From contig NZ_MKQR01000016.1 in the NCBI RefSeq assembly GCF_001940455.1, forward strand, positions 155,125-219,124: DNA of 64,000 nucleotides, in the 5' to 3' direction. Position 1 is the stretch's first letter. Every line of letters starts with the position of its first letter. The notes under the pieces are model-generated. The model saw only the letters and a program-made list of their open reading frames with translations. It made no database searches and was not told where the DNA came from. This document shows positions 1-64,000 of this stretch, piece after piece. The translations under genes and the position numbers were made by a program. The DNA is from Actinokineospora bangkokensis. Its GTDB lineage: Bacteria > Actinomycetota > Actinomycetes > Mycobacteriales > Pseudonocardiaceae.

Positions 1-346
1 CGTCCTCCACCTCCCCGACCTCGGTGCCGCGCTCGACCAGCGCCGCCCTGGCGCGCTCGATGTCGGCCACCACCAGGTGCAGGCCGCGCACGGTGCCGAG
101 GGCGCCGTCGAGGTGGGGCAGGCCCTCCGAGAGCAGGATCGAGCAGGCCGAGCCGGGCGGGGTGAGCTGGCAGATGCGCACGCCCTCGGCCGGGCTCATG
201 TCGACGTCGACGTGGAAGGCGAGCCGGTCGGTGTAGAAGGCCTTCGCGCGGTCGACGTCGGCGACCGGGAGCGGGACCAGTTCGAGCAGGTACTCACCCG
301 GCAGCACGGTGCGGTTGGGCAGCGGCGCGGCGAACTCCGTGGACAT
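1..346 (-). CDS. VOC (glyoxalase/bleomycin-resistance fold) family protein, 3' end outside window
   Basis: Reading the minus strand from the ATG at 346 gives MSTEFAAPLPNRTVLPG, followed by the pattern of a vicinal-oxygen-chelate half-domain: a beta strand (YLLELVPLPVAD), DRAKAFYTDRLAF, and later GLHLVVADIERARAALVERG. VOC proteins are small metal-dependent dioxygenases, isomerases or drug-binding proteins; the substrate cannot be told here. The ATG at 346 was chosen because AGG lies 9 nt upstream, whereas the in-frame ATG at 355 has no room for a ribosome site. About 115 codons are visible and the C-terminus runs off the left edge. It is divergent from the HSP90-family gene. Confidence 0.8.
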   Translation of the reverse strand, partial: MSTEFAAPLPNRTVLPGEYLLELVPLPVADVDRAKAFYTDRLAFHVDVDMSPAEGVRICQLTPPGSACSILLSEGLPHLDGALGTVRGLHLVVADIERARAALVERGTEVGEVED

Positions 347-543
347 GGGGGGCATCCTGCCGGGAGGCTGGCCGCTGCCGGTGGCGCAACGCCGCATACC
401 GGACGGTCCCGGTCGGGGGAACCCCGGGCGGAGCACCGGAATGTCGGTGGGCACCGGCAGAATGACCGGCACAGGCCCGGTCCGGGTCTGGACCGGGGGC
501 GGCGGACCGGCCGCGCCCGGCGGAGGGATGGCCAGGGGGAGTC

Positions 544-2316
544 GTGAGCGGGCAGCGGACGTTCCAGGTGGACCTGCGGGGTGTGGTCGACCTGCTGAGC
601 CACCACCTCTACTCCAGCCCGCGCGTGTACGTGCGGGAGCTGATGCAGAACGCCGTGGACGCGGTCACCGCGCGGGGGGACGCCTGCGCGCCCCGGCGGA
701 TCTCGATGGTGGCCGACGGGCGCGGCCTCGTCGTCGAGGACACCGGGATCGGGCTCACCGAGGAGCAGGTGCACGAGTTCCTGGCCACGATCGGGCGCAG
801 CTCCAAGCGCGACGAGCTGGGGTTCGCCCGGCACGAGTTCCTCGGCCAGTTCGGCATCGGGCTGCTCTCGGCGTTCCTGGTGGCCGACGAGGTGCGGGTG
901 GTGACCCGCGCCGAGGGGCGGCCCGCGGTGGCGTGGACCGGGCGGTCCGACGGCACCTACGGCATCGGCCCGGCCGAGCGCGCCGAGACCGGCACCACGG
1001 TCACCCTGGCCGCGCGGGCGGGCGCCGAGCAGTGGTTCGACCCCACGACGGTGGCGGAGCTGGCGGCGCTGTACGGGTCGATGCTGCCGTTCGAGGTCAC
1101 CGTCAACGGCGCGGCGGTGACCGGGGGCGGGCTGCCCTGGGCCCGCGACGAGCGCCCGGCGGGTCAGCGGCGGGCGGACCTGGTGGGCTACGCCCAGGAC
1201 GTCCTGGGCACCACCCCGTTCGACGTGGTGGACCTGGACGTGCCCGAGGCCGCGCTGACCGGGGTGGCGTTCGTGCTGCCGTTCCCGGCCAACCCCGCCG
1301 ACCGGGGCGGCAACCGGGTGCACCTCAAGCGGATGCTGCTGTCGGAGGGCGTGGCGGACCTGGTGCCGGACTGGGCGTTCTTCGCCAGGGTCGTGGTCGA
1401 CTCCGGTGAGCTGCGGCCGACCGCCAGCCGCGAGGGCCTCTACGCCGACGACCTGCTCGACCGCACCCGGGAGGCCATCGGCGAGCAGCTGCGCGGCTGG
1501 CTGGTGAACCTGGAGCGCACCGACCCGCGCAGGCTCACCAAGTTCCTCGGCGTGCACCACCTGGGCGTCAAGGCCCTGGCGCTGCACGACGACGACATGC
1601 TCCGGCTGGTCGACCAGTGGTGGCCGGTGGAGACCAACACCGGCCGGATGACCACCGCGGAGTTCCGCGCCCGGCACGGCGAGCTGCGCTACACCGCCAC
1701 CGCCGACGAGTTCCGGCAGCTGGCCGGGGTGGCCGCCGCCCAGGGCCTCGCGGTGATCAACGGCGGCTACACCTACGACACCGAGCTGATCGAGCGGCTG
1801 GCCGACCTCGACCCGACCACCGCGGTCACCCGGCTGAGCCCCACCGACCTGGCCACCCGGTTCGACGCGGTGGACCCCGAGGTCGAGCTGGGGCTGCGCG
1901 GGTTCCTCGGCACCGCCCAGCGCGCGGTGGACGGCCTGGGCTGCGAGGTGGTGCTGCGCGCGTTCGACCCGCCGAGCACCCCGGTGCTGTTCCTGGTCGA
2001 CCGCGACGCCGCCTTCCGCGCCGAGCTGCGCGCCACCCGCGAGCGCGCCGACGAGCTGTGGGCGGGTGTGCTCTCCGCGTTCGACAAGCCCACCGACGAC
2101 CGCCCGCAGCTGGTGCTCAACCACCGCAGCCCGCTGGTGCGCCGGGTGTGCGCGCTGGGCGACCCGGCCGCGGTGGCGCTGGCCGTGGAGGCCCTCTACG
2201 GCCAGGCGCTGCTGCTGGGCCACCACCCGATCCGGCCCGCCGACGCCGCACTGCTCAACCGCTCGTTCCTCGGCCTGCTGGAGCGGGCCGTCCCCGGGGA
2301 GGACTCCGACCGATGA
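544..2316 (+). CDS. HSP90-family (HtpG-like) ATP-dependent chaperone
   Basis: This 590-residue cytoplasmic protein has an N-terminal GHKL ATPase domain. The helix ELMQNAVDAVTAR carries the catalytic Glu and the Mg-binding Asn, EDTGIGLT is the DxGxG box, and GQFGIGLLSAFLVADE is the second glycine box (about residues 35-120). A middle domain and a short C-terminal part follow. It is slightly shorter than E. coli HtpG (~624) and belongs to the divergent 'HSP90 family protein' group of actinobacteria. The GTG start at 544 is supported by the family's N-terminus (TFQVDLRGVVDLLSHHLYS). Its stop overlaps the ATG of the next gene by 4 bp, so the chaperone and the giant TPR protein are almost certainly made together. 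Clients are unknown. The family call is firm. Confidence 0.93.
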   Translation: MSGQRTFQVDLRGVVDLLSHHLYSSPRVYVRELMQNAVDAVTARGDACAPRRISMVADGRGLVVEDTGIGLTEEQVHEFLATIGRSSKRDELGFARHEFLGQFGIGLLSAFLVADEVRVVTRAEGRPAVAWTGRSDGTYGIGPAERAETGTTVTLAARAGAEQWFDPTTVAELAALYGSMLPFEVTVNGAAVTGGGLPWARDERPAGQRRADLVGYAQDVLGTTPFDVVDLDVPEAALTGVAFVLPFPANPADRGGNRVHLKRMLLSEGVADLVPDWAFFARVVVDSGELRPTASREGLYADDLLDRTREAIGEQLRGWLVNLERTDPRRLTKFLGVHHLGVKALALHDDDMLRLVDQWWPVETNTGRMTTAEFRARHGELRYTATADEFRQLAGVAAAQGLAVINGGYTYDTELIERLADLDPTTAVTRLSPTDLATRFDAVDPEVELGLRGFLGTAQRAVDGLGCEVVLRAFDPPSTPVLFLVDRDAAFRAELRATRERADELWAGVLSAFDKPTDDRPQLVLNHRSPLVRRVCALGDPAAVALAVEALYGQALLLGHHPIRPADAALLNRSFLGLLERAVPGEDSDR

Positions 2317-5081
2317 CCGCACCGCAGGACCTGGCCGACCGCCTCGACGCGGTGTGGTCGATGCCGCACGGGCGGGCCCAGGTGGCGGCCGTCGAAGCGC
2401 TGATCCGCGACGCCGACGCCGCGCACGACGGGCACGTCGCCTACGGCGCGCGGCTGGTCGCCGTCACCGCCTACATCAAGGGCGCCGAACCGGCCAAGGC
2501 GTTCGTGCCGTTCGCCTGGGCGGTGGCCGCGCACGACCGGGGCGAGGGCGACCCGCGCCTGGAGGACCACCTGCTGTGGCTGTTCAAGAACGTGACCGGC
2601 TCGCTGCTGCGCCACCCCGAGGTGCCGCTGGACCGGACGATGGCGGTGCTGGAGGACATGGAGCGCCGCTACCGGGCGGCGGGGCACACGATGAACCCGG
2701 TGCACATGTACCGCACGCGCATCGCCGACCACGTGGGCGACCGGGCCACCGCGGACGAGCAGTACCGGCTGTGGTGCGCGACCCCGCGCGGGGAGATGGC
2801 CGACTGCGTCGGCTGCGAGCCCACCCGCAAGGTCGCCTACCTGACCGCCCGCGGGCGCCACGAGGAGGCCGTGGCGGTGGCCGACCCGGTGCTCACCGGT
2901 GAGCTGTCGTGCGTGGAGCAGCCCGCGGCGATCCTGACCGCGCTGCTGGAGCCCTACGTGCGGGTCGGCAGGGCGCAGGACGCCGCCGACGCCCACCGCA
3001 GGGCCTACCGGCTGCTGCAGGCCGACCGGTCCGAGCTGGACACCATCGCCGACCACGTCGAGTTCTGCGCCCGCACCGGCAACCCGGCCAGGGCGCTGGA
3101 GCTGGTGCAGCGCCACCTGTCCTGGTTGGACGAACCCGGCTCGCCCATGGCGGAGATGGCCTTCAGCGCCGCCGCGGCGCTGGCCCTGCGCACGGTGGTC
3201 GAGGCCGGGCACGAGGTGACGCTGACCCGCGACGCGGTGGAGGTCCCGGCCGCCGAGCTCGCCACCGAGCTGCGGGAGCGGGCGCTGGCGCTGGCCGCCC
3301 GGTTCGACGCCCGCAACGGCACCACCGCCCAGGGCGACCAGGTGCGCGCCGTGCTGGCGGCCGACCAGCTGGTCGAGCACCTGCCGCTGACCGGCACCGC
3401 CCGCCGGATCGAGGCGGCCGAGGCGGGGATGCCCGCGCGGGCCGAGCAGGCGCCCGCGCTGCCCGACGACCCCGACGAGCTGCTGGCCTTGGCGCTCGAC
3501 GGCGAGAACAGCGAGAACAGCGGGAACGGCGAGAACAGCGCCGTCGGCGCGGTCAGCGCGGCAGGCGGGGTCGAGGCGGTGTGGGCGCGCTTCGACGAGG
3601 TCTGCCCCGAGCCCGAGGGCCTGCGCCTGGCGCACCGCACCGCGCGCCGGGGCGTGGAGGCGTGGGAGCGCGAGGACCTGGACGAGGCGCTGGCCCGCTG
3701 GCAGGAGGCCGTCGAGCGCTACGACGAGCTGGGCGAGCCGGAGCGGGCGCTGGGCGTGCGCGGCTGGGTGGGCACCGCGCTGTGCGCCGCGGGCCGCACC
3801 GACGAGGGCGTGGCCGAGCTGGAGTCAGCGCTGGCCGCGGCGGGCGGGGCGGGTGCCCGGCCGCGCGTCGGCGCGCAGCTGCGGCTGAGCCAGGGGCTGT
3901 GGCTGGCCGGGCGGCACGAGGAGTCGGTGGCCAGCACCCGCGCCGCGATCGAGCAGGCGGGCGACGAGCCCGCGCTGCTCGGCGAGGCGACCTCCGACCT
4001 GTCCCGGCAGCTGCTCGCGCTGGGCGAGGTCGACGAGGCGGCCGAGCACGCGGCCGCGGTGCTGGAGCTGGTGGCCGAGCCGGGGCAGGTCCGCCACCAG
4101 GCGGCGCTGCTGGTCGGGCGCGCCGCCGCGCGCGCGGAGGACTTCGAGCGCGCCGGGGCCCTGTTCGCCGAGGCGTGCGCGTCCGAGGTGCCGGAGGTGC
4201 TGGCGGAGGCGTTCACGCTGCGCGGGCACGTCGCGGGCGACCTGGGGCGCCCGGAGGAGGCGGTCGAGCACTACGCCGAGGCCGTGGCCCAGCACACCAG
4301 GGCGGGCGACATCGCCGCGGCGGCCGAGCTGTCGCTGCGCCTGGCGTTCCTGCACTCGGAACTGGAGCGCCCGGAGGAGGCCGCCGACGCCGCCGACGAG
4401 GCGCTGCCGTTCCTCACCGACCCGGAGGAGGTCGCGCAGGCCCGGTACGTGCTGGCCACCTCGCACAGCGCGCTCGGCGCGACCGGGCAGGCGCTGGAGC
4501 TGTTCGCGGAGGTCCGCGACCACTACGCGGGCACGCAGGAGGACGCGCCGCTGGGGCAGGTCCTCGCGGACACCGCCGACGTGCTCGACCGGCTCGACCA
4601 GGACGCCGAGGCCGCTCGGGTCTACGCCGAGGCCGCCGCGGCCTACGGCCGCGCGCAGCTGCCCGCCAAGCAGCTGGAGAACCTGCGGCACGCGGCCATG
4701 TCCGCGCACTGGGCGGGCGACGGGGACACCGCCCTGCGCACGCTGGCCGAGGCCGACGCCCTGGCGCCGGTGCTCGACGAGGACGAGCAGCCGTGGGCGC
4801 GGGCGCAGCGGGGGTTCCTGGACCACGCCGCGGCGCGGTTGTTCGCGGCGGTGGACCGGTTCGAGGAGGCGGTGGTGCGCGCCGCCGCGGCCGCGGCGCG
4901 GTTCGAGGAGCTGGAGGCGGCGCAGTTCGCGGCCCCGGCGCACGCGCTGCACGGGCGGCTGGCCGGGCAGCTCGGGCGCACGGCGGAGGCCCGCGCGGCG
5001 GTGGAGCGGGCCCTGGAGCTGGTGGACGACGAGGACGAGGAGACCAGGGAGGAGCTGCGCGAGCTGCTCGCCTCGCTGTGA
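2313..5081 (+). CDS. Large tetratricopeptide-repeat protein coupled to the HSP90-family gene
   Basis: This 922-residue protein is rich in Ala/Glu/Arg/Leu helix pairs typical of TPR arrays, for example PEEAVEHYAEAVAQHTRAGD, EEAADAADEALPFL and AEARAAVERALELVDD. The array fills most of the C-terminal two-thirds. An N-terminal helical region (about 1-390) carries a scattered Cys pair (MADCVGCEPTRK). The two parts are separated by a Ser/Asn/Glu-rich linker near residue 400, encoded by a degenerate GCGAGAACAG DNA repeat at about 3502-3540. The ATG at 2313 overlaps the HSP90 stop (ATGA). TPR arrays bind peptides or other proteins. In eukaryotes many HSP90 co-chaperones are TPR proteins, so a partner role is a reasonable inference, but no EEVD-type tail was looked for or proven. 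No signal peptide or membrane segment is seen. Confidence 0.85.
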   Translation: MTAPQDLADRLDAVWSMPHGRAQVAAVEALIRDADAAHDGHVAYGARLVAVTAYIKGAEPAKAFVPFAWAVAAHDRGEGDPRLEDHLLWLFKNVTGSLLRHPEVPLDRTMAVLEDMERRYRAAGHTMNPVHMYRTRIADHVGDRATADEQYRLWCATPRGEMADCVGCEPTRKVAYLTARGRHEEAVAVADPVLTGELSCVEQPAAILTALLEPYVRVGRAQDAADAHRRAYRLLQADRSELDTIADHVEFCARTGNPARALELVQRHLSWLDEPGSPMAEMAFSAAAALALRTVVEAGHEVTLTRDAVEVPAAELATELRERALALAARFDARNGTTAQGDQVRAVLAADQLVEHLPLTGTARRIEAAEAGMPARAEQAPALPDDPDELLALALDGENSENSGNGENSAVGAVSAAGGVEAVWARFDEVCPEPEGLRLAHRTARRGVEAWEREDLDEALARWQEAVERYDELGEPERALGVRGWVGTALCAAGRTDEGVAELESALAAAGGAGARPRVGAQLRLSQGLWLAGRHEESVASTRAAIEQAGDEPALLGEATSDLSRQLLALGEVDEAAEHAAAVLELVAEPGQVRHQAALLVGRAAARAEDFERAGALFAEACASEVPEVLAEAFTLRGHVAGDLGRPEEAVEHYAEAVAQHTRAGDIAAAAELSLRLAFLHSELERPEEAADAADEALPFLTDPEEVAQARYVLATSHSALGATGQALELFAEVRDHYAGTQEDAPLGQVLADTADVLDRLDQDAEAARVYAEAAAAYGRAQLPAKQLENLRHAAMSAHWAGDGDTALRTLAEADALAPVLDEDEQPWARAQRGFLDHAAARLFAAVDRFEEAVVRAAAAAARFEELEAAQFAAPAHALHGRLAGQLGRTAEARAAVERALELVDDEDEETREELRELLASL

Positions 5082-5132
5082 CCCGCCGCCCCGCTCGGCC
5101 GTCCACAGCGGCCGGGCGCGGTGGCGGGTCAC
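5078..5132. terminator. Stem-loop at the end of the HSP90/TPR operon
   Basis: GTGACCCGCC (5078-5087, including the TGA stop) pairs perfectly with GGCGGGTCAC (5123-5132). The intervening 35 nt contain a second possible pairing of two CGGCCG-like blocks. There is no U tract, which is usual for actinobacterial hairpin terminators. Terminator function is inferred from position. Confidence 0.5.
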
Positions 5133-5241
5133 CCGGTCGCCGGGGCGGTGTTCCCGGTCGAGGCGGTGCCGACCTCGGCCGATCGAGTGGTGTTGTGGCC
5201 GGGGTCACACGCGGTGGGACCAGGGGTGCCACGCTGCGGGG

Positions 5242-6537
5242 ATGACGCGTGCGGTGGTGGTGGGCGGGGGCTTCGGCGGGCTGTGCGCGGCGCGGGTCCT
5301 CGCCGAGCACGGCGCCGACGTCGTCGTGCTGGAGCAGGACGAGGTGACCGCGGAGTCGTTGCAGCGGCGGGGGGTGCCGCAGGCCCAGCACCCCCACGCG
5401 CTGCTCGCCCGGGGGCTGCGCGAACTGGAGGCGCTGTTCCCCGGCCTGGGGGACGAGTTGACGGCGGTGGGGGCTCCGGAGGCCGACTTCGGGGAGGTCG
5501 TGCGGTACCGGGTGCCCGCGGGCTGGGCGCCCCGGGTGCCGGTGGGGTTGCCCATCCGGACGGTCACCCGCCCGGTGCTGGAGCGGTTGCTGCGGCGGCG
5601 GGTGCTGGCCGACCCCCGGGTCACCACGCGGGGCGGGTTCACCGCGGAGGACCTGCTGTGGCGGGGTGACCGGGTGTGCGGGGTGCGGGGGCCGCGGGTG
5701 GTGGACGCGGACCTGGTGGTCGTCGCCACCGGGCGGCACAGCCGGGTCGGGACGTGGTTGCGGTACGGGGGGTTCGAGCCGCCGAAGGCGCTGGTGGTGG
5801 ACGCGGGGACCGTCTACACCACGCGGGAGTTCAGCGCGGGGTCCACCCGCGACTGGACCGCAGTGGCCGAGTTCCCGCGCGCGCCCGGGGTGCGGCGGGG
5901 CGGGTTGGTGGTGACGACCGAGTCGGGCACGCGGTTGGTGACGCTGGTGGGCGCGGACGGGCAGGTGGCGCCGACCACGGAGTCGGGGTTCCTCAACTAC
6001 GCGCGCGGCCTGCGGGCACCGGAGTTCGCCGACGTGATCGGCAGCGGGGAGCCGGTGGGGACCGTGCACCGGATGGCGCGGCTGCACAGCCGGTGGACGC
6101 TGCTGCACAGGATGCCGCGGTGGCCCGCCGGGTTGCTGTGCCTGGGCGACGCGGTGTGCGCGCTGAACCCCGTGCACGCGCAAGGAATGACCGTCGCCGC
6201 CGTGCAGGCCGCGGTGCTGCGCGACGGGCTGGCCGAGGGGGTGGCGGAGGTCGAGCTGCAACGGCGGATCGCCGGGGCGGTGGGGCAGGCGTGGGCGCTG
6301 GCGACCGGGGCCGACCGGGTGTGGGACCCGTTCCCGACGCCGTGGCGGTCGAGGGCGCTGGTGCGGGTGCTGGCGCGGGTGGACGAACGGCTGCCGGGCG
6401 ACCCCGGGCTCTTCCGCGACTTCTCCCGGGTGGCGCACCTGGTGGACCGACCGGGCCCCGGGCTGCTCTGGCGGGCGCTACGGCCGGTCCGCCGAGGCCA
6501 CCAGCGCGGTGCAGTGCTCGACCAGCCGCTCGCGTGA
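5242..6537 (+). CDS. FAD-dependent oxidoreductase (geranylgeranyl-reductase/PHBH-like fold)
   Basis: This 431-residue flavoprotein begins with a dinucleotide-binding fingerprint, VVVGGGFGGLCAARVLAEHG, ending in an acidic residue (VVLEQD). It has the family segment RGVPQAQHPHALLARGL near residue 55 and the FAD-ribityl motif LCLGDAVCALNPVHAQGMTVA near residue 300. This pattern belongs to FAD-dependent hydroxylases or reductases related to 2-polyprenyl-6-methoxyphenol hydroxylase; the substrate is unknown. The ATG at 5242 follows a GC-rich stretch with no clear ribosome site, so a short or absent leader is possible. Its last 60 bp overlap the 3' end of the convergent TetR gene, so antisense interference between the two is possible. 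Confidence 0.85.
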   Translation: MTRAVVVGGGFGGLCAARVLAEHGADVVVLEQDEVTAESLQRRGVPQAQHPHALLARGLRELEALFPGLGDELTAVGAPEADFGEVVRYRVPAGWAPRVPVGLPIRTVTRPVLERLLRRRVLADPRVTTRGGFTAEDLLWRGDRVCGVRGPRVVDADLVVVATGRHSRVGTWLRYGGFEPPKALVVDAGTVYTTREFSAGSTRDWTAVAEFPRAPGVRRGGLVVTTESGTRLVTLVGADGQVAPTTESGFLNYARGLRAPEFADVIGSGEPVGTVHRMARLHSRWTLLHRMPRWPAGLLCLGDAVCALNPVHAQGMTVAAVQAAVLRDGLAEGVAEVELQRRIAGAVGQAWALATGADRVWDPFPTPWRSRALVRVLARVDERLPGDPGLFRDFSRVAHLVDRPGPGLLWRALRPVRRGHQRGAVLDQPLA

Positions 6538-7047
6538 GACCGCGAGGGTGCCGTCGAGGTGGGCGGCGAACAGCGCGGTGAGGGCGCCGACGACGCCCAG
6601 GGCGGTCATCTGCCGCTCGTCGGGGTCGGCGGTGGCCAGGTGGTCGTGCACGAGGGTCACGAAGGCCGGGACGAGCTGCTGGCCGCGGGCGCTGAGCACG
6701 GGCTCGGCCGCGGGCGCGAGCAGCAGCACCCGGCCCACCGCGGGCTCGTCCACGACCAGGTCCACGAAGGCCTCCACCGCCGCGCGGGGCAGGTCGGCCT
6801 GGTGAGCACCGGCGGTGGCGGTGACCAGCGCCTCGTGCGCGCGCTGCCCCACATGGTCGTAGACGGCGCGGACGAACTCGTCGCGGTCGGTGAAGCTCTC
6901 GTAGAAGTAGCGCTCGGTGAGGCCGGTGGCCCGGCAGACCGCGCGCACCGAGACACCGGGGCGGGTGGGGTCGCCGAGGATCGCGACACCCGCCGCCAGC
7001 AGCGCGGCGCGCCGGGCGGCTCGGCGGTCGGCCAGCGTCGATCCCAT
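6478..7047 (-). CDS. TetR/AcrR-family transcriptional repressor
   Basis: This 189-residue protein has an N-terminal helix-turn-helix (VSVRAVCRATGLTERYFYESF, about residues 28-48) followed by an alpha-helical ligand domain, the TetR layout. The ATG at 7047 was chosen because GGGAGG sits 9 nt upstream; the earlier ATG at 7056 directly abuts that Shine-Dalgarno. It is divergent from the MpaB-family oxygenase gene. Two perfect TGACAAC-N4-GTTGTCA palindromes lie between them, so it very probably represses both itself and the oxygenase. The ligand is unknown. Its 3' end overlaps the convergent FAD oxidoreductase by 60 bp. Confidence 0.92.
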   Translation of the reverse strand: MGSTLADRRAARRAALLAAGVAILGDPTRPGVSVRAVCRATGLTERYFYESFTDRDEFVRAVYDHVGQRAHEALVTATAGAHQADLPRAAVEAFVDLVVDEPAVGRVLLLAPAAEPVLSARGQQLVPAFVTLVHDHLATADPDERQMTALGVVGALTALFAAHLDGTLAVSRERLVEHCTALVASADRP

Positions 7048-7095
7048 CGCCGCCATCCTCCCACGCGCGGACACCGGGTACCCGAGGGACACTCG

Positions 7096-7143
7096 TTGAC
7101 AACGGTCGTTGTCAGCCCCTAGCCTGACAACACCTGTTGTCAG
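7096..7143. promoter_or_regulatory. Two TetR-type operators overlapping the MpaB promoter
   Basis: Two copies of TGACAAC-N4-GTTGTCA lie at 7097-7114 (spacer GGTC) and 7125-7142 (spacer ACCT). Their start points are 28 bp apart. In the second copy the arms extend to 8 bp (CTGACAAC/GTTGTCAG). For the plus strand, TTGACA (7096-7101) and TAGCCT (7120-7125), 18 bp apart, form a good promoter. Each operator covers one of these elements, as expected for repression. Confidence 0.85.
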
Positions 7144-7162
7144 CGTGGGCGGGGAGGGCGCG

Positions 7163-8074
7163 GTGGGTGGTCCGGGACCGGGATCGGTGACCTGGAAGTA
7201 CTTCGGGGACTGGCGCGGCCTGCTCCAGGGGCTGTGGGCCGGGTCGATGCAGAACATGCACCCCAAGCTCGGGGCGGCGGTGGAGCAGCACTCGGAGTTC
7301 TTCTCCGAGCGCTGGGCGCGGCTGTTCCGCTCCCTCTACCCCATCGGCGGGGTGGTCTTCGACGGCGACCGCGCCGAGGAGACCGGCCGCGAGGTCCGCG
7401 ACTACCACCGCGACATCAAGGGCGTGGACTCCCGGGGCAGGCGCTACCACGCCCTCGACCCGGACGTCTTCTACTGGGCGCACGCCACCTTCTTCTACGG
7501 CACCCTGCTCACCGCCAAGCACTTCTGCGGCGGCATCTCCGACGCCGAGGTGCGCGCCCTCTTCGACGAGCACAAGCAGTGGTACGCCCGCTACGGCGTC
7601 AGCACGCGGCACGTCCCCGACACCTGGGAGGACTTCCAGGTCTACTGGGACACCACTTGCCGCACCGTCCTGGAGGACAACCGCGCCACCCGCGAGGTCC
7701 TCGACCTCACCACCCTCGACGCGCCCCCCGGCCTGCCCGCACCCCTCTGGCGCCTCGTCCGCCCCGCCATCGCCAAGGGCTTCGTCTGGCTCACCGTCGG
7801 CATGTACGACCAACCCGTCCGCGACCTCCTCGGTTACCGATGGACCCCCCGCGACGAACGCCTCCACCGAGCCCTGGGCACCGCGATCCACTGGGCCTTC
7901 GCACTCGTCCCCGAACGAGCCCGCAAACACCCCCGCGCCCGGGACGGCCTGGACCGCGCCTCCGGCCGCCTCCCCGCCGACACCCCCCTCATCCACACCC
8001 CCACCCGCCACCTCCCCCGGGACCACACCGACCCCCGACACTACTGCCCGGTCCACGCGGAACGCCGCGGCTGA
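7163..8074 (+). CDS. Oxygenase MpaB family (DUF2236) protein
   Basis: The protein is about 303 residues. It has the DUF2236 pattern: an early VTWKYFGDWRGLLQG segment, MHPKLGAAVEQHS, DYHRDIKG, a WAHATFFYGTLLTAKHF helix with the conserved His, and PDTWEDFQVYWDTTC. The family includes the fungal oxygenase MpaB and latex-clearing-type haem proteins; the reaction here is not known. The GTG at 7163 is preferred because GGGGAGG lies 5 nt upstream; GTG 7145 is an alternative. TetR operators cover the promoter, so the gene is probably induced by a small molecule. The last third uses markedly more C-ending codons, probably local composition. Confidence 0.85.
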   Translation: MGGPGPGSVTWKYFGDWRGLLQGLWAGSMQNMHPKLGAAVEQHSEFFSERWARLFRSLYPIGGVVFDGDRAEETGREVRDYHRDIKGVDSRGRRYHALDPDVFYWAHATFFYGTLLTAKHFCGGISDAEVRALFDEHKQWYARYGVSTRHVPDTWEDFQVYWDTTCRTVLEDNRATREVLDLTTLDAPPGLPAPLWRLVRPAIAKGFVWLTVGMYDQPVRDLLGYRWTPRDERLHRALGTAIHWAFALVPERARKHPRARDGLDRASGRLPADTPLIHTPTRHLPRDHTDPRHYCPVHAERRG

Positions 8075-8090
8075 CCCTCCCCTATGGACA

Positions 8091-8106
8091 ATCCCCCTTC
8101 GGGGAT
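8091..8106. terminator. Bidirectional hairpin between convergent genes
   Basis: ATCCCC-CTTC-GGGGAT is a 6-bp GC-rich stem with a tetraloop. It lies in the 91-bp gap between the MpaB gene and the convergent LEA-like gene and could stop transcription from both sides. No U tract is seen. Confidence 0.45.
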
Positions 8107-8140
8107 CCGCCACGAAGCACCACGCGGCCGTGGCAGATTC

Positions 8141-8172
8141 CCTGAAGTCCTAGTTGCCTGAAGACCTAGTTG
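8141..8172. repeat. 16-bp tandem duplication of the LEA-like gene's 3' end
   Basis: CCTGAAGTCCTAGTTG (8141-8156) is followed immediately by CCTGAAGACCTAGTTG (8157-8172), with one mismatch. The second copy carries the TAG stop of the minus-strand gene, so the last codons and stop have been copied downstream, probably by slippage. Confidence 0.85.
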
Positions 8173-8612
8173 CCGAAGAAGCGGCCGAACACGGACTGGG
8201 CCGCGGAGCCGGGGTCAGCGATGGCGTCCTGGGCTTGGGAGAGGAAGCCCTGGCCCTGCTCGGCAGCAGCGGAAGCCTGGGTGGTGGCGGTGTCGGCGAA
8301 GGCCGATGCCTGCTCACCCGCCTGGCCCGCGAAGTCACCGGCCTGCGCCGTGGCGGCATCGGTGAAAGCCACTGCCTGCTCGCCCGCTTGGCCGGTGAGA
8401 TCACCGGCCTGGGCCGCGACATCGCCCGCCTGGGCCGTGGCGGCGTCCCCGAACGCGGACACCTGCTCTCCCGCCTGGCCCGCGAAGTCGCCGGCCTTGG
8501 TGGTGGCGGTGTCGGCCGCCGAGGCCGCCTGGTCGGCACCGGCCCCGAGGGTGGCGGTGTTGTCCTCGATGAACTGGGTGGCCTTGTCCCGCAGGGAGTC
8601 GAAGAAGCCCAT
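8166..8612 (-). CDS. Small repeat-rich amphipathic protein (LEA/apolipoprotein-like)
   Basis: This 148-residue protein starts MGFFDSLRDKATQFIEDN. It then runs through degenerate copies of a helical unit such as TAQAGDFAGQAGEQASAF (about residues 40-115) and ends in QSVFGRFFGN. The Ala/Gly/Gln/Asp/Thr composition without Cys, Trp or hydrophobic core, together with the repeat, resembles late-embryogenesis-abundant or 11-mer amphipathic helical proteins. A desiccation, membrane-surface or aggregation-protection role is only an analogy. The ATG at 8612 has GAGAGGA 6 nt upstream. A palindrome lies just upstream (8634-8650). The gene is monocistronic, and its 3' end is duplicated. Confidence 0.75.
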   Translation of the reverse strand: MGFFDSLRDKATQFIEDNTATLGAGADQAASAADTATTKAGDFAGQAGEQVSAFGDAATAQAGDVAAQAGDLTGQAGEQAVAFTDAATAQAGDFAGQAGEQASAFADTATTQASAAAEQGQGFLSQAQDAIADPGSAAQSVFGRFFGN

Positions 8613-8633
8613 TGGTGTCCTCTCGTTGATCGG

Positions 8634-8650
8634 CGTTCTCCTGGAGAACG
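8634..8650. promoter_or_regulatory. Palindrome in the 5' region of the LEA-like gene
   Basis: CGTTCTCC-T-GGAGAACG is a perfect 8-bp inverted repeat with a 1-nt centre. It lies 22-38 bp upstream of the start codon. It could be an operator or an RNA hairpin in the leader; the sequence does not decide. Confidence 0.45.
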
Positions 8651-8710
8651 AACGAGGTGTCCGTTTTGTCCCCGAACTCCGGGTGATCACCCCGCGTGGT
8701 TGAATGAGTT

Positions 8711-10027
8711 ATGTCCGCAATGTCGGTTTCCCCGGGTGTGCAGGGCCCGATCCCGCGGCGGGTGGCGGTGGCCAGCGCGATCGGGACGACGATCGAGTGG
8801 TACGACTTCTACCTCTACGCCACGGCGTCGGCGCTGGTGTTCAGCCGCTTGTTCTTCCCCTCGGTCGACCCGGCGACCGGGACGTTGGCGGCGTTCGCCG
8901 CGTTCGCGGCGGGGTTCGGGGCGCGGCCGCTGGGCGCGGTGGTGGCCGGGCACCTGGGGGACCGGGTGGGGCGCAAGAGCGTGCTGGTGGGGGCGCTGCT
9001 GCTCATGGGCGGGGCGACCACGCTCATCGGGGTGCTGCCGACCTACGGGTCGATCGGGGTGCTGGCGCCCGTGCTGCTGGTGGTGCTGCGGACGTTGCAG
9101 GGGATCGCCGTGGGGGCGGAGTGGGGTGGGGCCGCGATCCTCACCGTGGAGCACGCGCCGCACGGGCGGCGGGGGTGGTTCGGGGCGTTCACGCAGATCG
9201 GGTCGCCCGCGGGGATGCTGCTGGCGACGGGGGTGTTCTGGCTCGTGCGGGTGAGCGCGGGCAACGAGGCGTTCCTGGCGTGGGCGTGGCGGATCCCGTT
9301 CCTGCTCAGCGTGGTGCTCGTCGGCGTGGGGTTGGCCGTGCGGTTGCGGCTGCACGACGCGCCGGAGTTCCAGCGGTTGCGCAGCCGGGGGGAGGTGGCC
9401 CGGTTGCCGGTGCTGGACGTGCTGCGGGCGGCGCCGGGGCCGGTGCTGCTCACCACCGGGCTGCGGCTGTCGCAGATCGGGCTCTACGTCCTGCTCACCA
9501 CCTACGGCCTGACCTACATCGCGAACAACCTCGGCGCGGACAGCGACGCCGGGTTGATCGCGGTGGTGGTGTCGTCCGCGCTGTCGATCCCCACGACCCT
9601 GCTGTGGGGGCGGCTGACGGACCGGTTCGGGCGCAAGCGGCCGTACCTGTTCGGGGCGGTGGGCGCGGTCGGGGCGCTCGCGCTGTTCTTCCTCGCCGTC
9701 GACACCGGGTCCACGGTGCTCATCGTGGCGTCGGTGGTGCTGGCGACGAGCCTGTTCTTCGACGCGATGGCCGCCGGGCAGCCCGCGTGGTTCTCCGAGC
9801 TGTTCCCGCTGCACCTGCGCTACAGCGGGGTGTCGCTGGGCTACCAGGTGGGGTCGGTGATCGCGGGCGGGCTCACCCCGCTGATCGCCGCGGCGCTGGT
9901 GCTGCTCGGGGACGGGCGGCCGTGGTGGGTGCTGGCCTACTACGGCGGGTTGGCGGTGCTGACGATCACGGCCGCGCTGCTGGCGCGGGAGACGGCGTTC
10001 GCCGAGCTGGACCGGCCGCGCCCCTGA
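8711..10027 (+). CDS. MHS-type (metabolite:H+ symporter) MFS transporter
   Basis: This 438-residue, 12-TM transporter has the hallmark N-terminus of the MHS family, ASAIGTTIEWYDFYLYATA. The loop 2-3 motif is GHLGDRVGRKSVLVG, LQGIAVGAEWGGA marks TM4, and the second-half motif is GRLTDRFGRKRPYLFG. Relatives import shikimate, alpha-ketoglutarate, proline/betaine or aromatic acids; the substrate here is not known. ATGs at 8711 and 8720 are both possible and neither has a strong ribosome site. Its final 62 bp overlap the convergent AAHS-type exporter, the last gene of the biosynthetic operon. Confidence 0.9.
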   Translation: MSAMSVSPGVQGPIPRRVAVASAIGTTIEWYDFYLYATASALVFSRLFFPSVDPATGTLAAFAAFAAGFGARPLGAVVAGHLGDRVGRKSVLVGALLLMGGATTLIGVLPTYGSIGVLAPVLLVVLRTLQGIAVGAEWGGAAILTVEHAPHGRRGWFGAFTQIGSPAGMLLATGVFWLVRVSAGNEAFLAWAWRIPFLLSVVLVGVGLAVRLRLHDAPEFQRLRSRGEVARLPVLDVLRAAPGPVLLTTGLRLSQIGLYVLLTTYGLTYIANNLGADSDAGLIAVVVSSALSIPTTLLWGRLTDRFGRKRPYLFGAVGAVGALALFFLAVDTGSTVLIVASVVLATSLFFDAMAAGQPAWFSELFPLHLRYSGVSLGYQVGSVIAGGLTPLIAAALVLLGDGRPWWVLAYYGGLAVLTITAALLARETAFAELDRPRP

Positions 10028-11186
10028 CGAGCAGGGCCAGCCCCGCCCCCGCGCACGCCAGGCCCGCCAGCACGAGGAACGGCCCGTCCGCGACGAGGAA
10101 GCCGACCACCAGCGGCCCGAGGATCCCGCCGACGCGGCCGAACCCGGTGCACCAGGCCACCCCGGCCCCGCGCACGGCGGTCGGGAACGCCGCCGCGGCC
10201 AGGCCGATGACCAGGATCTGCGTGCCGGTGGTGCCCAGCCCGACCACCGCCACCAGCACGACCACCGCGGCGGCGGGCGGTGCGGTGCCCAGGGCGAGCA
10301 ACCCCAGCGCGCCCAGGGCGAAGCAGCACGCGACCACCCGCCGGGGGCCGAAGCGCTCGGACAGCGGCGCGGCCAGCAACGCCCCCGCGATCGCGCCGCC
10401 GTTGAGCACGAGCAGCAGCACCAGCGACGCGCTCGTGCCGAAACCCGCGCGCCCCATCAGCTCCGGCAGCCACGTGCCGAGCGCGAAGACCAGCAGCAGC
10501 CCGATGCCGCTGACGAACCCCAGCACCACGGCGGGGACGCGCGCGGGTCCGGTGAACAGCCCGGCGAAGCCCGGCCTGCTCCCCCGGTCCGCGCGCCAGG
10601 ACGGCGATTCGCGCAGCTTCCACGCCGCCAGCGGCAGCAGCGTCACCAGCGGCAGCGCGCCGAGCCAGAACAGCCCGCGCCAGGTGAGGTCGTCGAGCAG
10701 CCACAGCGCGGCGAGGGTGCCCAGCACGCTGCCCAGCGGGATGCCGCAGTAGGTGGCCGTGGTGGCCAGCTGCGCGCGGCCCGGTGGGGCCAGCTCGGAC
10801 ACCAGGGTGCCGGTGGTGGCCACGACCGCGCCGATGCCGATCCCGGTGATCAGCCGCCACGCCCCGAAGGCGGGCACCGACGAGGTGAGCGCGGTGGCGG
10901 CCATGCCGACCGAGAACCAGGCGTAGCCGGTGAGCAGGACGGGCCGCCTGCCCCACCGGTCCGCGACCGCGCCCGCCGCCAGCGCGCCGACGAGCACCCC
11001 GACGAGCGCGCAGCTGCCCAGCAGCCCGGCGGTCTGCGGGGTGAGCTGGCCGAGCTCGCCGGGCGAGCGCAGGAACAGCGGCACCAGGGTGCCGTAGACG
11101 ACCAGGTCGTAGCCGTCGAAGACCAGCCCGGCCGTGCACAGCGCCACGGCCCACGCCGCGTCGCGGCCGGTGGCGGGGGTCGTCAT
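9966..11186 (-). CDS. MFS transporter, aromatic-acid:H+ symporter (AAHS) type
   Basis: This 406-residue, 12-TM protein starts MTTPATGRDAAWAVALCTAG and then has LVFDGYDLVVYGTLVP, the D-G-Y/F-D signature of the AAHS family (PcaK/BenK type) in TM1. The loop 2-3 motif is GAVADRWGRRPVLLTG. The C-terminus is Pro/Ala/Arg-rich. It is last in the minus-strand operon and its ATG overlaps the P450 stop by 4 bp, so it probably exports (or imports) the aromatic-acid-like product or precursor of the PKS pathway. That role is inferred from context. The last 62 bp overlap the convergent MHS gene. Confidence 0.9.
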   Translation of the reverse strand: MTTPATGRDAAWAVALCTAGLVFDGYDLVVYGTLVPLFLRSPGELGQLTPQTAGLLGSCALVGVLVGALAAGAVADRWGRRPVLLTGYAWFSVGMAATALTSSVPAFGAWRLITGIGIGAVVATTGTLVSELAPPGRAQLATTATYCGIPLGSVLGTLAALWLLDDLTWRGLFWLGALPLVTLLPLAAWKLRESPSWRADRGSRPGFAGLFTGPARVPAVVLGFVSGIGLLLVFALGTWLPELMGRAGFGTSASLVLLLVLNGGAIAGALLAAPLSERFGPRRVVACCFALGALGLLALGTAPPAAAVVVLVAVVGLGTTGTQILVIGLAAAAFPTAVRGAGVAWCTGFGRVGGILGPLVVGFLVADGPFLVLAGLACAGAGLALLVRGAAGPARRTPSPAPAARP

Positions 11187-12364
11187 CGGCCGAACCGCAC
11201 GGGCAGGGCGGCGAGGTTGAGGTGGCGGCCGTTGGCGTAGTGCCGCTCGACGGGGCCGTCGAGGCGCATCGGCGGCGCGGCGGCCAGCTCGGCGAGCACG
11301 GCGGTGATCTGCCTGCGGCCGAGCTGGGCGCCCAGGCAGTAGTGGATGCCCTGCCCCAGCGACAGGTGGCGGGCGGCGCCGCGGTCGAGGCGGAACTCCT
11401 CGGGCGCGGTGAACTCGTCGGGGTCGCGGTTGGCCGCGCCGACGGCGAGCAGGACGCGCGAGCCGCGCGGGAGGGTGGTGGTGCCGACGACCACGTCCTC
11501 GGTGGTGACCCGGCTGCCGTGGTCGACGGGGGCGTCCAGGCGCAGGGTCTCGTCGACGGCGGCGAGGCGGTGGCGGGCGTCGGGCAGGACGCGGGCGGCC
11601 AGCTCCGGGTCGCCCGCCAGCCGCCAGAGCAGGTGGCCGGTGGTGTTCATGGTGGTCTCGTGGCCCGCGATGGCGAAGGCGACGAGCATGACGCGCAGCT
11701 GCTCGTCCGGGACCGGGGCGCCGTCGACCCGGGTGCGCACCAGCTCCGCGAGGTAGGAGCCGTCGTGCGGGCCGCGGGCGCGGGCGATCTCGGCGTCGAG
11801 CAGCGCGGCGAACTGCGGCCAGAACTGCCCGCCGGAGGCCATGCTCGCCCACGTGGTGCGGGTGAGATCGAGGATGGCGCCGCGGGCGGCGGCGGAGAAG
11901 CCGATGGTGGTGGCGAGCACGGCCAGCGGCAGGGTGGTGGTCAGCTCGGCCACCAGGTCGGCCGAGCCGCGGCGCACCAGCGGGCGCACCACCTCGGCGG
12001 CCAGCTCGTCGATGCGCGGTTCGACCGCGCGCACCGCGGCGGCGGCCAGCGCCGGGCGCATGAGCGAGCGGAAGGCGGTGTGCTCGGGCGGGTCGTACTC
12101 CAGCGGGGCGAACCGGGGCTGGTCCGCGGCGCGCGGGAAGAACACCCCGGAGGCCGAGGAGAACCGGCCGTGGTCCTTCAGCGCGGCGAAGACGTGCCGG
12201 TAGCGGGCCAGGACCCAGAACCCGCCGTGGGCCTCGCTGTGCACGGGCTCGCCGCGCTCGCGCAGCCCCCGGTGCACCGCGACGGCGGTGTCGGGGGTGA
12301 ACCCCGGGTCGTGGTGGTCGAACCGCGCCACCAGGCGCTCCACTGTGGACATCTGCGTGGTCAT
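11183..12364 (-). CDS. Cytochrome P450 of the PKS-LuxC/E cluster
   Basis: This 393-residue soluble bacterial P450 has the I-helix AGHETT at 233-238, ETLR (ExxR) at 272-275 and the haem loop LSLGQGIHYCLGAQLG with the proximal Cys near 343. The usual Phe seven residues before the Cys (FGxGxHxC) is Leu here, a known but less common variant that can shift haem properties. The length is normal for the class. It is translationally coupled on both sides (ATGA overlaps with the exporter and with the KASIII-like gene). It is therefore a likely tailoring oxygenase for the polyketide or acyl product. Redox partners are not encoded nearby. Confidence 0.93.
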   Translation of the reverse strand: MTTQMSTVERLVARFDHHDPGFTPDTAVAVHRGLRERGEPVHSEAHGGFWVLARYRHVFAALKDHGRFSSASGVFFPRAADQPRFAPLEYDPPEHTAFRSLMRPALAAAAVRAVEPRIDELAAEVVRPLVRRGSADLVAELTTTLPLAVLATTIGFSAAARGAILDLTRTTWASMASGGQFWPQFAALLDAEIARARGPHDGSYLAELVRTRVDGAPVPDEQLRVMLVAFAIAGHETTMNTTGHLLWRLAGDPELAARVLPDARHRLAAVDETLRLDAPVDHGSRVTTEDVVVGTTTLPRGSRVLLAVGAANRDPDEFTAPEEFRLDRGAARHLSLGQGIHYCLGAQLGRRQITAVLAELAAAPPMRLDGPVERHYANGRHLNLAALPVRFGR

Positions 12365-13368
12365 GGGCGCTCCACCAGTGCGGCGGTCCAGGTGTAGCCA
12401 CCGCCGCCGTTGAACACGACGGCCTTCTCCCCGGGGGTGAGCAGGGCCGTGAGGTCGGCCAGGTTGGCGAGCAGGTCGCCCGCGCCGAGGTGGCCCGTGC
12501 CGTCCCCGAGGTCGAGCACCTCGGCGGTGGTCACCTCCGCGAACACCGGGCGGTACAGCTCGAAGGTGAGCCTGCCGATGCGCGGCAGGAGCAGGTACCG
12601 CAGGGTCGGGTCGTCGAGGGCGACGCCCGCGCGCTCGGCGGCGGTGACCACGACCCGCTTGGCGGTGGCGGTGGCCGTGCCGGTGAAGGCCTCGCGGGAG
12701 TGCTCCGCGAAGAAGGCCTTCTTGGTGCGTGCGAGGTCGATGGGCGCGCCCTGCTCGTGGCGGGCGGTGCTGAACGGGTCGTCGCCGCGGTGCATGCCCT
12801 CCAGCTCGGGCGCCGAGGCGCTGGCGAGACCGCGCAGCACCAGGGCGTCGCCCGCGCGCTGGGTGGCGGTGAGGACCATGGCGGTGCCCGCGTCGGCGTG
12901 CACCAGGCCGCGGTCGGAGCGCCAGCGGTCGAAGCCGGGCAGGCAGAACCGGTCGCCGGTGGTGACCACCGCGGCGGAGCCGGGGTTGGCGCGCAGCCAC
13001 GCCACGGCCAGCTCGGTGGCCGCGGCCCCGCCGTTGGACAGCTGCCGGACGCCGATCGGCAGCGCCGCGCCCGCCCCGACCTGGTCGGCCACGTAGTGCG
13101 GGGGCGACCACAGGTCGTGGCCCTGGTAGGTGGTCCAGGCGTGCAGGAGCAGGCCGACCTGGTCGGGGGCGACGCCGGAGGCCGCGAGCGCGCGGCGGGC
13201 GGCGTTGACGGCGAGGACCGGGCCGGGCAGGTCGGGGCCCGCGACCGGGACGCGGGTGTAGCCGGAGCGCTCGGCGTCGGCCTCGGTGAGGCGGCCGTCG
13301 GCCAGGGCGTCGGCCAGGCTCTCGCGGGTCTCGGGCAGCCAGGTGGCCACCGCGCGCACGGAGATCAC
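12361..13368 (-). CDS. Ketoacyl-ACP synthase III-like protein with altered active site
   Basis: This 335-residue protein has the thiolase-fold layout of FabH-like enzymes: an N-terminal VRAVATWLPETRES, LLLHAWTTYQGHD, and the C-terminal KAVVFNGGGGYTWTAALV. At the nucleophile position it reads RQLSNGGAAATEL, where families have an A-C-x-G-F-type motif, so Cys is replaced, most simply by Ser near residue 111. The His-containing PHQAN segment reads LLLPRIGRL, so the His also appears lost. Related proteins in aromatic PKS clusters move acyl groups between carriers (ChlB3/AviN type), and DpsC uses Ser as nucleophile. An acyltransfer role is therefore more likely than condensation. The GTG at 13368 overlaps the acyl reductase stop (GTGA). 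Confidence 0.85.
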   Translation of the reverse strand: MISVRAVATWLPETRESLADALADGRLTEADAERSGYTRVPVAGPDLPGPVLAVNAARRALAASGVAPDQVGLLLHAWTTYQGHDLWSPPHYVADQVGAGAALPIGVRQLSNGGAAATELAVAWLRANPGSAAVVTTGDRFCLPGFDRWRSDRGLVHADAGTAMVLTATQRAGDALVLRGLASASAPELEGMHRGDDPFSTARHEQGAPIDLARTKKAFFAEHSREAFTGTATATAKRVVVTAAERAGVALDDPTLRYLLLPRIGRLTFELYRPVFAEVTTAEVLDLGDGTGHLGAGDLLANLADLTALLTPGEKAVVFNGGGGYTWTAALVERP

Positions 13369-14822
13369 GCCGTGACCCCCTGCCGGTGCGGGGGGAAGAC
13401 GACGTCGAGCGGGTCGGCGCCCTCGGGCAGGTGCTCGTCGGTGGCCCAGCGCACCATCCGGCGGACGGGCTCGAACCCGTCCTGCGGCAGGGCCTGGTGC
13501 ACGCTGACGGCGCAGCCGAGCTCGACGGTGCGCTGCACGCCGACCAGCGGCAGCACCTCGCGCAGCTCGCGGCGCAGCGACGCCGGGTAGACCCCGACGG
13601 TCTGGGTGGCGGCGTCGAGGTGGCGGGCGGCGTCGGCGGCGGAGTCGACCGGGACGACGTTGGCCACCCGGCCCGCCAGCGACACCGCGAAGTCGACCGG
13701 CTCGTCGAGCTGGGAGACCACCACGGCGCCCTCGTCGCCGGTGCCGCCGACGACGGTGTGGAAGCCGCTGGTGCGCACCGCCCGCAGCTTCGCGCGCAGT
13801 TCGGGGTCCAGCGGCGCGGGCGTGGACACCTCGGGCGGGAGCAGGGCGAGGTGGGCGTGCACGCGGCGGGCCAGGTCCTCGGCGGCGGCGACCCCGGCGG
13901 GGCCGGTGCCGCAGGCGGCGTAGACGACCCGGGCGTTGACGCAGCCGACCTGGTTGAACGCGCCCACGTCCAGCGCCAGGCGCCGGGCGACGTCGTCGAC
14001 GGCGTCCGGGTGGAACGCCTCGGGGCCCAGGATCGTGGCGCTCTGCTTGGGGTCGAAGGTGACCAGCTCCAGCCCGGGTGCCAGGTACCCGACGACGTGG
14101 CGCACCGAGGCCATCCCGCCCCAGGCGACGATCTTGTCGAACGCGCCGGGGTGGTAGAGGCGCCGCTCGACCCCGGTGTCGCCGCCCTTCCAGTAGGCGA
14201 CCGACAGCGCCCGGGTGAGCGGGTGGTCGGGTGCCACCTCGGCCATGGTGCGGGCGAGCGCGACCATCGTCAGCGGGTCGTTGGACGGGGTCTTCACCAC
14301 CGCCTCGCCGCGGGTGATGGCGGTGCGCACCAGGGTCATCGCCGCGATGAGGGGGCTGTTGCCCGCGATCACGTGCACCGAGCGGACGCCGAAGGCGTGC
14401 ACGGCGCCGACCCGCCCGTCCGCGGTGCGCCGGGCGGGCCAACCGGTCAGGTGGTCGCGGCCGACGGCGGCCACGACCTCCTCGGTGGCCGCCCGGGTGA
14501 ACAGCGCGGCGAGCAGGCGGTAGTTGGAGCGGACGAGCTGCGGGGGCACGTCGGCCAGCCCCTCGGACTCCGCGACGGCCTCGGCCAGGTGGGGGTTGCT
14601 GTCCGGGTCCAGGCGCTGCCCCAGCTCGGCCAGGTAGTCCAGCACCTCGTCGAGGTCGAGCGCGTTGAGGGCGCGGGCGAGGTCGAGGTCCCGCGCGGCG
14701 AGGCGGGGGACGACCGCGGCCGGGTCCGGCGCGGCGAAGGGCTTGGCGCCCCGGCCGCCGAACTCCAGCAGCGGGCCGTCGACGAGTTCGCCGCGCACGA
14801 CGGCGGGCACGGTCAGCACCAT
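13365..14822 (-). CDS. LuxC-like NADPH-dependent acyl reductase
   Basis: This 485-residue protein of the LuxC acyl-CoA reductase family has an aldehyde-dehydrogenase fold. The nucleotide-binding region contains VRSVHVIAGNSPLIAAMTLV and RGEAVVKTPSNDPLTM. The likely catalytic Cys is in GAFNQVGCVNARVV, near residue 294, as in ALDH-type acyl reductases. LuxC reduces an acyl group handed over by LuxE to the aldehyde. It lies directly after the LuxE-like gene (TGATG, 1-nt overlap), as in lux operons, but luxAB and luxD are absent. In this operon the acyl group is probably the PKS product or another activated acid rather than myristate; that is inference. Confidence 0.88.
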   Translation of the reverse strand: MVLTVPAVVRGELVDGPLLEFGGRGAKPFAAPDPAAVVPRLAARDLDLARALNALDLDEVLDYLAELGQRLDPDSNPHLAEAVAESEGLADVPPQLVRSNYRLLAALFTRAATEEVVAAVGRDHLTGWPARRTADGRVGAVHAFGVRSVHVIAGNSPLIAAMTLVRTAITRGEAVVKTPSNDPLTMVALARTMAEVAPDHPLTRALSVAYWKGGDTGVERRLYHPGAFDKIVAWGGMASVRHVVGYLAPGLELVTFDPKQSATILGPEAFHPDAVDDVARRLALDVGAFNQVGCVNARVVYAACGTGPAGVAAAEDLARRVHAHLALLPPEVSTPAPLDPELRAKLRAVRTSGFHTVVGGTGDEGAVVVSQLDEPVDFAVSLAGRVANVVPVDSAADAARHLDAATQTVGVYPASLRRELREVLPLVGVQRTVELGCAVSVHQALPQDGFEPVRRMVRWATDEHLPEGADPLDVVFPPHRQGVTA

Positions 14823-16234
14823 CAGCCCTCCCCGGTGAGGTGGTCGAGCGCGGCCCGGTGGGCGCTGTCGGTGGCCGCGCAGTTGATCTTGTCGCCGTCC
14901 GGGAGGTCGGCCAGCCTGCGGATGCCGTCGTGCACCTGCGGGGTCGCCCGGCCGCAGTCGCACGGGTCGAAGGCGACGGTGATCCGGTCCTCGGAGCGGA
15001 ACCCGCCCCAGTGCGTCCTGGCCAGCAGGTCGACGAACGCCCCGCGCCCGGTGCGCGTGCCGGTGCGCGGCAGCGGCCGGTCGGTGGCCGGGTCGAGGAC
15101 GAAGGCGATCGTCCACGGCTCCAGGTGGTAGCGGCCCGAGGGGCACATGGGGTGCAGCGCGGTCGTCTCGGTCATGGCGTAGATGTGCTGGAGGCGGTCG
15201 GCGCCGGTGAACCGGCGCACCCGGTCCTGCCAGTCGTCGGGCATGTGCGCGCCCTTGGTGCCCCCGCCCGGTTCGACGAGCGAGTCGGCGGCGAAGACCC
15301 CGGTGCGGCCCGCGTCCAGGCCCGCGGTGGCGAGCTGGTGCAGGGTGTTCCAGGTGTTCATCAGGTAGACGCGCTCGCCCGCGAGGGTGTCGGCGAGGCG
15401 TTCGGCGAAGGCGGGCATGGCCGCCTCGGACTCGCGGCGCAGCCGCTCGAACTCCGCGCGCCTGGCCAGCAGGTCCGGGTCGGCCTCGACGGCCTCGCCC
15501 CGGGCCCTGGCGGCGGCGAGCTGCCCGGCGAGCAGCATCACGTCGGCGCTCATCCGCCCCGGGTGCATGGCGTGCACGTTGTGCTCGCCGCCCGCGACGT
15601 GCGCGGCGAGGGCGTCGGCGCAGCGCATGATGCCGCTGCGGCCGTGCCGGATCATCGGCCACACCACGGGCACCGGGTCCCCGCCGCCGCGCACCCTGGC
15701 GCCCACGACGGCGAACATCGCGTCGACCTCGGCGTGGGTGTGCGGGACGAACGACATCGTCCCCGAGGTCACCGACGAGTGCTGCACGCGCAGGTCGGTG
15801 TGCTCGTCGAGGGAGGCCAGCCAGTCGTCGACGCTGCCCGCCGCGGTGTCGGCGCCGGAGACGTCGACGGTGGTGAGCCTGCCCAGCCAGGCGGTGAGCA
15901 CGTCGAAGCGCTTCCGCCGCAGCAGGACCGACGGGTAGGACTTGTAGACCTGCGGGGAGAACAGCAGCGGGACGACGTCGTCGAGCTCGTGCAGCTCCGC
16001 CACGCCGGTGTCGGCCACGGTGGCGCCCAGCACCTCGACCCGCTCGCGCAGGTCCGCGAACCGCTCGCGCAGCGCGGCCAGTTGCAGCTCGGCCAGCTCG
16101 GTGCTGCCGAGCCGGTGCAGGGCGCGGTAGTCCCCGCCCGCCCAGGTCAGCGGGTCGTCGGCAAACGACCGGGCGTCGCTCGCCGTCGTGGTTCCTGCTG
16201 TCGTGGTTCCTGCCGTCGTCGTGCGCGGTGTCAC
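14822..16234 (-). CDS. LuxE-like acyl-protein synthetase
   Basis: This 470-residue protein of the LuxE family (ANL-related, ATP-dependent acid activation) has QHSSVTSGTMSFVPHTH as the adenylate-forming P-loop region, IYAMTETTALHPMCPSG as the A5-like motif, and THWGGFRSEDRI. A C-terminal Cys (DKINCAATDS, near residue 452) could be the acyl-accepting residue used by LuxE before transfer to LuxC. The GTG at 16234 overlaps the PKS stop (GTGA), with GGGAGGA upstream. The first residues are a Thr-rich 5-residue repeat (TTAGT) encoded by a 15-bp DNA repeat. It should activate the polyketide acid or accept it from the ACP; which of these is not visible. Confidence 0.87.
   Translation of the reverse strand: MTPRTTTAGTTTAGTTTASDARSFADDPLTWAGGDYRALHRLGSTELAELQLAALRERFADLRERVEVLGATVADTGVAELHELDDVVPLLFSPQVYKSYPSVLLRRKRFDVLTAWLGRLTTVDVSGADTAAGSVDDWLASLDEHTDLRVQHSSVTSGTMSFVPHTHAEVDAMFAVVGARVRGGGDPVPVVWPMIRHGRSGIMRCADALAAHVAGGEHNVHAMHPGRMSADVMLLAGQLAAARARGEAVEADPDLLARRAEFERLRRESEAAMPAFAERLADTLAGERVYLMNTWNTLHQLATAGLDAGRTGVFAADSLVEPGGGTKGAHMPDDWQDRVRRFTGADRLQHIYAMTETTALHPMCPSGRYHLEPWTIAFVLDPATDRPLPRTGTRTGRGAFVDLLARTHWGGFRSEDRITVAFDPCDCGRATPQVHDGIRRLADLPDGDKINCAATDSAHRAALDHLTGEG
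16183..16223. repeat. 15-bp tandem repeat inside the LuxE-like N-terminus
   Basis: CCGTCGTGGTTCCTG (16183-16197) and CTGTCGTGGTTCCTG (16198-16212) are followed by a partial third unit. It encodes a Thr/Ala/Gly tail ahead of the folded domain and may vary in length between strains. Confidence 0.8.
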
Positions 16235-19200
16235 TGGGCGGGTCCTCCCTGCTCGTGGTCCGCGGGGTGCGCGGGGATGGTGGTAGCGAGGTGCTGGGCG
16301 ATCGCGGCGGCGGAGGGGTGGTTCCACAGCAGGGTCGGCGCCAGCGCGGTGCCGACCAGCCGTTCCAGCCGCACCCGCAGCACCGCGCCCAGCAGCGAGT
16401 CCACGCCCTGCTCGGCCAGCCCGGCCCCGGCGTCGACCGCGGCGGGGTCGGTGCCCAGGACGGCGCCTGCGCACTCGCGGACGCGCGCGGTCAGCTCCGC
16501 CACCAGGGCGGGCCCGGTGAGCCCGGCCCAGGAGGGCGTGTCGTCACCCGTGCCCGCGGTGTCGACGGCGAGGGCGGCGAGCAGCGGCGGCCGCGCCCCG
16601 GCGTGGTCGGTGCGCACCGGCAGCACCGCGACCGGCCCGCCGCCGAGGTCGTGGCGCCGGGCCAGCACCCGGTCGAGGGCGGCCAGCGCGCGCTCCGCGG
16701 TGAGGTCGGCGCTGCCGCGGGCGTCCAGTTCGACGTCGGTGGCCGCGGCGGCGGTCGCCATGCCCAGCCCGCGCCAGGACGTCCACGCGATCGACACGCA
16801 CCCGGTGTCGCCCTGGTGCCTGCGCCGGGCGGCGAGCCCGTCCAGGCACCCGTTCGCCGCGGCGTAGGCGGCCTGGCCGGGCAGGCCCAGCAGCGGGCCC
16901 GCCGAGGAGAACAGCACCAGGAAGTCCAGGGTGCCCACCGGGAACAGCGCGTCGAGCACGTGCGCGCCGTCGACCTTGGCGCCCAGCACGACGTCGAGGT
17001 CGGCGGCGGTGAGGTCGGCGGCGGGTCCGCTGCGCACCTGCCCGGCGGCGTGGACGACCCCGCGCACCGGCGGCACGGGCAGGGCGGCGAGCGCGGCCCG
17101 CACGGCGTCGGCGTCGGTGATGTCGACGGCGGCGGTGAAGACGGTGGCGCCCGCGGCCTCGATGGCGCGCACGGCCGCGACCCTCGGGTCGTCGCCCTCC
17201 CGCTCCTGGAACGGGTTCGCCCGGGGCAGCGGGGTGCGGCCGAGGAGCACCAACCTGCGCGCGCCCCGGGCCGCGAGGTGGGCGGCCACCTGGAGGCCGA
17301 GCGCGCCCATCCCACCGGTGATCAGGTATGTGCCGTCGGGGCGGCAGGAAGGGGTCTGCGCGGTGCGGCCCAGTGGCACGGCCCGGGGACACAGCGCCGC
17401 GTCCGCAGTCACGGCGGTGACGGGTTCGGCGCCGGGGTGGGACAGGCGCGCGCGCAGGCGGGCGGTGACGGCCGGGTCCGGGGTTTGGTCGGGCAGGTCC
17501 AGGACGCCGCCGAAGCTCTCCGGGTGTTCGGTGGCGAGCACCCGGCCCAGGCCCGCGATCGCGGCGGACCCGGGGGTGGCCGTGCCCGCGTGGACGCCGG
17601 TGGTGACGGCCCAGACCCGCTTGCCCTCGGCGCCGCGCAGGACGTCGATCAGGGCGGGCACGGCGTCCCTCGGGTCGGGCGGCGCGGCGACGAGCACGTT
17701 GTCGGCGCCGGGTTCCGAGCCCAGGGCCTCGGCCAACCCCGGTGCACCGAGCAGGGTCAGCGGCGCGGGCGGGCCGTCGTCGGGGACGGGCTGCCACTGG
17801 ACGACGAACGCGGTCTCGGGGAGTTCGGGGCGGGCGGTGCGGGTGCCGTCCGGTTCGGCGTAGCGCAGGCCGGACAGGCGCAGCAGCGGGGTGCCGTCCT
17901 CCCCGAGCACGTTGACATCCACAGTGGACTCCGCGACCCGGCGGGCGACGACGACGGCGCGGTCCGGCGCGTCGGCGGCGACCACCAGGTCGTCGAGGGC
18001 GGCGGGCATGCGCAGCACCGGGTCGCCGCCGAAGACCACCGACGCCGTGGACAGCGCCGCGTCGAGCAGCGAGGCCCACCCGGGGTGGCGCAGCGCGCCG
18101 TCGGGGTCGGCGGCGACCTCGGCCACCAGCAGGTCCGGGCCGCCGGTCAGCTTGTCGACCCGCCACGGGAAGCCCATGGCGGCCACCCCGAGGTGGGCCA
18201 GCCGGTCGACCACCGCGCCGGCGTCCAGCGGTTCCGACGCGGCGGAGACGTCGACCTCCGGCAGGTCCACCGGCGTGCCGGGGCGGGCGGAGGAGTGCAC
18301 GGACCACTCCCCCTCCGGCAGGCGGGAGGCGATGCGCAGGGACCCCGCCTCGCGCACCACCTGCACCTCGCGGGCGGGGTCCTCGTCGTCGGGCACCGCG
18401 ACCGGGCGCAGCAGGCGCACGTCGGACAGCGCCTCGCCGCCCGAGGCGCACAGGTAGGTCAGCAGCGTCACCGCCGCGGGGACGATCTCGGTGCCGAGGA
18501 CGGGGTGGCGCCCGGGGTACGGGCGGGTGCGCACGTGCACGGTCGTCGTCCACACCCGGGCGGCGACCCCGTGCACGTCGACCCCCGCGCCCAGCAGGGT
18601 GTTGGGCGGGCCGGGCGGGAACGCGGGCGGGTGCTCCACCCAGTGCTCGCGGTGCTGCCAGACGACCCCCGGCAGCCGGACGCGGCGGCCCGGCGGGGTG
18701 CGCAGGTCGACCTCGACGCCGCGGCAGTGCAGGGCCGCGACCGCGTGCGCCAGCACGGCGCGCTCGGGCTTGCCGCGCCGCAGGCTCGGGATGACCACCC
18801 CGTCGTCGACGCCCTGCGCGGCCAGCGCCTCGGTGATGGAGTGCGCGACGACCGGGTGCGCGGAGACCTCCAGGAAAGTGCGGTGCCCGTCCTCCAGGGC
18901 CGCCGCCACCGCCTCGGCGAAGCGGACCGGGTTGCGCAGGTTCGCCGCCCAGTAGGCGGCGTCGTGCCGGTGGTCACCGCGCGGGTCGGGGAACGCCGTG
19001 GCGTAGAGGGGGATCCGCGGTGGCCGGGGGCGCAGGTCCGCCACGGCGTGCGCGAGGTCGGCGGCGAGCGGGGTCATGTGCTCGGTGTGGAAGGCGACGT
19101 CGGAGTCGACGCGGCGGACCGTGCGGCCGTCGCGCTCGAACGCCGCACCCGCCCGGACGACGGCGTCCACGTCGCCCGCGACCACGGTGGAGTGCGGCGA

Positions 19201-21228
19201 GGCCGCGATCGCCGCCGACGCGCCGGGGGTGTCGCGGAGCTGTGCCGCGCACTCGTCGAAGGGCAGGTCCACCAGCACCATCGCCCCGCGCCCCGCCACC
19301 CGGGGCAGCAGCGCCGAGCGGCGGCAGATCAGGCGCGCGGCGGACTCCTCGTCCAGCGCCCCCGCGGTGACGGCGGCGGCGATCTCCCCGACCGAGTGCC
19401 CGATGACCGCGGCGGGTTCGAGGCCGCGGGCCCGCCACGACGCGGCGAGACCCAACTGGACCGCGACGAGCGCCGCCTGGACGCGGTCGACGCCGCCGAG
19501 GTCGTCCGCCTCGATGACCTCGCGCGGGGTGACGCCCAGTTCCTCGCGGTAGACGGGGCCGAGGCGGTCGACGACGGCGGTGAAGTCCGGGTCGGCGCCG
19601 AGCAGGCCGCGGCCCATGCCGACCCACTGCGCGCCGTGGCCGGAGAACACCCAGACGGCGCCGCCCGCGCGCGCCGTGCCCGTCGTCCCCGAGCCGCCTG
19701 CGACAGCCCGCAGGCCCTCGACCAGCTCGTCGCGGTCGGCGGCCGTCACCACGGCCCGGTGCCGCAGGGCCGCTCGACCGCGCACCAGCGTCGTCGCCAC
19801 GTCCGCCAGCGACGGCGCGCCGGGCTCGACGAGGTCGTCCGCGAGGTTCGCGGCAGCGGCGGTCAGTGCGGCGGGTGAGGCGGCCGAGAGGGGGAAGTGC
19901 GCGGGCTCGACCAGACCGTCCTCACTAGACTTGACGATCGGGTCCGCTTCCTCCAGGACCACGTGCGCGATGGTGCCGCCGTAGCCGTAGCTGGCGACCC
20001 CCGCGCGCCGGGGGTGCCCGGGGTCGGGCCACTCGGCGCCCTCGGTGCTCGGCCGCACACCGGACTCCGCCCACGGCACGTCGGCGCGCAGCGACACCAG
20101 GCCCGCCACCGCGGGGACCCAGCGGTGCCGCAGCACCTGGATGGCGGCGATGACGCCCGCGACCCCGGCGGCTGCCTCCGTGTGCCCGATCGTCGCCTTC
20201 ACCGCGCCGACGCGGCACACGGGCAGGTCGGCCGGGCGGGCGTAGGCGGCGCAGAGCGCCGCGCCCTCCACCGGGTCGCCCGCCGCGGTGCCGGTGCCGT
20301 GCGCCTCCACGTAGCCCACGGTGGTGGGGTCGACGCCCGCCGCCGCGCACGCGGCCCGCACCAGGTCGGCCTGCGCGGCGGAGTTGGGGGCCATGATGCC
20401 GTCGGTGCGGCCGTCCTGGCGCACGGCGCTGCCGCGCAGCACGGCCAGCACCTCGTCGCCGTCCGCGCGGGCGTCGGCCAGCCGCTTGAGGACGACCACG
20501 CCGCAGCCCTCGCCCCGGCCGTAGCCGTCGGCGGCGGCGTCGAAGGGGGTGCTGCGCCCGTCCGGGCCGAGCGCGCCCGCCTCGGCGAGCACGGCGGTGA
20601 GGTGGGGGCCGTTCATCAGCATGACCCCGCCTGCCAGCGCCACCCGGCACTCCCCCGCCCGCAGCGCCGCGGCGGCCGAGTGCACGGCCACCAGCGAGGA
20701 CGAGCACGCGGTGTCCACCGCGACGCTGGGCCCGCGCAGGTCGAGCGCGTGCGAGACGCGGTTGGGCACCCCGCACAGAGACGCGCCGATGCCCGTCCAC
20801 GGGCGCACGTGCGGCAGGTCCTCCAGCAGCCTGCGCCCGTAGTCGTCGGTGCCGACCCCCAGGAACACCCCGGTGTCGGAGCCCGCGAGGGCGGTCGGGG
20901 CGATGCCCGCGTCCTCCAGGGCCTCCCAGCACACCTCCAGCGCCACCCGCTGCTGCGGGTCGAGCTGGTCGGCCTCACTGGTGGAGATGCCGAAGAAGGC
21001 GGCATCGAACCCGGCCACGTCGTCGAGGAAGGAGCCCAGCGCCGGGACCCGGGCCAGGGCGGCGGCGTGCTCGCGGGAGAGCGCGGCGGTGGGGCGCCAG
21101 CGGTCCTCGGGGACGGTGGTCGTGGTGGTGGCGCCCGCGCGCACCAGCCGCCAGAGGGCGTCGGCGGAGGTGGCGCCACCCGCGTAGCGGCAGCCGATGC
21201 CCACCACCGCGATCGCGTCGGGGCTCAT
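16231..21228 (-). CDS. Iterative type I polyketide synthase, KS-AT-DH-KR-ACP (6-MSAS type)
   Basis: The protein is about 1,665 residues in one module. The KS has DTACSSS (Cys ~175), EAHGTGT (His ~311) and KATIGHTEAAAG (His ~350). The AT has GHSVGE (Ser ~613) with VAFHTEHM, most like malonyl-specific ATs. The DH/thiohydrolase-like domain has HPVLGTEIVP, matching HxxxGxxxxP (His ~909), and a later Asp in LLDAAL. The KR has TGGMGALG, LFSSAG and the catalytic Tyr in GQAAYAAAN (~1456). The ACP has GVDSLLG (Ser ~1612). There is no thioesterase. Length and order match bacterial and fungal 6-methylsalicylate synthases (ChlB1/NcsB/6-MSAS group), so a small aromatic acid is the likely product. Start ATG 21228 begins the KS directly (MSPDAIAVVGIGC). 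Release probably needs the coupled LuxE/LuxC/KASIII proteins. Confidence 0.92.
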   Translation of the reverse strand: MSPDAIAVVGIGCRYAGGATSADALWRLVRAGATTTTTVPEDRWRPTAALSREHAAALARVPALGSFLDDVAGFDAAFFGISTSEADQLDPQQRVALEVCWEALEDAGIAPTALAGSDTGVFLGVGTDDYGRRLLEDLPHVRPWTGIGASLCGVPNRVSHALDLRGPSVAVDTACSSSLVAVHSAAAALRAGECRVALAGGVMLMNGPHLTAVLAEAGALGPDGRSTPFDAAADGYGRGEGCGVVVLKRLADARADGDEVLAVLRGSAVRQDGRTDGIMAPNSAAQADLVRAACAAAGVDPTTVGYVEAHGTGTAAGDPVEGAALCAAYARPADLPVCRVGAVKATIGHTEAAAGVAGVIAAIQVLRHRWVPAVAGLVSLRADVPWAESGVRPSTEGAEWPDPGHPRRAGVASYGYGGTIAHVVLEEADPIVKSSEDGLVEPAHFPLSAASPAALTAAAANLADDLVEPGAPSLADVATTLVRGRAALRHRAVVTAADRDELVEGLRAVAGGSGTTGTARAGGAVWVFSGHGAQWVGMGRGLLGADPDFTAVVDRLGPVYREELGVTPREVIEADDLGGVDRVQAALVAVQLGLAASWRARGLEPAAVIGHSVGEIAAAVTAGALDEESAARLICRRSALLPRVAGRGAMVLVDLPFDECAAQLRDTPGASAAIAASPHSTVVAGDVDAVVRAGAAFERDGRTVRRVDSDVAFHTEHMTPLAADLAHAVADLRPRPPRIPLYATAFPDPRGDHRHDAAYWAANLRNPVRFAEAVAAALEDGHRTFLEVSAHPVVAHSITEALAAQGVDDGVVIPSLRRGKPERAVLAHAVAALHCRGVEVDLRTPPGRRVRLPGVVWQHREHWVEHPPAFPPGPPNTLLGAGVDVHGVAARVWTTTVHVRTRPYPGRHPVLGTEIVPAAVTLLTYLCASGGEALSDVRLLRPVAVPDDEDPAREVQVVREAGSLRIASRLPEGEWSVHSSARPGTPVDLPEVDVSAASEPLDAGAVVDRLAHLGVAAMGFPWRVDKLTGGPDLLVAEVAADPDGALRHPGWASLLDAALSTASVVFGGDPVLRMPAALDDLVVAADAPDRAVVVARRVAESTVDVNVLGEDGTPLLRLSGLRYAEPDGTRTARPELPETAFVVQWQPVPDDGPPAPLTLLGAPGLAEALGSEPGADNVLVAAPPDPRDAVPALIDVLRGAEGKRVWAVTTGVHAGTATPGSAAIAGLGRVLATEHPESFGGVLDLPDQTPDPAVTARLRARLSHPGAEPVTAVTADAALCPRAVPLGRTAQTPSCRPDGTYLITGGMGALGLQVAAHLAARGARRLVLLGRTPLPRANPFQEREGDDPRVAAVRAIEAAGATVFTAAVDITDADAVRAALAALPVPPVRGVVHAAGQVRSGPAADLTAADLDVVLGAKVDGAHVLDALFPVGTLDFLVLFSSAGPLLGLPGQAAYAAANGCLDGLAARRRHQGDTGCVSIAWTSWRGLGMATAAAATDVELDARGSADLTAERALAALDRVLARRHDLGGGPVAVLPVRTDHAGARPPLLAALAVDTAGTGDDTPSWAGLTGPALVAELTARVRECAGAVLGTDPAAVDAGAGLAEQGVDSLLGAVLRVRLERLVGTALAPTLLWNHPSAAAIAQHLATTIPAHPADHEQGGPAQ

Positions 21229-21407
21229 CGGGCCGCTCGCCGGGTGGAGGGGGCGGGGAGGGTGCGCGCGTGCGCCACAGGGGCTCCGTTCTGCTCCGGG
21301 GGACGGGGGTCTGGCCGGGTCGGCGTGTTCCACCAGTGGGCGGCGTCAGCTCGTTCGCCGTGTGCCGGGCTATCCCGGGTGGACCAGGCGGGTGGGGCGA
21401 GCACGGT

Positions 21408-23000
21408 CTAGCGGGCCCAGACGACCCCGCCGAGGTCCCGCCCGCCCGCCCGCAGGACGGCGGCGCCCACCTCGGCGGCCCCCGCGTCGACCAGCGCGGT
21501 GAGCAGGTCCCAGCGGGTGGCGCCCGCGGCGGTGCCGTGGCGCAGGACGAGCAGCCCGCCCGCCCGGTCGACCACCTCGGGCGGGCCGTCGGTGGCGTCG
21601 AGGTGGTGCACCGGCTCGTCGTCGCGGCGCAGGCGCTCGACCACCCGGTCGACGAGCGCGGCCCTGGCCTCGCGTGCCGCGGCTTGCACCGCGTCCGGAG
21701 TACCGGTGCCCAGCAGGCGCGCCCAGCGGCTCGGGCTCTCCCGCCCGGCGGCCAACCCGCGGCCCATCGCCGTGCGCTGCGGCTTGCCGGTGGCCGTGGC
21801 GGTGAACGCGCCGAAGGCGAAGGCGGCGGGGCGCACCGCGGCGACCTCGGCGACCCGGCGCGCCGCGGCCAGGGTCGCCGCGGACACCTCCGCGGTGACC
21901 AGGCCGACCTCGTGGCCCAGCACGTCGTCGGGGACCCCGACGGCGGCGAAGGTGCCGGTGAGCCCGGCCTCCCGCCAGTCGCGCTCGACCTCCAGCGGGT
22001 AGTGCTTCTCCCCGCCCCGGTCGATGCGCTCGCTGCGGCGCCCGGTGAGCACGAGCAGCCCGTCGCGCTCGACGCCGAGGTCGCCGGTGCGCAGCCAGCC
22101 GTCCGGGGTGAGGGCGGCCGCGGTGGCCGCCGGGTCCTCCCAGTAGCCGCGCATGCGGTCGGCGGAGCGGATCCACACCTCGCCGGACTCCAGGCGCAGC
22201 TCGGTGCCCGGCAGCGGCGCGCCCACCGGCGGGTGCTGGGCCAGGTACCGCTCGGCCCAGGGCCCGGGGTCCAGGCGCGGGGTGGTGAAGGAGAAGTTGA
22301 CCAGCTCGGTGAGCCCGTAGCCCTGGCGCAGCCGGGGGCCGTAGCGGGCGTGGAAGCGGCGGGCGAGGTCGGCGGTGAGCGGGGCCGCCGCGGTGATCAG
22401 GTACTCCAGCCCGTCCGGCCACGGCGGGGCGGCGTCGAGCAGGTCGGGCAGCAGGGCGGGCACCACCGAGGCGGTGGCGACCTCCTTGGCGCGCAGGTCG
22501 GCGAAGTAGGCGGCCGGGTCGAACCCGGTGTGCAGCACCAGCGGCGTGCCGGTCAGGTGCGTGCCGACCAGGGACATGACCAGGGCGTTGCAGTGGTGCA
22601 GCGGCAGGCAGGTCGCGTGCGGGCGGTCGGGGCGGAAGCCGTGCAGCGCCGCGGTCTTGCGCGCGTTGCCGAACACCGCGTCCCTGGGCAGCATGACGCC
22701 CTTGGGCACGCCGGTGGAGCCCGAGGTGAACATGATCAGCCCGAGACCGGCCGCGTCGGGGTGCTCGGGGTCGGCCCCGGTGGTGGTGATCGCGTCGGGG
22801 GTGACCACGGCCGAGGCGCGGACCCGGGCGGCGACCTCCGCGCGGCGAGCTTCGGGGGTGCGCGGGTCGAGCGGGACGGCCACCAGTTCCCGGTCGAGGC
22901 AGTCCAGCAGCAGCTCGGCCAGCCGGTCGCCGCTGGGCAGGGCGAGCACGACGCGGGCGCCGGGCGGCAGGTCGGGCAGCTCGGATCCGGAGCGGGACAC
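21408..23000 (-). CDS. AMP-dependent synthetase/ligase with an extra C-terminal region
   Basis: This 530-residue ANL enzyme has FTSGSTGVPKGVML as the phosphate loop, GYGLTELVNFS, the GDLG Asp, TGRRSERIDRGGEKHYP as the hinge region and GKPQRT with the catalytic Lys. The N-terminal subdomain is shortened. After the ANL C-domain another ~120 residues follow (from about GRESPSRWARLL to VVWAR) that I do not recognise; they end in a small alpha/beta-like segment. The GTG at 23000 has GGAGGAG 7 nt upstream. It is first in the operon, 179 bp ahead of the PKS start, and could load a starter or activate the acid for LuxE/LuxC. The substrate is unknown. Confidence 0.88.
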   Translation of the reverse strand: MSRSGSELPDLPPGARVVLALPSGDRLAELLLDCLDRELVAVPLDPRTPEARRAEVAARVRASAVVTPDAITTTGADPEHPDAAGLGLIMFTSGSTGVPKGVMLPRDAVFGNARKTAALHGFRPDRPHATCLPLHHCNALVMSLVGTHLTGTPLVLHTGFDPAAYFADLRAKEVATASVVPALLPDLLDAAPPWPDGLEYLITAAAPLTADLARRFHARYGPRLRQGYGLTELVNFSFTTPRLDPGPWAERYLAQHPPVGAPLPGTELRLESGEVWIRSADRMRGYWEDPAATAAALTPDGWLRTGDLGVERDGLLVLTGRRSERIDRGGEKHYPLEVERDWREAGLTGTFAAVGVPDDVLGHEVGLVTAEVSAATLAAARRVAEVAAVRPAAFAFGAFTATATGKPQRTAMGRGLAAGRESPSRWARLLGTGTPDAVQAAAREARAALVDRVVERLRRDDEPVHHLDATDGPPEVVDRAGGLLVLRHGTAAGATRWDLLTALVDAGAAEVGAAVLRAGGRDLGGVVWAR

Positions 23001-23532
23001 GGGCGACTCCTCCAGTCGTCGGTTCTCGCAGGGGGTCCGGGGCTCATCGCTCGGCACCGGGAAATCGCGGGACAATGGCAGGGCGGGTGGGGCGGGACAA
23101 TGGCAGCACGGGCAGGGCGGGGACAATTTCAGCGCAGGCGTCGAACCGATTCCCGGGGCGGCCGCGGCACGGGCTGCCCCGATCTCCCCGACTGCCGCGG
23201 GTACGTCCGGCGCCAGTGGCACTGATAGTACATATCGGTCATAACAGGCGCCACCTGCGGGTGACAGTTCACCAACGCACCGGAGTATGGGCAGCTCAGC
23301 ACGTGATCAACCCGCGGCTCCCCAGCCCCGGCCGTCGTCCGACCGGGGGTAACCCGAGGGGGTGACGAGCCGCCGCGGCGGCAGCGGTCGCCGGGGAAAC
23401 GCACCGGGAATGCGCGCCGACCCGTTCCTCCGCTACCGTGGGAACCATTCCGTCGGCATTCCCCGCCGGCAGGTCCCCGACATTCCCGCGCCCACCCCAG
23501 GACCGGTGCGCGGTGCCGAGGAAGGATTTCCC
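23001..23532. promoter_or_regulatory. Divergent control region between the AMP ligase and the malonyltransferase
   Basis: These 532 bp carry no convincing gene. An unusually AT-rich patch at 23222-23246 (containing GTACATATCGGTCATAAC) stands out and could hold the −10 elements of one or both promoters. Next to it is a 5+4+5 palindrome, GGTGA-CAGT-TCACC, at 23260-23273. The LysR regulator two genes away is a candidate binder, but no T-N11-A site was confirmed. Confidence 0.45.
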
Positions 23533-24729
23533 ATGCCGACCCCGTTCGTGCTCAGCGCGCCCACGCGGGCGGACCTGCTCGCGCTCGCCGGGTCGGTGGG
23601 CGGCGGGGTGGACCCGCGCGACCTGGCCGCCCGCGCCCGCCAGGACCACCCCTTCCGCGTCGTGCTGCTCGCGGAGGGGCCCGCCGACCTCGACCGGCTG
23701 CCCGCGCTGGCGGCGGCGGCCACCGCACGACCCGAGCCGGGGCCGCTCGCCCTGCTGTTCTCCGGCCAGAGCAGCCAGCGGCTCGGCATGGGCGAGCAGC
23801 TGCGGCGGGCGTTCCCGGTGTTCGACGCGGTGCTGGCCGAGGTCGAGGAGCAGGTGCGCCCGCTGCTGCCCGCGCCGCTGCGCGAGGTGGTGGCGGGCGA
23901 CGACCCGGACCCGCTCGACCGGTGCGCCAACGCCCAACCAGCGCTGATGGGCGTGGGCCTCGGGCTCGCGGAGCTGCTGCGGGTGGCGGGGGTGCGGCCC
24001 GACTACGTGTGCGGGCACTCCTTCGGCGAGTACGTCGCCGCCGCGGCCACCGGTGTCTGGTCCACACAGGACGCCGCCACCATCGTGGCCCGGCGCGGCC
24101 TGCTGATCGACGACCTGCCGCCCGGCGGCGGGATGGTCGCGGTCGAGGCGCCGGAGGCCGACGTCACCGCCGAGCTGCCACCCGGGGTGACCATCTCGGC
24201 CGTGCACAGCCCCACGTCGGTGGCGGTCGCCGGTCCGGTCGAGCTGGTCGAGCGGGTCGCCGCGGTCTTCGCCGCCCGCGGCGCGCGCACGGCCCGGCTC
24301 GGGGTCGGCGGCGCCTACCACTCCCCCGCCGTGGAGCCGGTGCTCGCGCCGCTGGCCGAGGTGATCGCCGCGCACCCCGCCAAGCCCGGCGGCGTCCCGC
24401 TGGTCAGCAACACCACCGGCGGGGTCGTGCCCCCCGGGGACCTGGCCACCCCCGAGCACTGGGTGCGGCACTGCCGCCAGCCGGTGCTCTGGTCGGGCGT
24501 GATGAGCACCCTGGTGGCCCAGGGCGTGGGCACCTTCCTGGACGTGGGGCCCAGCGGCGCGCTGGGCAGGCTCGCCGCCGCGTGGCTGCCCGAGGACCGG
24601 CGGGGGTCCGTGGTGGCCTCGCTGGGCGCCGAACCCGACGAGGTGACGGCCCTGCTCACCGGGCTGGCCCGGCTCGACGCCCGCGGCCACCACGTCGACT
24701 GGGCGGCCGTCCTCGACGCCCTGGCCTGA
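23533..24729 (+). CDS. Discrete malonyl-CoA:ACP acyltransferase (PKS-type AT)
   Basis: This 398-residue protein resembles an AT domain cut from a modular PKS. An N-terminal linker (PFVLSAPTRADLLALAGSV) is like KS-AT linkers. FSGQSSQRLGMG, the nucleophile motif GHSFGEYVAAAATG and GVGGAYHSPAVEPV follow, and the end is DVGPSGALG. The ATG at 23533 has AGGAAGGA 6 nt upstream. Since the PKS already has its own AT, this enzyme may serve another carrier protein or act in proofreading or hydrolysis. It is divergent from the operon, and the LysR gene follows on the same strand 32 bp later. Confidence 0.87.
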   Translation: MPTPFVLSAPTRADLLALAGSVGGGVDPRDLAARARQDHPFRVVLLAEGPADLDRLPALAAAATARPEPGPLALLFSGQSSQRLGMGEQLRRAFPVFDAVLAEVEEQVRPLLPAPLREVVAGDDPDPLDRCANAQPALMGVGLGLAELLRVAGVRPDYVCGHSFGEYVAAAATGVWSTQDAATIVARRGLLIDDLPPGGGMVAVEAPEADVTAELPPGVTISAVHSPTSVAVAGPVELVERVAAVFAARGARTARLGVGGAYHSPAVEPVLAPLAEVIAAHPAKPGGVPLVSNTTGGVVPPGDLATPEHWVRHCRQPVLWSGVMSTLVAQGVGTFLDVGPSGALGRLAAAWLPEDRRGSVVASLGAEPDEVTALLTGLARLDARGHHVDWAAVLDALA

Positions 24730-24761
24730 ACCGCGGCCCGCGCGCCGGGCAGGATGGCGGG

Positions 24762-25637
24762 GTGGACCTCAAGCAGCTGGAGTACTTCGTCGCCGTGGCG
24801 GAGGAGCTGAACTTCACCAGGGCCGCCGCGCGCGTGTACGCCACCCAGTCCACTGTGTCCTCCGGGATCCGGTCGCTGGAGTCGGAGCTGCGGGCCACCC
24901 TGTTCGAGCGGTCGAGCAGGCAGGTGTCGCTCTCCCCCGCCGGGGCGGCGTTCCTGCCCGAGGCCCGCGCGGCGCTGGCCGCCCTGCGCCGCGCCCGCGA
25001 CTCGGCGCAGGAGGCCGCCGCCGGGCTGCGCGGCAGCCTGCGGATCGGCGCGCTGACCCGGATCGCCGTGCTGGACCTGCCCGGGCTGTTCCGGGCGTTC
25101 CGCAACCGCTACCCGCTGGTCGACCTGCACGTCACCGCCTCGCCCACCGGGTCGACCGGGCTGGCCGACGACCTGCGGCAGGGCAGGCTGGACGTGGCCG
25201 TGCTCGGCCTGCCGCCCGCCGAGCTGACCGGGCTGCGCGTGCGGGAACTGGCGAGCAGGCCCTACGTGGCGGTGCTGCCCGCCGCGCACCCGCTGGCGGG
25301 CGCGACCGCGCTCGACCCGCGTGACCTGCTGGCCGAGCCGTTCATCGACACCCTGCCCGGCTTCGGCAACCGGGTCGAGGTCGACCGCCACTTCCAGGCG
25401 CTGGGCACCCCCCGCCGGGTCGCGGTCGAGGTCGCGGACCTCACCACCGTGCCGGACTACGTGGCCGCCGACCTCGGCGTGGCGGTCGTCCCGGACGTGG
25501 CGCTGCCCCGCTCCCCCGCCGTGGCGGTGGTCCCGCTGGTCGACGGCCCCCCGGACTGGTCCTTCTCCGTCGCCACCGCCGACCCCACCCGCGCCGCCGC
25601 GGCCTTCATGGACCTGGTCACCGACCATAGGGTGTAA
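24762..25637 (+). CDS. LysR-family transcriptional regulator
   Basis: This 291-residue protein has the N-terminal winged HTH LKQLEYFVAVAEELNFTRAAAR with ATQSTVSSGIRSLESELRATLFERSSR, then a periplasmic-binding-like effector domain (LRIGALTRIAVLDL). The GTG at 24762 begins the canonical MDLKQLEYF start. It follows the malonyltransferase closely and is the nearest regulator to the PKS operon, so it may control the cluster in response to a small molecule. Confidence 0.92.
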   Translation: MDLKQLEYFVAVAEELNFTRAAARVYATQSTVSSGIRSLESELRATLFERSSRQVSLSPAGAAFLPEARAALAALRRARDSAQEAAAGLRGSLRIGALTRIAVLDLPGLFRAFRNRYPLVDLHVTASPTGSTGLADDLRQGRLDVAVLGLPPAELTGLRVRELASRPYVAVLPAAHPLAGATALDPRDLLAEPFIDTLPGFGNRVEVDRHFQALGTPRRVAVEVADLTTVPDYVAADLGVAVVPDVALPRSPAVAVVPLVDGPPDWSFSVATADPTRAAAAFMDLVTDHRV

Positions 25638-25640
25638 CTA

Positions 25641-25703
25641 CTCCCGCCACCCGCTGTGCACATTCCTCCCGCCACCCACTGTGCACATTCCTCCCGCCAC
25701 CCA
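25641..25703. repeat. 25-bp tandem repeat, 2.5 units, after the LysR gene
   Basis: CTCCCGCCACCCGCTGTGCACATTC is repeated at 25641-25665 and 25666-25690 (one difference: G/A), with a 13-bp third start. Each full unit contains the palindrome GTGCAC. It lies 171 bp or more upstream of the SDR gene and could be an array of binding sites or simple expansion. The rest of the gap up to 25873 shows nothing else clear. Confidence 0.85.
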
Positions 25704-25873
25704 CCCCCACGTCCCCGCCCGGCATCGTCCCCGACCTGGCACCACGACCGGCGGTGACGCGCAACGCCCCCAGCGCGAACGACGGTGCCGGCTCTCCCCG
25801 CACCCACGGCCACTCCCCGCTCGGCTCCGTCCTTGACGTGCCGTCGTGGTCGGTGGGGGCGGAGGATGGGGGT

Positions 25874-26632
25874 ATGCGCGCAGTGCTGGTCACCGGTGGG
25901 TCCCGTGGTATCGGCCGGGCGACGGCCGTCGCCTTCGCCGCGGCCGGGGACCGGGTCGTCGTGCACTACGGGAGCGACCGGGACGCCGCCGAGGCGACGG
26001 TGGCGCTGCTGCCGGGCACCGGGCACGCCGCGGTGCGGGCGGACCTGGGCGGGCCGGGCGCGGCGGGGTTGCTGGACGCGGCCGTGGCGGCGGTCGGACC
26101 GCTCGACGTGCTGGTCAACAACGCGGGCGTGGCGCCGACCGAGGACAACCGGCACCCGGTGGCGGAGACCGACCTCGACGCCTGGCAGCGGGCGTGGCGG
26201 CGGATGGTCGAGGTGAACCTGCTCGGCGCCGCCGACCTGACCTGGGCCTTCGCCCGGCACCTCATCGACCGCGGCGCGCCGGGGGCGGTGGTCAACGTGG
26301 GCTCGCGCGGGGCCTTCCGCGGCGAACCCGACCACCCCGCCTACGCCGCGACCAAGGCCGCCCTGCACGCCTTCGGGCAGACCATGGCCCGCGCGCTCGC
26401 CCCGCACGGCATCACCGTCGCCTCGGTCGCGCCCGGGTTCATCGCCACCGAGCGGCAGCGGCCCAAGCTCGCCGGGGCGGGCGGCGACGCGCTGCGCGCG
26501 CAGAGCCCGTTCGGGCGGGTGGGGACGCCGGAGGAGGTCGCCGCCACCGTCCACTTCCTCGCCTCCCCCGGGGCCGCGTGGGCCTCGGGGGCGGTCGTGG
26601 ACGTCAACGGCGCCTCCCACCTGCGCCCGTGA
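25874..26632 (+). CDS. SDR-family oxidoreductase
   Basis: This 252-residue classical short-chain dehydrogenase has LVTGGSRGIGRATAVAF as the NAD(P) fingerprint, NNAGVAP, the catalytic Ser in VVNVGSRGAFRGEPDHP and YAATK for the Tyr and Lys, ending GAVVDVNGASHLRP. The ATG at 25874 has a GGAGGA site upstream. It could reduce or oxidise a small ketone or alcohol. It is convergent with the old yellow enzyme gene (9 bp apart), so it is not in the same transcript. Confidence 0.92.
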   Translation: MRAVLVTGGSRGIGRATAVAFAAAGDRVVVHYGSDRDAAEATVALLPGTGHAAVRADLGGPGAAGLLDAAVAAVGPLDVLVNNAGVAPTEDNRHPVAETDLDAWQRAWRRMVEVNLLGAADLTWAFARHLIDRGAPGAVVNVGSRGAFRGEPDHPAYAATKAALHAFGQTMARALAPHGITVASVAPGFIATERQRPKLAGAGGDALRAQSPFGRVGTPEEVAATVHFLASPGAAWASGAVVDVNGASHLRP

Positions 26633-26641
26633 GGGGTCGGC

Positions 26642-27763
26642 TCAGGAGAAGTTGCGCCGGTGGTCGTTGGTGTAGGTGATGATCTCGTCGGTGCGCCCGG
26701 AGAGCACCTTGTCGACCCACTCCGGGTCCGACAGCAGCGTCCGCCCCAGCGCCACCAGGTCGAACTCGCCCGCCTCGAACTGCTCCAGCAACCGCTCCAC
26801 GCCGGAGAACTGGGCGATGCCGTTGTCGCCCTTGGTGCCGCCGAGGAACGCCGAGTCGAGCCCGACCGAGCCCACGGTGATCACCGGCAGGCCGGTCACC
26901 TTCTTCGTCCACCCGGCCAGGCCCAGTTCGCCGTCGCGGCCTCCCAGCTCCGGGAACGCCGCCTGGTAGTGCCGCCGCGTCGACGGGTGCAGGGCGTCGA
27001 CGCCCGCCCGGACCAGCGGGGTCAGCACCTCCTCCAGCTCGGCGGGGTCGTCGGCGATGCGGGCGGCGAAATCGGCGTCCTTCCACTGCGAGAACCGGTA
27101 GACGATCGGGAAGTCCGGGCCCACCTCGGCGCGCACCGCGGCCACGACCTCCGCCGGGAAGCGGGTCCTGGCCGCGAGCGGGCCGCCGTAGGCGTCGGTG
27201 CGCCGGTTGGTGGGGCCCCAGAGGAACTGGTCGAGCAGGTAGCCGTGCGCGCCGTGCAGCTCCAGGCCGTCGAAGCCGACCGCCTTGGCGTTGGCCGCGG
27301 CCTCGGCGAAGGCGGCGATGAGGCCGTCGAGGTCGGCGGTGGTCAGCTCGCGGCCCACCGGGGTGCCGTTGGTGGCCAGCCCGGACGGGCTCACCGTGGC
27401 GACCTCGGGGTTGTGGGCGGGCTCGGCGCCGCGCGAGGACCCCAGGTGCCACAGCTGCGGGATGATCTTGCCGCCCTCGGCGTGCACCCGCTCGACCACC
27501 TGCCGCCAGCCCGCGAGCTGGGCCTCGCCGTGCAGCCGGGGCACGTCGGTGTCCGGGCCCGCGGCCGGGTCGGGGACGTAGGTGCCCTCGGTGATGAGCA
27601 GCGCGGTGCCGCCCCGCGCGCGGCGGGCGTAGTACTCGGCCACCTCCGGGCCGGGGATGCCGCCCGGCGAGTGCCGCCGGGTCATCGGGGCCATGGCGAA
27701 GCGGTTGGCCAGCTCCAGGGTCCCCAGGGTGTACGGGGTGTCGAGCGCTCTGACGTCGGTCAC
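26642..27763 (-). CDS. Old-yellow-enzyme family NADH:flavin oxidoreductase/alkene reductase
   Basis: This 373-residue TIM-barrel FMN enzyme has NRFAMAPMTRRHSPGG, ITEGTYVPDP, IIPQLWHLGS, FDGLELHGAHGYLLDQFL and NRRTDAYGG, the NemA/OYE pattern. It probably reduces activated C=C bonds. The GTG at 27763 has AGAAAG upstream. It is divergent from an MFS transporter across about 120 bp. Confidence 0.92.
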   Translation of the reverse strand: MTDVRALDTPYTLGTLELANRFAMAPMTRRHSPGGIPGPEVAEYYARRARGGTALLITEGTYVPDPAAGPDTDVPRLHGEAQLAGWRQVVERVHAEGGKIIPQLWHLGSSRGAEPAHNPEVATVSPSGLATNGTPVGRELTTADLDGLIAAFAEAAANAKAVGFDGLELHGAHGYLLDQFLWGPTNRRTDAYGGPLAARTRFPAEVVAAVRAEVGPDFPIVYRFSQWKDADFAARIADDPAELEEVLTPLVRAGVDALHPSTRRHYQAAFPELGGRDGELGLAGWTKKVTGLPVITVGSVGLDSAFLGGTKGDNGIAQFSGVERLLEQFEAGEFDLVALGRTLLSDPEWVDKVLSGRTDEIITYTNDHRRNFS

Positions 27764-27884
27764 GGTTTCTTTCTAACCGCAGGCGCGCGGCCGTGTCGAA
27801 CGACCGTGGCGAACGGCTCGGCCGATGGGAGCGATCGGGAATCCCCGTTGGACGGCGTACCCTGCGCGGGCGCAGGCTCGGGGC

Positions 27885-29108
27885 ATGTCCACAGCACTGC
27901 TGACCCGCCCGGCGGCGCGCCGCCACGCGGTCGGGTTCCACCTGGTCGCGGCCGTGTTCGCGATCGCGCTGGTGTTCTCCACGCTGCCCACCCCGCTCTA
28001 CGGGCTCTACCAGCGCAGGGACGGGTTCGCCGCCCCGGTCGTCACCGTGATCTTCGCCGCGTACGCGGTCGGGGTGGTGCTCGGGCTCTACTTCGCCGGG
28101 CACGTCAGCGACTGGCTCGGCAGGCGGCGGGTGGTGGCCGCGGGCGTCGGTGCCGAGCTGGTGTCGGCCGTGGTGTTCCTGCTGTGGCCGGACGTGCCGG
28201 GGCTGCTGCTGGCCCGCCTGCTGTGCGGCACGGGCATCGGGGTGCTGACCGCCACCGTGACCGCGCACATGGGCGAGCTGCGCGCGGCGGCCCGACCCGA
28301 GGAGCACCCCTCCCGGGCGGCGCTGGCCGCCACCGCCGTGACCATGGGCGGCCTGGCGCTCGGCCCGGTGGTCGGCGGGCTGCTGGCCGACCACCTGCGC
28401 GACCCGCTGGCGGGGTCGTTCGAGCTGTTCATCGGGCTGTTCGCGGTGAGCATGGCGGTGCTGGCGCTGGTGCCGGAGACGGTGGTGCGGCCCGAGATCG
28501 CGCCGGGCTACCGGCCGCAGCGGGTGGCGGTGCCGGAGGCGTCCCGGGCGGCGTTCGCCGGGGCGGCGGTGCAGGCGTTCGTGGCCTTCGCCGCGACCGG
28601 GCTGGCCACCGCGCTGGCGCCGACGGTGCTCTCGGCCGTGTTCGGCGAGACCTCGCGGATGGCGGGCGGGCTGGTGGCCTTCAGCGTGCTCGGGTCCGGG
28701 GCGGCGGCGCAGGTGGGGTTGGCCGGGCTGCCCGCCGGGGTGCGCGCCCGCCTGGGCCGGGCGGCGATGGTGGTCGCGCTGGTGCTCATGCCGGTGTCGG
28801 CGCTGCTGGTGTGGCAGCCGGTGTACTGGGTGGCCGGGGTGCTCTCCGGCGTCGGCTCGGGGCTGATGTTCAAGCGTTCGGTTGAGGTCGTCGCCGGGAT
28901 CGCCGGGGCGGGGCGCAAGGCCGAGAGCCTGGCGGCGCTGTTCCTGGCCGCCTACGCGGGGATCGCGGCACCGGTGCTGGGCGTGGGGCTGGCCCTGGTG
29001 TGGCTGCCCGCGCAGGCGGCGCTGGTGGTGTTCGCCGCGCCGATGATGGCGCTGGTGTGGTGGTCCTCCCGGGACCTCAGCGGGCGTTCGGCGGTGCGAC
29101 GGGGGTGA
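27885..29108 (+). CDS. MFS transporter
   Basis: This roughly 407-residue, 12-TM permease has the loop 2-3 motif FAGHVSDWLGRRRVVAAG and LCGTGIGVLTATVTAHMGEL in TM4-5. It is most like drug- or sugar-efflux MFS proteins; the substrate is unknown. The ATG at 27885 is chosen because the preceding in-frame codons (from 27825) are low-quality leader. Its last 32 bp overlap the convergent DinB gene. Confidence 0.87.
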   Translation: MSTALLTRPAARRHAVGFHLVAAVFAIALVFSTLPTPLYGLYQRRDGFAAPVVTVIFAAYAVGVVLGLYFAGHVSDWLGRRRVVAAGVGAELVSAVVFLLWPDVPGLLLARLLCGTGIGVLTATVTAHMGELRAAARPEEHPSRAALAATAVTMGGLALGPVVGGLLADHLRDPLAGSFELFIGLFAVSMAVLALVPETVVRPEIAPGYRPQRVAVPEASRAAFAGAAVQAFVAFAATGLATALAPTVLSAVFGETSRMAGGLVAFSVLGSGAAAQVGLAGLPAGVRARLGRAAMVVALVLMPVSALLVWQPVYWVAGVLSGVGSGLMFKRSVEVVAGIAGAGRKAESLAALFLAAYAGIAAPVLGVGLALVWLPAQAALVVFAAPMMALVWWSSRDLSGRSAVRRG

Positions 29109-29577
29109 GCAGCTGCTCCCGGAGGATGTCGGCGTGGCCGGAGTGGTGGGCCAGTTCCCGGATGACGTGCAGGTAGACGACCCGCAGCGGCAGGGGGCCG
29201 CGGCGGTTGAAGGGCAGCAGGTCCTCCAGGTCGAGGTCGGCGCAGCGGGCGCGGGCGTCCGCGCAGGCCTCGGCGTGGGCCCGCAGCACCGAGTCGATGG
29301 TGTCGGAGCCGGTGAGCAGGAAGGACTCGTCGGGCGTGGCGGGGATCCCGATCTCCGCCCGGGACCGGCCCGTCACGGCCTCGTCGAACCAGACCCGCTC
29401 GACGAACGTGGCGTGCTTGACCAGCCCCAGCAGCGTGGTCTCCGAGGCGACGAGGCGGGCGCGGGCCTGCTCCTCGGTCACCCCGTCGAGCGCGGCGGCG
29501 GTCATCGCGCGGTGCTCGTCGAGGAACGCGTCGAACTGCGCGCGCAGGTCGGCGTGCGCGACGTCCAGTGACCCCAT
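29077..29577 (-). CDS. DinB/DUF664-family protein
   Basis: This 166-residue four-helix-bundle protein has HADLRAQFDAFLDEHRAM at the N-terminus, LVKHATFVERVWF in the middle and VYLHVIRELAHHSGHADILRE at the C-terminus. The conserved His residues at these places form the DinB metal site. The family includes mycothiol- or bacillithiol-dependent S-transferases and many of unknown function. Start ATG at 29577. It overlaps the 3' end of the convergent MFS gene by 32 bp. Confidence 0.88.
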   Translation of the reverse strand: MGSLDVAHADLRAQFDAFLDEHRAMTAAALDGVTEEQARARLVASETTLLGLVKHATFVERVWFDEAVTGRSRAEIGIPATPDESFLLTGSDTIDSVLRAHAEACADARARCADLDLEDLLPFNRRGPLPLRVVYLHVIRELAHHSGHADILREQLLTPVAPPNAR

Positions 29578-29610
29578 GGCGCCAGCATCCCGAGAGCGGC
29601 GCAGGCGTGG

Positions 29611-29641
29611 CAAGCCGATTCCCGCTCAAGCCGATTCCCGC
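29611..29641. repeat. 16-bp tandem repeat upstream of the DinB gene
   Basis: CAAGCCGATTCCCGC at 29611-29625 repeats exactly at 29627-29641. It lies 34-64 bp upstream of the DinB start, in its promoter region. Function unknown. Confidence 0.8.
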
Positions 29642-29700
29642 AGACGTGAGCCCGTCGACGTGCTCTACCTCCGGCGGCAGGGGGCTGATCCAGGCGAGCT

Positions 29701-30918
29701 TCACCGTCCGCTGAGCGCGAGCGGGCCGGGCGCGGTCGCCTGCCGCCAGGTGCGCAGCCCGTAAGCGCACCCGGCGGCAGCGACCGCGCCGAGCACGGCC
29801 AGGGCGGCGGGGAGGCCCAGCTCCGCGACGAGGACACCCGCGAGCAGGTAGGTCACCAGCCACTCGGCGTGCGAGAGCGAGTAGTGCGCGGCGAACAGGC
29901 CAGGCAGCCTGCGCGCGTCCGACGACGCGCGCAGCACGCGGCCCACCGGCGTCAACACGGTCGAGTAGCCCACGCCGATCAGCACCCACAGCACCAGCAC
30001 CGACGCCCAGTCCAGGCGCACGGCCAGCGCCGCGGCCCCGATCCCCAGGACCACGGCCAGCCCGCCCGCCGCACCGGTCATGACCGTGCGGTCCGCGACG
30101 CCGCGCAGCAGCCGGGGCAGGGCGAGGGCGGCGAGCGCCGAGCCCGCCCCGAAGGCCGCGAGGGCGATCGCCACGGCGGAGTCGCCCAGCCCCAGGCCGT
30201 CCCGCACCACCACGACGGTGTTCACCAGCACCACGGCCCCCGCCGCCGAGGCCGCCAGGTTCAGGCCGAGCTGCGCGCGGACCGCCGGGGTGCGCAGGTA
30301 GTCGCCGGTGCCCGCGAGCGCGCGCCGCCGGAAGCACTCCGGTGAGGACGCCTGGGCGGGCAGGCGCAGCCGCAGCACCAGGGCCGCGGAGGCGAGGAAG
30401 CCCAACGCGGTCCCCGCGAACAGCCCGGAGAACGGCACCACCGCCAGCAGGGCCGCGGCCAGCACGGGCGTCAGCGCGCTCTCGGTGTCGTAGGCCAGGC
30501 GCGACAACGACAGCGCGCGCGTGTAGTCGTCCTCGTCGGGCAGCACCGCCGGGATGACCGCCTGGTACGCCGGGGTGAACGCGGCGGAGGCCACTTGCAG
30601 CACGAGCACCAGGGCGACCACCTGCCACACCTGGCCCACCCACGGCATCGCCAGCGCGGCGGCGGCCCGCACGAGGTCGAGCGACACGAGCAGCGCCCGC
30701 CGGGGCACCCGGTCCACCAGGGCCGCCGCGAGCGGGGCCACGACGACGTTCGCCGTCATCTTCACCGCGAGCACCACGCCGAGCACCACTCCGGCGCCCG
30801 CCCCCGCGAGGTCGTGGGCGAGCAGGCCCAGCGCGACCGTGGCGAGCCCGGTGCCCGTCAGCGCGATCACCTGGGCCGCGAACAGGGACCGGTACACCTG
30901 GTTCGACAACGCGGACAT
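29701..30918 (-). CDS. MFS transporter (enterobactin-exporter-like subgroup)
   Basis: This 405-residue, 12-TM protein starts SNQVYRSLFAAQVIALTGTGLATVALG and has APLAAALVDRVPRRALLVSLD and PAYQAVIPAVLPDEDDYTRALSLSR, typical of MFS proteins annotated as EntS/MdfA-like. The ATG at 30918 has GGGAGGTGG upstream. The substrate is unknown. It is divergent from the GNAT gene; two palindromes lie between them. Confidence 0.88.
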   Translation of the reverse strand: MSALSNQVYRSLFAAQVIALTGTGLATVALGLLAHDLAGAGAGVVLGVVLAVKMTANVVVAPLAAALVDRVPRRALLVSLDLVRAAAALAMPWVGQVWQVVALVLVLQVASAAFTPAYQAVIPAVLPDEDDYTRALSLSRLAYDTESALTPVLAAALLAVVPFSGLFAGTALGFLASAALVLRLRLPAQASSPECFRRRALAGTGDYLRTPAVRAQLGLNLAASAAGAVVLVNTVVVVRDGLGLGDSAVAIALAAFGAGSALAALALPRLLRGVADRTVMTGAAGGLAVVLGIGAAALAVRLDWASVLVLWVLIGVGYSTVLTPVGRVLRASSDARRLPGLFAAHYSLSHAEWLVTYLLAGVLVAELGLPAALAVLGAVAAAGCAYGLRTWRQATAPGPLALSGR

Positions 30919-30983
30919 CGGCACCACCTCCCGGGTCGGGGGCGATGCTAGGAGCGGGGACCGGTTTGCGTCGACGCCGCAGT

Positions 30984-31038
30984 TGCCTGCCACTGGCAGC
31001 AGCAAATCCTTCCACCGCAACAGTTGTGCACCTGCACA
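30984..31038. promoter_or_regulatory. Two palindromes in the MFS/GNAT divergent promoter region
   Basis: CTGCCA-C-TGGCAG (30987-30999) is bracketed by TTGC/GCAA. TGTGCA-CC-TGCACA (31025-31038) follows. Both are plausible operators for the MFS gene (start 30918) or the GNAT gene (start 31108). No adjacent regulator gene is present. Confidence 0.45.
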
Positions 31039-31107
31039 CCGGTGGCGCGCGCGAGTGGGGGCGGTAGGGGTCACGGCCCCCGGCGCCCCGACGGTACGGT
31101 GTACCCC

Positions 31108-31635
31108 GTGCACTTGACGGGCGGGTCGACGCGGCTGCGCGAGGTCAGGACCTCGGACCTGGCGGACTCGCTGGCCGTGGTGGGCGACGACCGGGTGACG
31201 GCCTGGCTGTCGTTCGACCCCCTCGACCCGGCGCAGCAGGCCGACCGGTTGGCCGCGGTGGTCGAGCGGGCGGCCCACCGCCCCCGGCAGGAGTACTACC
31301 TGGCGGTGACCGCGCTCGACAACGACCGGCTGGTGGGGGTGGCCCGGCTGGGGCTCGGGCGGTTCCGCTCCGCGGAGGTCGGCTACGCCATCGCCCACGA
31401 CCACTGGGGCCGCGGCCACGCCACCGACGCGGTCGGCGCGCTGCTCGCCTTCGGCTTCGCCGACCTCGGCCTGCACCGGGTGACCGCCGCCATCAGCCCG
31501 GACAACGCCGCCTCGATCCGCGTCGTGCGCAAGCTGGGCTTCGAGCTGGAGGGCCGGATGCGCGACCACGTGCACGCCGGTGGCCGCTGGCGCGACTCGC
31601 TGCTCTACGCGAAGGTCGCCCGCGGCGAGCCGTGA
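31108..31635 (+). CDS. GNAT-family N-acetyltransferase (RimJ/RimL type)
   Basis: This 175-residue protein has TRLREVRTSDLADSL, the VGYAIAHDHWGRGHATDA acetyl-CoA loop, LHRVTAAISPDNAASIRVV and KLGFELEGRMRDHVHAGGRWRDS, typical of RimJ/L-like acetyltransferases acting on amino termini or small amines. The GTG at 31108 is preferred: TACGGT (31095-31100) sits as a −10 box about 7 nt upstream with no ribosome site, so the mRNA is probably leaderless. Confidence 0.88.
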   Translation: MHLTGGSTRLREVRTSDLADSLAVVGDDRVTAWLSFDPLDPAQQADRLAAVVERAAHRPRQEYYLAVTALDNDRLVGVARLGLGRFRSAEVGYAIAHDHWGRGHATDAVGALLAFGFADLGLHRVTAAISPDNAASIRVVRKLGFELEGRMRDHVHAGGRWRDSLLYAKVARGEP

Positions 31636-31731
31636 CGGGGGGTGCCCCATCCAGCATGTGGACACCGGAATGCCGGGTGGGCGGCGGCGTTGCACCGGCT
31701 GCCGGGTTCGCACCGACCGTGGAGGGACGCG

Positions 31732-32511
31732 ATGAGCTTCGAGACCGAGTGGCGGCAGTGGAAGGCCGAGCGCGAGGAGGCGCTGGTGGAGCCGCACGGC
31801 TGGCTGGCGCTGGTGTCGCTGGACTGGCTGGGGCGCGAGCCGCGCGCCCACGACGGCGTGCCCGGCCTGTGGTGGCAGGACGACGAGGCCGCCTACCTCG
31901 ACCCGCAGGGCGCCGAGCTGGAGCACGACGGGGTGGCGCTGACCGGGGTGACCCGGTTCGAGCTGGTCAACAGCGGGGCGGGCACCCGGGTGCTGTCCGG
32001 GGACGTCGAGATCGAGGTGGCCCGCCGGTCGGGGTACCTCATCCGGGTGCACGACCCCAAGGCCGAGGCGCTGCGCGCCTTCCACGGCGTGCCGTCCTAC
32101 GACCCGGCCGAGTCCTGGGTGGTCGAGGCCCGCTACGAGCCGTTCGACGAGCCGGTGCCGACCACCGTGGGCGCGGTGGTGGAGGGCCTGACCCACGTCT
32201 ACCAGGCGCCGGGCCGGGTGCGGTTCACCCGCGACGGCCGCGAGCACGCGCTGACCGCCTTCAACGGCACCGAGGGCGGGCTGAGCATCCTGTTCACCGA
32301 CGAGACCAGCGGCGTCACCACCTACGGCGCCAACCGCTCGCTGAAGACCACCGCCCCCGACCCCGACGGCCGCGTGCTGCTCGACTTCAACCGCGCGGTG
32401 AACCTGCCGTGCGCGTTCACCCCGTACGCGACCTGCCCGCTGCCGCCCGAGGGCAACCGGCTGCCCTTCCCCGTCGAGGCGGGCGAGAAAACCCCGCACG
32501 AGGCCGTGTGA
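31732..32511 (+). CDS. DUF1684 domain protein
   Basis: This 259-residue protein matches the DUF1684 pattern: WRQWKAEREEALVEPHGWLALVSLDWL, GYLIRVHDP, YEPFDEPVPTTVG and the C-terminal DFNRAVNLPCAFTPYATCPLPP with conserved Asn, Pro and Cys. The biochemical function is unknown. The ATG at 31732 has GGAGGGA upstream. No signal peptide is present. Confidence 0.88.
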   Translation: MSFETEWRQWKAEREEALVEPHGWLALVSLDWLGREPRAHDGVPGLWWQDDEAAYLDPQGAELEHDGVALTGVTRFELVNSGAGTRVLSGDVEIEVARRSGYLIRVHDPKAEALRAFHGVPSYDPAESWVVEARYEPFDEPVPTTVGAVVEGLTHVYQAPGRVRFTRDGREHALTAFNGTEGGLSILFTDETSGVTTYGANRSLKTTAPDPDGRVLLDFNRAVNLPCAFTPYATCPLPPEGNRLPFPVEAGEKTPHEAV

Positions 32512-32516
32512 CCCCC

Positions 32517-32546
32517 GGCCCGGCCGGCGCGGGGTCCGGCCGGGCC
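32517..32546. terminator. Strong bidirectional hairpin between convergent genes
   Basis: GGCCCGGCCGG (32517-32527) pairs perfectly with CCGGCCGGGCC (32536-32546) around an 8-nt loop. It fills the short gap between the DUF1684 stop and the sigma-factor stop. Confidence 0.7.
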
Positions 32547-32550
32547 GCGG

Positions 32551-33723
32551 TCAGCCGCGCAAGCGGGTGTTGAGCCGGGCCGCTTGGCGGACCAGGTGGT
32601 CGCGCTCGGCCAGGGTGGGGGCGTCGTGCGCGGCGGCGGCGTAGAGCCGCGCGGCCGTGGCCAGGTCGCCGTCGCGCTCGTGCAGGTGCGCCGCGACGGC
32701 GGTGTGGCGCGGCAGCGAGCTGTCCAGCTCGGCCAGGGCCGCCAGCCCGGCGCGCGGCCCGTCCGCCTCGCCCACCGCGACCGCGCGGTTGAGCCGGACG
32801 ACCGGGCTGCCGGTGAGCGCGACCAGCTCGTCGTACCACTCCACGACCTGCACCCAGTCGGTCTCCGCGGCGGTCGGCGCGTCGGCGTGCAGCGCGGCGA
32901 TGGCCGCCTGCGCCTGGAACTGCCCGAGCCGGTCGCGGGCCAGCGCCGCCTGGAGCACCGCGACGCCCTCGGCGATCATCGCGGTGTCCCACCGGCCCCG
33001 GTCCTGCTCGGCCAGCGGCACCAGGGCGCCGCCCGCGGTGGTGCGGGAGGCGCGCCGGGCGTGGTGGAGCAGCATCAGGGCGAGCAGGCCGGAGACCTCC
33101 GGGTGGTCGACGGCGGCCGCGAGCTGGCGGGTGAGCCGGATCGCCTCGGCGGCCAGGTCGACCTGCCCGGAGTAGCCCTCGTTGAACACCAGGTAGAGCA
33201 CCCGCAGCACGGTGCCGACGTCACCGGGCCGGTCGAGCCGGGTGCCCGCGACGGTGCGCTTGGCCCGGCTGATCCGCTGGGCCATGGTCGCCTCGGGCAC
33301 CAGGTACGCCGCGGCGATCTGCCGGGTGGTCAACCCGCCGACCGCCCGCAGCGTCAGCGCCACCGCCGAGGACGGGCTCAGCGCCGGGTGCGCGCACAGG
33401 AAGTACAGCGCGAGCGTGTCGTCCACCCCGCTCGCCTCGCCCGGCCCCGGTTCGGCGTCCACCACGTCCTCGCGCCTGCGCCGGGCGGCGTCGGCCCTGG
33501 TCGCGTCGAGGAACTTGTGCCAGGCGGCGGTGACCAGCCACCCCTTCGGGTCGCGCGGCGGGTCCACCGGCCAGACCTCCAGCGCCCGCAGCAGCGCCTC
33601 CTGCACCGCGTCCTCGGCCGAGGCGAAGTCCGCCCCGCGCCGGACCAGGGCGCCGATCACCGCCGGGACCAGCTCGCGCAGCAGCCGCTCGTCCACGTCC
33701 ACCGGTCCCGGCGCCCCGCTCAC
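32551..33723 (-). CDS. ECF RNA polymerase sigma factor of the ECF42 type
   Basis: This 390-residue protein carries sigma region 2 (FASAEDAVQEALLRALEVWP, then KGWLVTAAWHKFLDATRAD) and region 4 (LTLRAVGGLTTRQIAAAYLV with EATMAQRISRAKR). A C-terminal ~200-residue helical, TPR-like extension (LYLVFNEGYSG, VEWYDELVALTGSPVVRLNRAVAV) is the hallmark of ECF42. These sigma factors lack an anti-sigma factor and occur next to DGPF/YCII proteins, as here. The GTG at 33723 overlaps the YCII stop (GTGA). Targets and signal are unknown; the extension is thought to control activity. Confidence 0.92.
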   Translation of the reverse strand: MSGAPGPVDVDERLLRELVPAVIGALVRRGADFASAEDAVQEALLRALEVWPVDPPRDPKGWLVTAAWHKFLDATRADAARRRREDVVDAEPGPGEASGVDDTLALYFLCAHPALSPSSAVALTLRAVGGLTTRQIAAAYLVPEATMAQRISRAKRTVAGTRLDRPGDVGTVLRVLYLVFNEGYSGQVDLAAEAIRLTRQLAAAVDHPEVSGLLALMLLHHARRASRTTAGGALVPLAEQDRGRWDTAMIAEGVAVLQAALARDRLGQFQAQAAIAALHADAPTAAETDWVQVVEWYDELVALTGSPVVRLNRAVAVGEADGPRAGLAALAELDSSLPRHTAVAAHLHERDGDLATAARLYAAAAHDAPTLAERDHLVRQAARLNTRLRG

Positions 33724-34127
33724 CCGTCCACCGCGACCGGGCTGCCCATGAACGGGCGCAGCTCCAGCCACTCGTGGATCGGCCTGCCCCCCTTGCCCGG
33801 CGCCGCCGACAGCTCCCCGGCCAGCTCGACGGCCCGCGCGTAGCTGTCGACGTCGATCACCATCCAGCCCGCGATGAGGTCCTTGGTCTCGGCGAACGGC
33901 CCGTCGGTCACCGGCGGGCGGCCCTCGCCGTCGAAGCGCACCCAGGTCCCGCCGGACCCGAGGGCCTGGCTGTCGACGAACTCCCCCGTGCCCTCCAGCC
34001 TGCGGGCGAAGTCGGCCATGTACTCCATGTGCGCCGAGACCTCCTCGGGCGTCCACTGGTCCATCGGCGTGTCCTCCACCGGGGTCGGGGCGCCGCGGTA
34101 GTGCTTGAGCAGCAGGTACTTGGCCAT
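33720..34127 (-). CDS. YCII-related DGPF-domain protein
   Basis: This 135-residue ferredoxin-like protein has MAKYLLLKHYRG and TDGPFAETKDLIAGWMVIDV, the D-G-P-F motif that names the family, with the conserved His or Asp for YCII. The ATG at 34127 has GGAGGAG 7 nt upstream. It is the first gene of the pair with the ECF42 sigma factor and is often under its control in other actinobacteria. Confidence 0.92.
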   Translation of the reverse strand: MAKYLLLKHYRGAPTPVEDTPMDQWTPEEVSAHMEYMADFARRLEGTGEFVDSQALGSGGTWVRFDGEGRPPVTDGPFAETKDLIAGWMVIDVDSYARAVELAGELSAAPGKGGRPIHEWLELRPFMGSPVAVDG

Positions 34128-34275
34128 CGTCGGTCTCCTCCGTGCCGGTGCGGCCCCATTCTGGCCGCTTCCACCCCGGGGACGGAGCACCGCGCGCGTT
34201 CTCGACATCCCCGCCCGAGAATTTTTCCCGCCACCACCGCACCGGCCCTGACCTGGGCGGTCGTAGAGTCCTCGC

Positions 34276-34893
34276 GTGCGGGTGGTCATCGCGGGCGGAC
34301 ACGGCGGAGCCGGGCTGGAGCTGGCCGGGCGGCTCGTCGACCGGGGCGACTCGGTGGTGGTGCTGGTGCCCGAGGACCGGTTCACCGAGCGGGTCCGGGC
34401 CACCGGCGCGCACGCCGCGGTGCTGGGGCCGCGCGGCCTGCTGGAGTCCCTGCCGGGCGCCGACGCGCTGGTGTTCACCGGCGGGACCACGCGCGGCCCG
34501 TCCGAGCGGCCCGGGTCGGTGGTCTACGCCGAGGGCGCCGCGGCGGTGGGGGTGCGGCGGTACGTGGTGCTGTCCACGGCGGTGCCGGTGGCGCGGCCGG
34601 ACGACACCCCCGAGCGGATCGCCTACCTGCGGGCGCGCGCCGAGAGCGAGGCCGAGCTGACCCGGCACGACCTGGACTGGACGGTGGTGCGGGCCGGGCG
34701 GATGACCGACGCCCCGGCCACCGGCCTAGTCACCGTGGGCGACGTGGCGGACGTGCGCGCCGGTGAGGTGCCGCGGGCGGACGTGGCGGAGGTCCTGGCC
34801 GAACTGGTGCGCGGCGGGTGGGGCGCGCGGCGCGAGGTGGGCGTGGGGGCCGGGTCGGTGCCGGTGGCGGCGGCGGTGCGCGCGCTGGGGTGA
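34276..34893 (+). CDS. NAD(P)-binding (atypical SDR/NmrA-like) protein
   Basis: This 205-residue Rossmann protein has VVIAGGHGGAGLELAGRLVDRGD at the start, ALVFTGGTTRG, RRYVVLSTAVPVARP and LDWTVVRAGRMTD, typical of atypical SDRs. The usual catalytic YxxxK is absent, so it may be a sensor or reductase. The GTG at 34276 follows a TAGAGT −10 box (34264-34269) and is probably leaderless. Confidence 0.82.
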   Translation: MRVVIAGGHGGAGLELAGRLVDRGDSVVVLVPEDRFTERVRATGAHAAVLGPRGLLESLPGADALVFTGGTTRGPSERPGSVVYAEGAAAVGVRRYVVLSTAVPVARPDDTPERIAYLRARAESEAELTRHDLDWTVVRAGRMTDAPATGLVTVGDVADVRAGEVPRADVAEVLAELVRGGWGARREVGVGAGSVPVAAAVRALG

Positions 34894-34985
34894 CCGCGCT
34901 GGGGTGGAGGCCGAGCCCGGCCCGGTGATCCGACCGTTACCCCGGGGCAGCACGCGCGGGCGCGCCTCGTGGCAGCGTGGGCACC

Positions 34986-35768
34986 ATGGACCAGAACAGC
35001 GTGCTCGCGGTGGTGGACCCCGGCGCCCCCTGGCGACCGGGCGACGCCTGGCTGGCGGGCGGCACGCAGCTGTTCTCCGAGCCGCACCCGCACGTGCGCC
35101 GGTTCCGGGACCTGACCCGCGCGGGCTGGGAGCCGCTGACCTGGGACGGCGACGCGCTGGAGGTGGCCGCCACGTGCACCGTCGCGGAGCTGTCGCGCTT
35201 CGCCGGGCAGCGGGGCGGGGCCGTCGGGCAGCTGGTGGAGCAGTGCTGCCGGGCCTTCCTCGCCTCGTTCAAGGTGTGGAACGCGGCCACGGTGGGCGGC
35301 AACCTGTGCAACGCGCTGCCCGCCGGGCCGATGATCTCGCTGTTCAGCGCCCTGGACGGGTCGTGCCTGCTGCTGCGCGACGGGCAGCGGCGGCGCGTGC
35401 CCGCGGTGGGGTTCGCGCGGGGGCCGGGCGAGTCGGTGCTCGCGGACGGGGAGCTGCTGCGCTCGATCACCGTCCCGGCCGCCGCGTGGGACCGGCGCTA
35501 CGCCTTCCGGCAGGTGTCCCTGCACGCCCAGGGCCGCTCCGCCGCGCTGCTGATCGGCAGCTCGGACGGCGGCTTCGCGCTGACGATCACCGCGTCCACC
35601 CCGCGCCCGGTGCGCCTCGCCTTCCCCGGCACCCCGACCGCGGCCGAGCTGGCGCGGGCGGTCGAGGAGGGCGTCACCGAGTGGTATGACGACGTCCACG
35701 GCCTGCCCGCCTGGCGCAGGCACATGACGCTGCGGTTGGCCGAGGAGATCCGGGGGGAGCTGGCGTGA
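34986..35768 (+). CDS. FAD-binding (medium) subunit of a molybdenum hydroxylase
   Basis: This 260-residue protein has the CoxM/XdhB-type FAD fold: LAGGTQLFSEPHP near the N-terminus, TWDGDALEVAATCTVAELS, and FKVWNAATVGGNLCNALPAGPM, where the TxGGN loop contacts FAD. It passes electrons from the Fe-S clusters of the next protein to an acceptor. Start ATG at 34986; the GTG at 34977 is possible. Its stop overlaps the GTG of the large subunit (GTGA), so they form one complex. Confidence 0.9.
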   Translation: MDQNSVLAVVDPGAPWRPGDAWLAGGTQLFSEPHPHVRRFRDLTRAGWEPLTWDGDALEVAATCTVAELSRFAGQRGGAVGQLVEQCCRAFLASFKVWNAATVGGNLCNALPAGPMISLFSALDGSCLLLRDGQRRRVPAVGFARGPGESVLADGELLRSITVPAAAWDRRYAFRQVSLHAQGRSAALLIGSSDGGFALTITASTPRPVRLAFPGTPTAAELARAVEEGVTEWYDDVHGLPAWRRHMTLRLAEEIRGELA

Positions 35769-38356
35769 GCTTCAGGGTGGAGGTCAACGGCCGGGAGCAC
35801 CGCGACGAGCCGGGGGCGGGCCAGTGCCTGCGGACCTACCTGCGCGGCCAGGGGTGGTTCGGGGTCAAGAAGGGGTGCGACGCGGGCGACTGCGGGGCGT
35901 GCACCGTGCACGTGGACGGGGTTCCGGTGCACAGCTGCCTGTACCCGGCGCTGCGGGCGGACGGCAAGGCCGTGACCACCGTGGAGGGCTTGGCCGCCGA
36001 CGGGCACCTGCACCCGGTGCAGCAGCAGTTCCTGGAGGCCCAGGGGTTCCAGTGCGGGTTCTGCACGGCCGGGTTCGTGATGACCACCGCGGCGCTCGAC
36101 GACGAGGCGCGGGCGGACCTGCCGCGCGCGCTCAAGGGCAACCTGTGCCGCTGCACCGGCTACCGGGCCATCGAGGACGCGATCACCGGGGTGAAGCACG
36201 TCGAGGACCCGGCCCCGGGGGACGCCGTGGGGCGCAACCTCGCCGCCCCGGCGGGGCCGCAGGTCGTCACGGGCACCGCCCGGTACACCTTCGACGTCGA
36301 CGTCCCCGGCCTGCTGCACCTCAAGCTGGTGCGGTCGCCGCACGCCCACGCGCGCGTCACGCGCATCGACGCGACCGACGCGCTCGCGGTGCCGGGCGTG
36401 CGGCTGGTGCTGACCCACGAGGACGCGCCCGACCGGTGGTACTCCTCCGGCCAGCACGAGCACGTGGGCGACGACCCGGCGGACACGCGGGTGTTCGACG
36501 ACGTGGTGCGGCACGTGGGGCAGCGGGTGGCGGCCGTGGTCGCCGAGACCGAGGCCGCCGCGGAGCGGGCCGCCCGGCTGGTGCGGGTCGACTACGAGGT
36601 GCTGCCCGCCGTGCTCGACCCGCACGAGGCGATGCTGCCCGGGGCGCCGGTGGTGCACGACAAGGACGGCGCGGTGGCCGGGATCGCGCGCCCCCAGGAC
36701 AACGTCCTCGCCGAACTGCACGAGGAACTGGGCGACGTCGCGGCGGGCCTGGCCGAGGCCGACGAGGTGTACCGGGGCACCTACCGCACCCAGCGCGTCG
36801 CCCACGCCGCCCTGGAGACCCACGGCGCGGTGGCGTGGTTCGACGACTCCGGGCGGCTGGTGGTGCGGTCGAGCACGCAGGTGCCGTTCCTGGCCAAGCG
36901 CACCCTGTCGCGGCTGTTCGACCTCGACGACGTGCGGGTGGTCGCGGGCCGGGTCGGCGGCGGCTTCGGCGGCAAGCAGGAGGTGCTGGTCGAGGACGTG
37001 GTGGCGCTCGCGGCCCTGCGCCTGCGCGAACCGGTGAAGCTGGAGCTGACCCGCGCCGAGCAGTTCTGCGGCACCACCACCCGCCACCCCTTCACCGTCG
37101 AGGTCGAACTGGGCGCCACGCGCGACGGCACCCTCACCGCCCTGCGCGTGCACGCCGTCAGCGACACCGGCGCCTACGGCAACCACGGCCCGGGTGTGCT
37201 GTTCCACGGCTGCGGGGAGTCCACAGCGGCCTACCGCTGCCCGAACAAGCGCACCGACGGCTACGCCGTCTACACCCACAACGTGCCCTCCGGCGCCTTC
37301 CGCGGCTACGGCCTCGGTCAGGTGACCTTCGCCGTCGAGAGCGCGATGGACGAACTGGCCCGCCGCATCGGCATGGACCCCGTCGACTTCCGCGCCCGCA
37401 ACGTGGTCCGCACCGGCGAGACGCTGCGAACCGCCGCGGGCGACGAGAACGACCTGCTCGTCAGCAGCTCCGGCGTCGACCAGTGCCTCGACGTGGTGCG
37501 GCGCGTGCGGGACGAACCCGTGGGCCCGGTACCGGAGGGGTGGCTAGTGGGCCAGGGATCGGCCCTGGCGATGATCGCCACCGTGCCACCCCGGGGCCAC
37601 TTCGCCCACGCCGCCCTGGAACTGGCGGGCGAGGAGTTCGTGCTGTCGGTGGGTACCGCCGAGTTCGGCAACGGGTCGACGACCGTCCACCGGCAACTGG
37701 TGGCGTCCACCTTGGGCATCGCGGTCGACCGCGTGCGGGTCGCGCAGTCCGACACCGACCTGGTCGCGCACGACACGGGCGCGTTCGGGTCCACGGGGGT
37801 GGTGATCGCGGGCACCGCCGTGCTGCGGGCCGCCGAGGCGATGAAGGAGCAGCTGGCTGCTTCCGGTGCGCGGCCAGGGCTTCGCACCACGGGCTACTTC
37901 GACGGCACGCCGCGCGCCGTGGCGTTCAACGTGCAGTGGTTCCGTGTCGCGGTGGACCCCGGGACCGGTGAGGTGCGGGTGCTGCGGAGCGTGCACGCGG
38001 CGGACGCGGGGGTGGTGATGAACCCGATGCAGTGCCGGGGGCAGGTCGAGGGTGGGGTGGCGCAGGGGTTGGGGGCGACGGTGGCGGAACACGTGGACGT
38101 GGGGGCCGGTGGGGAGGTGACCACGGCCGCGTTCCGGCAGTACCGGGTGCCGACGTTCGGGGACGTACCGCGGACTGAGGTGGTGTTCGCCGATGTGGTG
38201 GACCCGCTGGGGCCGTTGGGGGCGAAGTCGATGAGCGAGAGCCCGTTCAACCCGGTGGCGCCCGCGTACGCGAACGCGGTGCGGGATGCCACGGGGGTGC
38301 GGTTCCGGGAACTGCCGATGACGCGGGACCGGGTGTGGCTGGGGTTGCAGGGGTGA
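35765..38356 (+). CDS. Molybdenum hydroxylase with fused 2Fe-2S and molybdopterin domains (xanthine/aldehyde dehydrogenase family)
   Basis: This 863-residue protein begins with a plant-type 2Fe-2S domain (Cys 38, 43, 46 and 58) and a second 2Fe-2S domain (QCGFC at 97-100 and CRC at 128-130). It continues into the Mo-cofactor domains: GRVGGGFGGKQEVLVEDV, GAFRGYGLGQVTF, and GAKSMSES with the likely catalytic Glu near residue 825. In most bacteria these two parts are separate subunits, with FAD joined to one or alone. Here the FAD part is a separate, upstream gene. The substrate (purine, aldehyde or N-heterocycle) is not clear. No XdhC/MocA-type maturation gene is adjacent. Confidence 0.92.
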   Translation: MSFRVEVNGREHRDEPGAGQCLRTYLRGQGWFGVKKGCDAGDCGACTVHVDGVPVHSCLYPALRADGKAVTTVEGLAADGHLHPVQQQFLEAQGFQCGFCTAGFVMTTAALDDEARADLPRALKGNLCRCTGYRAIEDAITGVKHVEDPAPGDAVGRNLAAPAGPQVVTGTARYTFDVDVPGLLHLKLVRSPHAHARVTRIDATDALAVPGVRLVLTHEDAPDRWYSSGQHEHVGDDPADTRVFDDVVRHVGQRVAAVVAETEAAAERAARLVRVDYEVLPAVLDPHEAMLPGAPVVHDKDGAVAGIARPQDNVLAELHEELGDVAAGLAEADEVYRGTYRTQRVAHAALETHGAVAWFDDSGRLVVRSSTQVPFLAKRTLSRLFDLDDVRVVAGRVGGGFGGKQEVLVEDVVALAALRLREPVKLELTRAEQFCGTTTRHPFTVEVELGATRDGTLTALRVHAVSDTGAYGNHGPGVLFHGCGESTAAYRCPNKRTDGYAVYTHNVPSGAFRGYGLGQVTFAVESAMDELARRIGMDPVDFRARNVVRTGETLRTAAGDENDLLVSSSGVDQCLDVVRRVRDEPVGPVPEGWLVGQGSALAMIATVPPRGHFAHAALELAGEEFVLSVGTAEFGNGSTTVHRQLVASTLGIAVDRVRVAQSDTDLVAHDTGAFGSTGVVIAGTAVLRAAEAMKEQLAASGARPGLRTTGYFDGTPRAVAFNVQWFRVAVDPGTGEVRVLRSVHAADAGVVMNPMQCRGQVEGGVAQGLGATVAEHVDVGAGGEVTTAAFRQYRVPTFGDVPRTEVVFADVVDPLGPLGAKSMSESPFNPVAPAYANAVRDATGVRFRELPMTRDRVWLGLQG

Positions 38357-38368
38357 CGCGCTGGGGGG

Positions 38369-38423
38369 CTCTGCTGCGCAGGGCGTGGGATCTTGTTGGC
38401 GTGCAGGGGTCTCTGCTGCGCAG
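38369..38423. repeat. Short direct repeats flanking palindromic element copy A
   Basis: CTCTGCTGCGCAG occurs at 38369-38381 and 38411-38423, 42 bp apart, just before the long palindromic element. Copy B (55.9 kb) is preceded by a similar but different short repeat series containing TGCTTGCGC. The stretch 38357-38772 holds no gene apart from these repeats and the element; 38667-38772 is plain G-rich sequence. Confidence 0.75.
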
Positions 38424-38437
38424 AGTGTGAAAAGAAG

Positions 38438-38666
38438 CGGGATTTTGGGGGCTTGCCCGGGTGGGTGGTTCTGCTTGACAGGGGCCCCTGCGGCGATCAT
38501 GTGCTCGGGGTGGGGAAAAGGTGAGGCCTACGGCCCCACCCCCCGCCGTGGGTAGCACATGATCGCCTTCCCCTGTCAAGCACAACCACCCACCCGGGCA
38601 GACCCGTAGCCGGGCCGCCGGTTGCGTTGTGCTCCGGTTCTTTGGGGAGCGAGTTGGGTGGGGGGT
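38438..38666. repeat. Dispersed long-hairpin element, copy A
   Basis: This 229-bp stretch is about 96 % identical (8 mismatches, no gaps) to 56001-56229. Its core is an inverted repeat. The left arm at 38455-38505 (beginning GCCCGGGTGGGTGGTT) pairs with the right arm at 38554-38599, as 30 bp with one mismatch, an uneven bulge, then 14 bp ending ATCATGTGCT. The 48-nt loop contains a second stem (GGTGAGGCC/GGCCCCACC, one mismatch). It lies between the convergent Mo-hydroxylase and lamin-tail genes. It may be a bidirectional terminator, a MITE-like mobile repeat or a structured RNA. Confidence 0.9.
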
Positions 38667-38772
38667 GAGGGCGGGCGGGGGTTAGGGAGGGGGGTGGGGG
38701 GCTGTGGGTGGGGCACGCCTGGGCCGGCTTCGGGCGGCCCAGGCGTGCGAGGAGTGAGGTTGGGGGACGGGG

Positions 38773-39642
38773 TTAGGGCTTGGCGACCTTGTCGCCGTAG
38801 GCGTAGGTGGAGGCGGGGGGTGTGGGGGCGGCGGGGTTGGTGAGGACGGCGGTGTCGCCCTTGTCGTTCCAGATGGGGCGCTTGATGCCGTAGTTGAACC
38901 CGCCCCACTCGGGGTGGTTCTCGTTGGTGTAGACGCGGATGCGCTGGCCGGGGGCGAGGACGGTGCCCGGGGGGAAGGTGAAGTCCTGGCCCCGGTCGTC
39001 GGCGCCGAGCTTCCAGCCGCTGATGTCGGCGGGGGCGGTGCCGCGGTTGACGATCTCGACGTACTCGTCGGCCTGGGAGCCCTTGACCTCGCCCTTGAAG
39101 CGGACGTTGGTGATGACCGGGTCGGGTTTGCCCGCGACGGCGAACAGGGCGACGATGTCGGCGCTGTTGGCGGAGTTCTCCTGGCTGACGAAGCGGCGGA
39201 CGACCTGGCCGCCCTGCTTAAAGCCGCTGATGAGCACCGCGTACTCGGTGCCGTCGATGGTGACCGTCTGCGGGGAGACGAACGTGGGCAGGTCGACCAG
39301 GTCCTCCGGGGCGGGCCCGACGTTCGGGGTCTCGTTGTGGTGGAAGGTGAAGCTGAAGTCGGCCTTCGTGCCGTCCTCGAAGGTGACGACCACGGTCAGG
39401 TTGACGTCGAACTCCTGCTGGGGCAGGCCCGTGATCGGGAAGTTCTCGTGCGTGAAGGTCCCCAGGGTGAACTCCGTGCCGTCCGTGCGGACCTCGACCT
39501 CACCGCCGCGGAAGACGTACCCGCTCTGCCCGCTCCCGCCCGCCGGGACCCCCCAGGTGATCCGGTCGGTGGTGAGCCCGTTCAGGTTCGGCGGGGCGAT
39601 GCTGATGGTCGGCCAGGAACCGCCGGTGACTGCCTTGCTCAA
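38773..39642 (-). CDS. Choice-of-anchor-K-like plus lamin-tail-domain protein
   Basis: This 289-residue protein has two all-beta parts. Residues ~1-110 contain DRITWGVPAGGSGQSGYVF and LGTFTHENFPITGLPQ, resembling the choice-of-anchor K domain. Residues ~185-280 form a lamin-tail (LTD) Ig-like domain: GSQADEYVEIVNRGTAPADI, SGWKLGADD, FPPGTVLAPGQRIRVYTNE. There is no signal peptide or anchor, so it seems cytoplasmic, although such domains are usually exported. The TTG at 39642 has GAGGAGA just upstream; an ATG is absent. Function unknown. Confidence 0.75.
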   Translation of the reverse strand: MSKAVTGGSWPTISIAPPNLNGLTTDRITWGVPAGGSGQSGYVFRGGEVEVRTDGTEFTLGTFTHENFPITGLPQQEFDVNLTVVVTFEDGTKADFSFTFHHNETPNVGPAPEDLVDLPTFVSPQTVTIDGTEYAVLISGFKQGGQVVRRFVSQENSANSADIVALFAVAGKPDPVITNVRFKGEVKGSQADEYVEIVNRGTAPADISGWKLGADDRGQDFTFPPGTVLAPGQRIRVYTNENHPEWGGFNYGIKRPIWNDKGDTAVLTNPAAPTPPASTYAYGDKVAKP

Positions 39643-39851
39643 GCGCTCTCCTCGGTCGTGTGCGTGTGGCACCAGCACTTGCACCTGCACGACCGGGCCC
39701 GGTCGGTGGCAACACCAGGACCGCCCCAAGATCACCGCGTACCGCTGGACGAGTGAGCCTCACCGTGGTGGTTTCCGGACGCCATCCCTTGTGCGGCAAC
39801 GACCTTGGGCCGAACCGGTGATCTTGTCCGGGCGCGGGTGCCGAACCGGGT

Positions 39852-42800
39852 TCAGGGCCAAGGGGTGGCCGCGTCGAGGAGGCCGATCATGCCGGACACG
39901 AGGCGCATCTGGGGGATGGTGCGGATGTCGGCCTCCACCAGGCGGGGGGAGCAGACCAGCACCGCCAGGGCCTGCGCCCGGGAAAGCGCGACGTTGAGGC
40001 GGTTGCGGGAGAGCAGGAAGTCCAGGCCGCGCGGCAGGTCGGTGGCCGAGGAGGAGGTCATGGTGGCGATGACCACGGGCGCTTCCTGGCCCTGGAAGCG
40101 GTCCACCGTGCCCACACGGGCCTCGCCGTGCCCCGCTTCGGCCAGGGCCTGGGACACCACGCGCTGCTGGAGGTTGTAGGGGGCGACCACGAGCACGTCC
40201 GCCGCCGTCAGCGGGCGCACCGCGCCGCGGTCGTCCCACGAGCGGCCCACGAGGGAGTCGATGACGCGCACCACCTCGCGGGCCTCCTCCACCGAGCGGG
40301 TGGTGTTGCCCTCGTGCTCGACGGTGTGGGCGTAGAGGCCCTGCGGGATGCCCTCGATGGCGCGGCCCGCGGCGGTGGGGTGCGATTGCAGCAGGCCCGC
40401 GTAGGACAGGTGGGACACCGGCTTGCAGACGGCCGGGTGCATGCGGCGGGTCTCGTCGAGGAAGTAGCCCAGTTCGGGGGGCACGACGTCGGCGGCGCCG
40501 ATGAGGTGGCCCAGGGCGGAGGCCTCCGCGCCCGCGGGGTGGGTGCCCTGCACCACCTGCGGCAGCTGCTGCGGGTCGCCCAGCAGGACCACCGAGGTCG
40601 CCGAGGACGACACCGCGAGCGCGTCGGCGAGGGCGAACTGGCCCGCCTCGTCGACCAGCAGCACGTCGAAGGGCTCCTCGCGCAGCAGCGGGTTCGCCAG
40701 GTTCCAGGCGGTGCCGCCGACCAGGTGGCCGTCGGGGTGGTCGGCGCGCCAGGCCGCCAGCGCCCTGGGGGTCTTCGGCTGGTCCCAGGCGACCTCGCCC
40801 GCCTGGCCGGACTTGGGGATCTTGGCGGTGGGCACCGCGGGGTCGGCGGCCAGCGCGGCGGACAGCACGTTCTCCACCGCCTTGTGGCTGGTGGAGGTGA
40901 CCGCGACGGTCTTGCCGCCGCCGACCAGGTGCGCGATCAGCCGCGCGGCCAGGTAGGTCTTGCCCGCGCCGGGTGGGCCCTGCACGGCGAGCACCGAGCG
41001 GTCGAGCCGGTCGACCGCCTCGACGACCGTCTCCACCAGCTCGAAGCTCGGGTCCGGCAGCCGGGTGCCGCGGCGGGTGCGCGGGGCGAGCCTGCGCAGC
41101 AGGTCGACGCCGGGGTGGGCGGGCAGCGCGGGCAGGGCCGCGATCACCTGCCGCACCAGGTCGTGCAGGGCCTGCTCCTTGACCTTGGTCGAGATGGGCC
41201 TGCCGGGCAGCACAGCCTGCGGCGCCCCGGCGGGCTCGGCGTCGACCGGGGCGGTCTCCTCCAGCTCCAGCCGGTCCGCGCGGGCGGCGACGACGGTGGC
41301 CTCGGTGCTCGTGCCGTCGTGGCGCAGCAGCACCTGGTCACCGACGGCGAACGGGTGCGGGCGGTCCTGGTCGGTGCTCATCCGGACGGTGCGGCGGGCC
41401 TTCTTCTGCCTGCCGGTGGGGGCGACCCACTCCCCCACCTCGGTGGTGACGGGGACGGCGCAGGTGGTGTCGGACTCCAGGTCGGTCAGCGGCGCCTCCA
41501 TCCGGTGGAAGAACTCCCACCACGCCGGGTTGGCCTCGCGCCGGTAGTAGCCGACGAGCGCGGCCAGCAGCGCCCGCGCCCGGTCGTCCGGGGACTGCTC
41601 GGCCGGGTCCTCGGGCAGCCCGTCGAGCAGCGGCCCCACCAGGGCGGCGATCTCGGCCTCGCGGGCGGCTCGCTCCTCGGCGCGGGAGTCGTCGGGCAGC
41701 TCCAGCGGTTCCGGCGCCACGGTCTCGATGCCGTGCTCGGCGCGCACGCGGTGCAGGAAGCGGAACAGCTCAAGCGTGGACACGCAGTCGTACTCGTTGT
41801 AGTCGCCGATGCCGCGCAGCACCTCCCCCGCCCGCTCGTGCTCGCCGAGCTGGGTCAGGGTCAGGTACTCCTCGTAGGCCTCGATCGACGACGCGGCCGT
41901 CTTCACCTCGCCCTCGCGCGCGGTCTCCATGTAGAGCGGTTCGAGGTGCTTGATGGAGTACGACCGCTGCGACACCCGCAGCGCCTTGCGCACCACCGCG
42001 TACAGGTCGACCAGGGCGCCCCGGCGCAGCAGGTCGTCGACCTGGGCCTCCCGGGTGCCGTGCAGCGCGGCCAGCCGCTTGACGGCGGTGACCTCGTAGG
42101 GCGCGTAGTGGTAGACGTGGGCGTCGGGGTGCTCGGCCAGCCGGGCGGTGGCGAAGTCGACGAAGTCCTCGAACGCCTGCTTCTCCTGCCGCCGCGAGTG
42201 CGCCCAGAACGGGTGGAACGTGCGCACCCCGTCCGCGGTGACGGCGCCGAACAGGTACTCCAGGCCGTCGCCGTCGAGCGCGTACGGGTCGCCCTCCATG
42301 TCGAAGAAGACGTCGCCGGGGCTGGGGGCGGGCAGCGCGGCCAGCACCGCGGGGGCGACCAGCTCGTAGCTGATCCGGCCGGTGGCGTCCTGGCGCACCT
42401 GGATGGCGGCCTGGGCGCGCAGCGCGGTGAACGAGCCCGGCGACATCGAGGCGGGCCGCTCGGTGGCCGCCGCGAGCGCGTCGATGGTGGCCACCCCCGC
42501 GGCGGTGAGCTTGCGCCGCTGGTCCTGGCTGATCCCGGCGACCAGCGACAGGTCGCGGTCGGTCGAGCGCCCGTCGGCGCAGTGCTGGGCGAACGAGCAG
42601 GTGCCGCAGGCGGGGCGCTCGTCGGCCCACAGGCGCGCGGGCAGCGCCACCGCCCGCCTGCGCAGCCGGGCGCGCAGCCTGCGCAGCAGCGGCAGGAAGT
42701 CGTCGACCCGCAGCGTCTCGGTGGACCCGTCGCCGAGCAGCAGGTGCATGTGCGGCCCGGCCGGGTGCCCGCTGCGGCGCAGCGCGTCGGCGTAGGCGGC

Positions 42801-43199
42801 GAGCTGGATCACCGCGCCGGGCCGGGCCCGCCTGGCCAGCTTGGTGTCGTAGACCTCGTAGCGCCCGTGCGCGTCGCGCTGCAGGAAGTCGGCGCGGCCG
42901 GAGAACTCGCCGTCGACGAACACCGCCTGGTAGACGACGTCGGCGCCCGCGCGCAGCGCGGCCTCGGTCTCCTTCGCGGCCAGCACGGGGTCGCGCTCGT
43001 CGATCTCGACCAGGGTGGCGGTGCGCTCGCGCAGCCGCCCGAGGGTGGCCCGCTCGTGGGCCTGCCCGTGCTTGGCGGCGAGCTGGTCACCCCCGCGCTG
43101 GGGGGCGGGGGCGCCGGGGAGACCGGCGCGGTGGGCCTGGGTGAGCACGCTCCGGTGGTCGCAGTCCAGGAGGTCGGCGAGATCGGAGGGCGTGTGCAC
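39852..43199 (-). CDS. TM0106-type RecB-like nuclease fused to an SF1 helicase
   Basis: This 1,115-residue protein has an N-terminal RecB/Cas4-like nuclease (FSGRADFLQ and YEVYDTKLARRARPGAVIQLAAYADAL). A single early Cys (LLDCDHRS) plus CGTCSFAQHC suggests a 4Fe-4S cluster. A RNase-H-like region with FFDMEGDPYALDG follows. The C-terminal SF1B/UPF1-like helicase has the Walker A QGPPGAGKTYLAARL, DVLLVDEAGQF, LLGDPQQLPQV, VGTVDRFQGQEAPV and the RNRLNVALSRAQ motif VI. It probably acts on DNA or RNA ends in repair; a phage-defence role is possible but unproven. The GTG at 43199 fits the family start (MHTPSDLADLLDCDH). Confidence 0.9.
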   Translation of the reverse strand: MHTPSDLADLLDCDHRSVLTQAHRAGLPGAPAPQRGGDQLAAKHGQAHERATLGRLRERTATLVEIDERDPVLAAKETEAALRAGADVVYQAVFVDGEFSGRADFLQRDAHGRYEVYDTKLARRARPGAVIQLAAYADALRRSGHPAGPHMHLLLGDGSTETLRVDDFLPLLRRLRARLRRRAVALPARLWADERPACGTCSFAQHCADGRSTDRDLSLVAGISQDQRRKLTAAGVATIDALAAATERPASMSPGSFTALRAQAAIQVRQDATGRISYELVAPAVLAALPAPSPGDVFFDMEGDPYALDGDGLEYLFGAVTADGVRTFHPFWAHSRRQEKQAFEDFVDFATARLAEHPDAHVYHYAPYEVTAVKRLAALHGTREAQVDDLLRRGALVDLYAVVRKALRVSQRSYSIKHLEPLYMETAREGEVKTAASSIEAYEEYLTLTQLGEHERAGEVLRGIGDYNEYDCVSTLELFRFLHRVRAEHGIETVAPEPLELPDDSRAEERAAREAEIAALVGPLLDGLPEDPAEQSPDDRARALLAALVGYYRREANPAWWEFFHRMEAPLTDLESDTTCAVPVTTEVGEWVAPTGRQKKARRTVRMSTDQDRPHPFAVGDQVLLRHDGTSTEATVVAARADRLELEETAPVDAEPAGAPQAVLPGRPISTKVKEQALHDLVRQVIAALPALPAHPGVDLLRRLAPRTRRGTRLPDPSFELVETVVEAVDRLDRSVLAVQGPPGAGKTYLAARLIAHLVGGGKTVAVTSTSHKAVENVLSAALAADPAVPTAKIPKSGQAGEVAWDQPKTPRALAAWRADHPDGHLVGGTAWNLANPLLREEPFDVLLVDEAGQFALADALAVSSSATSVVLLGDPQQLPQVVQGTHPAGAEASALGHLIGAADVVPPELGYFLDETRRMHPAVCKPVSHLSYAGLLQSHPTAAGRAIEGIPQGLYAHTVEHEGNTTRSVEEAREVVRVIDSLVGRSWDDRGAVRPLTAADVLVVAPYNLQQRVVSQALAEAGHGEARVGTVDRFQGQEAPVVIATMTSSSATDLPRGLDFLLSRNRLNVALSRAQALAVLVCSPRLVEADIRTIPQMRLVSGMIGLLDAATPWP

Positions 43200-43253
43200 C
43201 GCAGGGAGCCTGCCACCCCCGGTGCCCCAGGCGGCTCAGCGACACGCGTCCGG

Positions 43254-43877
43254 TCAGGCCCCGACCAGCCCCGTGCCGAGCAGGCCCCACGCCAGGAGGG
43301 CGAGCACCGCCGCGGTCGGCACGAGGGCGGCGGTGGCGCGCAGCCGGGCCCGGCCGTCGCGCGGCAGCAGCGCGAGCAGCGTCGCGGCGATGGCGGCGTG
43401 CAGCAGGGCGTGGCTGGCACCGCCGGGTGCGGTGGCGTCGTGCGCGGAGGACCAGCCGAACGCCGCCACGGGGAGCGCGGTGCCCAGCGCGACGTGGACG
43501 GCGCGGTCTTCCGAGCGCCACCAGCACCCGGCCGTCGCGACCAGGGCGCCGCCCAGGGCGGCGCCACCCACGAGGACGAGCGCGTGCGGCCCGCCCGCCT
43601 GGCGCGCGACGTCGCCGGTGAGCCAGACGATCAGGGAACAGGTGCCCAGCCCGATCAGCTCGGTGAGCGCGCCGGTGGCCGCGGCGGCGAGCGGGCCCGG
43701 CACCACGACCCCGGCGGCGAAGGCCCACAGCGCCCAGAAGGCGGGCGCCTGCACCAGGAACCCGATGGGGGTCACCTGGAACACGAAGGCGACCACGCCC
43801 AGCGGCAGCCCCAGGCCGATGGCGGTGGACAGGACGCTGGTCACCGGCACAGCGGGCCGGACGCCGACAGCTACCAC
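43254..43877 (-). CDS. Integral membrane protein of unknown function
   Basis: This roughly 207-residue protein has about six hydrophobic segments, for example VLSTAIGLGLPLGVVAFVF, AFWALWAFAAGVVVPGPLAA, LVLVGGAALGGALVATAGC and LVPTAAVLALLAWGLLGTG. No motif that I recognise is present. The GTG at 43877 has GGGGAGGGG 5 nt upstream. It is divergent from the OmpR-type regulator, with an inverted repeat in between. Confidence 0.65.
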   Translation of the reverse strand: MVAVGVRPAVPVTSVLSTAIGLGLPLGVVAFVFQVTPIGFLVQAPAFWALWAFAAGVVVPGPLAAAATGALTELIGLGTCSLIVWLTGDVARQAGGPHALVLVGGAALGGALVATAGCWWRSEDRAVHVALGTALPVAAFGWSSAHDATAPGGASHALLHAAIAATLLALLPRDGRARLRATAALVPTAAVLALLAWGLLGTGLVGA

Positions 43878-43907
43878 GAGAACCCCTCCCCGATGTCTTC
43901 GCAGCGA

Positions 43908-43926
43908 GTATACATACGGTGTATAC
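43908..43926. promoter_or_regulatory. GTATACA-N5-TGTATAC inverted repeat
   Basis: A perfect 7-bp inverted repeat with spacer TACGG lies 31-49 bp upstream of the membrane-protein start, in an AT-rich island that may also hold its −10/−35. It looks like an operator for a dimeric regulator; the binder is unknown. Confidence 0.6.
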
Positions 43927-43985
43927 ACCTCGCGTGCACCAGTCATGGGCCGCTCGGCCCAGCGGCGCGGGGCGGCGGTACTCCA

Positions 43986-44013
43986 GTTGGTTGAACTTTC
44001 TAATTACTACCCT
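43986..44013 (+). promoter_or_regulatory. Possible promoter of the two-component operon
   Basis: TTGGTT (43986-43991) and TACCCT (44008-44013) are 16 bp apart in the most AT-rich patch of the region (GAACTTTCTAATTACTAC). They lie 55 bp upstream of the chosen response-regulator start. Confidence 0.4.
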
Positions 44014-44068
44014 GGGTGCACGCCCCATCACCTTGACCGCGCGCGCGGGGTGGCGTTCGGTGGGGACC

Positions 44069-44758
44069 GTGCCCGGACCCCCTCCCCCCGACGCGGCCGA
44101 CCGGTTCCGGTTGCTGCTGGTGGAGGACGACGGTGAGCTGGTGGAGCTGCTGACCGCGGCCCTGGGCGACGAGGGCTACGCCGTCGACGTGGCCACCGAC
44201 GGGCAGCGGGGCCTGCACCTCGGCCTGACCCGCCGCTACGACGTGGTGGTCATCGACCGGGTGCTGCCCGCGCTCGACGGGGTGCAGCTGCTGATCCGGT
44301 TGCGCGCCAAGGCCGTGCGCACCCAGGCGCTGCTGCTCACCGCGCTGGGCACCGTGCGCGACCGGGTCGACGGGTTGGACGCGGGCGCCGACGACTACCT
44401 GGTCAAGCCGTTCGACCTCGACGAGCTCAGCGCGCGGCTGCGGGCGCTGTGCAGGCGGGCGCTGGAGGCCAGGGCGGCGCTGCGGATCGGGTCGGCGGAG
44501 CTGGACGTGCACCACCGGGAGGTGCGCCTGCCCGGCGGGGAGCGGGTGGCGCTGTCGGCGCGGGAGTTCGAGCTGCTGCGGGAGCTGGCCACCGACCCGG
44601 AGGCGGTGCACTCGCGGGAGGCGCTGCGGCGGGAGGTCTTCCGCGACACGTCCTCGGCCTCGGTCGTCGACACCTACGTGCACTACCTGCGGGCCAAGCT
44701 GGGGCGCACGGCGGTGCGGACCGTGCGCGGGTTCGGCTACCGGCTCGGCGCCCTGTGA
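44069..44758 (+). CDS. OmpR/PhoB-family response regulator
   Basis: This 229-residue protein has a receiver domain (RLLLVEDDGELVELLTAAL, phospho-acceptor Asp in VVVIDRVLPALDG, Lys in YLVKPFDLDEL) and a winged-helix output domain (ALSAREFELLRELATDPEAV, VDTYVHYLRAKLGRTAVRTV, RGFGYRLG). The GTG at 44069 was chosen just before the receiver (VPGPPPPDAADRFRLLLVEDD). It overlaps the kinase gene by GTGA. Targets are unknown; the adjacent membrane protein and the lyase cluster are candidates by position. Confidence 0.93.
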   Translation: MPGPPPPDAADRFRLLLVEDDGELVELLTAALGDEGYAVDVATDGQRGLHLGLTRRYDVVVIDRVLPALDGVQLLIRLRAKAVRTQALLLTALGTVRDRVDGLDAGADDYLVKPFDLDELSARLRALCRRALEARAALRIGSAELDVHHREVRLPGGERVALSAREFELLRELATDPEAVHSREALRREVFRDTSSASVVDTYVHYLRAKLGRTAVRTVRGFGYRLGAL

Positions 44759-45984
44759 GGCGGGCCGCGGCCGACGCCGAGGAGGCCGCGATCCACCGCG
44801 CCCGGCTGCGGGTGGGCGGCCTGGTCGCCGTCGCGGTCACCCTGCTGGTGACCCTCACCGGGGGCCTGGCCTACGAGGTGGTCGCGCACGCGCAGACAGA
44901 CCAGGTCATCCGCGAACTCCGGTACACCGCAGACCACGCCGTCCCGACCCAACTGCCCGGGTGCACCTTCCTGTACTTCCCCGGGGAGCCCGGGGGCGGC
45001 GCGCTGCCACCCGGGTTCCCGCTGCGGGCGGACCTGGACGCGGTGCGCGCGTCCGGTGGGGCCGTGGAGCGGTCGGTGGACGCCAACGGCACGACGTACC
45101 TGGTGCGCACCCAGACCCAGGCGGGCGGGCGGCTCGTGCAGGCCGTGTTCGACACCCGCTACCAGCTCGCCGACCGGGAGCACCTGCTCGTGGCGCTGCT
45201 GATCGCCGAGGGGGTGGGCCTGCTCGCCGCCGCCGCGACGGGGTGGGCGGTGGGCAGGCGGGCGGTGGCGCCGCTGGCGGAGGCGCTGGCCCGCCAGCGC
45301 CGCTTCGTCACCGACGCCAGCCACGAGCTGCGCACCCCCATCGCCCGCGCCCGCACCCGCGCGCAGCTGCTCGCCCGCCGCGCCGCCGCCGCGGGGCTGC
45401 CCGCGGAGCACCGCGACGGGCTCGACCGGCTGAGCGGGTCGCTGCGCGGGCTCGGGGACATCGTCGACGACCTGCTCCTGTCCGCCCGCATGGCGGCCGG
45501 GCAGGCCAGCGCCGACGGCACCGACCTCGACCTGGCGGCGTTGACCGAGGCGGCGGTGACCGCCGAGCGGGAACGGGCCGAGCAGGAGGGGGTGGTGCTG
45601 ACCGTCGCCCGCCCGCCCGAGCCGCTGTACGTCACGGGGGTGCAGACGGCCCTGCGGCGCGCGGTGGGCGAACTGCTCGCCAACGCCGTCCGGCACACCC
45701 CCGGCGGCGGCCGGGTCGAGGTGTCGCTGCGGCGCGCGGCGGGCCAGGTGGAGCTGACCGTGTCCGACACCGGCGAGGGCTTCGCCCAGGACGAGGCCGC
45801 GCACCTGTTCGACCGCTTCCACCGCGGGGCGACCGGGCGCGACCGCCAGTTCGGCCTGGGGTTGGCGCTGCTGCGCGAGGTGGTGACGAGCCACCGGGGG
45901 ACGGTGGAGGCGGTGGGGCACCCGGGGGCGGGCGCCCGGTTCACCCTCCGCTTCCCCGAAGCCGTCCCCCGCGTCGTCACCTGA
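44755..45984 (+). CDS. Sensor histidine kinase
   Basis: This 409-residue membrane kinase has TM1 around residues 20-42 and an extracellular loop of about 95 residues with one Cys (LPGCTFLYFPGEPGG). TM2 (LLVALLIAEGVGLLAAAATGW) and a short HAMP-like linker follow. HisKA contains FVTDASHELRTPIARARTRAQ with the phospho-His, and the ATPase domain has VGELLANAVRHTPGGGRVEV and the GxGLAL box (QFGLGLALLREVV). It is coupled to the response regulator. The ligand is unknown. Confidence 0.93.
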   Translation: MRRAAADAEEAAIHRARLRVGGLVAVAVTLLVTLTGGLAYEVVAHAQTDQVIRELRYTADHAVPTQLPGCTFLYFPGEPGGGALPPGFPLRADLDAVRASGGAVERSVDANGTTYLVRTQTQAGGRLVQAVFDTRYQLADREHLLVALLIAEGVGLLAAAATGWAVGRRAVAPLAEALARQRRFVTDASHELRTPIARARTRAQLLARRAAAAGLPAEHRDGLDRLSGSLRGLGDIVDDLLLSARMAAGQASADGTDLDLAALTEAAVTAERERAEQEGVVLTVARPPEPLYVTGVQTALRRAVGELLANAVRHTPGGGRVEVSLRRAAGQVELTVSDTGEGFAQDEAAHLFDRFHRGATGRDRQFGLGLALLREVVTSHRGTVEAVGHPGAGARFTLRFPEAVPRVVT

Positions 45985-46010
45985 GCCGGGCGGCGCGGGT
46001 CAGCAGCCCG

Positions 46011-46040
46011 GCCCTTCTCAGCGCCCCAGCCCTTCTCAGC
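46011..46040. repeat. 12-bp direct repeat at the convergent kinase/lyase junction
   Basis: GCCCTTCTCAGC occurs at 46011-46022 and 46029-46040, 18 bp apart. The second copy contains the lyase stop codon. It resembles the 3'-end duplication seen at the LEA-like gene. Confidence 0.7.
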
Positions 46041-47532
46041 AACCCAGCCCGGTCACCAGCTCGGCGGCCAGGCGCACCTCCGCGTCGAGGGGCCGGTCCG
46101 GGTCCACGGGCGGGATCGCGGCCGCCAGGCGGTCCAGCAGCGCCGCGGTCCCGGCCGCCGTGGGCCGCCGGGCGCCGACGTGGGCGGCCTGCCGCAGCCC
46201 CAGCGCCAGCGACCCGCACAGCAGCCACAGCAGTTCGGCGCCGTCGTGCGAGCGCAGGGCCGCCTGGGTGCCGAACGGCACGACGTCCTGGTTGTGCAGG
46301 TTCGTCGGCAGGCTCTGGGTGGAGGCGGGCACGGCGGTGCGGCGCAGCTCCGCGACCAGCGCGGTCGTGGCCAGCTGCACGCCCTGCAGGCCGTGCTGCT
46401 GCCCGGGTCCCGCCGCGAGCATCGGCGGCAGGCCGGTGTTGCGGCCCGGGTCCACGAGCAGGTCCAGCTGCCGCTCGACGAGGTTGCCGACCGAGGCCGC
46501 CACCGCCGCCAGCACGTCACCGGCGTAGGCGGCGGGCTGGCCGAAGAAGTTGCCGCCGTGCACCACCGCGTCGTCGTCGGGGAAGAACAGCGGGTTGTCG
46601 CTGACCCCGGCCAGGTCCGCCGCCACCACGCCGTCGGCGTAGCGCAGCGCGTCCTCGGCCGCCCCGAGCAGCTGGGGTGAGCAGCGCAGGCTGTAGGGCT
46701 CCTGCAACGGGCGCTCGCCGCTGGCCCGCACCCCCGCCAACACCCCGCGCATCCGCTCCCCGACCACCGCCGCGCCGGGGTGGGCGAAGGCGCCCAGCAG
46801 GCGCGCGTCCAGGAACGCCGGGGCGCAGCCGAGCAGGTCCGCGAGCAGGCACGTCAGGTCCTGGGCGGCCCGGTGGCAGGCGCGCACCCGGTCGAGCGCC
46901 AGCGACAGCGCCGCCGTCGTGACCGACGTGCCGTTGACCAGCGCCAGGGCGTCGCGCCCGTCGAGCTCCAGCGGCGCCAGCCCGACCCGCTCCAGCGCGT
47001 CCGCGGCGGGCAGGCGGACCCCGTCGACGTAGGCGGACCCGCGCCCGCGCAACGCCTGCGCCGCGTACGCCAGCGGGATGAGGTCGCCGCTGGCGCCCAC
47101 CGAGCCGTGGCGCGGCACGGCCGGGGTGAACGTCGAGCCGAACATCGCCGCCACCCCCTCGACGACGTGCGGGGACACCCCGGACAGCCCCTGCGCCAAC
47201 GACCACGCGCGCACCAGCAGCGCCGCGCGCACCACCGGCAGCGGCAGGTCCGGCCCCTGCCCGGCGCCGAGGTGGGCCAGGGTGTTGTCGCACTGGTCGG
47301 CCTCGTCGGCGCGGCCCGCGAACCCCACCAGGGCGCCGAACCCGGTCTTGGCGCCGTAGACGGGGCGCTCGTCGTCGGCCAGCACGGCGCGCAGGTGCTC
47401 GCGGCCCCGGCCCAGGCGCGCGGCCACCCGCTCGTCGACGGCGACGTGCAGGGGGCCCGCGGCGGCGCGCAGGTCTTCGCCGCGCAGCGGTCGGGACAGC
47501 TGGACGGTCGGTGTGGTGGCGGTGTGCGTCAC
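46036..47532 (-). CDS. MIO-type aromatic amino acid ammonia-lyase/aminomutase, tyrosine-selective by motif
   Basis: This 498-residue member of the HAL/PAL/TAL family has VYGAKTGFG with the catalytic Tyr near 59 and GSVGASGDLIPLA, whose ASG (147-149) makes the MIO cofactor. It also has LVNGTS, SDNPLFF and the C-terminal LPTNLHNQDVVPFGTQ. The selectivity pair in CDNTLAHLGAG is His-Leu (87-88), as in tyrosine ammonia-lyases (His89-Leu90 in Rhodobacter), rather than Ser-His of histidine lyases. It probably makes p-coumarate (or beta-tyrosine if a mutase). The GTG at 47532 faces the flavoprotein operon across a perfect palindrome, with TAGGTT as a likely −10 for a leaderless mRNA. Confidence 0.92.
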   Translation of the reverse strand: MTHTATTPTVQLSRPLRGEDLRAAAGPLHVAVDERVAARLGRGREHLRAVLADDERPVYGAKTGFGALVGFAGRADEADQCDNTLAHLGAGQGPDLPLPVVRAALLVRAWSLAQGLSGVSPHVVEGVAAMFGSTFTPAVPRHGSVGASGDLIPLAYAAQALRGRGSAYVDGVRLPAADALERVGLAPLELDGRDALALVNGTSVTTAALSLALDRVRACHRAAQDLTCLLADLLGCAPAFLDARLLGAFAHPGAAVVGERMRGVLAGVRASGERPLQEPYSLRCSPQLLGAAEDALRYADGVVAADLAGVSDNPLFFPDDDAVVHGGNFFGQPAAYAGDVLAAVAASVGNLVERQLDLLVDPGRNTGLPPMLAAGPGQQHGLQGVQLATTALVAELRRTAVPASTQSLPTNLHNQDVVPFGTQAALRSHDGAELLWLLCGSLALGLRQAAHVGARRPTAAGTAALLDRLAAAIPPVDPDRPLDAEVRLAAELVTGLGC

Positions 47533-47552
47533 GGCGCGAACCTAGGTGGCGA

Positions 47553-47572
47553 ATCTCAGAGAACTCTGAGAT
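47553..47572. promoter_or_regulatory. 20-bp perfect palindromic operator between lyase and flavoprotein operons
   Basis: ATCTCAGAG-AA-CTCTGAGAT is a 9+2+9 inverted repeat between two divergent starts 62 bp apart. On the plus strand TAGCTT (47581-47586) lies 7 nt before the ATG at 47594. On the minus strand TAGGTT lies 6 nt before the GTG at 47532. Both promoters seem leaderless and the palindrome sits between both −10 boxes, so one dimeric regulator could control both directions. Confidence 0.85.
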
Positions 47573-47593
47573 CGCGTGGGTAGCTTGCGGGCC

Positions 47594-49144
47594 ATGGCGC
47601 ACGACTACCTGATCATCGGTGCCGGGCCCGCTGGGCTCCAGCTCGGCGCCCTGCTGGAGCGCGCGGGGCGCGACTACGCCGTGCTGGAGCGCGCGTCCGC
47701 GCCCGGGGCCTTCCTCGCCCGCTACCCCCGGCACCGCAAGCTCATCTCCATCAACAAGGTGCACAGCGGCTACACCGATCCCGAGCAGCGGCTGCGCATG
47801 GACTGGAACTCGCTGCTGTCCGACGACCCGGACCTGCTGTTCACCCGCTACAGCGACCGCTACTTCCCGCACGCCGACGACATCGTGCGCTACCTGGCCG
47901 ACTTCGCGGAGAAGACCGGTGTGCGCGTCCAGTACGACACCGAGGTCACCCGGATCTCCCGCGACGACAACGGGTTCACCGTCACCGGCGCCGGGGGCGG
48001 GGTGTGGCGGGCGCGCACGCTGGTCATGGCCACGGGGGTCTCGAAGCTCAACGTCCCGGCCATCCCGGGCATCGAGCACGCCGAGCGCTACGACACCGTC
48101 GACACCGACCCCGGGTCGTTCACCGACCAGCGCGTGCTGGTGATCGGCAAGGGCAACTCCGGGTTCGAGACCGCCGACGCGCTGGTGGAGAACGCCGCGG
48201 TGATCCACGTCGCCGGGCCGAGCTCGGTGCGCCTGGCCTGGCAGACCCACTACGTCGGGCACCTGCGCGCGGTCAACAACAACTTCCTCGACACCTACCA
48301 GCTCAAGTCGGAGAACTCGGTGCTCGACGGCACCGTCGAGGACATCGCACCCCGGCCGGGAGGCGGGTTCCGCGTCCGGTTCCGCTACGCGCGCACGGTG
48401 GAGAAGGTGCGCGAGCTGGAGTACGACCGGGTCATCGCCTGCACCGGGTTCCGGTTCGACGCCTCGGTGTTCGACGAGTCGTGCACCCCCGCGCTCGCGG
48501 TCAACGGCCGCTTCCCCGCCCTGACGCCCGCCTACGAGTCCACCACCGTGCCGGGCCTGCACTTCGCCGGGACCATCACGCAGTCGCTCGACTTCAAGAA
48601 GTCCACCAACGGCTTCATCCACGGCTTCCGCTACGGCGTGCGGGCCCTGCACCGCATCCTGGAGCAGCGCGACCACGGCACCCCGTGGCCCGGCCGGGAC
48701 CTCGCGGCGGCACCGGAGGCGATCAGCGACGCGCTGGTGGCCAGGGTCAACCGCTCCTCGGCGCTGTGGCAGCAGTTCGGCGTGCTCGGCGACGTCGTGA
48801 CCGTGTCCGGCGGCACCGCCACCTACGCGGAGGAGGTGCCGGTCGCCCACGTCGCCGCGGGCGGGTTGGGCGAGGCGGCGCACCGGTTCACCATCACCCT
48901 GGAGTACGGGCCGCACCACGACACCGTGGACCCGTTCGACATCTCCATCCCGCGCGTGGCCGAGAACGACGCAGCCAACGCCCACGACGCCGGCTACCTG
49001 CACCCCGTGGTCCGCCACTACCGCGACGGGGCGCTCACCGCCACCCACCACCTCGCGGAGAACCTGGAGAACCACTGGGACCTGCCGGACGTGCACGTCC
49101 AGCCGCTCACCGTCTTCATCAAGGACCGCCTTGCCAACTCCTGA
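47594..49144 (+). CDS. Flavin-containing monooxygenase-like protein 1 (FAD/NAD(P) two-Rossmann)
   Basis: This 516-residue protein has DYLIIGAGPAGLQLGALLERAGR as the FAD Rossmann, RYPRHRKLISINKVHSGYTD, WNSLLSDDPDLLFTRY, a second nucleotide-binding motif VLVIGKGNSGFETADAL and VIACTGFRFD. It resembles Baeyer-Villiger/FMO-like and FOXRED2-like proteins. It is clearly a paralogue of the protein at 50608-52191, with long identical stretches such as YFPHADD and LRAVNNNFLDTYQLKS. The ATG at 47594 starts a leaderless-looking mRNA. The substrate is probably aromatic, judging from the neighbouring lyase and ligase, but is not proven. Confidence 0.87.
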   Translation: MAHDYLIIGAGPAGLQLGALLERAGRDYAVLERASAPGAFLARYPRHRKLISINKVHSGYTDPEQRLRMDWNSLLSDDPDLLFTRYSDRYFPHADDIVRYLADFAEKTGVRVQYDTEVTRISRDDNGFTVTGAGGGVWRARTLVMATGVSKLNVPAIPGIEHAERYDTVDTDPGSFTDQRVLVIGKGNSGFETADALVENAAVIHVAGPSSVRLAWQTHYVGHLRAVNNNFLDTYQLKSENSVLDGTVEDIAPRPGGGFRVRFRYARTVEKVRELEYDRVIACTGFRFDASVFDESCTPALAVNGRFPALTPAYESTTVPGLHFAGTITQSLDFKKSTNGFIHGFRYGVRALHRILEQRDHGTPWPGRDLAAAPEAISDALVARVNRSSALWQQFGVLGDVVTVSGGTATYAEEVPVAHVAAGGLGEAAHRFTITLEYGPHHDTVDPFDISIPRVAENDAANAHDAGYLHPVVRHYRDGALTATHHLAENLENHWDLPDVHVQPLTVFIKDRLANS

Positions 49145-50591
49145 GCCACGACCCGCGCGAGTGTTCCCCGGCGCCGTGCTCGACGCCCTCGCCGCCGCGG
49201 GCGACCGTCCGGTGTTCGAGCACGGCGGGCGCGAGGTCTCCGGGGCCCGCGTGCTCGCCATGGTGGGCCCGGTGGCGGCCGGGCTGCGGGCGGCGGGCGT
49301 GGGGCCCGGCACGGGGGTCGCCCTGCTGCTCGGCGTCACCCCCGAGGCCTTCGCCGCCATCCTCGCCGCGCACGCCGTCGGCGCCCGGCTCGTCGGCATC
49401 CGGCCGGGGCTCCCGCCCGACCAGGTGCGCCACCTGCTCGGCCTCGACGTCGCGGCGGTGGTGGTCGACGCCGACGCGCCGCCCGGCTCGCCGCCGGTGC
49501 TGCGCCTGGACGACCTGCTCGCCACACCCGCCGACGGGCCGCCCGAGCCCGCGGGCCGGGCGGCCGACGTGGCGCGGCTGGTCCACACCAGCGGCAGCAC
49601 CGGGATGCCCAAGGCGTGCGCGCACACCTACGCGGCGATGACGGACGCCTGGACCACCCGCCCGCCGCTGTGGCCGCCGGTGATCCGGGACTTGGCGCCG
49701 CGCCTGGGCAGGCACCTGGTGTTCGGCACGCTGGCCAGCCAGGTGATGTTCGAGTACGCCACCCTGGCGCTGGCCGCGGGCGGGCGCGTGGTGGCGGCGG
49801 ACCCGCCCGCGCTGCCCGAGGCCGTGGTCCGGCACCGGGCGACCTCCAGCGTCATCACCGTGCCGAAGCTGGCCGCCCTGGTCGCCCGGCAGCGCAGCGA
49901 CCCCGCCGACCTGTCGACGCTGCGCGCCCTGGTCGTGTCGGGGTCGCCGCTGGGAGCCGCCCGCCACGCCGAGGCGCTGGAGGTGCTGGGGCCGGTGGTG
50001 TTCCACGGGTACGGGCAGACCGAGACGGGCATGATCTCCATGGCGGGCCCGGCGGACCCGCCCGGCTCGGTGGGCGTGCCGCCGCCCGCCGTGGACGTGC
50101 GGGTGCGCGACGCCACCGGGCGGGACGTGCCGCCCGGCACCACCGGCCAGCTGTTCGTGCGCACCCCCGCGCAGGGCTCGGCCTACTGGGGCGACCCCGA
50201 GCAGTCCGCGGAGGTCTTCACCGGCGGCTGGGTGCGCACCCGCGACCTGGGCCACCTCGACGCCGACGGCGTGCTGCGGCTGTCCGGGCGCACCCGGGAC
50301 GTGGTGATCGTCAACGCGAACCTGCACCACCTCGGCCCCGTCGAGCGGGTCATCGCCGAGCACCCCGACGTGGCCGAGGCCTACGCCGTCGCCGCGCCCG
50401 ACGACGCGACCGGGGAGGCCGTGCACGCCTTCGTCGTCCCCGCCGCCGGGCGCGCGCCCGCCCTGGCCGAGCTGCGCGCGCTCGTCACCGCCCGCCTCGG
50501 CGCCGCGCTCGCCCCGGTGCGGGTGACCGCCATCGACCACCCGCCGCTCGCCCCCAGCGGCAAGCCGGACAAGCGGCTGCTGCCGCGCTGA
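49131..50591 (+). CDS. AMP-binding acyl-CoA/aryl-CoA ligase
   Basis: This 486-residue ANL enzyme has RLVHTSGSTGMPKACAHTY as the phosphate loop, VVFHGYGQTETGMISMAG, RTRDLGHLDADG with the conserved Asp, LSGRTRDVVIVNANLHHLGP and the catalytic Lys in LAPSGKPDKRLLPR. It fits CoA ligases for aromatic or medium acids, and p-coumarate from the neighbouring lyase would suit. The TTG at 49131 has AAGGA 5 nt upstream and overlaps the previous gene by 14 bp; the GTG at 49161 is an alternative. The order FMO-ligase-FMO places it between the two paralogues. Confidence 0.88.
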   Translation: MPTPEPRPARVFPGAVLDALAAAGDRPVFEHGGREVSGARVLAMVGPVAAGLRAAGVGPGTGVALLLGVTPEAFAAILAAHAVGARLVGIRPGLPPDQVRHLLGLDVAAVVVDADAPPGSPPVLRLDDLLATPADGPPEPAGRAADVARLVHTSGSTGMPKACAHTYAAMTDAWTTRPPLWPPVIRDLAPRLGRHLVFGTLASQVMFEYATLALAAGGRVVAADPPALPEAVVRHRATSSVITVPKLAALVARQRSDPADLSTLRALVVSGSPLGAARHAEALEVLGPVVFHGYGQTETGMISMAGPADPPGSVGVPPPAVDVRVRDATGRDVPPGTTGQLFVRTPAQGSAYWGDPEQSAEVFTGGWVRTRDLGHLDADGVLRLSGRTRDVVIVNANLHHLGPVERVIAEHPDVAEAYAVAAPDDATGEAVHAFVVPAAGRAPALAELRALVTARLGAALAPVRVTAIDHPPLAPSGKPDKRLLPR

Positions 50592-50607
50592 GAGAGGAAC
50601 ACCGCTC

Positions 50608-52191
50608 GTGAGCACCGACACCACCACCGACCACGTCGTCCTCGGCGCGGGCCCCGCCGGGTTGCAGGCCTCGCACCTGCTGGCCAGGGCCGGCCGCGAG
50701 CACCTGGTGCTGGAGGCGGGGGCGGCACCCGGGACGTTCTTCACCCGCTACCCCCGCCACCGCACGCTGATCTCCATCAACAAGGTGCACACCGGGTGGT
50801 CGGACCCGGAGCTGAACCTGCGCACCGATTGGAACTCGCTGCTCACCGACGACCCGGAGCTGCTGTTCACCCGCTACACCCCGCGTTACTTCCCGCACGC
50901 CGACGACATGGTGCGCTACCTCGCGGACTTCGCCGCGCGCAACGACCTCCCGGTGCGCTACGGCACCCGGGTCGAGTCGATCTCCCGCGACGACCGCGGT
51001 TTCACGCTGCGCGACCAGCACGGCACCACCTACCGGGCCGCGCGCGTCACCGTCGCCACCGGCGTGTCGAAGACCTACGTGCCGCCGATCGAGGGCGTGG
51101 AGCTGGCCGAGGGCTACGACGAGGTCCCGGTGGACCCCGCGGGCTTCACCGGCCAGCGGGTGCTCATCATCGGCCGCGGCAACTCCGCGTTCGAGACCGC
51201 CGACAACCTCATCGAGACCGCCGCGGTGATCCACGTCGCGGGCCCGGGGTCGCTCAAGCTGGCCTGGCAGACCCACTTCGTCGGCCACCTGCGCGCGGTC
51301 AACAACAACTTCCTCGACACCTACCAGCTCAAGTCGCAGAACGCGCTGCTCGACGGGCAGGTGCTCGGCATCCGCCGCGACGGCGACGGCTACGCGGTGC
51401 GGGTCAGCTTCGCCAGGGTCGACGAGGTGGTCAAGGAGATCCACTACGACCGGGTCATCCTCGCCACCGGGTTCCGGTTCGACGCCTCGATCTTCGACGA
51501 GACCTGCCGCCCGCGGCTGACCATCAAGGACCGGTTCCCCGAGTTGACCCCGCAGTGGGAGTCGGTCGACGTGCCGGACCTCTTCTTCGCGGGCACGATC
51601 ACCCAGTCGCTGGACTTCAAGAAGTCCACCAGCGGGTTCATCCACGGCTTCCGCTACGGGGTGCGCGCCCTGCACCGCATCCAGGAGCGGCGCTACCACG
51701 GCGTCGAGTGGCCGGTGCGCTCGTTCGCCGCCACCCCGGAGGCGATCACCGACGCCGTCATCGAGCGGGTCAACCGCACGTCGGCGCTGTGGCAGCTGTT
51801 CGGGTTCCTCTCCGACGCGGTGCTCATCGGCCCGGACGGCACCGCCCGCTACGCCGAGGAGGTGCCGGTGGCCCACCTGCACGAGGCCGTGGCGCGCGGC
51901 GACTTCGGGGCCGTGGAGTCCCACCTGGCCATCACGCTGGAGTACGGGGCGGACCACGACAAGGTCAACCCGTTCGACGTCGAGGCCGGGCGGGTGTCGC
52001 AACAGGACACCCGGGGGCTGGACGGGCGGTACCTGCACCCGGTGGTGCGGGTGTTCCGCGGCGGGGAGCTGACCGCGGAGCACCACCTCACCGAGAACCT
52101 GGAGAACGAGTGGGACAGCGAGCAGGTGCACCGCGCCCCGCTGCGCCGGTTCCTGGCCGAGCGGGTCACCCGGGCGGTCGAGGCGGTGTGA
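50608..52191 (+). CDS. Flavin-containing monooxygenase-like protein 2 (paralogue of 47594-49144)
   Basis: This 527-residue two-Rossmann flavoprotein has VVLGAGPAGLQASHLLARAGR, RYPRHRTLISINKVHTG, VLIIGRGNSAFETADNLI and VILATGFRFDASIFDETC. Long identical stretches with the first FMO, for example AGTITQSLDFKKST and GFIHGFRYGVRALHRI, show a duplication followed by divergence. Keeping both suggests two successive oxidations or a heteromeric enzyme; this is inference. The GTG at 50608 has GAGAGGA upstream. Confidence 0.87.
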   Translation: MSTDTTTDHVVLGAGPAGLQASHLLARAGREHLVLEAGAAPGTFFTRYPRHRTLISINKVHTGWSDPELNLRTDWNSLLTDDPELLFTRYTPRYFPHADDMVRYLADFAARNDLPVRYGTRVESISRDDRGFTLRDQHGTTYRAARVTVATGVSKTYVPPIEGVELAEGYDEVPVDPAGFTGQRVLIIGRGNSAFETADNLIETAAVIHVAGPGSLKLAWQTHFVGHLRAVNNNFLDTYQLKSQNALLDGQVLGIRRDGDGYAVRVSFARVDEVVKEIHYDRVILATGFRFDASIFDETCRPRLTIKDRFPELTPQWESVDVPDLFFAGTITQSLDFKKSTSGFIHGFRYGVRALHRIQERRYHGVEWPVRSFAATPEAITDAVIERVNRTSALWQLFGFLSDAVLIGPDGTARYAEEVPVAHLHEAVARGDFGAVESHLAITLEYGADHDKVNPFDVEAGRVSQQDTRGLDGRYLHPVVRVFRGGELTAEHHLTENLENEWDSEQVHRAPLRRFLAERVTRAVEAV

Positions 52192-53264
52192 ACCCGGTGC
52201 TCGCCCGGCTGCACGAGGAGGCGCGGCGCGCGCTCGACCCGGTGCACCACGACTACTACGCGGGCGGGGTCGGCGCGGAGGTCGTGCTCGCGGAGAACGA
52301 GGCGGCCTTCGCCCGGCTCGCCCTGCTCCCCCGGGTGCTGCGCGGCAGCTCCCGGCGCGACCTCGCCGTCGACCTGCCCGGCGGGCGGTCGGCGGCCCCG
52401 GTGGTCGTCTCCCCCACCGCCTTCCACCGCCTCGCCCACCCCGACGGCGAGGTGGCGACCGCGCGCGCCGCGGCCGCCGCGGGCGCGGTGCTGATCACCG
52501 GCGTCGCGTCCACCACGGCCGTCGACGAGGTCGTGGCGGGGGCGCGCTCGGTGGCCTCGCACCCGGCGGTGTGGTTCCAGCTCTACCTGGACCCGGCGCC
52601 CGGCGTCACCGACAGCCTGGTGGGGCGGGCGGAGGACGCCGGGTGCGGGGCGCTGGTGGTGACCGTCGACTCCCCCGTGTTCGGCAGGCACACCCGCGAC
52701 GCGGCCAACGGCTTCCACGACCTGCCCGCCGGGCTCGCCGCCGCGAACATGCGCGACCTGCCGGGCGGGCCGCCCGGGGGCACCCGCGACATCGGGATGT
52801 CCGCCGACCAGTCCTGGGACGACCTGCGGCGGGTCGTCGAGCGGACGGACCTGCCGGTGTGGGTCAAGGGCGTGCTGCACCCGGCGGACGCGGCCGAGGC
52901 GGTCGCGGTCGGCGCCGCGGGGGTCGTGGTGTCCAACCACGGCGGCAGGCAGTTCGACGTGGTGCCCGCCGCCGTGGACGCGCTGCCCGCGGTCGTCGAC
53001 GCGGTCGCGGGCCGGGTGCCGGTGCTGCTCGACGGCGGTGTCCACGGCGGCGGGGACGTGGCGCTGGCGCTCGCGCTCGGGGCGCGCGCCGTGGGCGTCG
53101 GGCGCCCTGTCCTCTGGGGACTGGCGGCCGCGGGCGAGGCGGGGGTGCGGCAGGTGCTGGACTCCCTCGTCGACGAGTTCGACCACGCGCTCGCCCTGTG
53201 CGGCGGGCAGCGCCCGTCCGACCTGACCCGGGACATGGTCGTGCGGCGGGGGGCTTTCGGATGA
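52188..53264 (+). CDS. FMN-dependent alpha-hydroxyacid oxidase/dehydrogenase
   Basis: This 358-residue TIM-barrel flavoprotein has DYYAGGVGAE at the N-terminus, PVVVSPTAFHRLAHPDGE, WFQLYLDP, ALVVTVDSPVFGRH, the Lys in VWVKGVLHPADA and VVVSNHGGRQFD with catalytic His and Arg. The family includes glycolate, lactate and mandelate oxidases and 4-hydroxymandelate oxidase (Hmo), the last being attractive next to a tyrosine-derived pathway. It overlaps the previous gene by GTGA and the next by ATGA. Confidence 0.9.
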   Translation: MNPVLARLHEEARRALDPVHHDYYAGGVGAEVVLAENEAAFARLALLPRVLRGSSRRDLAVDLPGGRSAAPVVVSPTAFHRLAHPDGEVATARAAAAAGAVLITGVASTTAVDEVVAGARSVASHPAVWFQLYLDPAPGVTDSLVGRAEDAGCGALVVTVDSPVFGRHTRDAANGFHDLPAGLAAANMRDLPGGPPGGTRDIGMSADQSWDDLRRVVERTDLPVWVKGVLHPADAAEAVAVGAAGVVVSNHGGRQFDVVPAAVDALPAVVDAVAGRVPVLLDGGVHGGGDVALALALGARAVGVGRPVLWGLAAAGEAGVRQVLDSLVDEFDHALALCGGQRPSDLTRDMVVRRGAFG

Positions 53265-54652
53265 GGGCGGCCGTGGCGGTGGCCGCCGCGGCGGCCCTGG
53301 TGACCGCCCCGCGCTGGCTGCCCGGCCGGGTGGTCGCGCTGCGCGCGGGGGTCTTCGCGAAGGTCAACGGCGACAACGTGATCACGTTCCCGAACGCCGA
53401 GGTGGGGCCCGAGCGGTTCCAGGAGGTCTACGGGCACCCGGCCGCGGGCGGGCGCAGCCGCGGCGCGGGGTTGTCGGACCTGTTCTGGTACTGGCTCTCC
53501 CCCGGCCCGGAGGTGCACCAGGAGCACCTGGAGGCGGGTCCCCGCTACGACGACGTGGCCGCCACGACCCTCGCCCTGCTCGCCGGGCGCGGCGACGACC
53601 TGAGCGCCCGCGCCGCCGCGTGCGCGGGCCGGGTGCTCGACGAGCTGGTGCCCGGCCGCGCGGCCCTGGTGCGGCTGCGCGACCTGATGATGCCGGTCTG
53701 GGCGGAGTTCTTCCACGAACTCGTCTTCGGCGAACCGTGCCCACCCGGGGCCCGCGACCTCGTCGTCGGCCACGCCGACGACGTGGTGACGGCGCTGAAG
53801 TGCACCGGCTTGCGCCACCCGAGGCGGCGCGCCCGCCTCACCCGGTACCTCGCCGGGCGGCTCGACGACGTGCGGGTGGCGCTGCCCGGGTCCCTGACCC
53901 CCCGGGAGCGGGTGCACTACCTCCAGGGCACGTTCTTCAACACCGCAGTGGTGCAGATGTCCGAGGCGATGGCGCACCTGCTGCTGACGATCGCCCAGCA
54001 CCCGGAGACGGTGCCCCGACTGGACGACGACCGCTACTTCCAGCACGTCCTGGACGAGGTGATGCGCCTCTACCCGCTGTTCGGCATCGCCCACCGCATC
54101 ACCACCGCGGACATCGATCTCGACGGCGTGCCGCACATCCCGGCCGGGTCGGTGCTCTGCTTCAGCTACCCCGACTACCACGCCACCGGGTACGCCGATC
54201 CCGAGCGGTTCGACCCATCCCGCTGGGAGCGCACCTCCGCGCGCCACGCCCACCACATCCCGTTCGGCATCGCGGCGAACCGCCCGTGCCCGGCGTGGCG
54301 GGTGGCACCGCTGGCGATGCGCGCCGCGACCCGGGAGGTGCTGCGCCGCTTCTCCGCGCACTCCACGGTGTCGCACACGCGCTCGCTGCCCCACCGCGGC
54401 CCGTGCCTGCTGGTGCGGCACGGCACCGCGCTTCCGTCGCGGGTCCGCACGGCCGTCGGCGTCGCCCTGCGGGTGCGCGACCGGTGGGAGGACGTGGGGC
54501 GCAGCCTCGCCCAGCTGGTGCTGGGCACGGTCATGGTCCTCGACGCCCGCAGGCTGCGCCTGGCGGGCCGCTACTTCGACGAACAGGATCACGGCGACGG
54601 GCGGGTAGCGGGCTGCCCGGTCGCGCACGGGAAGGCGGAGGTCGCACGGTGA
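53261..54652 (+). CDS. Atypical cytochrome P450 with N-terminal hydrophobic segment
   Basis: This 463-residue protein starts MRAAVAVAAAAALVTAPRWL, a possible membrane anchor that is uncommon in bacterial P450s. It has DEVMRLYPLFGIAHR (ExxR), FSYPDYHATGYADPERFDP and the haem loop IPFGIAANRPCPAWRVAP, with the proximal Cys near 343. The loop has one extra residue between Phe and Cys, and Ala where the Gly after the Cys is usual. About 120 residues follow the Cys, longer than the usual 40-60. The I-helix lacks the typical AGxDT/AGxET. It may be a P450 of unusual chemistry or a degenerate one. ATGA/GTGA overlaps tie it to both neighbours. Confidence 0.85.
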   Translation: MRAAVAVAAAAALVTAPRWLPGRVVALRAGVFAKVNGDNVITFPNAEVGPERFQEVYGHPAAGGRSRGAGLSDLFWYWLSPGPEVHQEHLEAGPRYDDVAATTLALLAGRGDDLSARAAACAGRVLDELVPGRAALVRLRDLMMPVWAEFFHELVFGEPCPPGARDLVVGHADDVVTALKCTGLRHPRRRARLTRYLAGRLDDVRVALPGSLTPRERVHYLQGTFFNTAVVQMSEAMAHLLLTIAQHPETVPRLDDDRYFQHVLDEVMRLYPLFGIAHRITTADIDLDGVPHIPAGSVLCFSYPDYHATGYADPERFDPSRWERTSARHAHHIPFGIAANRPCPAWRVAPLAMRAATREVLRRFSAHSTVSHTRSLPHRGPCLLVRHGTALPSRVRTAVGVALRVRDRWEDVGRSLAQLVLGTVMVLDARRLRLAGRYFDEQDHGDGRVAGCPVAHGKAEVAR

Positions 54653-55911
54653 GCCAGATCGAGTTCGCGCTCAAGGTGTTCGCCGCGCTGGCGGTCGTGC
54701 TCGCCGCGACCACCGCGTGCGGTCGACTGGTGCAGCGCGTCGGCCAACCCCGGGTGGTCGGGGAGATGGTGGCGGGCGTGCTGCTCGGCCCGGCGCTGCT
54801 GGGGGCGGTGGCACCGGGCGCGCAGGCGGCGCTGTTCCCGGCGGACGTCAAGAACGTCCTCTACGTGCTCAGCACGATCGGCCTGACGTTCTACATGTTC
54901 CTCGTCGGGTCCTCGCTCGACCACGGCACGACCGGGGGACGGCAGCTGCGGCAGGCGGGTGTGCTCGCCGCCTCCGGGATCATCCCCGCCTTCACCCTCG
55001 GCGCGGGCGCCGCGGCGCTGTTCTTCAGCACGCTGAGCCCCGAGGGCAGCAACCGCTGGGAGTTCATGCTCTTCGTCGGCGGCGCGCTGTCCATCACCGC
55101 GTTCCCGATGCTCGCCCGCATCCTGCAGGAGAACGGGATGGCCAACACCCCGGTCGGCGGGCTCACCCTCGTCGCCGCGGCCATCGACGACGCCGTGGCG
55201 TGGGTGGTCTTGGCGCTCATCATCGCCGTGGGCTCCGCGGGTGGGCTGCTGGACGCGGTGGGCACCGTCGTGGGCGCCGCGGTCTTCGCCGTGCTCATGC
55301 TGACGGTGGGCCGCAGGCTGCTGGCCAAGCTCGGTGAGCGCGTCGAGCGCGCGGGGACGATGAGCCGGGACGTGGTCGCGCTGGTGCTGTTCCTGGTGCT
55401 CGCCGCGGGCTGGTTCACCGACTACATCGGCATCTTCTCGGTGTTCGGCGGGTTCGTGACCGGGCTGGCCATGCCGTCGTCCGCGGTGCTGCGCCGCGAG
55501 CTGCACGCCCGGTTGAGCGACTTCAACTCGATCCTGCTGCTGCCGGTGTTCTTCGCCTTCACCGGGCTGAACACCAGCGCGGCGGGGTTCGGCTCCGGCG
55601 GGGCGCTGTGGTTGCCGCTGCTGGTGATCACGGCGGCGGCGGTGGTCGGCAAGTACGCGGGGTGCGCGGCGGTGGTGCGGTTGCAGGGGCACGGGTGGCG
55701 GCACGCCTCGGCGGTGGGCGGGCTGATGAACGCGCGGGGGTTGATGATCCTGATCTTCATCAACATCGGGTTGGCGCACGGGCTGGTGACGCCGGAGCTG
55801 TTCGCGATCCTGGTGGTCGTGGCGGTGGTGACGACGGCGACGGCGATGCCGATCTACCGGGCGTCGCTGCGGGAGAGGGGTGGGGTGGTGCGGGAGGAGG
55901 TCGTGGGGTGA
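54649..55911 (+). CDS. CPA2-type cation:proton antiporter
   Basis: This 420-residue protein has about 12-13 TM segments typical of KefB/NapA-like exchangers: GQPRVVGEMVAGVLLGPALL, TFYMFLVGSSLDHG, SITAFPMLARILQENGM, VAAAIDDAVAWVVLALI with the conserved DD-type acid pair, and FFAFTGLNTS. In natural-product loci such antiporters often serve as exporters or pH/ion homeostasis helpers. It is last in the operon, GTGA-coupled to the P450. Confidence 0.9.
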   Translation: MSQIEFALKVFAALAVVLAATTACGRLVQRVGQPRVVGEMVAGVLLGPALLGAVAPGAQAALFPADVKNVLYVLSTIGLTFYMFLVGSSLDHGTTGGRQLRQAGVLAASGIIPAFTLGAGAAALFFSTLSPEGSNRWEFMLFVGGALSITAFPMLARILQENGMANTPVGGLTLVAAAIDDAVAWVVLALIIAVGSAGGLLDAVGTVVGAAVFAVLMLTVGRRLLAKLGERVERAGTMSRDVVALVLFLVLAAGWFTDYIGIFSVFGGFVTGLAMPSSAVLRRELHARLSDFNSILLLPVFFAFTGLNTSAAGFGSGGALWLPLLVITAAAVVGKYAGCAAVVRLQGHGWRHASAVGGLMNARGLMILIFINIGLAHGLVTPELFAILVVVAVVTTATAMPIYRASLRERGGVVREEVVG

Positions 55912-55930
55912 GGGTGCGGGGTGCTGGATC

Positions 55931-55984
55931 TGCTTGCGCGGGTTGGGGGATTGCTTGCGCGGGGTTGGGGGGATCTGCTTGCGC
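55931..55984. repeat. Short direct repeats flanking palindromic element copy B
   Basis: TGCTTGCGC occurs at 55931, 55952 and 55976 in units of 21-24 bp, each with a G-rich tail such as GGGTTGGGGG. It is the counterpart of the repeats before copy A. The gap 55912-56293 contains these, the element and no gene. Confidence 0.75.
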
Positions 55985-56000
55985 AGATGGCTGGAAGAGC

Positions 56001-56229
56001 CGGGATTTTGGGGGCTTGCCCGGGTGGGTGGTTCTGCTTGACAGGGGCCCCTGCGGCGATCATGTGCTCGGGGTGGGGAAATGGTGAGGCCTGCGGCCCC
56101 ACCCCCCGCCGTGGGTAGCACATGATCGCCTTCCCCTGTCAAGCACAACCACCCACCCGGGCATCCCCGTAGCCGGGCCGCCGGTGACGTTGTGCTCCGG
56201 TTCTTAGGGGAGCGAGTGGGGTGGGGGGT
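56001..56229. repeat. Dispersed long-hairpin element, copy B
   Basis: This is colinear and gap-free with copy A (38438-38666), with 8 differences that lie mostly outside the two long arms. The arms at 56018-56068 and 56117-56162 are unchanged, keeping the 30-bp and 14-bp stems. The element again lies between convergent genes (the antiporter and the SARP regulator). Confidence 0.9.
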
Positions 56230-56293
56230 CGGGTGCTCGGGAGGGGTGGCTGTAAGGGTGGGGGGAAGAGGGGATGGGGAGTGGGGGGTGGGA

Positions 56294-59116
56294 CTAGTGG
56301 GTGGGGGTGTGGGTCAGGTCGGACAGGTGGTGTTGGACGCGGGTGAGGTCCTCGGTGCGGTCCTGGTGGCGCATGAGGGTGAGGGCTTCCTCCCAGGCCT
56401 CGCGGGCGGCTTGGTGGTGGCCCAGGGCCTTGAGGGGGTGGCCCAGGTTGTCCAACGTGGTGGCGACCTCGTAGACATCGCCCTGGGTGCGGAAGAGGGC
56501 GAGGGCTTCTTGGTAGAGGGTGACGGCGGTGTGGTGGTCGTGGGTGTGGTGGGCGATGTAGCCGAGGCTGTCCAAGGCGATGGCGGTGCCGACGTCCTCG
56601 TTGTTGGTGCGGTAGCGGGTGAGGGCTTCGGTGCAGAGGGCCTTGGCGGTGTCGTGGTCACCGAGGCGGGCCTTGTGCCAGCCCGCGAGGTTGAGGGCGT
56701 CGGCGGTGAAGACGGGTTGGCCGAGGGTCTTGGCGGCGGTGAGGGCGTTGAGGGAGTGGTCGGAGGCGGCGCGCAGGTCACCGAGGTGCTCGTAGGCCCT
56801 GGCGAGGGAGAAGTGGGTGTGGGCCTGCTGGTCGAGGTCTTCGAGCTGCTCGGCCAGGTTCAGGGCGCGGTGCAGGTGGGTGATGCCCTCGCCGTGGTGC
56901 TCCAGGCGGGCGTGGGCGATGCCGATGAGGCGGTGGGCGAGGATGCGGTTGCCCCGGTGCGGCAGGCGCTCGGCGGCGGTGACCGCGCGCTCCCACATCA
57001 GCAGGGACTCGTGCCGGTGGCCCTGGCGCAGGTGGTAGGAGCTGGCGTACCAGGCCAGCTGCCACACCAGGTCGTCCCAGCCGTGCTGGGCGGCGGTGGC
57101 CTGGGCGGCGAGCAGGTTGGCGTGCTCCAGGTCCGACCAGGCCAGTGCGTCCGCGATCGAGGTGATCGGGTGCGGTTCGACGCCCGCGACCAGGGGGGCG
57201 AGGTCGACCGGGCGGCGGTGCGGGGACAGCGCGGCGTCGACGGCGCGGCTGGTGTGCAGGTAGAACAGCACCAGCCTGCGCTGGGCCGCCACCCGGTCCG
57301 GGTGGTCGAGGTCGGCGGCGTAGCGGCGGATCAGGTCGTGCACGCGGTGGCGGCCGCCGAGGTCCTGGGTCACCAGCGACGCCTCCGCGAGGCCGCGCAG
57401 CGCCGCGCGCGCCGCCCGGACCGGCACCCCGGCCAGCGCGGCGGCCGCCTCCTGGCTGAAGTCCGGGCCCGCCGCGTCCCCGAGCAGGGCGAACAGGTCG
57501 GCCTGCTCGGTGCTCAGCGAGCGCATCGACCAGGACAGCACCGCGGGCAGGCTGGCGCTGGGGTCGTCGCCGTCGAGGGCGTCGATGCCCAGCTCGCGCA
57601 GCTCGGCGGTGACCGCGGCCAGCGGCAGCCGCGGCTGGGTGTGCGCGCGGGCCGCCACGATCGCCAGCGCCAGCGGGAACCCGGCGCACAGCGCGATCAG
57701 CTCCGCGACCGCAGCGGGCTCGGCGGCGGGCCGCTGCGGGCCGAGGTGGTCGACCAGCAGCGCGCGGGCCTCGGCGTCACCGAGCACGTCCAGCGGCAGG
57801 TAGCGGGCGCCGTGCCCGGCGACCAGCCCGGCGAGCCGGTTGCGGCTGGTGACCACGACGGTGCAGCTGGGCGAGCCGGGCAGCAGCGGGCCGACCTGGG
57901 CGCTGTCGACGGCGTTGTCCAGCACCACCAGCACCCGCCGCCGCGCCACCAGGCTGCGGAACAGCGCCGACTGGGCGTGCGGGTCGACCGGGACGCGCCC
58001 CGGGCTGACCCCGAGCGCGGCGAGGAACCCGCGCACCGCCACCGCCGGGTCCATCGGCGCGCCATCCGGGCTGAACCCGCGCAGGTCCACGAACAGCTGC
58101 CCGTCGGGGAACCGGTGGGCGTTGCGGTGCGCCCAGTGCAGCGCCAGCCACGTCTTGCCGATCCCGCCCGCCCCGGAGATCGCGGAGATGACGACGGGGG
58201 CGCCGCCCGCGGCGGCGATCCGGTCCAGCTCGGCGTGCCTGCCGACGAACGGCGCTGGCGCGGCGGGCAGCTGCCGGGGCACGTCCGCCGCGGTGTCGGC
58301 CACACCGGGGTCCGGGTCCTGGCGGGGCGCGGCGGCTCCGTCGAGGTCGAGGTCGAGGCCGGGGTCGCCGGTGAGGATGCGCTGGTGCAGCGCGCGCAGC
58401 GCCTGGCCGGGGTCGGCGCCCAGCTGCTCGGCCAAGCGCTCCCGCACCCGCTGGTAGTGGGCGAGGGCGTCCGCCGCCCGGCCGTCGCGGTGGAGGGCGA
58501 GCACGTACTGGGCCGCGGTCCGCTCGTCCAGCGGCGCGTCCTCGGCCCGGGTGGCCAGCTCGGCCAGCACCTCGCGGTGGCGGCCCAGCGCCAGCGCCCA
58601 GTCCACCCGGTCGACCGCGGCGGTCGTCCGCTCCCGGGCGAGCCGGTCGCGCACGGTCCCCGCCCACTCGGTGTCCACGTCGGCCAGCGCGTCGCCGGTC
58701 CACAGCGCCAGCGCCTCGTCCACCAGCTCCAGCGCCCGCTCGGGGTCGTGGGCCGCGCGCGCCCGGCCCACCAGGGCGGTGAACCGGTGCAGGTCGACCG
58801 ACTGCGGGTCGAGGGCGAGCTGGTAGCCCGAACCGCGCCAGGTGATCGCCAGCCCCGCCGGGGCCAGCGCCCGCCGCAGGTGCGACATGTAGGTGCGCAC
58901 CACCGAGTTCGCCCGCAGCGGCGGGTCCGCGCCCCACACGCGCTCCACCAGCCGGTCCACCGGCACGATCCGGTCGGCCTCGACGAGCAGCGCGGCGAGC
59001 ACCGCCCGCTGCCGGGCGTGGCCGAGGGCCAGGGGCGTGCCGTCGACCAGCACCGCGAGTTCGCCGAGCACGCGCGCGCGGACACGCCGCGTGCCCCCGC
59101 CATCCCGCTCCGTCAC
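56294..59116 (-). CDS. AfsR/SARP-family regulator with NB-ARC and TPR domains
   Basis: The protein is about 940 residues. The N-terminal winged helix has ARVLGELAVLVDGTPLALG, PLRANSVVRTYMSHLRRAL and GSGYQLALDPQSVDLHRF. The bacterial transcriptional activation domain (about 105-250) has LWTGDALADVDTEWA and RERLAEQLGADPGQALR. NB-ARC has the Walker A SGAGGIGKTWLALHW and VLVVLDNAVDSAQVGPLLPG. A TPR array (about 600-930) ends in YEVATTLDNLGHPL. SARPs switch on antibiotic clusters by binding heptameric direct repeats, and such repeats lie upstream (59147-59175). The start is not certain: GTG 59116 has its GGAGG too close, and alternatives lie at 59203 and inside the first 20 codons. Confidence 0.88.
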   Translation of the reverse strand: MTERDGGGTRRVRARVLGELAVLVDGTPLALGHARQRAVLAALLVEADRIVPVDRLVERVWGADPPLRANSVVRTYMSHLRRALAPAGLAITWRGSGYQLALDPQSVDLHRFTALVGRARAAHDPERALELVDEALALWTGDALADVDTEWAGTVRDRLARERTTAAVDRVDWALALGRHREVLAELATRAEDAPLDERTAAQYVLALHRDGRAADALAHYQRVRERLAEQLGADPGQALRALHQRILTGDPGLDLDLDGAAAPRQDPDPGVADTAADVPRQLPAAPAPFVGRHAELDRIAAAGGAPVVISAISGAGGIGKTWLALHWAHRNAHRFPDGQLFVDLRGFSPDGAPMDPAVAVRGFLAALGVSPGRVPVDPHAQSALFRSLVARRRVLVVLDNAVDSAQVGPLLPGSPSCTVVVTSRNRLAGLVAGHGARYLPLDVLGDAEARALLVDHLGPQRPAAEPAAVAELIALCAGFPLALAIVAARAHTQPRLPLAAVTAELRELGIDALDGDDPSASLPAVLSWSMRSLSTEQADLFALLGDAAGPDFSQEAAAALAGVPVRAARAALRGLAEASLVTQDLGGRHRVHDLIRRYAADLDHPDRVAAQRRLVLFYLHTSRAVDAALSPHRRPVDLAPLVAGVEPHPITSIADALAWSDLEHANLLAAQATAAQHGWDDLVWQLAWYASSYHLRQGHRHESLLMWERAVTAAERLPHRGNRILAHRLIGIAHARLEHHGEGITHLHRALNLAEQLEDLDQQAHTHFSLARAYEHLGDLRAASDHSLNALTAAKTLGQPVFTADALNLAGWHKARLGDHDTAKALCTEALTRYRTNNEDVGTAIALDSLGYIAHHTHDHHTAVTLYQEALALFRTQGDVYEVATTLDNLGHPLKALGHHQAAREAWEEALTLMRHQDRTEDLTRVQHHLSDLTHTPTH

Positions 59117-59146
59117 CCCTCCTGTGTACCGCGCTTGAGCAGCGGA

Positions 59147-59175
59147 TTCAACGCGGCGTGAACCGGGGTTGAACC
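59147..59175 (-). promoter_or_regulatory. SARP-type heptamer repeats upstream of the AfsR/SARP gene
   Basis: On the plus strand: TTCAACG (59147-59153), GTGAACC (59158-59164) and TTGAACC (59169-59175), each 11 bp apart. On the minus strand they read GGTTCAA, GGTTCAC and CGTTGAA. The 11-bp phasing and GTTCA core match AfsR-type SARP boxes, so autoregulation or control by another SARP is likely. Confidence 0.7.
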
Positions 59176-59309
59176 CACCGGTGCCACAGTGGCCACCGGC
59201 CACCCGGACCGGTGCGGGGCAGCTCCGGTGGGTGGGGACTCACAGGGGTGGCCACCGGGGGCGCGGGTCTGTCCGGTTGGGGGAGCGGACAGACCCGTGC
59301 CCCGCCCGG

Positions 59310-62057
59310 TCAGCCGGAGGCGGCGAGCTGGTGCTCGTGCGACCTGGCCTCGGGGACCTCGGCCAGCACCTGCGGCAGCTCGGTCCGCTTGCCCACGTTG
59401 AGCTTGCGGTAGACCCGGGTCAGGTGCTGCTCCACGGTGCTCACCGTGATGTAGAGCTTACGACCGATCTCCCGGTTGGTGTGGCCGTCGGCCGCCAGCT
59501 CCGCCACCTTGCGCTCGGCGTCGCTGAGCACCGGCGCCTGCGCCACCACCGCCGAGCGGGCCGCGGTGATGGCCGTGGGCCGCACCTCCGCCGGGCGCCC
59601 GGGGCGGACGGGGTCGGGCACCCGGGGGGCGGGCTCCGCCTCGCACGCCCGGCTGAGCTGGTCGGCCTTGCGCAGCACCAGCCGCGCGCTGGAGAGCTGG
59701 CCCAGCTCCCGGTGCGCCCGGCTCAGGTCGGCCAGCGCCCTGGCCAGCTCCACCCGGTCACCGGACCACTCCAGGTGCTGCACCGCCTCGCGCAGCACCG
59801 GCACCCGCTGCTGCGGGTCGCCGCACAGCGCCAGCACCCGCAGCGAGATGCCGCGCAGCCGCGAGCCGCCGCCCGCGCACCGGCCGAGCTGCTGGTTGGC
59901 CAGCTCGCGGGCCTCCTTGCGGCGCCCGACCAGCAGGTAGGCCTGGGCCAGCGAGCTGCGCCACGGGATCGTGGCGGGGATGCCGGTGTCGCGGCCCCAC
60001 ATCCACGCCGCGCAGTCCTCGAACGCGTCCAGCGCCGCCAGCGCGTGCCCGGTGGCCAGGCTGTGTTGGCCGCAGGCGTGGGCGTAGCGCACGCCCAGCA
60101 CCGTCGCGGGCAGCGCCGCGGGCACCGGGCGGGCGACCAGCTCGGCGGCCTCGTCGTGCCTGCCCTGCGCCGAGCGCGCGGCGATCAGCGCCGCCAGCGG
60201 CAGCCCGACGAGCACCCCCCAGCTCTGCGCGGGCAGCAGCTCCAGCGCCGCGGTGGCCTCCGCGGCGGCGGTCTGCGGGTCGCCGCGGCGCACGGCGATG
60301 TCCGCGCGCACGGCGGCCAGCACCGCCTGCCAGGTCACCGCGCCCTGCCGCGCGGCCTGCTCGGTGAGCACCTCGCACCAGTAGCGCACCCGGTCGTGCC
60401 GGTCGACGTGGTCGAGCGCCAGCAGCGCCAGCGCGCCGACCTCGGGGGCGACGTCGCCCAGGCAGCTCTGCAGCACGTGCTCGGCCGCCCGGCTCGCCTC
60501 CTTGGCCGAGCCGCGCGACCACGCGTCGAGCAGCCCCGCCGTGCGCTGCCAGGAGTGCACCGCGGTCTCGGCGCGGTCGGCGGTGGTCAGCGCGGCGCGC
60601 ACGCCGTCGCGGTCGCCCTCGCGCAGCCGCCCGAAGATCCACTCGGTCGCCAGCCGCAGCTCGGCGGCGGTGCGCGCGTCCGGCGGGCCCGCGTGCGCGC
60701 GGGTGGCGCGCATCCGCGCCCCCGCCCCGGCCAGGTCGCCCTGCCAGAGCAGGTGGCGGATCACCGGGACGGCCTCGCGCCAGCCCAGCCCGTCCACCGC
60801 GCCGCCGAGCGCGGCCAGGTGGCGCGCGGAGGCGGTGGGGTTGACCCGCCAGGCGATGCGCACCAGCGCCGCGCGCAGGGCGGTCAGCTCGGCGGGGTCG
60901 GCGCAGGCGGCGACGGCCAGCTCCAGGCAGCGCACCGCGAACGCGGCGTCGTCCACGGCGGACTGCTCGGCCGCGGCCCGCAGCGGCGCCACCGCCCACG
61001 GGTCGGGGACGCCGCCCGCGCGGGTGAGGTGCCGGGCGACCTCGGTGGCGTCGGCGCCGCGGCGGTAGTGCAGCAGCGCGGCCCTGGCGTGCAGGTCGGC
61101 GGCGGTGCGCGGGTCCAGCCCGGCCAGCAGCGCGTCGACGACCTCCGGGGCGCGCACCCGCCCGTCGAGCACCAGGCCCGCCTCGGCCAGCACCGACAGC
61201 GCCTGGGCGACCGGGGCGGGGGGCAGCTCGACCAGCTCGGGCAGCAGCTCGGCGTCGCCGAGGACGGCCAGGCCGCGGGCGATGTCGAGGAAGCCGGGGT
61301 CCCAGCGGGCGGCGCAGTCGAGCACCGCCTGGTGGAAGGCCGGGCCCACCACCGGGGCGTCGGCGTCGGGGGCCGCGGCGCGCTGGTCCTCCACCAGGGC
61401 GCTCACCAGGTACGGGTTGCCGCCGGTGAGGTGGGCGCAGGCGGGGGCGAGCCGGGTCGCGGCCTCGTGGTCGACGGTGGTCGCCAGCAGCTCGGCCACG
61501 CCCGCGCCGGTCAGCGGCGCCAGCGGGACCCGGGTGTCGGGCTGGCGGACCAGGTCGGCGTGCGGCTGCGGGCGCACCAGCGCGGGGCGCTCCCACTCGG
61601 CGAGCACCAGCAGCAGGGGGGCGCCGCGGACCCGGCGCCGCAGGTGCAGCAGCACCTGCACCGACTCCTCGTCCGCGTGCTGGACGTCGTCGACCACCAG
61701 CACCACCGGCGCGCGCCGGGTCAGCGCCAGCACCAGCGCGCCGAGGCCGTCGACGACGTCGGGGGTCAGCGGGCCGTGCCCGGCACGGGCCCCGGCCACC
61801 GGGCCCGCCGCGTCGGGCACCGCCCGGGTGAGCTGGGCGAGCACGCCCAGCCGCAGGTCGCGCTCGGCCCGCGAGGCCGCCGCGGTCAGCAGCACGACGT
61901 CCTCGCCCGCCCACGTGTCCGCGAACGCCCGCAGCACGGCGGTCTTGCCGCTGGCGGGTCCACCGCTGACCAGGGCGAGCCCGCCCCGACCAGCCGCACA
62001 CCCCGTCGCGGCCTCGCCTAAGCGGGCCAGTTCACCACCGCGTTCGGTCAACAACAC
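59310..62057 (-). CDS. LAL-family LuxR transcriptional regulator (AAA + LuxR HTH)
   Basis: This 915-residue protein has an N-terminal P-loop ATPase with SGGPASGKTAVLRAF, VVLVVDDVQHADEESV and TGGNPYLVSALVE. A long helical, TPR-like middle follows. The C-terminal GerE/LuxR HTH is LSDAERKVAELAADGHTNREI with LYITVSTVEQHLTRVYRKL. LALs are large ATP-dependent activators, often cluster-situated. The GTG at 62057 has GGAGGG 6 nt upstream. It follows the cyclodeaminase-like gene by 28 bp, so the two are probably co-transcribed. Confidence 0.92.
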   Translation of the reverse strand: MLLTERGGELARLGEAATGCAAGRGGLALVSGGPASGKTAVLRAFADTWAGEDVVLLTAAASRAERDLRLGVLAQLTRAVPDAAGPVAGARAGHGPLTPDVVDGLGALVLALTRRAPVVLVVDDVQHADEESVQVLLHLRRRVRGAPLLLVLAEWERPALVRPQPHADLVRQPDTRVPLAPLTGAGVAELLATTVDHEAATRLAPACAHLTGGNPYLVSALVEDQRAAAPDADAPVVGPAFHQAVLDCAARWDPGFLDIARGLAVLGDAELLPELVELPPAPVAQALSVLAEAGLVLDGRVRAPEVVDALLAGLDPRTAADLHARAALLHYRRGADATEVARHLTRAGGVPDPWAVAPLRAAAEQSAVDDAAFAVRCLELAVAACADPAELTALRAALVRIAWRVNPTASARHLAALGGAVDGLGWREAVPVIRHLLWQGDLAGAGARMRATRAHAGPPDARTAAELRLATEWIFGRLREGDRDGVRAALTTADRAETAVHSWQRTAGLLDAWSRGSAKEASRAAEHVLQSCLGDVAPEVGALALLALDHVDRHDRVRYWCEVLTEQAARQGAVTWQAVLAAVRADIAVRRGDPQTAAAEATAALELLPAQSWGVLVGLPLAALIAARSAQGRHDEAAELVARPVPAALPATVLGVRYAHACGQHSLATGHALAALDAFEDCAAWMWGRDTGIPATIPWRSSLAQAYLLVGRRKEARELANQQLGRCAGGGSRLRGISLRVLALCGDPQQRVPVLREAVQHLEWSGDRVELARALADLSRAHRELGQLSSARLVLRKADQLSRACEAEPAPRVPDPVRPGRPAEVRPTAITAARSAVVAQAPVLSDAERKVAELAADGHTNREIGRKLYITVSTVEQHLTRVYRKLNVGKRTELPQVLAEVPEARSHEHQLAASG

Positions 62058-62085
62058 CGTGCACCCTCCTCTGCTACCCCGGATC

Positions 62086-62970
62086 TCACGTTCCGCACCC
62101 CGTGCCCGCGCACCGCACACCCCCGGCGCCGAAGCCGCGCTCGCGCGCCGCCCCGTGCAGCACGCACGCGACCAGGTCCAACCCGGCCGCGCCGACCAGG
62201 TCCACCAGCACCACCGCGTCGGCGGTGGCCCGCCCCGGGTGCGCGCCGGTGAGCACGTCGGCCAACCGCACCGCGTCCCCGGCGGCCGCCGGGTCGTCGG
62301 TGAACCGCTGGTCGACCGCGGCCGCGGCGGCGCGCACCGGGCACGCCCCGGCGCGCACGACCAGCGCCCCCGGCGCCAGCCGGTCGGCGGGCACCACCCA
62401 CGCCCCGTCGTGGGCGAACACCAACCGGGCACCCTCGACCGCGGCGCCCACGTCCTCGGCGACCGACAGGGTCACCGACGTCAGGTCGACCTCGGCCAGC
62501 GCGCCGGGATCGATGCGCGCGCCCGCCGGGTGCACGGTGATGTGCCGGACCGTCGGCAGCCGCCGGACGATCATCGTCAGCTGCGGGCGCAGCACCGCGC
62601 CCGTCCCCAGCACCACCGCCCGCACCGGCCCCGGCGCCACCAGTTCCCGCGCGGCCAGGGTGGCCAGCGCGGCGGCGTGCACCGCCCGCAACCCCGCGGC
62701 GGGCACGAGGAAGCGCGCGTCGTCGTCCTCGACGAGCAGCAGGCCGTCCCCGTCCTGCCCGGCGGGGTCCAGGACCGCGGGGTCCAGGTCCACCGGGGTC
62801 GGGTCGACGGCGGCGTCGTCGCCCGCGGGGGGTCCGGTCCACGGCCGCACCCGGCACGCCGGGACGGGTGCGCGTCCCGCCAGCGCGGCGGACAGCACGC
62901 CGACGAGGTCTGCGACCGCCGTGGCGGCGGACAGCTCCTCGACCCCCAGAGGCAGGATCGGCGCGCCCAT
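62086..62970 (-). CDS. Ornithine-cyclodeaminase/mu-crystallin-like protein, degenerate
   Basis: This 294-residue protein has the fold of the OCD family: an N-terminal domain followed by PVRAVVLGTGAVLRPQLTMI (Rossmann fingerprint), GARLVFAHDGAWVVPADRLAPGA and TADAVVLVDLVGAAGLD. The family's RTAA segment, with the substrate-binding Arg, reads AVHAAALATLAA, and the usual substrate Lys region is not clear. It may bind a nucleotide and a different ligand, or be inactive. The last 30 residues contain three Cys. The ATG at 62970 has AAGGGG upstream. It lies just ahead of the LAL regulator and might feed it a ligand; this is speculative. Confidence 0.7.
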   Translation of the reverse strand: MGAPILPLGVEELSAATAVADLVGVLSAALAGRAPVPACRVRPWTGPPAGDDAAVDPTPVDLDPAVLDPAGQDGDGLLLVEDDDARFLVPAAGLRAVHAAALATLAARELVAPGPVRAVVLGTGAVLRPQLTMIVRRLPTVRHITVHPAGARIDPGALAEVDLTSVTLSVAEDVGAAVEGARLVFAHDGAWVVPADRLAPGALVVRAGACPVRAAAAAVDQRFTDDPAAAGDAVRLADVLTGAHPGRATADAVVLVDLVGAAGLDLVACVLHGAARERGFGAGGVRCAGTGCGT

Positions 62971-63022
62971 CCCGTGCACCCCTTCCGTGTGTCGCGCGGG
63001 TGCCAGCAGGGTGCCGCACCGC

Positions 63023-63053
63023 GCTTTCACCTCGCTGCCACGGTGGTGAAAGC
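63023..63053. promoter_or_regulatory. Inverted repeat upstream of the cyclodeaminase-like gene
   Basis: GCTTTCACC (63023-63031) and GGTGAAAGC (63045-63053) form a perfect 9-bp inverted repeat, 13 nt apart, 53-83 bp upstream of the start at 62970. A further GCGGTGAAG lies at about 63075. No gene is seen in the rest of 62971-63290. Confidence 0.5.
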
Positions 63054-63290
63054 CGACCGGAAGCCGGCCGAAAGCGGTGAAGTGTCCACTGGACGCACGG
63101 TCCCCGACGGCGGCGAGGGAGGTCAGGCGCGATGTACCCGGACGACATGCACTGGTGACCCGGGGTTCTCCCGGCGTTCACCCCAGGCGGCACCCACCCA
63201 CGAGCGGACAGGTCCGGGCGCGACGCGGCACCCGGTCCCGCCGCCGGGATCGGGTGGGGCGCACCAGGACCGGGCACCGGCCCGGGGCGC

Positions 63291-64000
63291 TCAGCTCACG
63301 CGCAGCTCGGCGCGCGCGTCCTCGGGGAGCGCCGCCTCCAGGGCGTCGAGGTGGTCGGCCCAGCGGGCGGCTTCCTTCGACGGGACGCCGTCGAGCAGCT
63401 GCCTGGCCCGCCTCAGCTCGTCGCCCACCGGGCCACCGGCACCGGACTTCGCCGCCGCCAGCAGCACCAGCGCCTTCGCGTGCCACAGCGCCGATCCCAG
63501 CTCCGCGAACAGCCCCACCGCGGTCGACAGCTCCGCCTCGGCGGCGCGCTGGTCGCCCAGGGCCAACCGGATCTCGCCGATGGCGACCATCGTCTGCCCC
63601 TGCACCAGCCGCTCGCCCACCCGCACCGCCAGCGCCATCGCGTTGCGCAGCACCGTCTCCGCGTCGACCAGCCGCCCCTGCCGGTACCGGGCCACGCCGA
63701 GCCCGTAGAGGGCGTAGGTCTCCCCGATCCGGTCACCGATCGAGCGCACTATCCGCAGCACGCCGGTGAACTCGCGCGCCGCCGCGGCGTGGTCGCGGGT
63801 TCCCAGGTGCAGGTGGGCGAACTGGTGCAGCACCTGCGCCTCGCCGCGCACGCAGCCGACCTCGCGGCAGATGCGCAGCGCGGACTCCAGCAGCTGCTTG
63901 CCCTGCTCGTGGTCGTGCTCGTCGATGCGGAACCGGGCGATGCTGCGCAGCACCTGCGCCTCGCCCATCCGGTCGCCCACCTCGCGCATGAGCGCCAGCG
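63291..64000 (-). CDS. TPR-repeat protein, probably C-terminal part of a SARP/AfsR-like regulator, 5' end outside window
   Basis: About 236 codons are visible before the window edge. They form successive TPR helix pairs: GDRMGEAQVLRSIARFRIDE, GCVRGEAQVLHQFAHLHLG, GDRIGETYALYGLGVARYR and GERLVQGQTMVAIGEIRLAL. The style matches the TPR tail of AfsR-type regulators, but no DNA-binding domain is within the window. The protein ends ...ARAELRVS. Confidence 0.75.
   Translation of the reverse strand, partial: LALMREVGDRMGEAQVLRSIARFRIDEHDHEQGKQLLESALRICREVGCVRGEAQVLHQFAHLHLGTRDHAAAAREFTGVLRIVRSIGDRIGETYALYGLGVARYRQGRLVDAETVLRNAMALAVRVGERLVQGQTMVAIGEIRLALGDQRAAEAELSTAVGLFAELGSALWHAKALVLLAAAKSGAGGPVGDELRRARQLLDGVPSKEAARWADHLDALEAALPEDARAELRVS

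Follow-up and report, generated by a model that had tools for sequence, protein, structure and literature searches.

A remote LuxE/LuxC-type pair encoded with a lone type I polyketide synthase in Actinokineospora bangkokensis, and a candidate route from polyketide acid to aldehyde

In the bioluminescence pair LuxC-LuxE, the acyl group is accepted by the C-terminal cysteine of LuxE, and in fungi reductive domains and carboxylic acid reductases are found. A related case may be provided by the structures 3hgu, 3hgv, and 3l2k, which we take to be those of the EhpF/EhpG system of griseoluteic acid biosynthesis, where the substrate is a phenazine. For actinomycetes, GriC/GriD of grixazone biosynthesis have been described as a two-protein aryl acid reductase (cited in PMC10179220), in which an AMP-binding activator and a reductase convert a non-polyketide aromatic acid to the aldehyde. 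Acyl transfer by relatives of ketoacyl synthase III (KASIII) has likewise been reported. In chlorothricin biosynthesis, as set out in an excerpt of PMC9573744, ChlB3 handles 6-methylsalicylic acid (6-MSA) beside the 6-MSA-making polyketide synthase (PKS) ChlB1 and has a Cys-His-Asp triad; it delivers the acid to an acyl carrier protein (ACP). DpsC, as described in part of PMC12664062, carries a Ser-His-Asp catalytic triad and primes a type II PKS.

The locus considered here lies in a window of 64,000 nucleotides, the whole stretch of DNA that was analysed, and shares with the lux system (PDB 7xc6) a member of the LuxC family, a remote LuxE homolog with a C-terminal cysteine, and adjacency of the two genes. 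It differs in that the partner is a PKS, no LuxD-like gene was identified, and the LuxE-like protein is about 100 residues longer (470 versus 370 aa for lux LuxE). A bioluminescence operon could be ruled out, as no luciferase family was detected in the 16 window proteins (between 1617 and 29105) covered by the Pfam scan. As in GriC/GriD, likened here by description only, an adenylating protein and a reductase are encoded side by side in a biosynthetic operon, with a presumed aromatic substrate in the present case. Two-protein aryl-acid reduction is itself already known from that system, and the PKS-linked LuxE/LuxC pair may be regarded as a variation on such systems. Among the matches listed in a search of open-licence PMC papers, a LuxC/LuxE pair acting with an iterative PKS was not described. 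The genes are as follows.

8711..10027, plus strand, convergent: MFS transporter, shikimate/metabolite symporter-like (TIGR00883, 389 bits, cut-off 443)
9966..11186, minus strand: MFS transporter (TIGR00895, 220 bits, below the cut-off of 419)
11183..12364, minus strand: cytochrome P450 (PF00067, 79 bits; heme Cys343)
12361..13368, minus strand: DpsC-like KASIII (Ser111-His293-Asp298)
13365..14822, minus strand: LuxC acyl reductase (PF05893, 145 bits; Cys294 codon at 13941-13943)
14822..16234, minus strand: LuxE-like protein, predicted to activate acids (codon of relay Cys452 at 14879-14881)
16231..21228, minus strand: type I PKS, KS-AT-DH-KR-ACP by Pfam domains, 1665 aa (start possibly at 21333)
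21408..23000, start uncertain, minus strand: AMP-dependent acyl ligase, FadD-like (PF00501, 144 bits)
23524..24729, start uncertain (ORF from 23362), plus strand: discrete acyltransferase (PF00698, 155 bits)

The preliminary description of this DNA, which had named a PKS, LuxE-like, LuxC, and KASIII-like proteins, a P450, and a transporter as translationally coupled, is confirmed in its gene content: every named gene is present in the window on the minus strand. They lie in one operon in which neighbours, read from MFS transporter to PKS, share 4, 4, 4, 1, and 4 bases, in agreement with the proposed coupling. That description overlooked the acyl ligase and the discrete acyltransferase, although the right boundary it had set at 24729 coincides with the end of the latter, a cluster member it had missed. 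The transporter it had assigned to aromatic acids is an MFS protein (MFS_1, 140 bits) whose nearest family is the aromatic acid/H+ symport family TIGR00895, with a score under the cut-off.

The KS, AT, KR, and ACP domains of the PKS score above their Pfam cut-offs, and the N-terminal part of the DH reaches 26.2 bits against a cut-off of 27; the active-site motifs are nonetheless intact in all seven aligned PKSs, those of the DH included. The protein is a single module with neither ER nor thioesterase in the Pfam scan, and tblastn against the whole 64-kb window revealed no second PKS, the sole match being the discrete acyltransferase. Among solved proteins, those closest in sequence are modular DEBS and mycocerosic acid synthase. 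With 1136 bits, the top NCBIfam match stays below its model's cut-off of 1740. The terms '6-MSAS-type', 'aromatic', and 'iterative' describe the probable character of the enzyme, as inferred from domain order and its lone-module status. A tRNA-Thr predicted inside the PKS gene was taken as a false positive.

Taken singly, the LuxE-like protein has no match to PF04443, its only Pfam match being AMP-binding below the cut-off (E 3.7e-4), and a single-sequence search of the PDB returned nothing at E up to 1. A PF04443 search of its own genome also returned nothing, a weak control: this model matched in one of 14 control genomes and exceeded the cut-off in none. At the family level, PF04443 matches at E up to 1 in five of the 12 members (best 2.8e-7), hhalign relates the family to LuxE (PF04443) with a probability of 98 and an E of 2.6e-13, and 7xc6_E ranks first in the homology search. 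This chain is absent among the best 50 of 799 Foldseek matches listed and is present in a separate fold comparison, in which 115 of 118 residues were superposed (rmsd 1.6), so that profile and fold agree on PF04443-type kinship. The earlier label 'LuxE-like' is therefore weak for this one protein and holds for its family. Structure prediction yielded an acid-adenylating fold of the PaaK/NatL2 type, with the ATP-site residues retained. Because one of the matches tied at the top in Z, 2-hydroxyisobutyryl-CoA ligase, takes a non-aromatic acid, the modelled fold leaves the substrate unfixed and is only compatible with an aromatic acid. The entries 3hgu, 3hgv, and 3l2k also appear among the fold matches as 'phenazine antibiotic biosynthesis protein', with about 10-11% identity over the aligned part.

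Assignment of LuxC is direct, with its PF05893 score standing against a cut-off of 21 and an E of 8e-27 to PDB 7xc6. Its Cys294 is kept in all 12 rows of the alignment and coincides with the active-site cysteine of lux LuxC, while Cys452 of the LuxE-like protein aligns with the C-terminal cysteine of lux LuxE and is invariant (29/29 rows); these two residues are presumed to be the acyl-relay cysteines. Judged by these comparisons, the two proteins are remote yet real relatives of the bioluminescence pair. The KASIII-like protein matches Pfam below cut-off and the solved structures of DpsC, CerJ, and ChlB3 strongly, DpsC being the closest (PDB 4xs7, E 7e-55). It seemingly lacks the Cys, His, and Asn of FabH, but a degenerate enzyme was ruled out by its Ser111-His293-Asp298 triad, which matches that of DpsC; it therefore probably transfers acyl groups.

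The PKS-LuxE-LuxC-P450 set was found in 12 clusters from Actinokineospora, two ant-associated Pseudonocardia (on plasmids), and other actinomycetes, with a P450 ortholog in every one. Apart from these two Pseudonocardia, a plasmid search with the PKS gave PKSs of 38-41% identity (best 12 of 138 matches listed). The LuxE proteins of PKS-linked clusters form one clade, as do the LuxC proteins (clade supports below 95), and protein distances of PKS, LuxE, and LuxC are correlated across these clusters. On these three grounds the linkage is non-random and chance neighbourhood was ruled out. Five clusters (sub-type A) carry the ligase, the discrete acyltransferase, and the KASIII together, with ligase relatives at 62-76% identity and the divergent acyltransferase, present in all five, at 52-59%. 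Another five (sub-type B) keep PKS, LuxE, LuxC, and P450 and show no match to ligase, acyltransferase, or KASIII.

The reading we favour, with a probability slightly above even for the operon scheme as a whole, is that LuxE and LuxC reduce the acid made by the PKS, likely an aromatic one, to an aldehyde that the P450 then processes. The lone and probably iterative PKS would make a polyketide acid that is small and partly reduced, in all likelihood an aromatic one resembling 6-methylsalicylate, to be released by hydrolysis or through transfer by the Ser-type KASIII where this is present. LuxE would activate the acid with ATP and load its own Cys452, after which the acyl group would pass to Cys294 of LuxC and be reduced with NAD(P)H, both residues being assigned by comparison. 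The P450 would subsequently oxidise the ring or side chain, aldo-keto reductases, carried by some relatives' clusters and not found in the window, might process the aldehyde further in those relatives, and an MFS pump would export the product. In sub-type A, ligase, discrete acyltransferase, and DpsC-like KASIII could provide a second acyl-handling step, for a non-acetate starter or for acyl-group transfer.

The preliminary interpretation is partly supported. Its proposed conversion of a polyketide acid to an aldehyde agrees with both the retained cysteines and the fold for acid adenylation; the alternative it offered, by way of the KASIII, cannot hold for all clusters, because this protein was not seen in five of the 12 clusters in the sequence read (one of the five on a cut contig). 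The recurrence, clades, and correlated distances lend good support to the view that LuxE and LuxC serve the PKS and not fatty acids unrelated to it. The opposite proposal, that the pair makes a fatty or other small aldehyde distinct from the PKS product, for example a partner that the KASIII would later attach to the polyketide, appears unlikely. In its favour, classical LuxE/LuxC substrates are fatty acids, the operon has a separate acyl ligase, and 29 of 41 LuxE-like loci compared have no PKS match, so that such a pair can also work on other acids. Against it, the pairs linked to a PKS group in a separate clade and vary together with that enzyme, and sub-type B shows no ligase or KASIII to join two parts. 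Similarly doubtful is direct capture of the chain from the PKS ACP by LuxC, with or without LuxE, as a trans-acting reductive release with no free acid. The missing thioesterase, the overlapping genes, and LuxC's own nucleophile would suit it, whereas the retained ATP-site residues of LuxE speak for a free acid being activated. More improbable still is a Ser-type KASIII acting as LuxD, by which an aryl chain would move from the PKS ACP to Cys452 of LuxE and on to Cys294 of LuxC, releasing the aldehyde without a thioesterase or built-in reductase domain.

Priming of the PKS with a non-acetate starter by KASIII, discrete acyltransferase, and ligase, followed by reduction of the resulting alkyl-aryl acid by LuxE/LuxC, is a tangible possibility at somewhat worse than even chances; it concerns sub-type A only and is compatible with the favoured acid-to-aldehyde scheme. 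Type II PKSs are known to be initiated by a set that combines a priming KS of the DpsC type with an additional acyltransferase (part of PMC12664062), the triad matches that of DpsC, and the three genes occur together in the five sub-type A clusters and are unmatched in the five of sub-type B. On the other hand, two clusters (G915 and G931) have the KASIII with no ligase or discrete acyltransferase match in the loci read, the relative ChlB3 instead moves finished 6-MSA (excerpt of PMC9573744), and such priming of a type I PKS, the class found here, is without precedent in the literature consulted.

Should the acid-to-aldehyde scheme be true, bacteria would own a trans-acting, two-protein means of converting polyketide acids to aldehydes, comparable in effect to fungal reductive domains or carboxylic acid reductases. 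Aryl aldehydes could then be made with a compact tool that runs on ATP and NADPH. The scheme would also point towards an undescribed actinomycete metabolite family, present on ant-symbiont plasmids as well, and the range of substrates taken by LuxE/LuxC-like pairs beyond bioluminescence would become testable.

Three flanking genes, a LysR gene (~24798-25637), an OYE-like gene at 26642, and an MFS gene at 27825, were rejected as cluster members, having no ortholog adjoining the cluster in two Actinokineospora relatives. One LysR match was recorded in locus L100 (31%, E 8e-6). The two Actinokineospora relatives do keep the convergent MFS gene (8711..10027) next to the cluster, with 87% identity.

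The LuxE/LuxC genes in the window (G+C of 0.70–0.80 per 2-kb step; 32-contig assembly totaling 7.45 Mb) belong to a minus-strand operon headed by an acyl ligase and a polyketide synthase (PKS), in which adjacent genes from the PKS to the MFS transporter overlap by 4, 1, 4, 4, and 4 bases. The preliminary description had rightly labeled the PKS, LuxE, LuxC, KASIII, P450, and transporter but had named neither the acyl ligase nor the discrete acyltransferase.

Genes of the cluster and its borders (window positions)
21408–23000, minus strand: acyl ligase
16231–21228, minus strand: PKS
14822–16234, minus strand: LuxE-like
13365–14822, minus strand: LuxC
12361–13368, minus strand: KASIII-like
11183–12364, minus strand: P450
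9966–11186, minus strand: MFS
about 23524–24729, divergent to the operon: discrete acyltransferase
8711–10027, convergent to the operon: second MFS gene

Just beyond the cluster lies an mpaB/rubber oxygenase catalytic domain protein (PF09995, 241 bits; 7109–8074), for which no match was found beside the cluster in relatives. A tRNA-Thr (agt) called by ARAGORN on the plus strand within the PKS gene (18915–18999) is probably a false positive.

Clusters combining PKS, LuxE, and LuxC with a P450 no less than 48% identical were found twelve times and fall into three sub-types by gene content. Sub-type A (five clusters), which adds the acyl ligase, KASIII, MFS, and discrete acyltransferase, comprises the window, A. 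pegani, A. spheciospongiae, and two Pseudonocardia strains from Apterostigma ants, HH130629-09 and HH130630-07, which carry the cluster on plasmids (pLS1-1 and pLS2-1) and are both known selvamicin producers according to an excerpt of PMC7763482. The presence of the cluster on these plasmids, flanked in both by transposase genes, suggests its transfer between hosts. Sub-type B, also five clusters (a second A. spheciospongiae locus, G662, G725, G1067, and G1641), gave no KASIII or acyl ligase match in the available sequence, the G662 contig being only 6,294 bases long. In the two sub-type C clusters (G915 and G931), KASIII is present, the P450 is divergent, and no ligase match was found in the loci.

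A cupin gene stands upstream of the PKS, between it and the acyl ligase, in four of the five sub-type A clusters; the window alone lacks it (21228–21408), and a search of its own genome gave no match, an empty answer of a kind that carries little weight. Its position is occupied in four of the five sub-type B clusters, the fifth contig being cut, by an EF-hand (calcium-binding-like) protein of ~190 aa just upstream of the PKS (L010:5162–5746, L088:11250–11819, L118:2184–2756, and L145:15404–15961), an odd associate for a PKS. Four of the twelve clusters (both Pseudonocardia plasmids, G915, and G931) carry an aldo-keto reductase, adjoined in G915 and G931 by an alcohol dehydrogenase; both enzymes, absent from the window, would be fitting partners for an aldehyde product.

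The Pfam scan of the window PKS placed KS, AT, KR, and ACP above cut-off and the N-terminal part of DH just below, and detected no thioesterase; no second PKS occurs within the 64 kb. Seven aligned PKSs (window, L006, L008, L010, L080, L081, and L088) all keep what we take to be the active-site motifs, namely the KS Cys and His motifs, AT GHSVGE, DH His motif and Asp, KR Lys/Ser/Tyr/Asn, and ACP Ser motif. This fits a 6-MSAS-like enzyme, presumably of the iterative and aromatic character earlier proposed, although among solved proteins it comes closest in sequence to the modular DEBS and to mycocerosic acid synthase, and the top NCBIfam model is a general type I PKS, scoring below its cut-off.

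LuxC matches PF05893 (145 bits) and the LuxC of the solved LuxC–LuxE complex 7xc6 (E 8e-27), and is 26% identical to a lux-operon LuxC encoded on an E. coli K-12 plasmid, with whose Cys its C294 aligns. This residue is invariant in all 12 rows. Within the genus, LuxC is present in 3 of 16 genomes examined. The solved proteins closest to KASIII are DpsC (E 7e-55), CerJ (6e-36), and ChlB3 (3e-34), and S111, H293, and D298 are the counterparts of DpsC S118, H297, and D302. These residues are invariant in two five-row alignments covering seven different clusters, including the 44–46% identical G915 and G931 proteins. DpsC performs self-acylation and acyl transfer (PMC12664062, in extract), and ChlB3, with Cys-His-Asp, carries 6-MSA from the PKS ACP to another ACP (PMC9573744, in part).

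What the comparison shows directly is gene content, homology, conserved residues, and co-inheritance; the mechanism most likely runs as follows. The PKS would produce an acid, LuxE would activate it and carry the acyl group on its presumed relay residue C452, and LuxC would accept this group on C294 and reduce it to an aldehyde, which may be finished by the P450 and, in some relatives, the aldo-keto reductase and alcohol dehydrogenase before export by the MFS pump. We infer the acid's structure, its release from the PKS, and the action of LuxE/LuxC on it; the acyl ligase, acyltransferase, and KASIII may serve in starter choice or acyl transfer. EhpF/EhpG have reportedly been proposed to reduce an aromatic acid as a pair of proteins. 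Such a two-protein reduction is known from GriC/GriD (PMC10179220, partial text), and 6-MSA pathways with KASIII transferases are already known (excerpted PMC9573744). Among the open-licence PMC papers listed by the literature searches, none was found that describes a PKS associated with LuxE/LuxC.

Among 41 LuxE-like loci compared (best matches rather than a random sample, 14 retrieved with a LuxC query, two lux-type yardsticks excluded), 12 contain the PKS and 29 gave no PKS match with an E-value of 1e-3 or lower. The distance between LuxE and LuxC is at most 300 bases in 39 of these loci and 2.8 kb in L020, and L093 lacks LuxC; of the 26 loci retrieved with LuxE, 25 have LuxC. In both 42-row trees, the 12 rows linked to a PKS group together as a single clade, with SH-aLRT supports from a quick search of 93 (LuxC) and 87 (LuxE), both below the 95 mark; LuxE row L147 was dropped by the tree program. 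Distances of PKS, LuxE, LuxC, and P450 correlate at r 0.90–0.99 (9 of 12 clusters; 0 of 2000 permutations as high), a figure flattered by two close pairs. These patterns are most simply explained if a LuxE/LuxC pair was recruited once to this PKS family and has been retained since.

The PKS-linked clade adjoins mycobacterial LuxE/LuxC pairs (joint branch 99 for LuxC, 97 for LuxE), which neighbor a luciferase-like oxidoreductase annotated as F420-dependent (L014:7282–11428 and L152:5382–9461). Both loci additionally encode an SDR and a kinase-like protein, and a P450 is located nearby. LuxE/LuxC-like pairs occur as well in Hodarchaeota metagenome assemblies (L019, L020, and L021), with LuxC identities of 41–43%.
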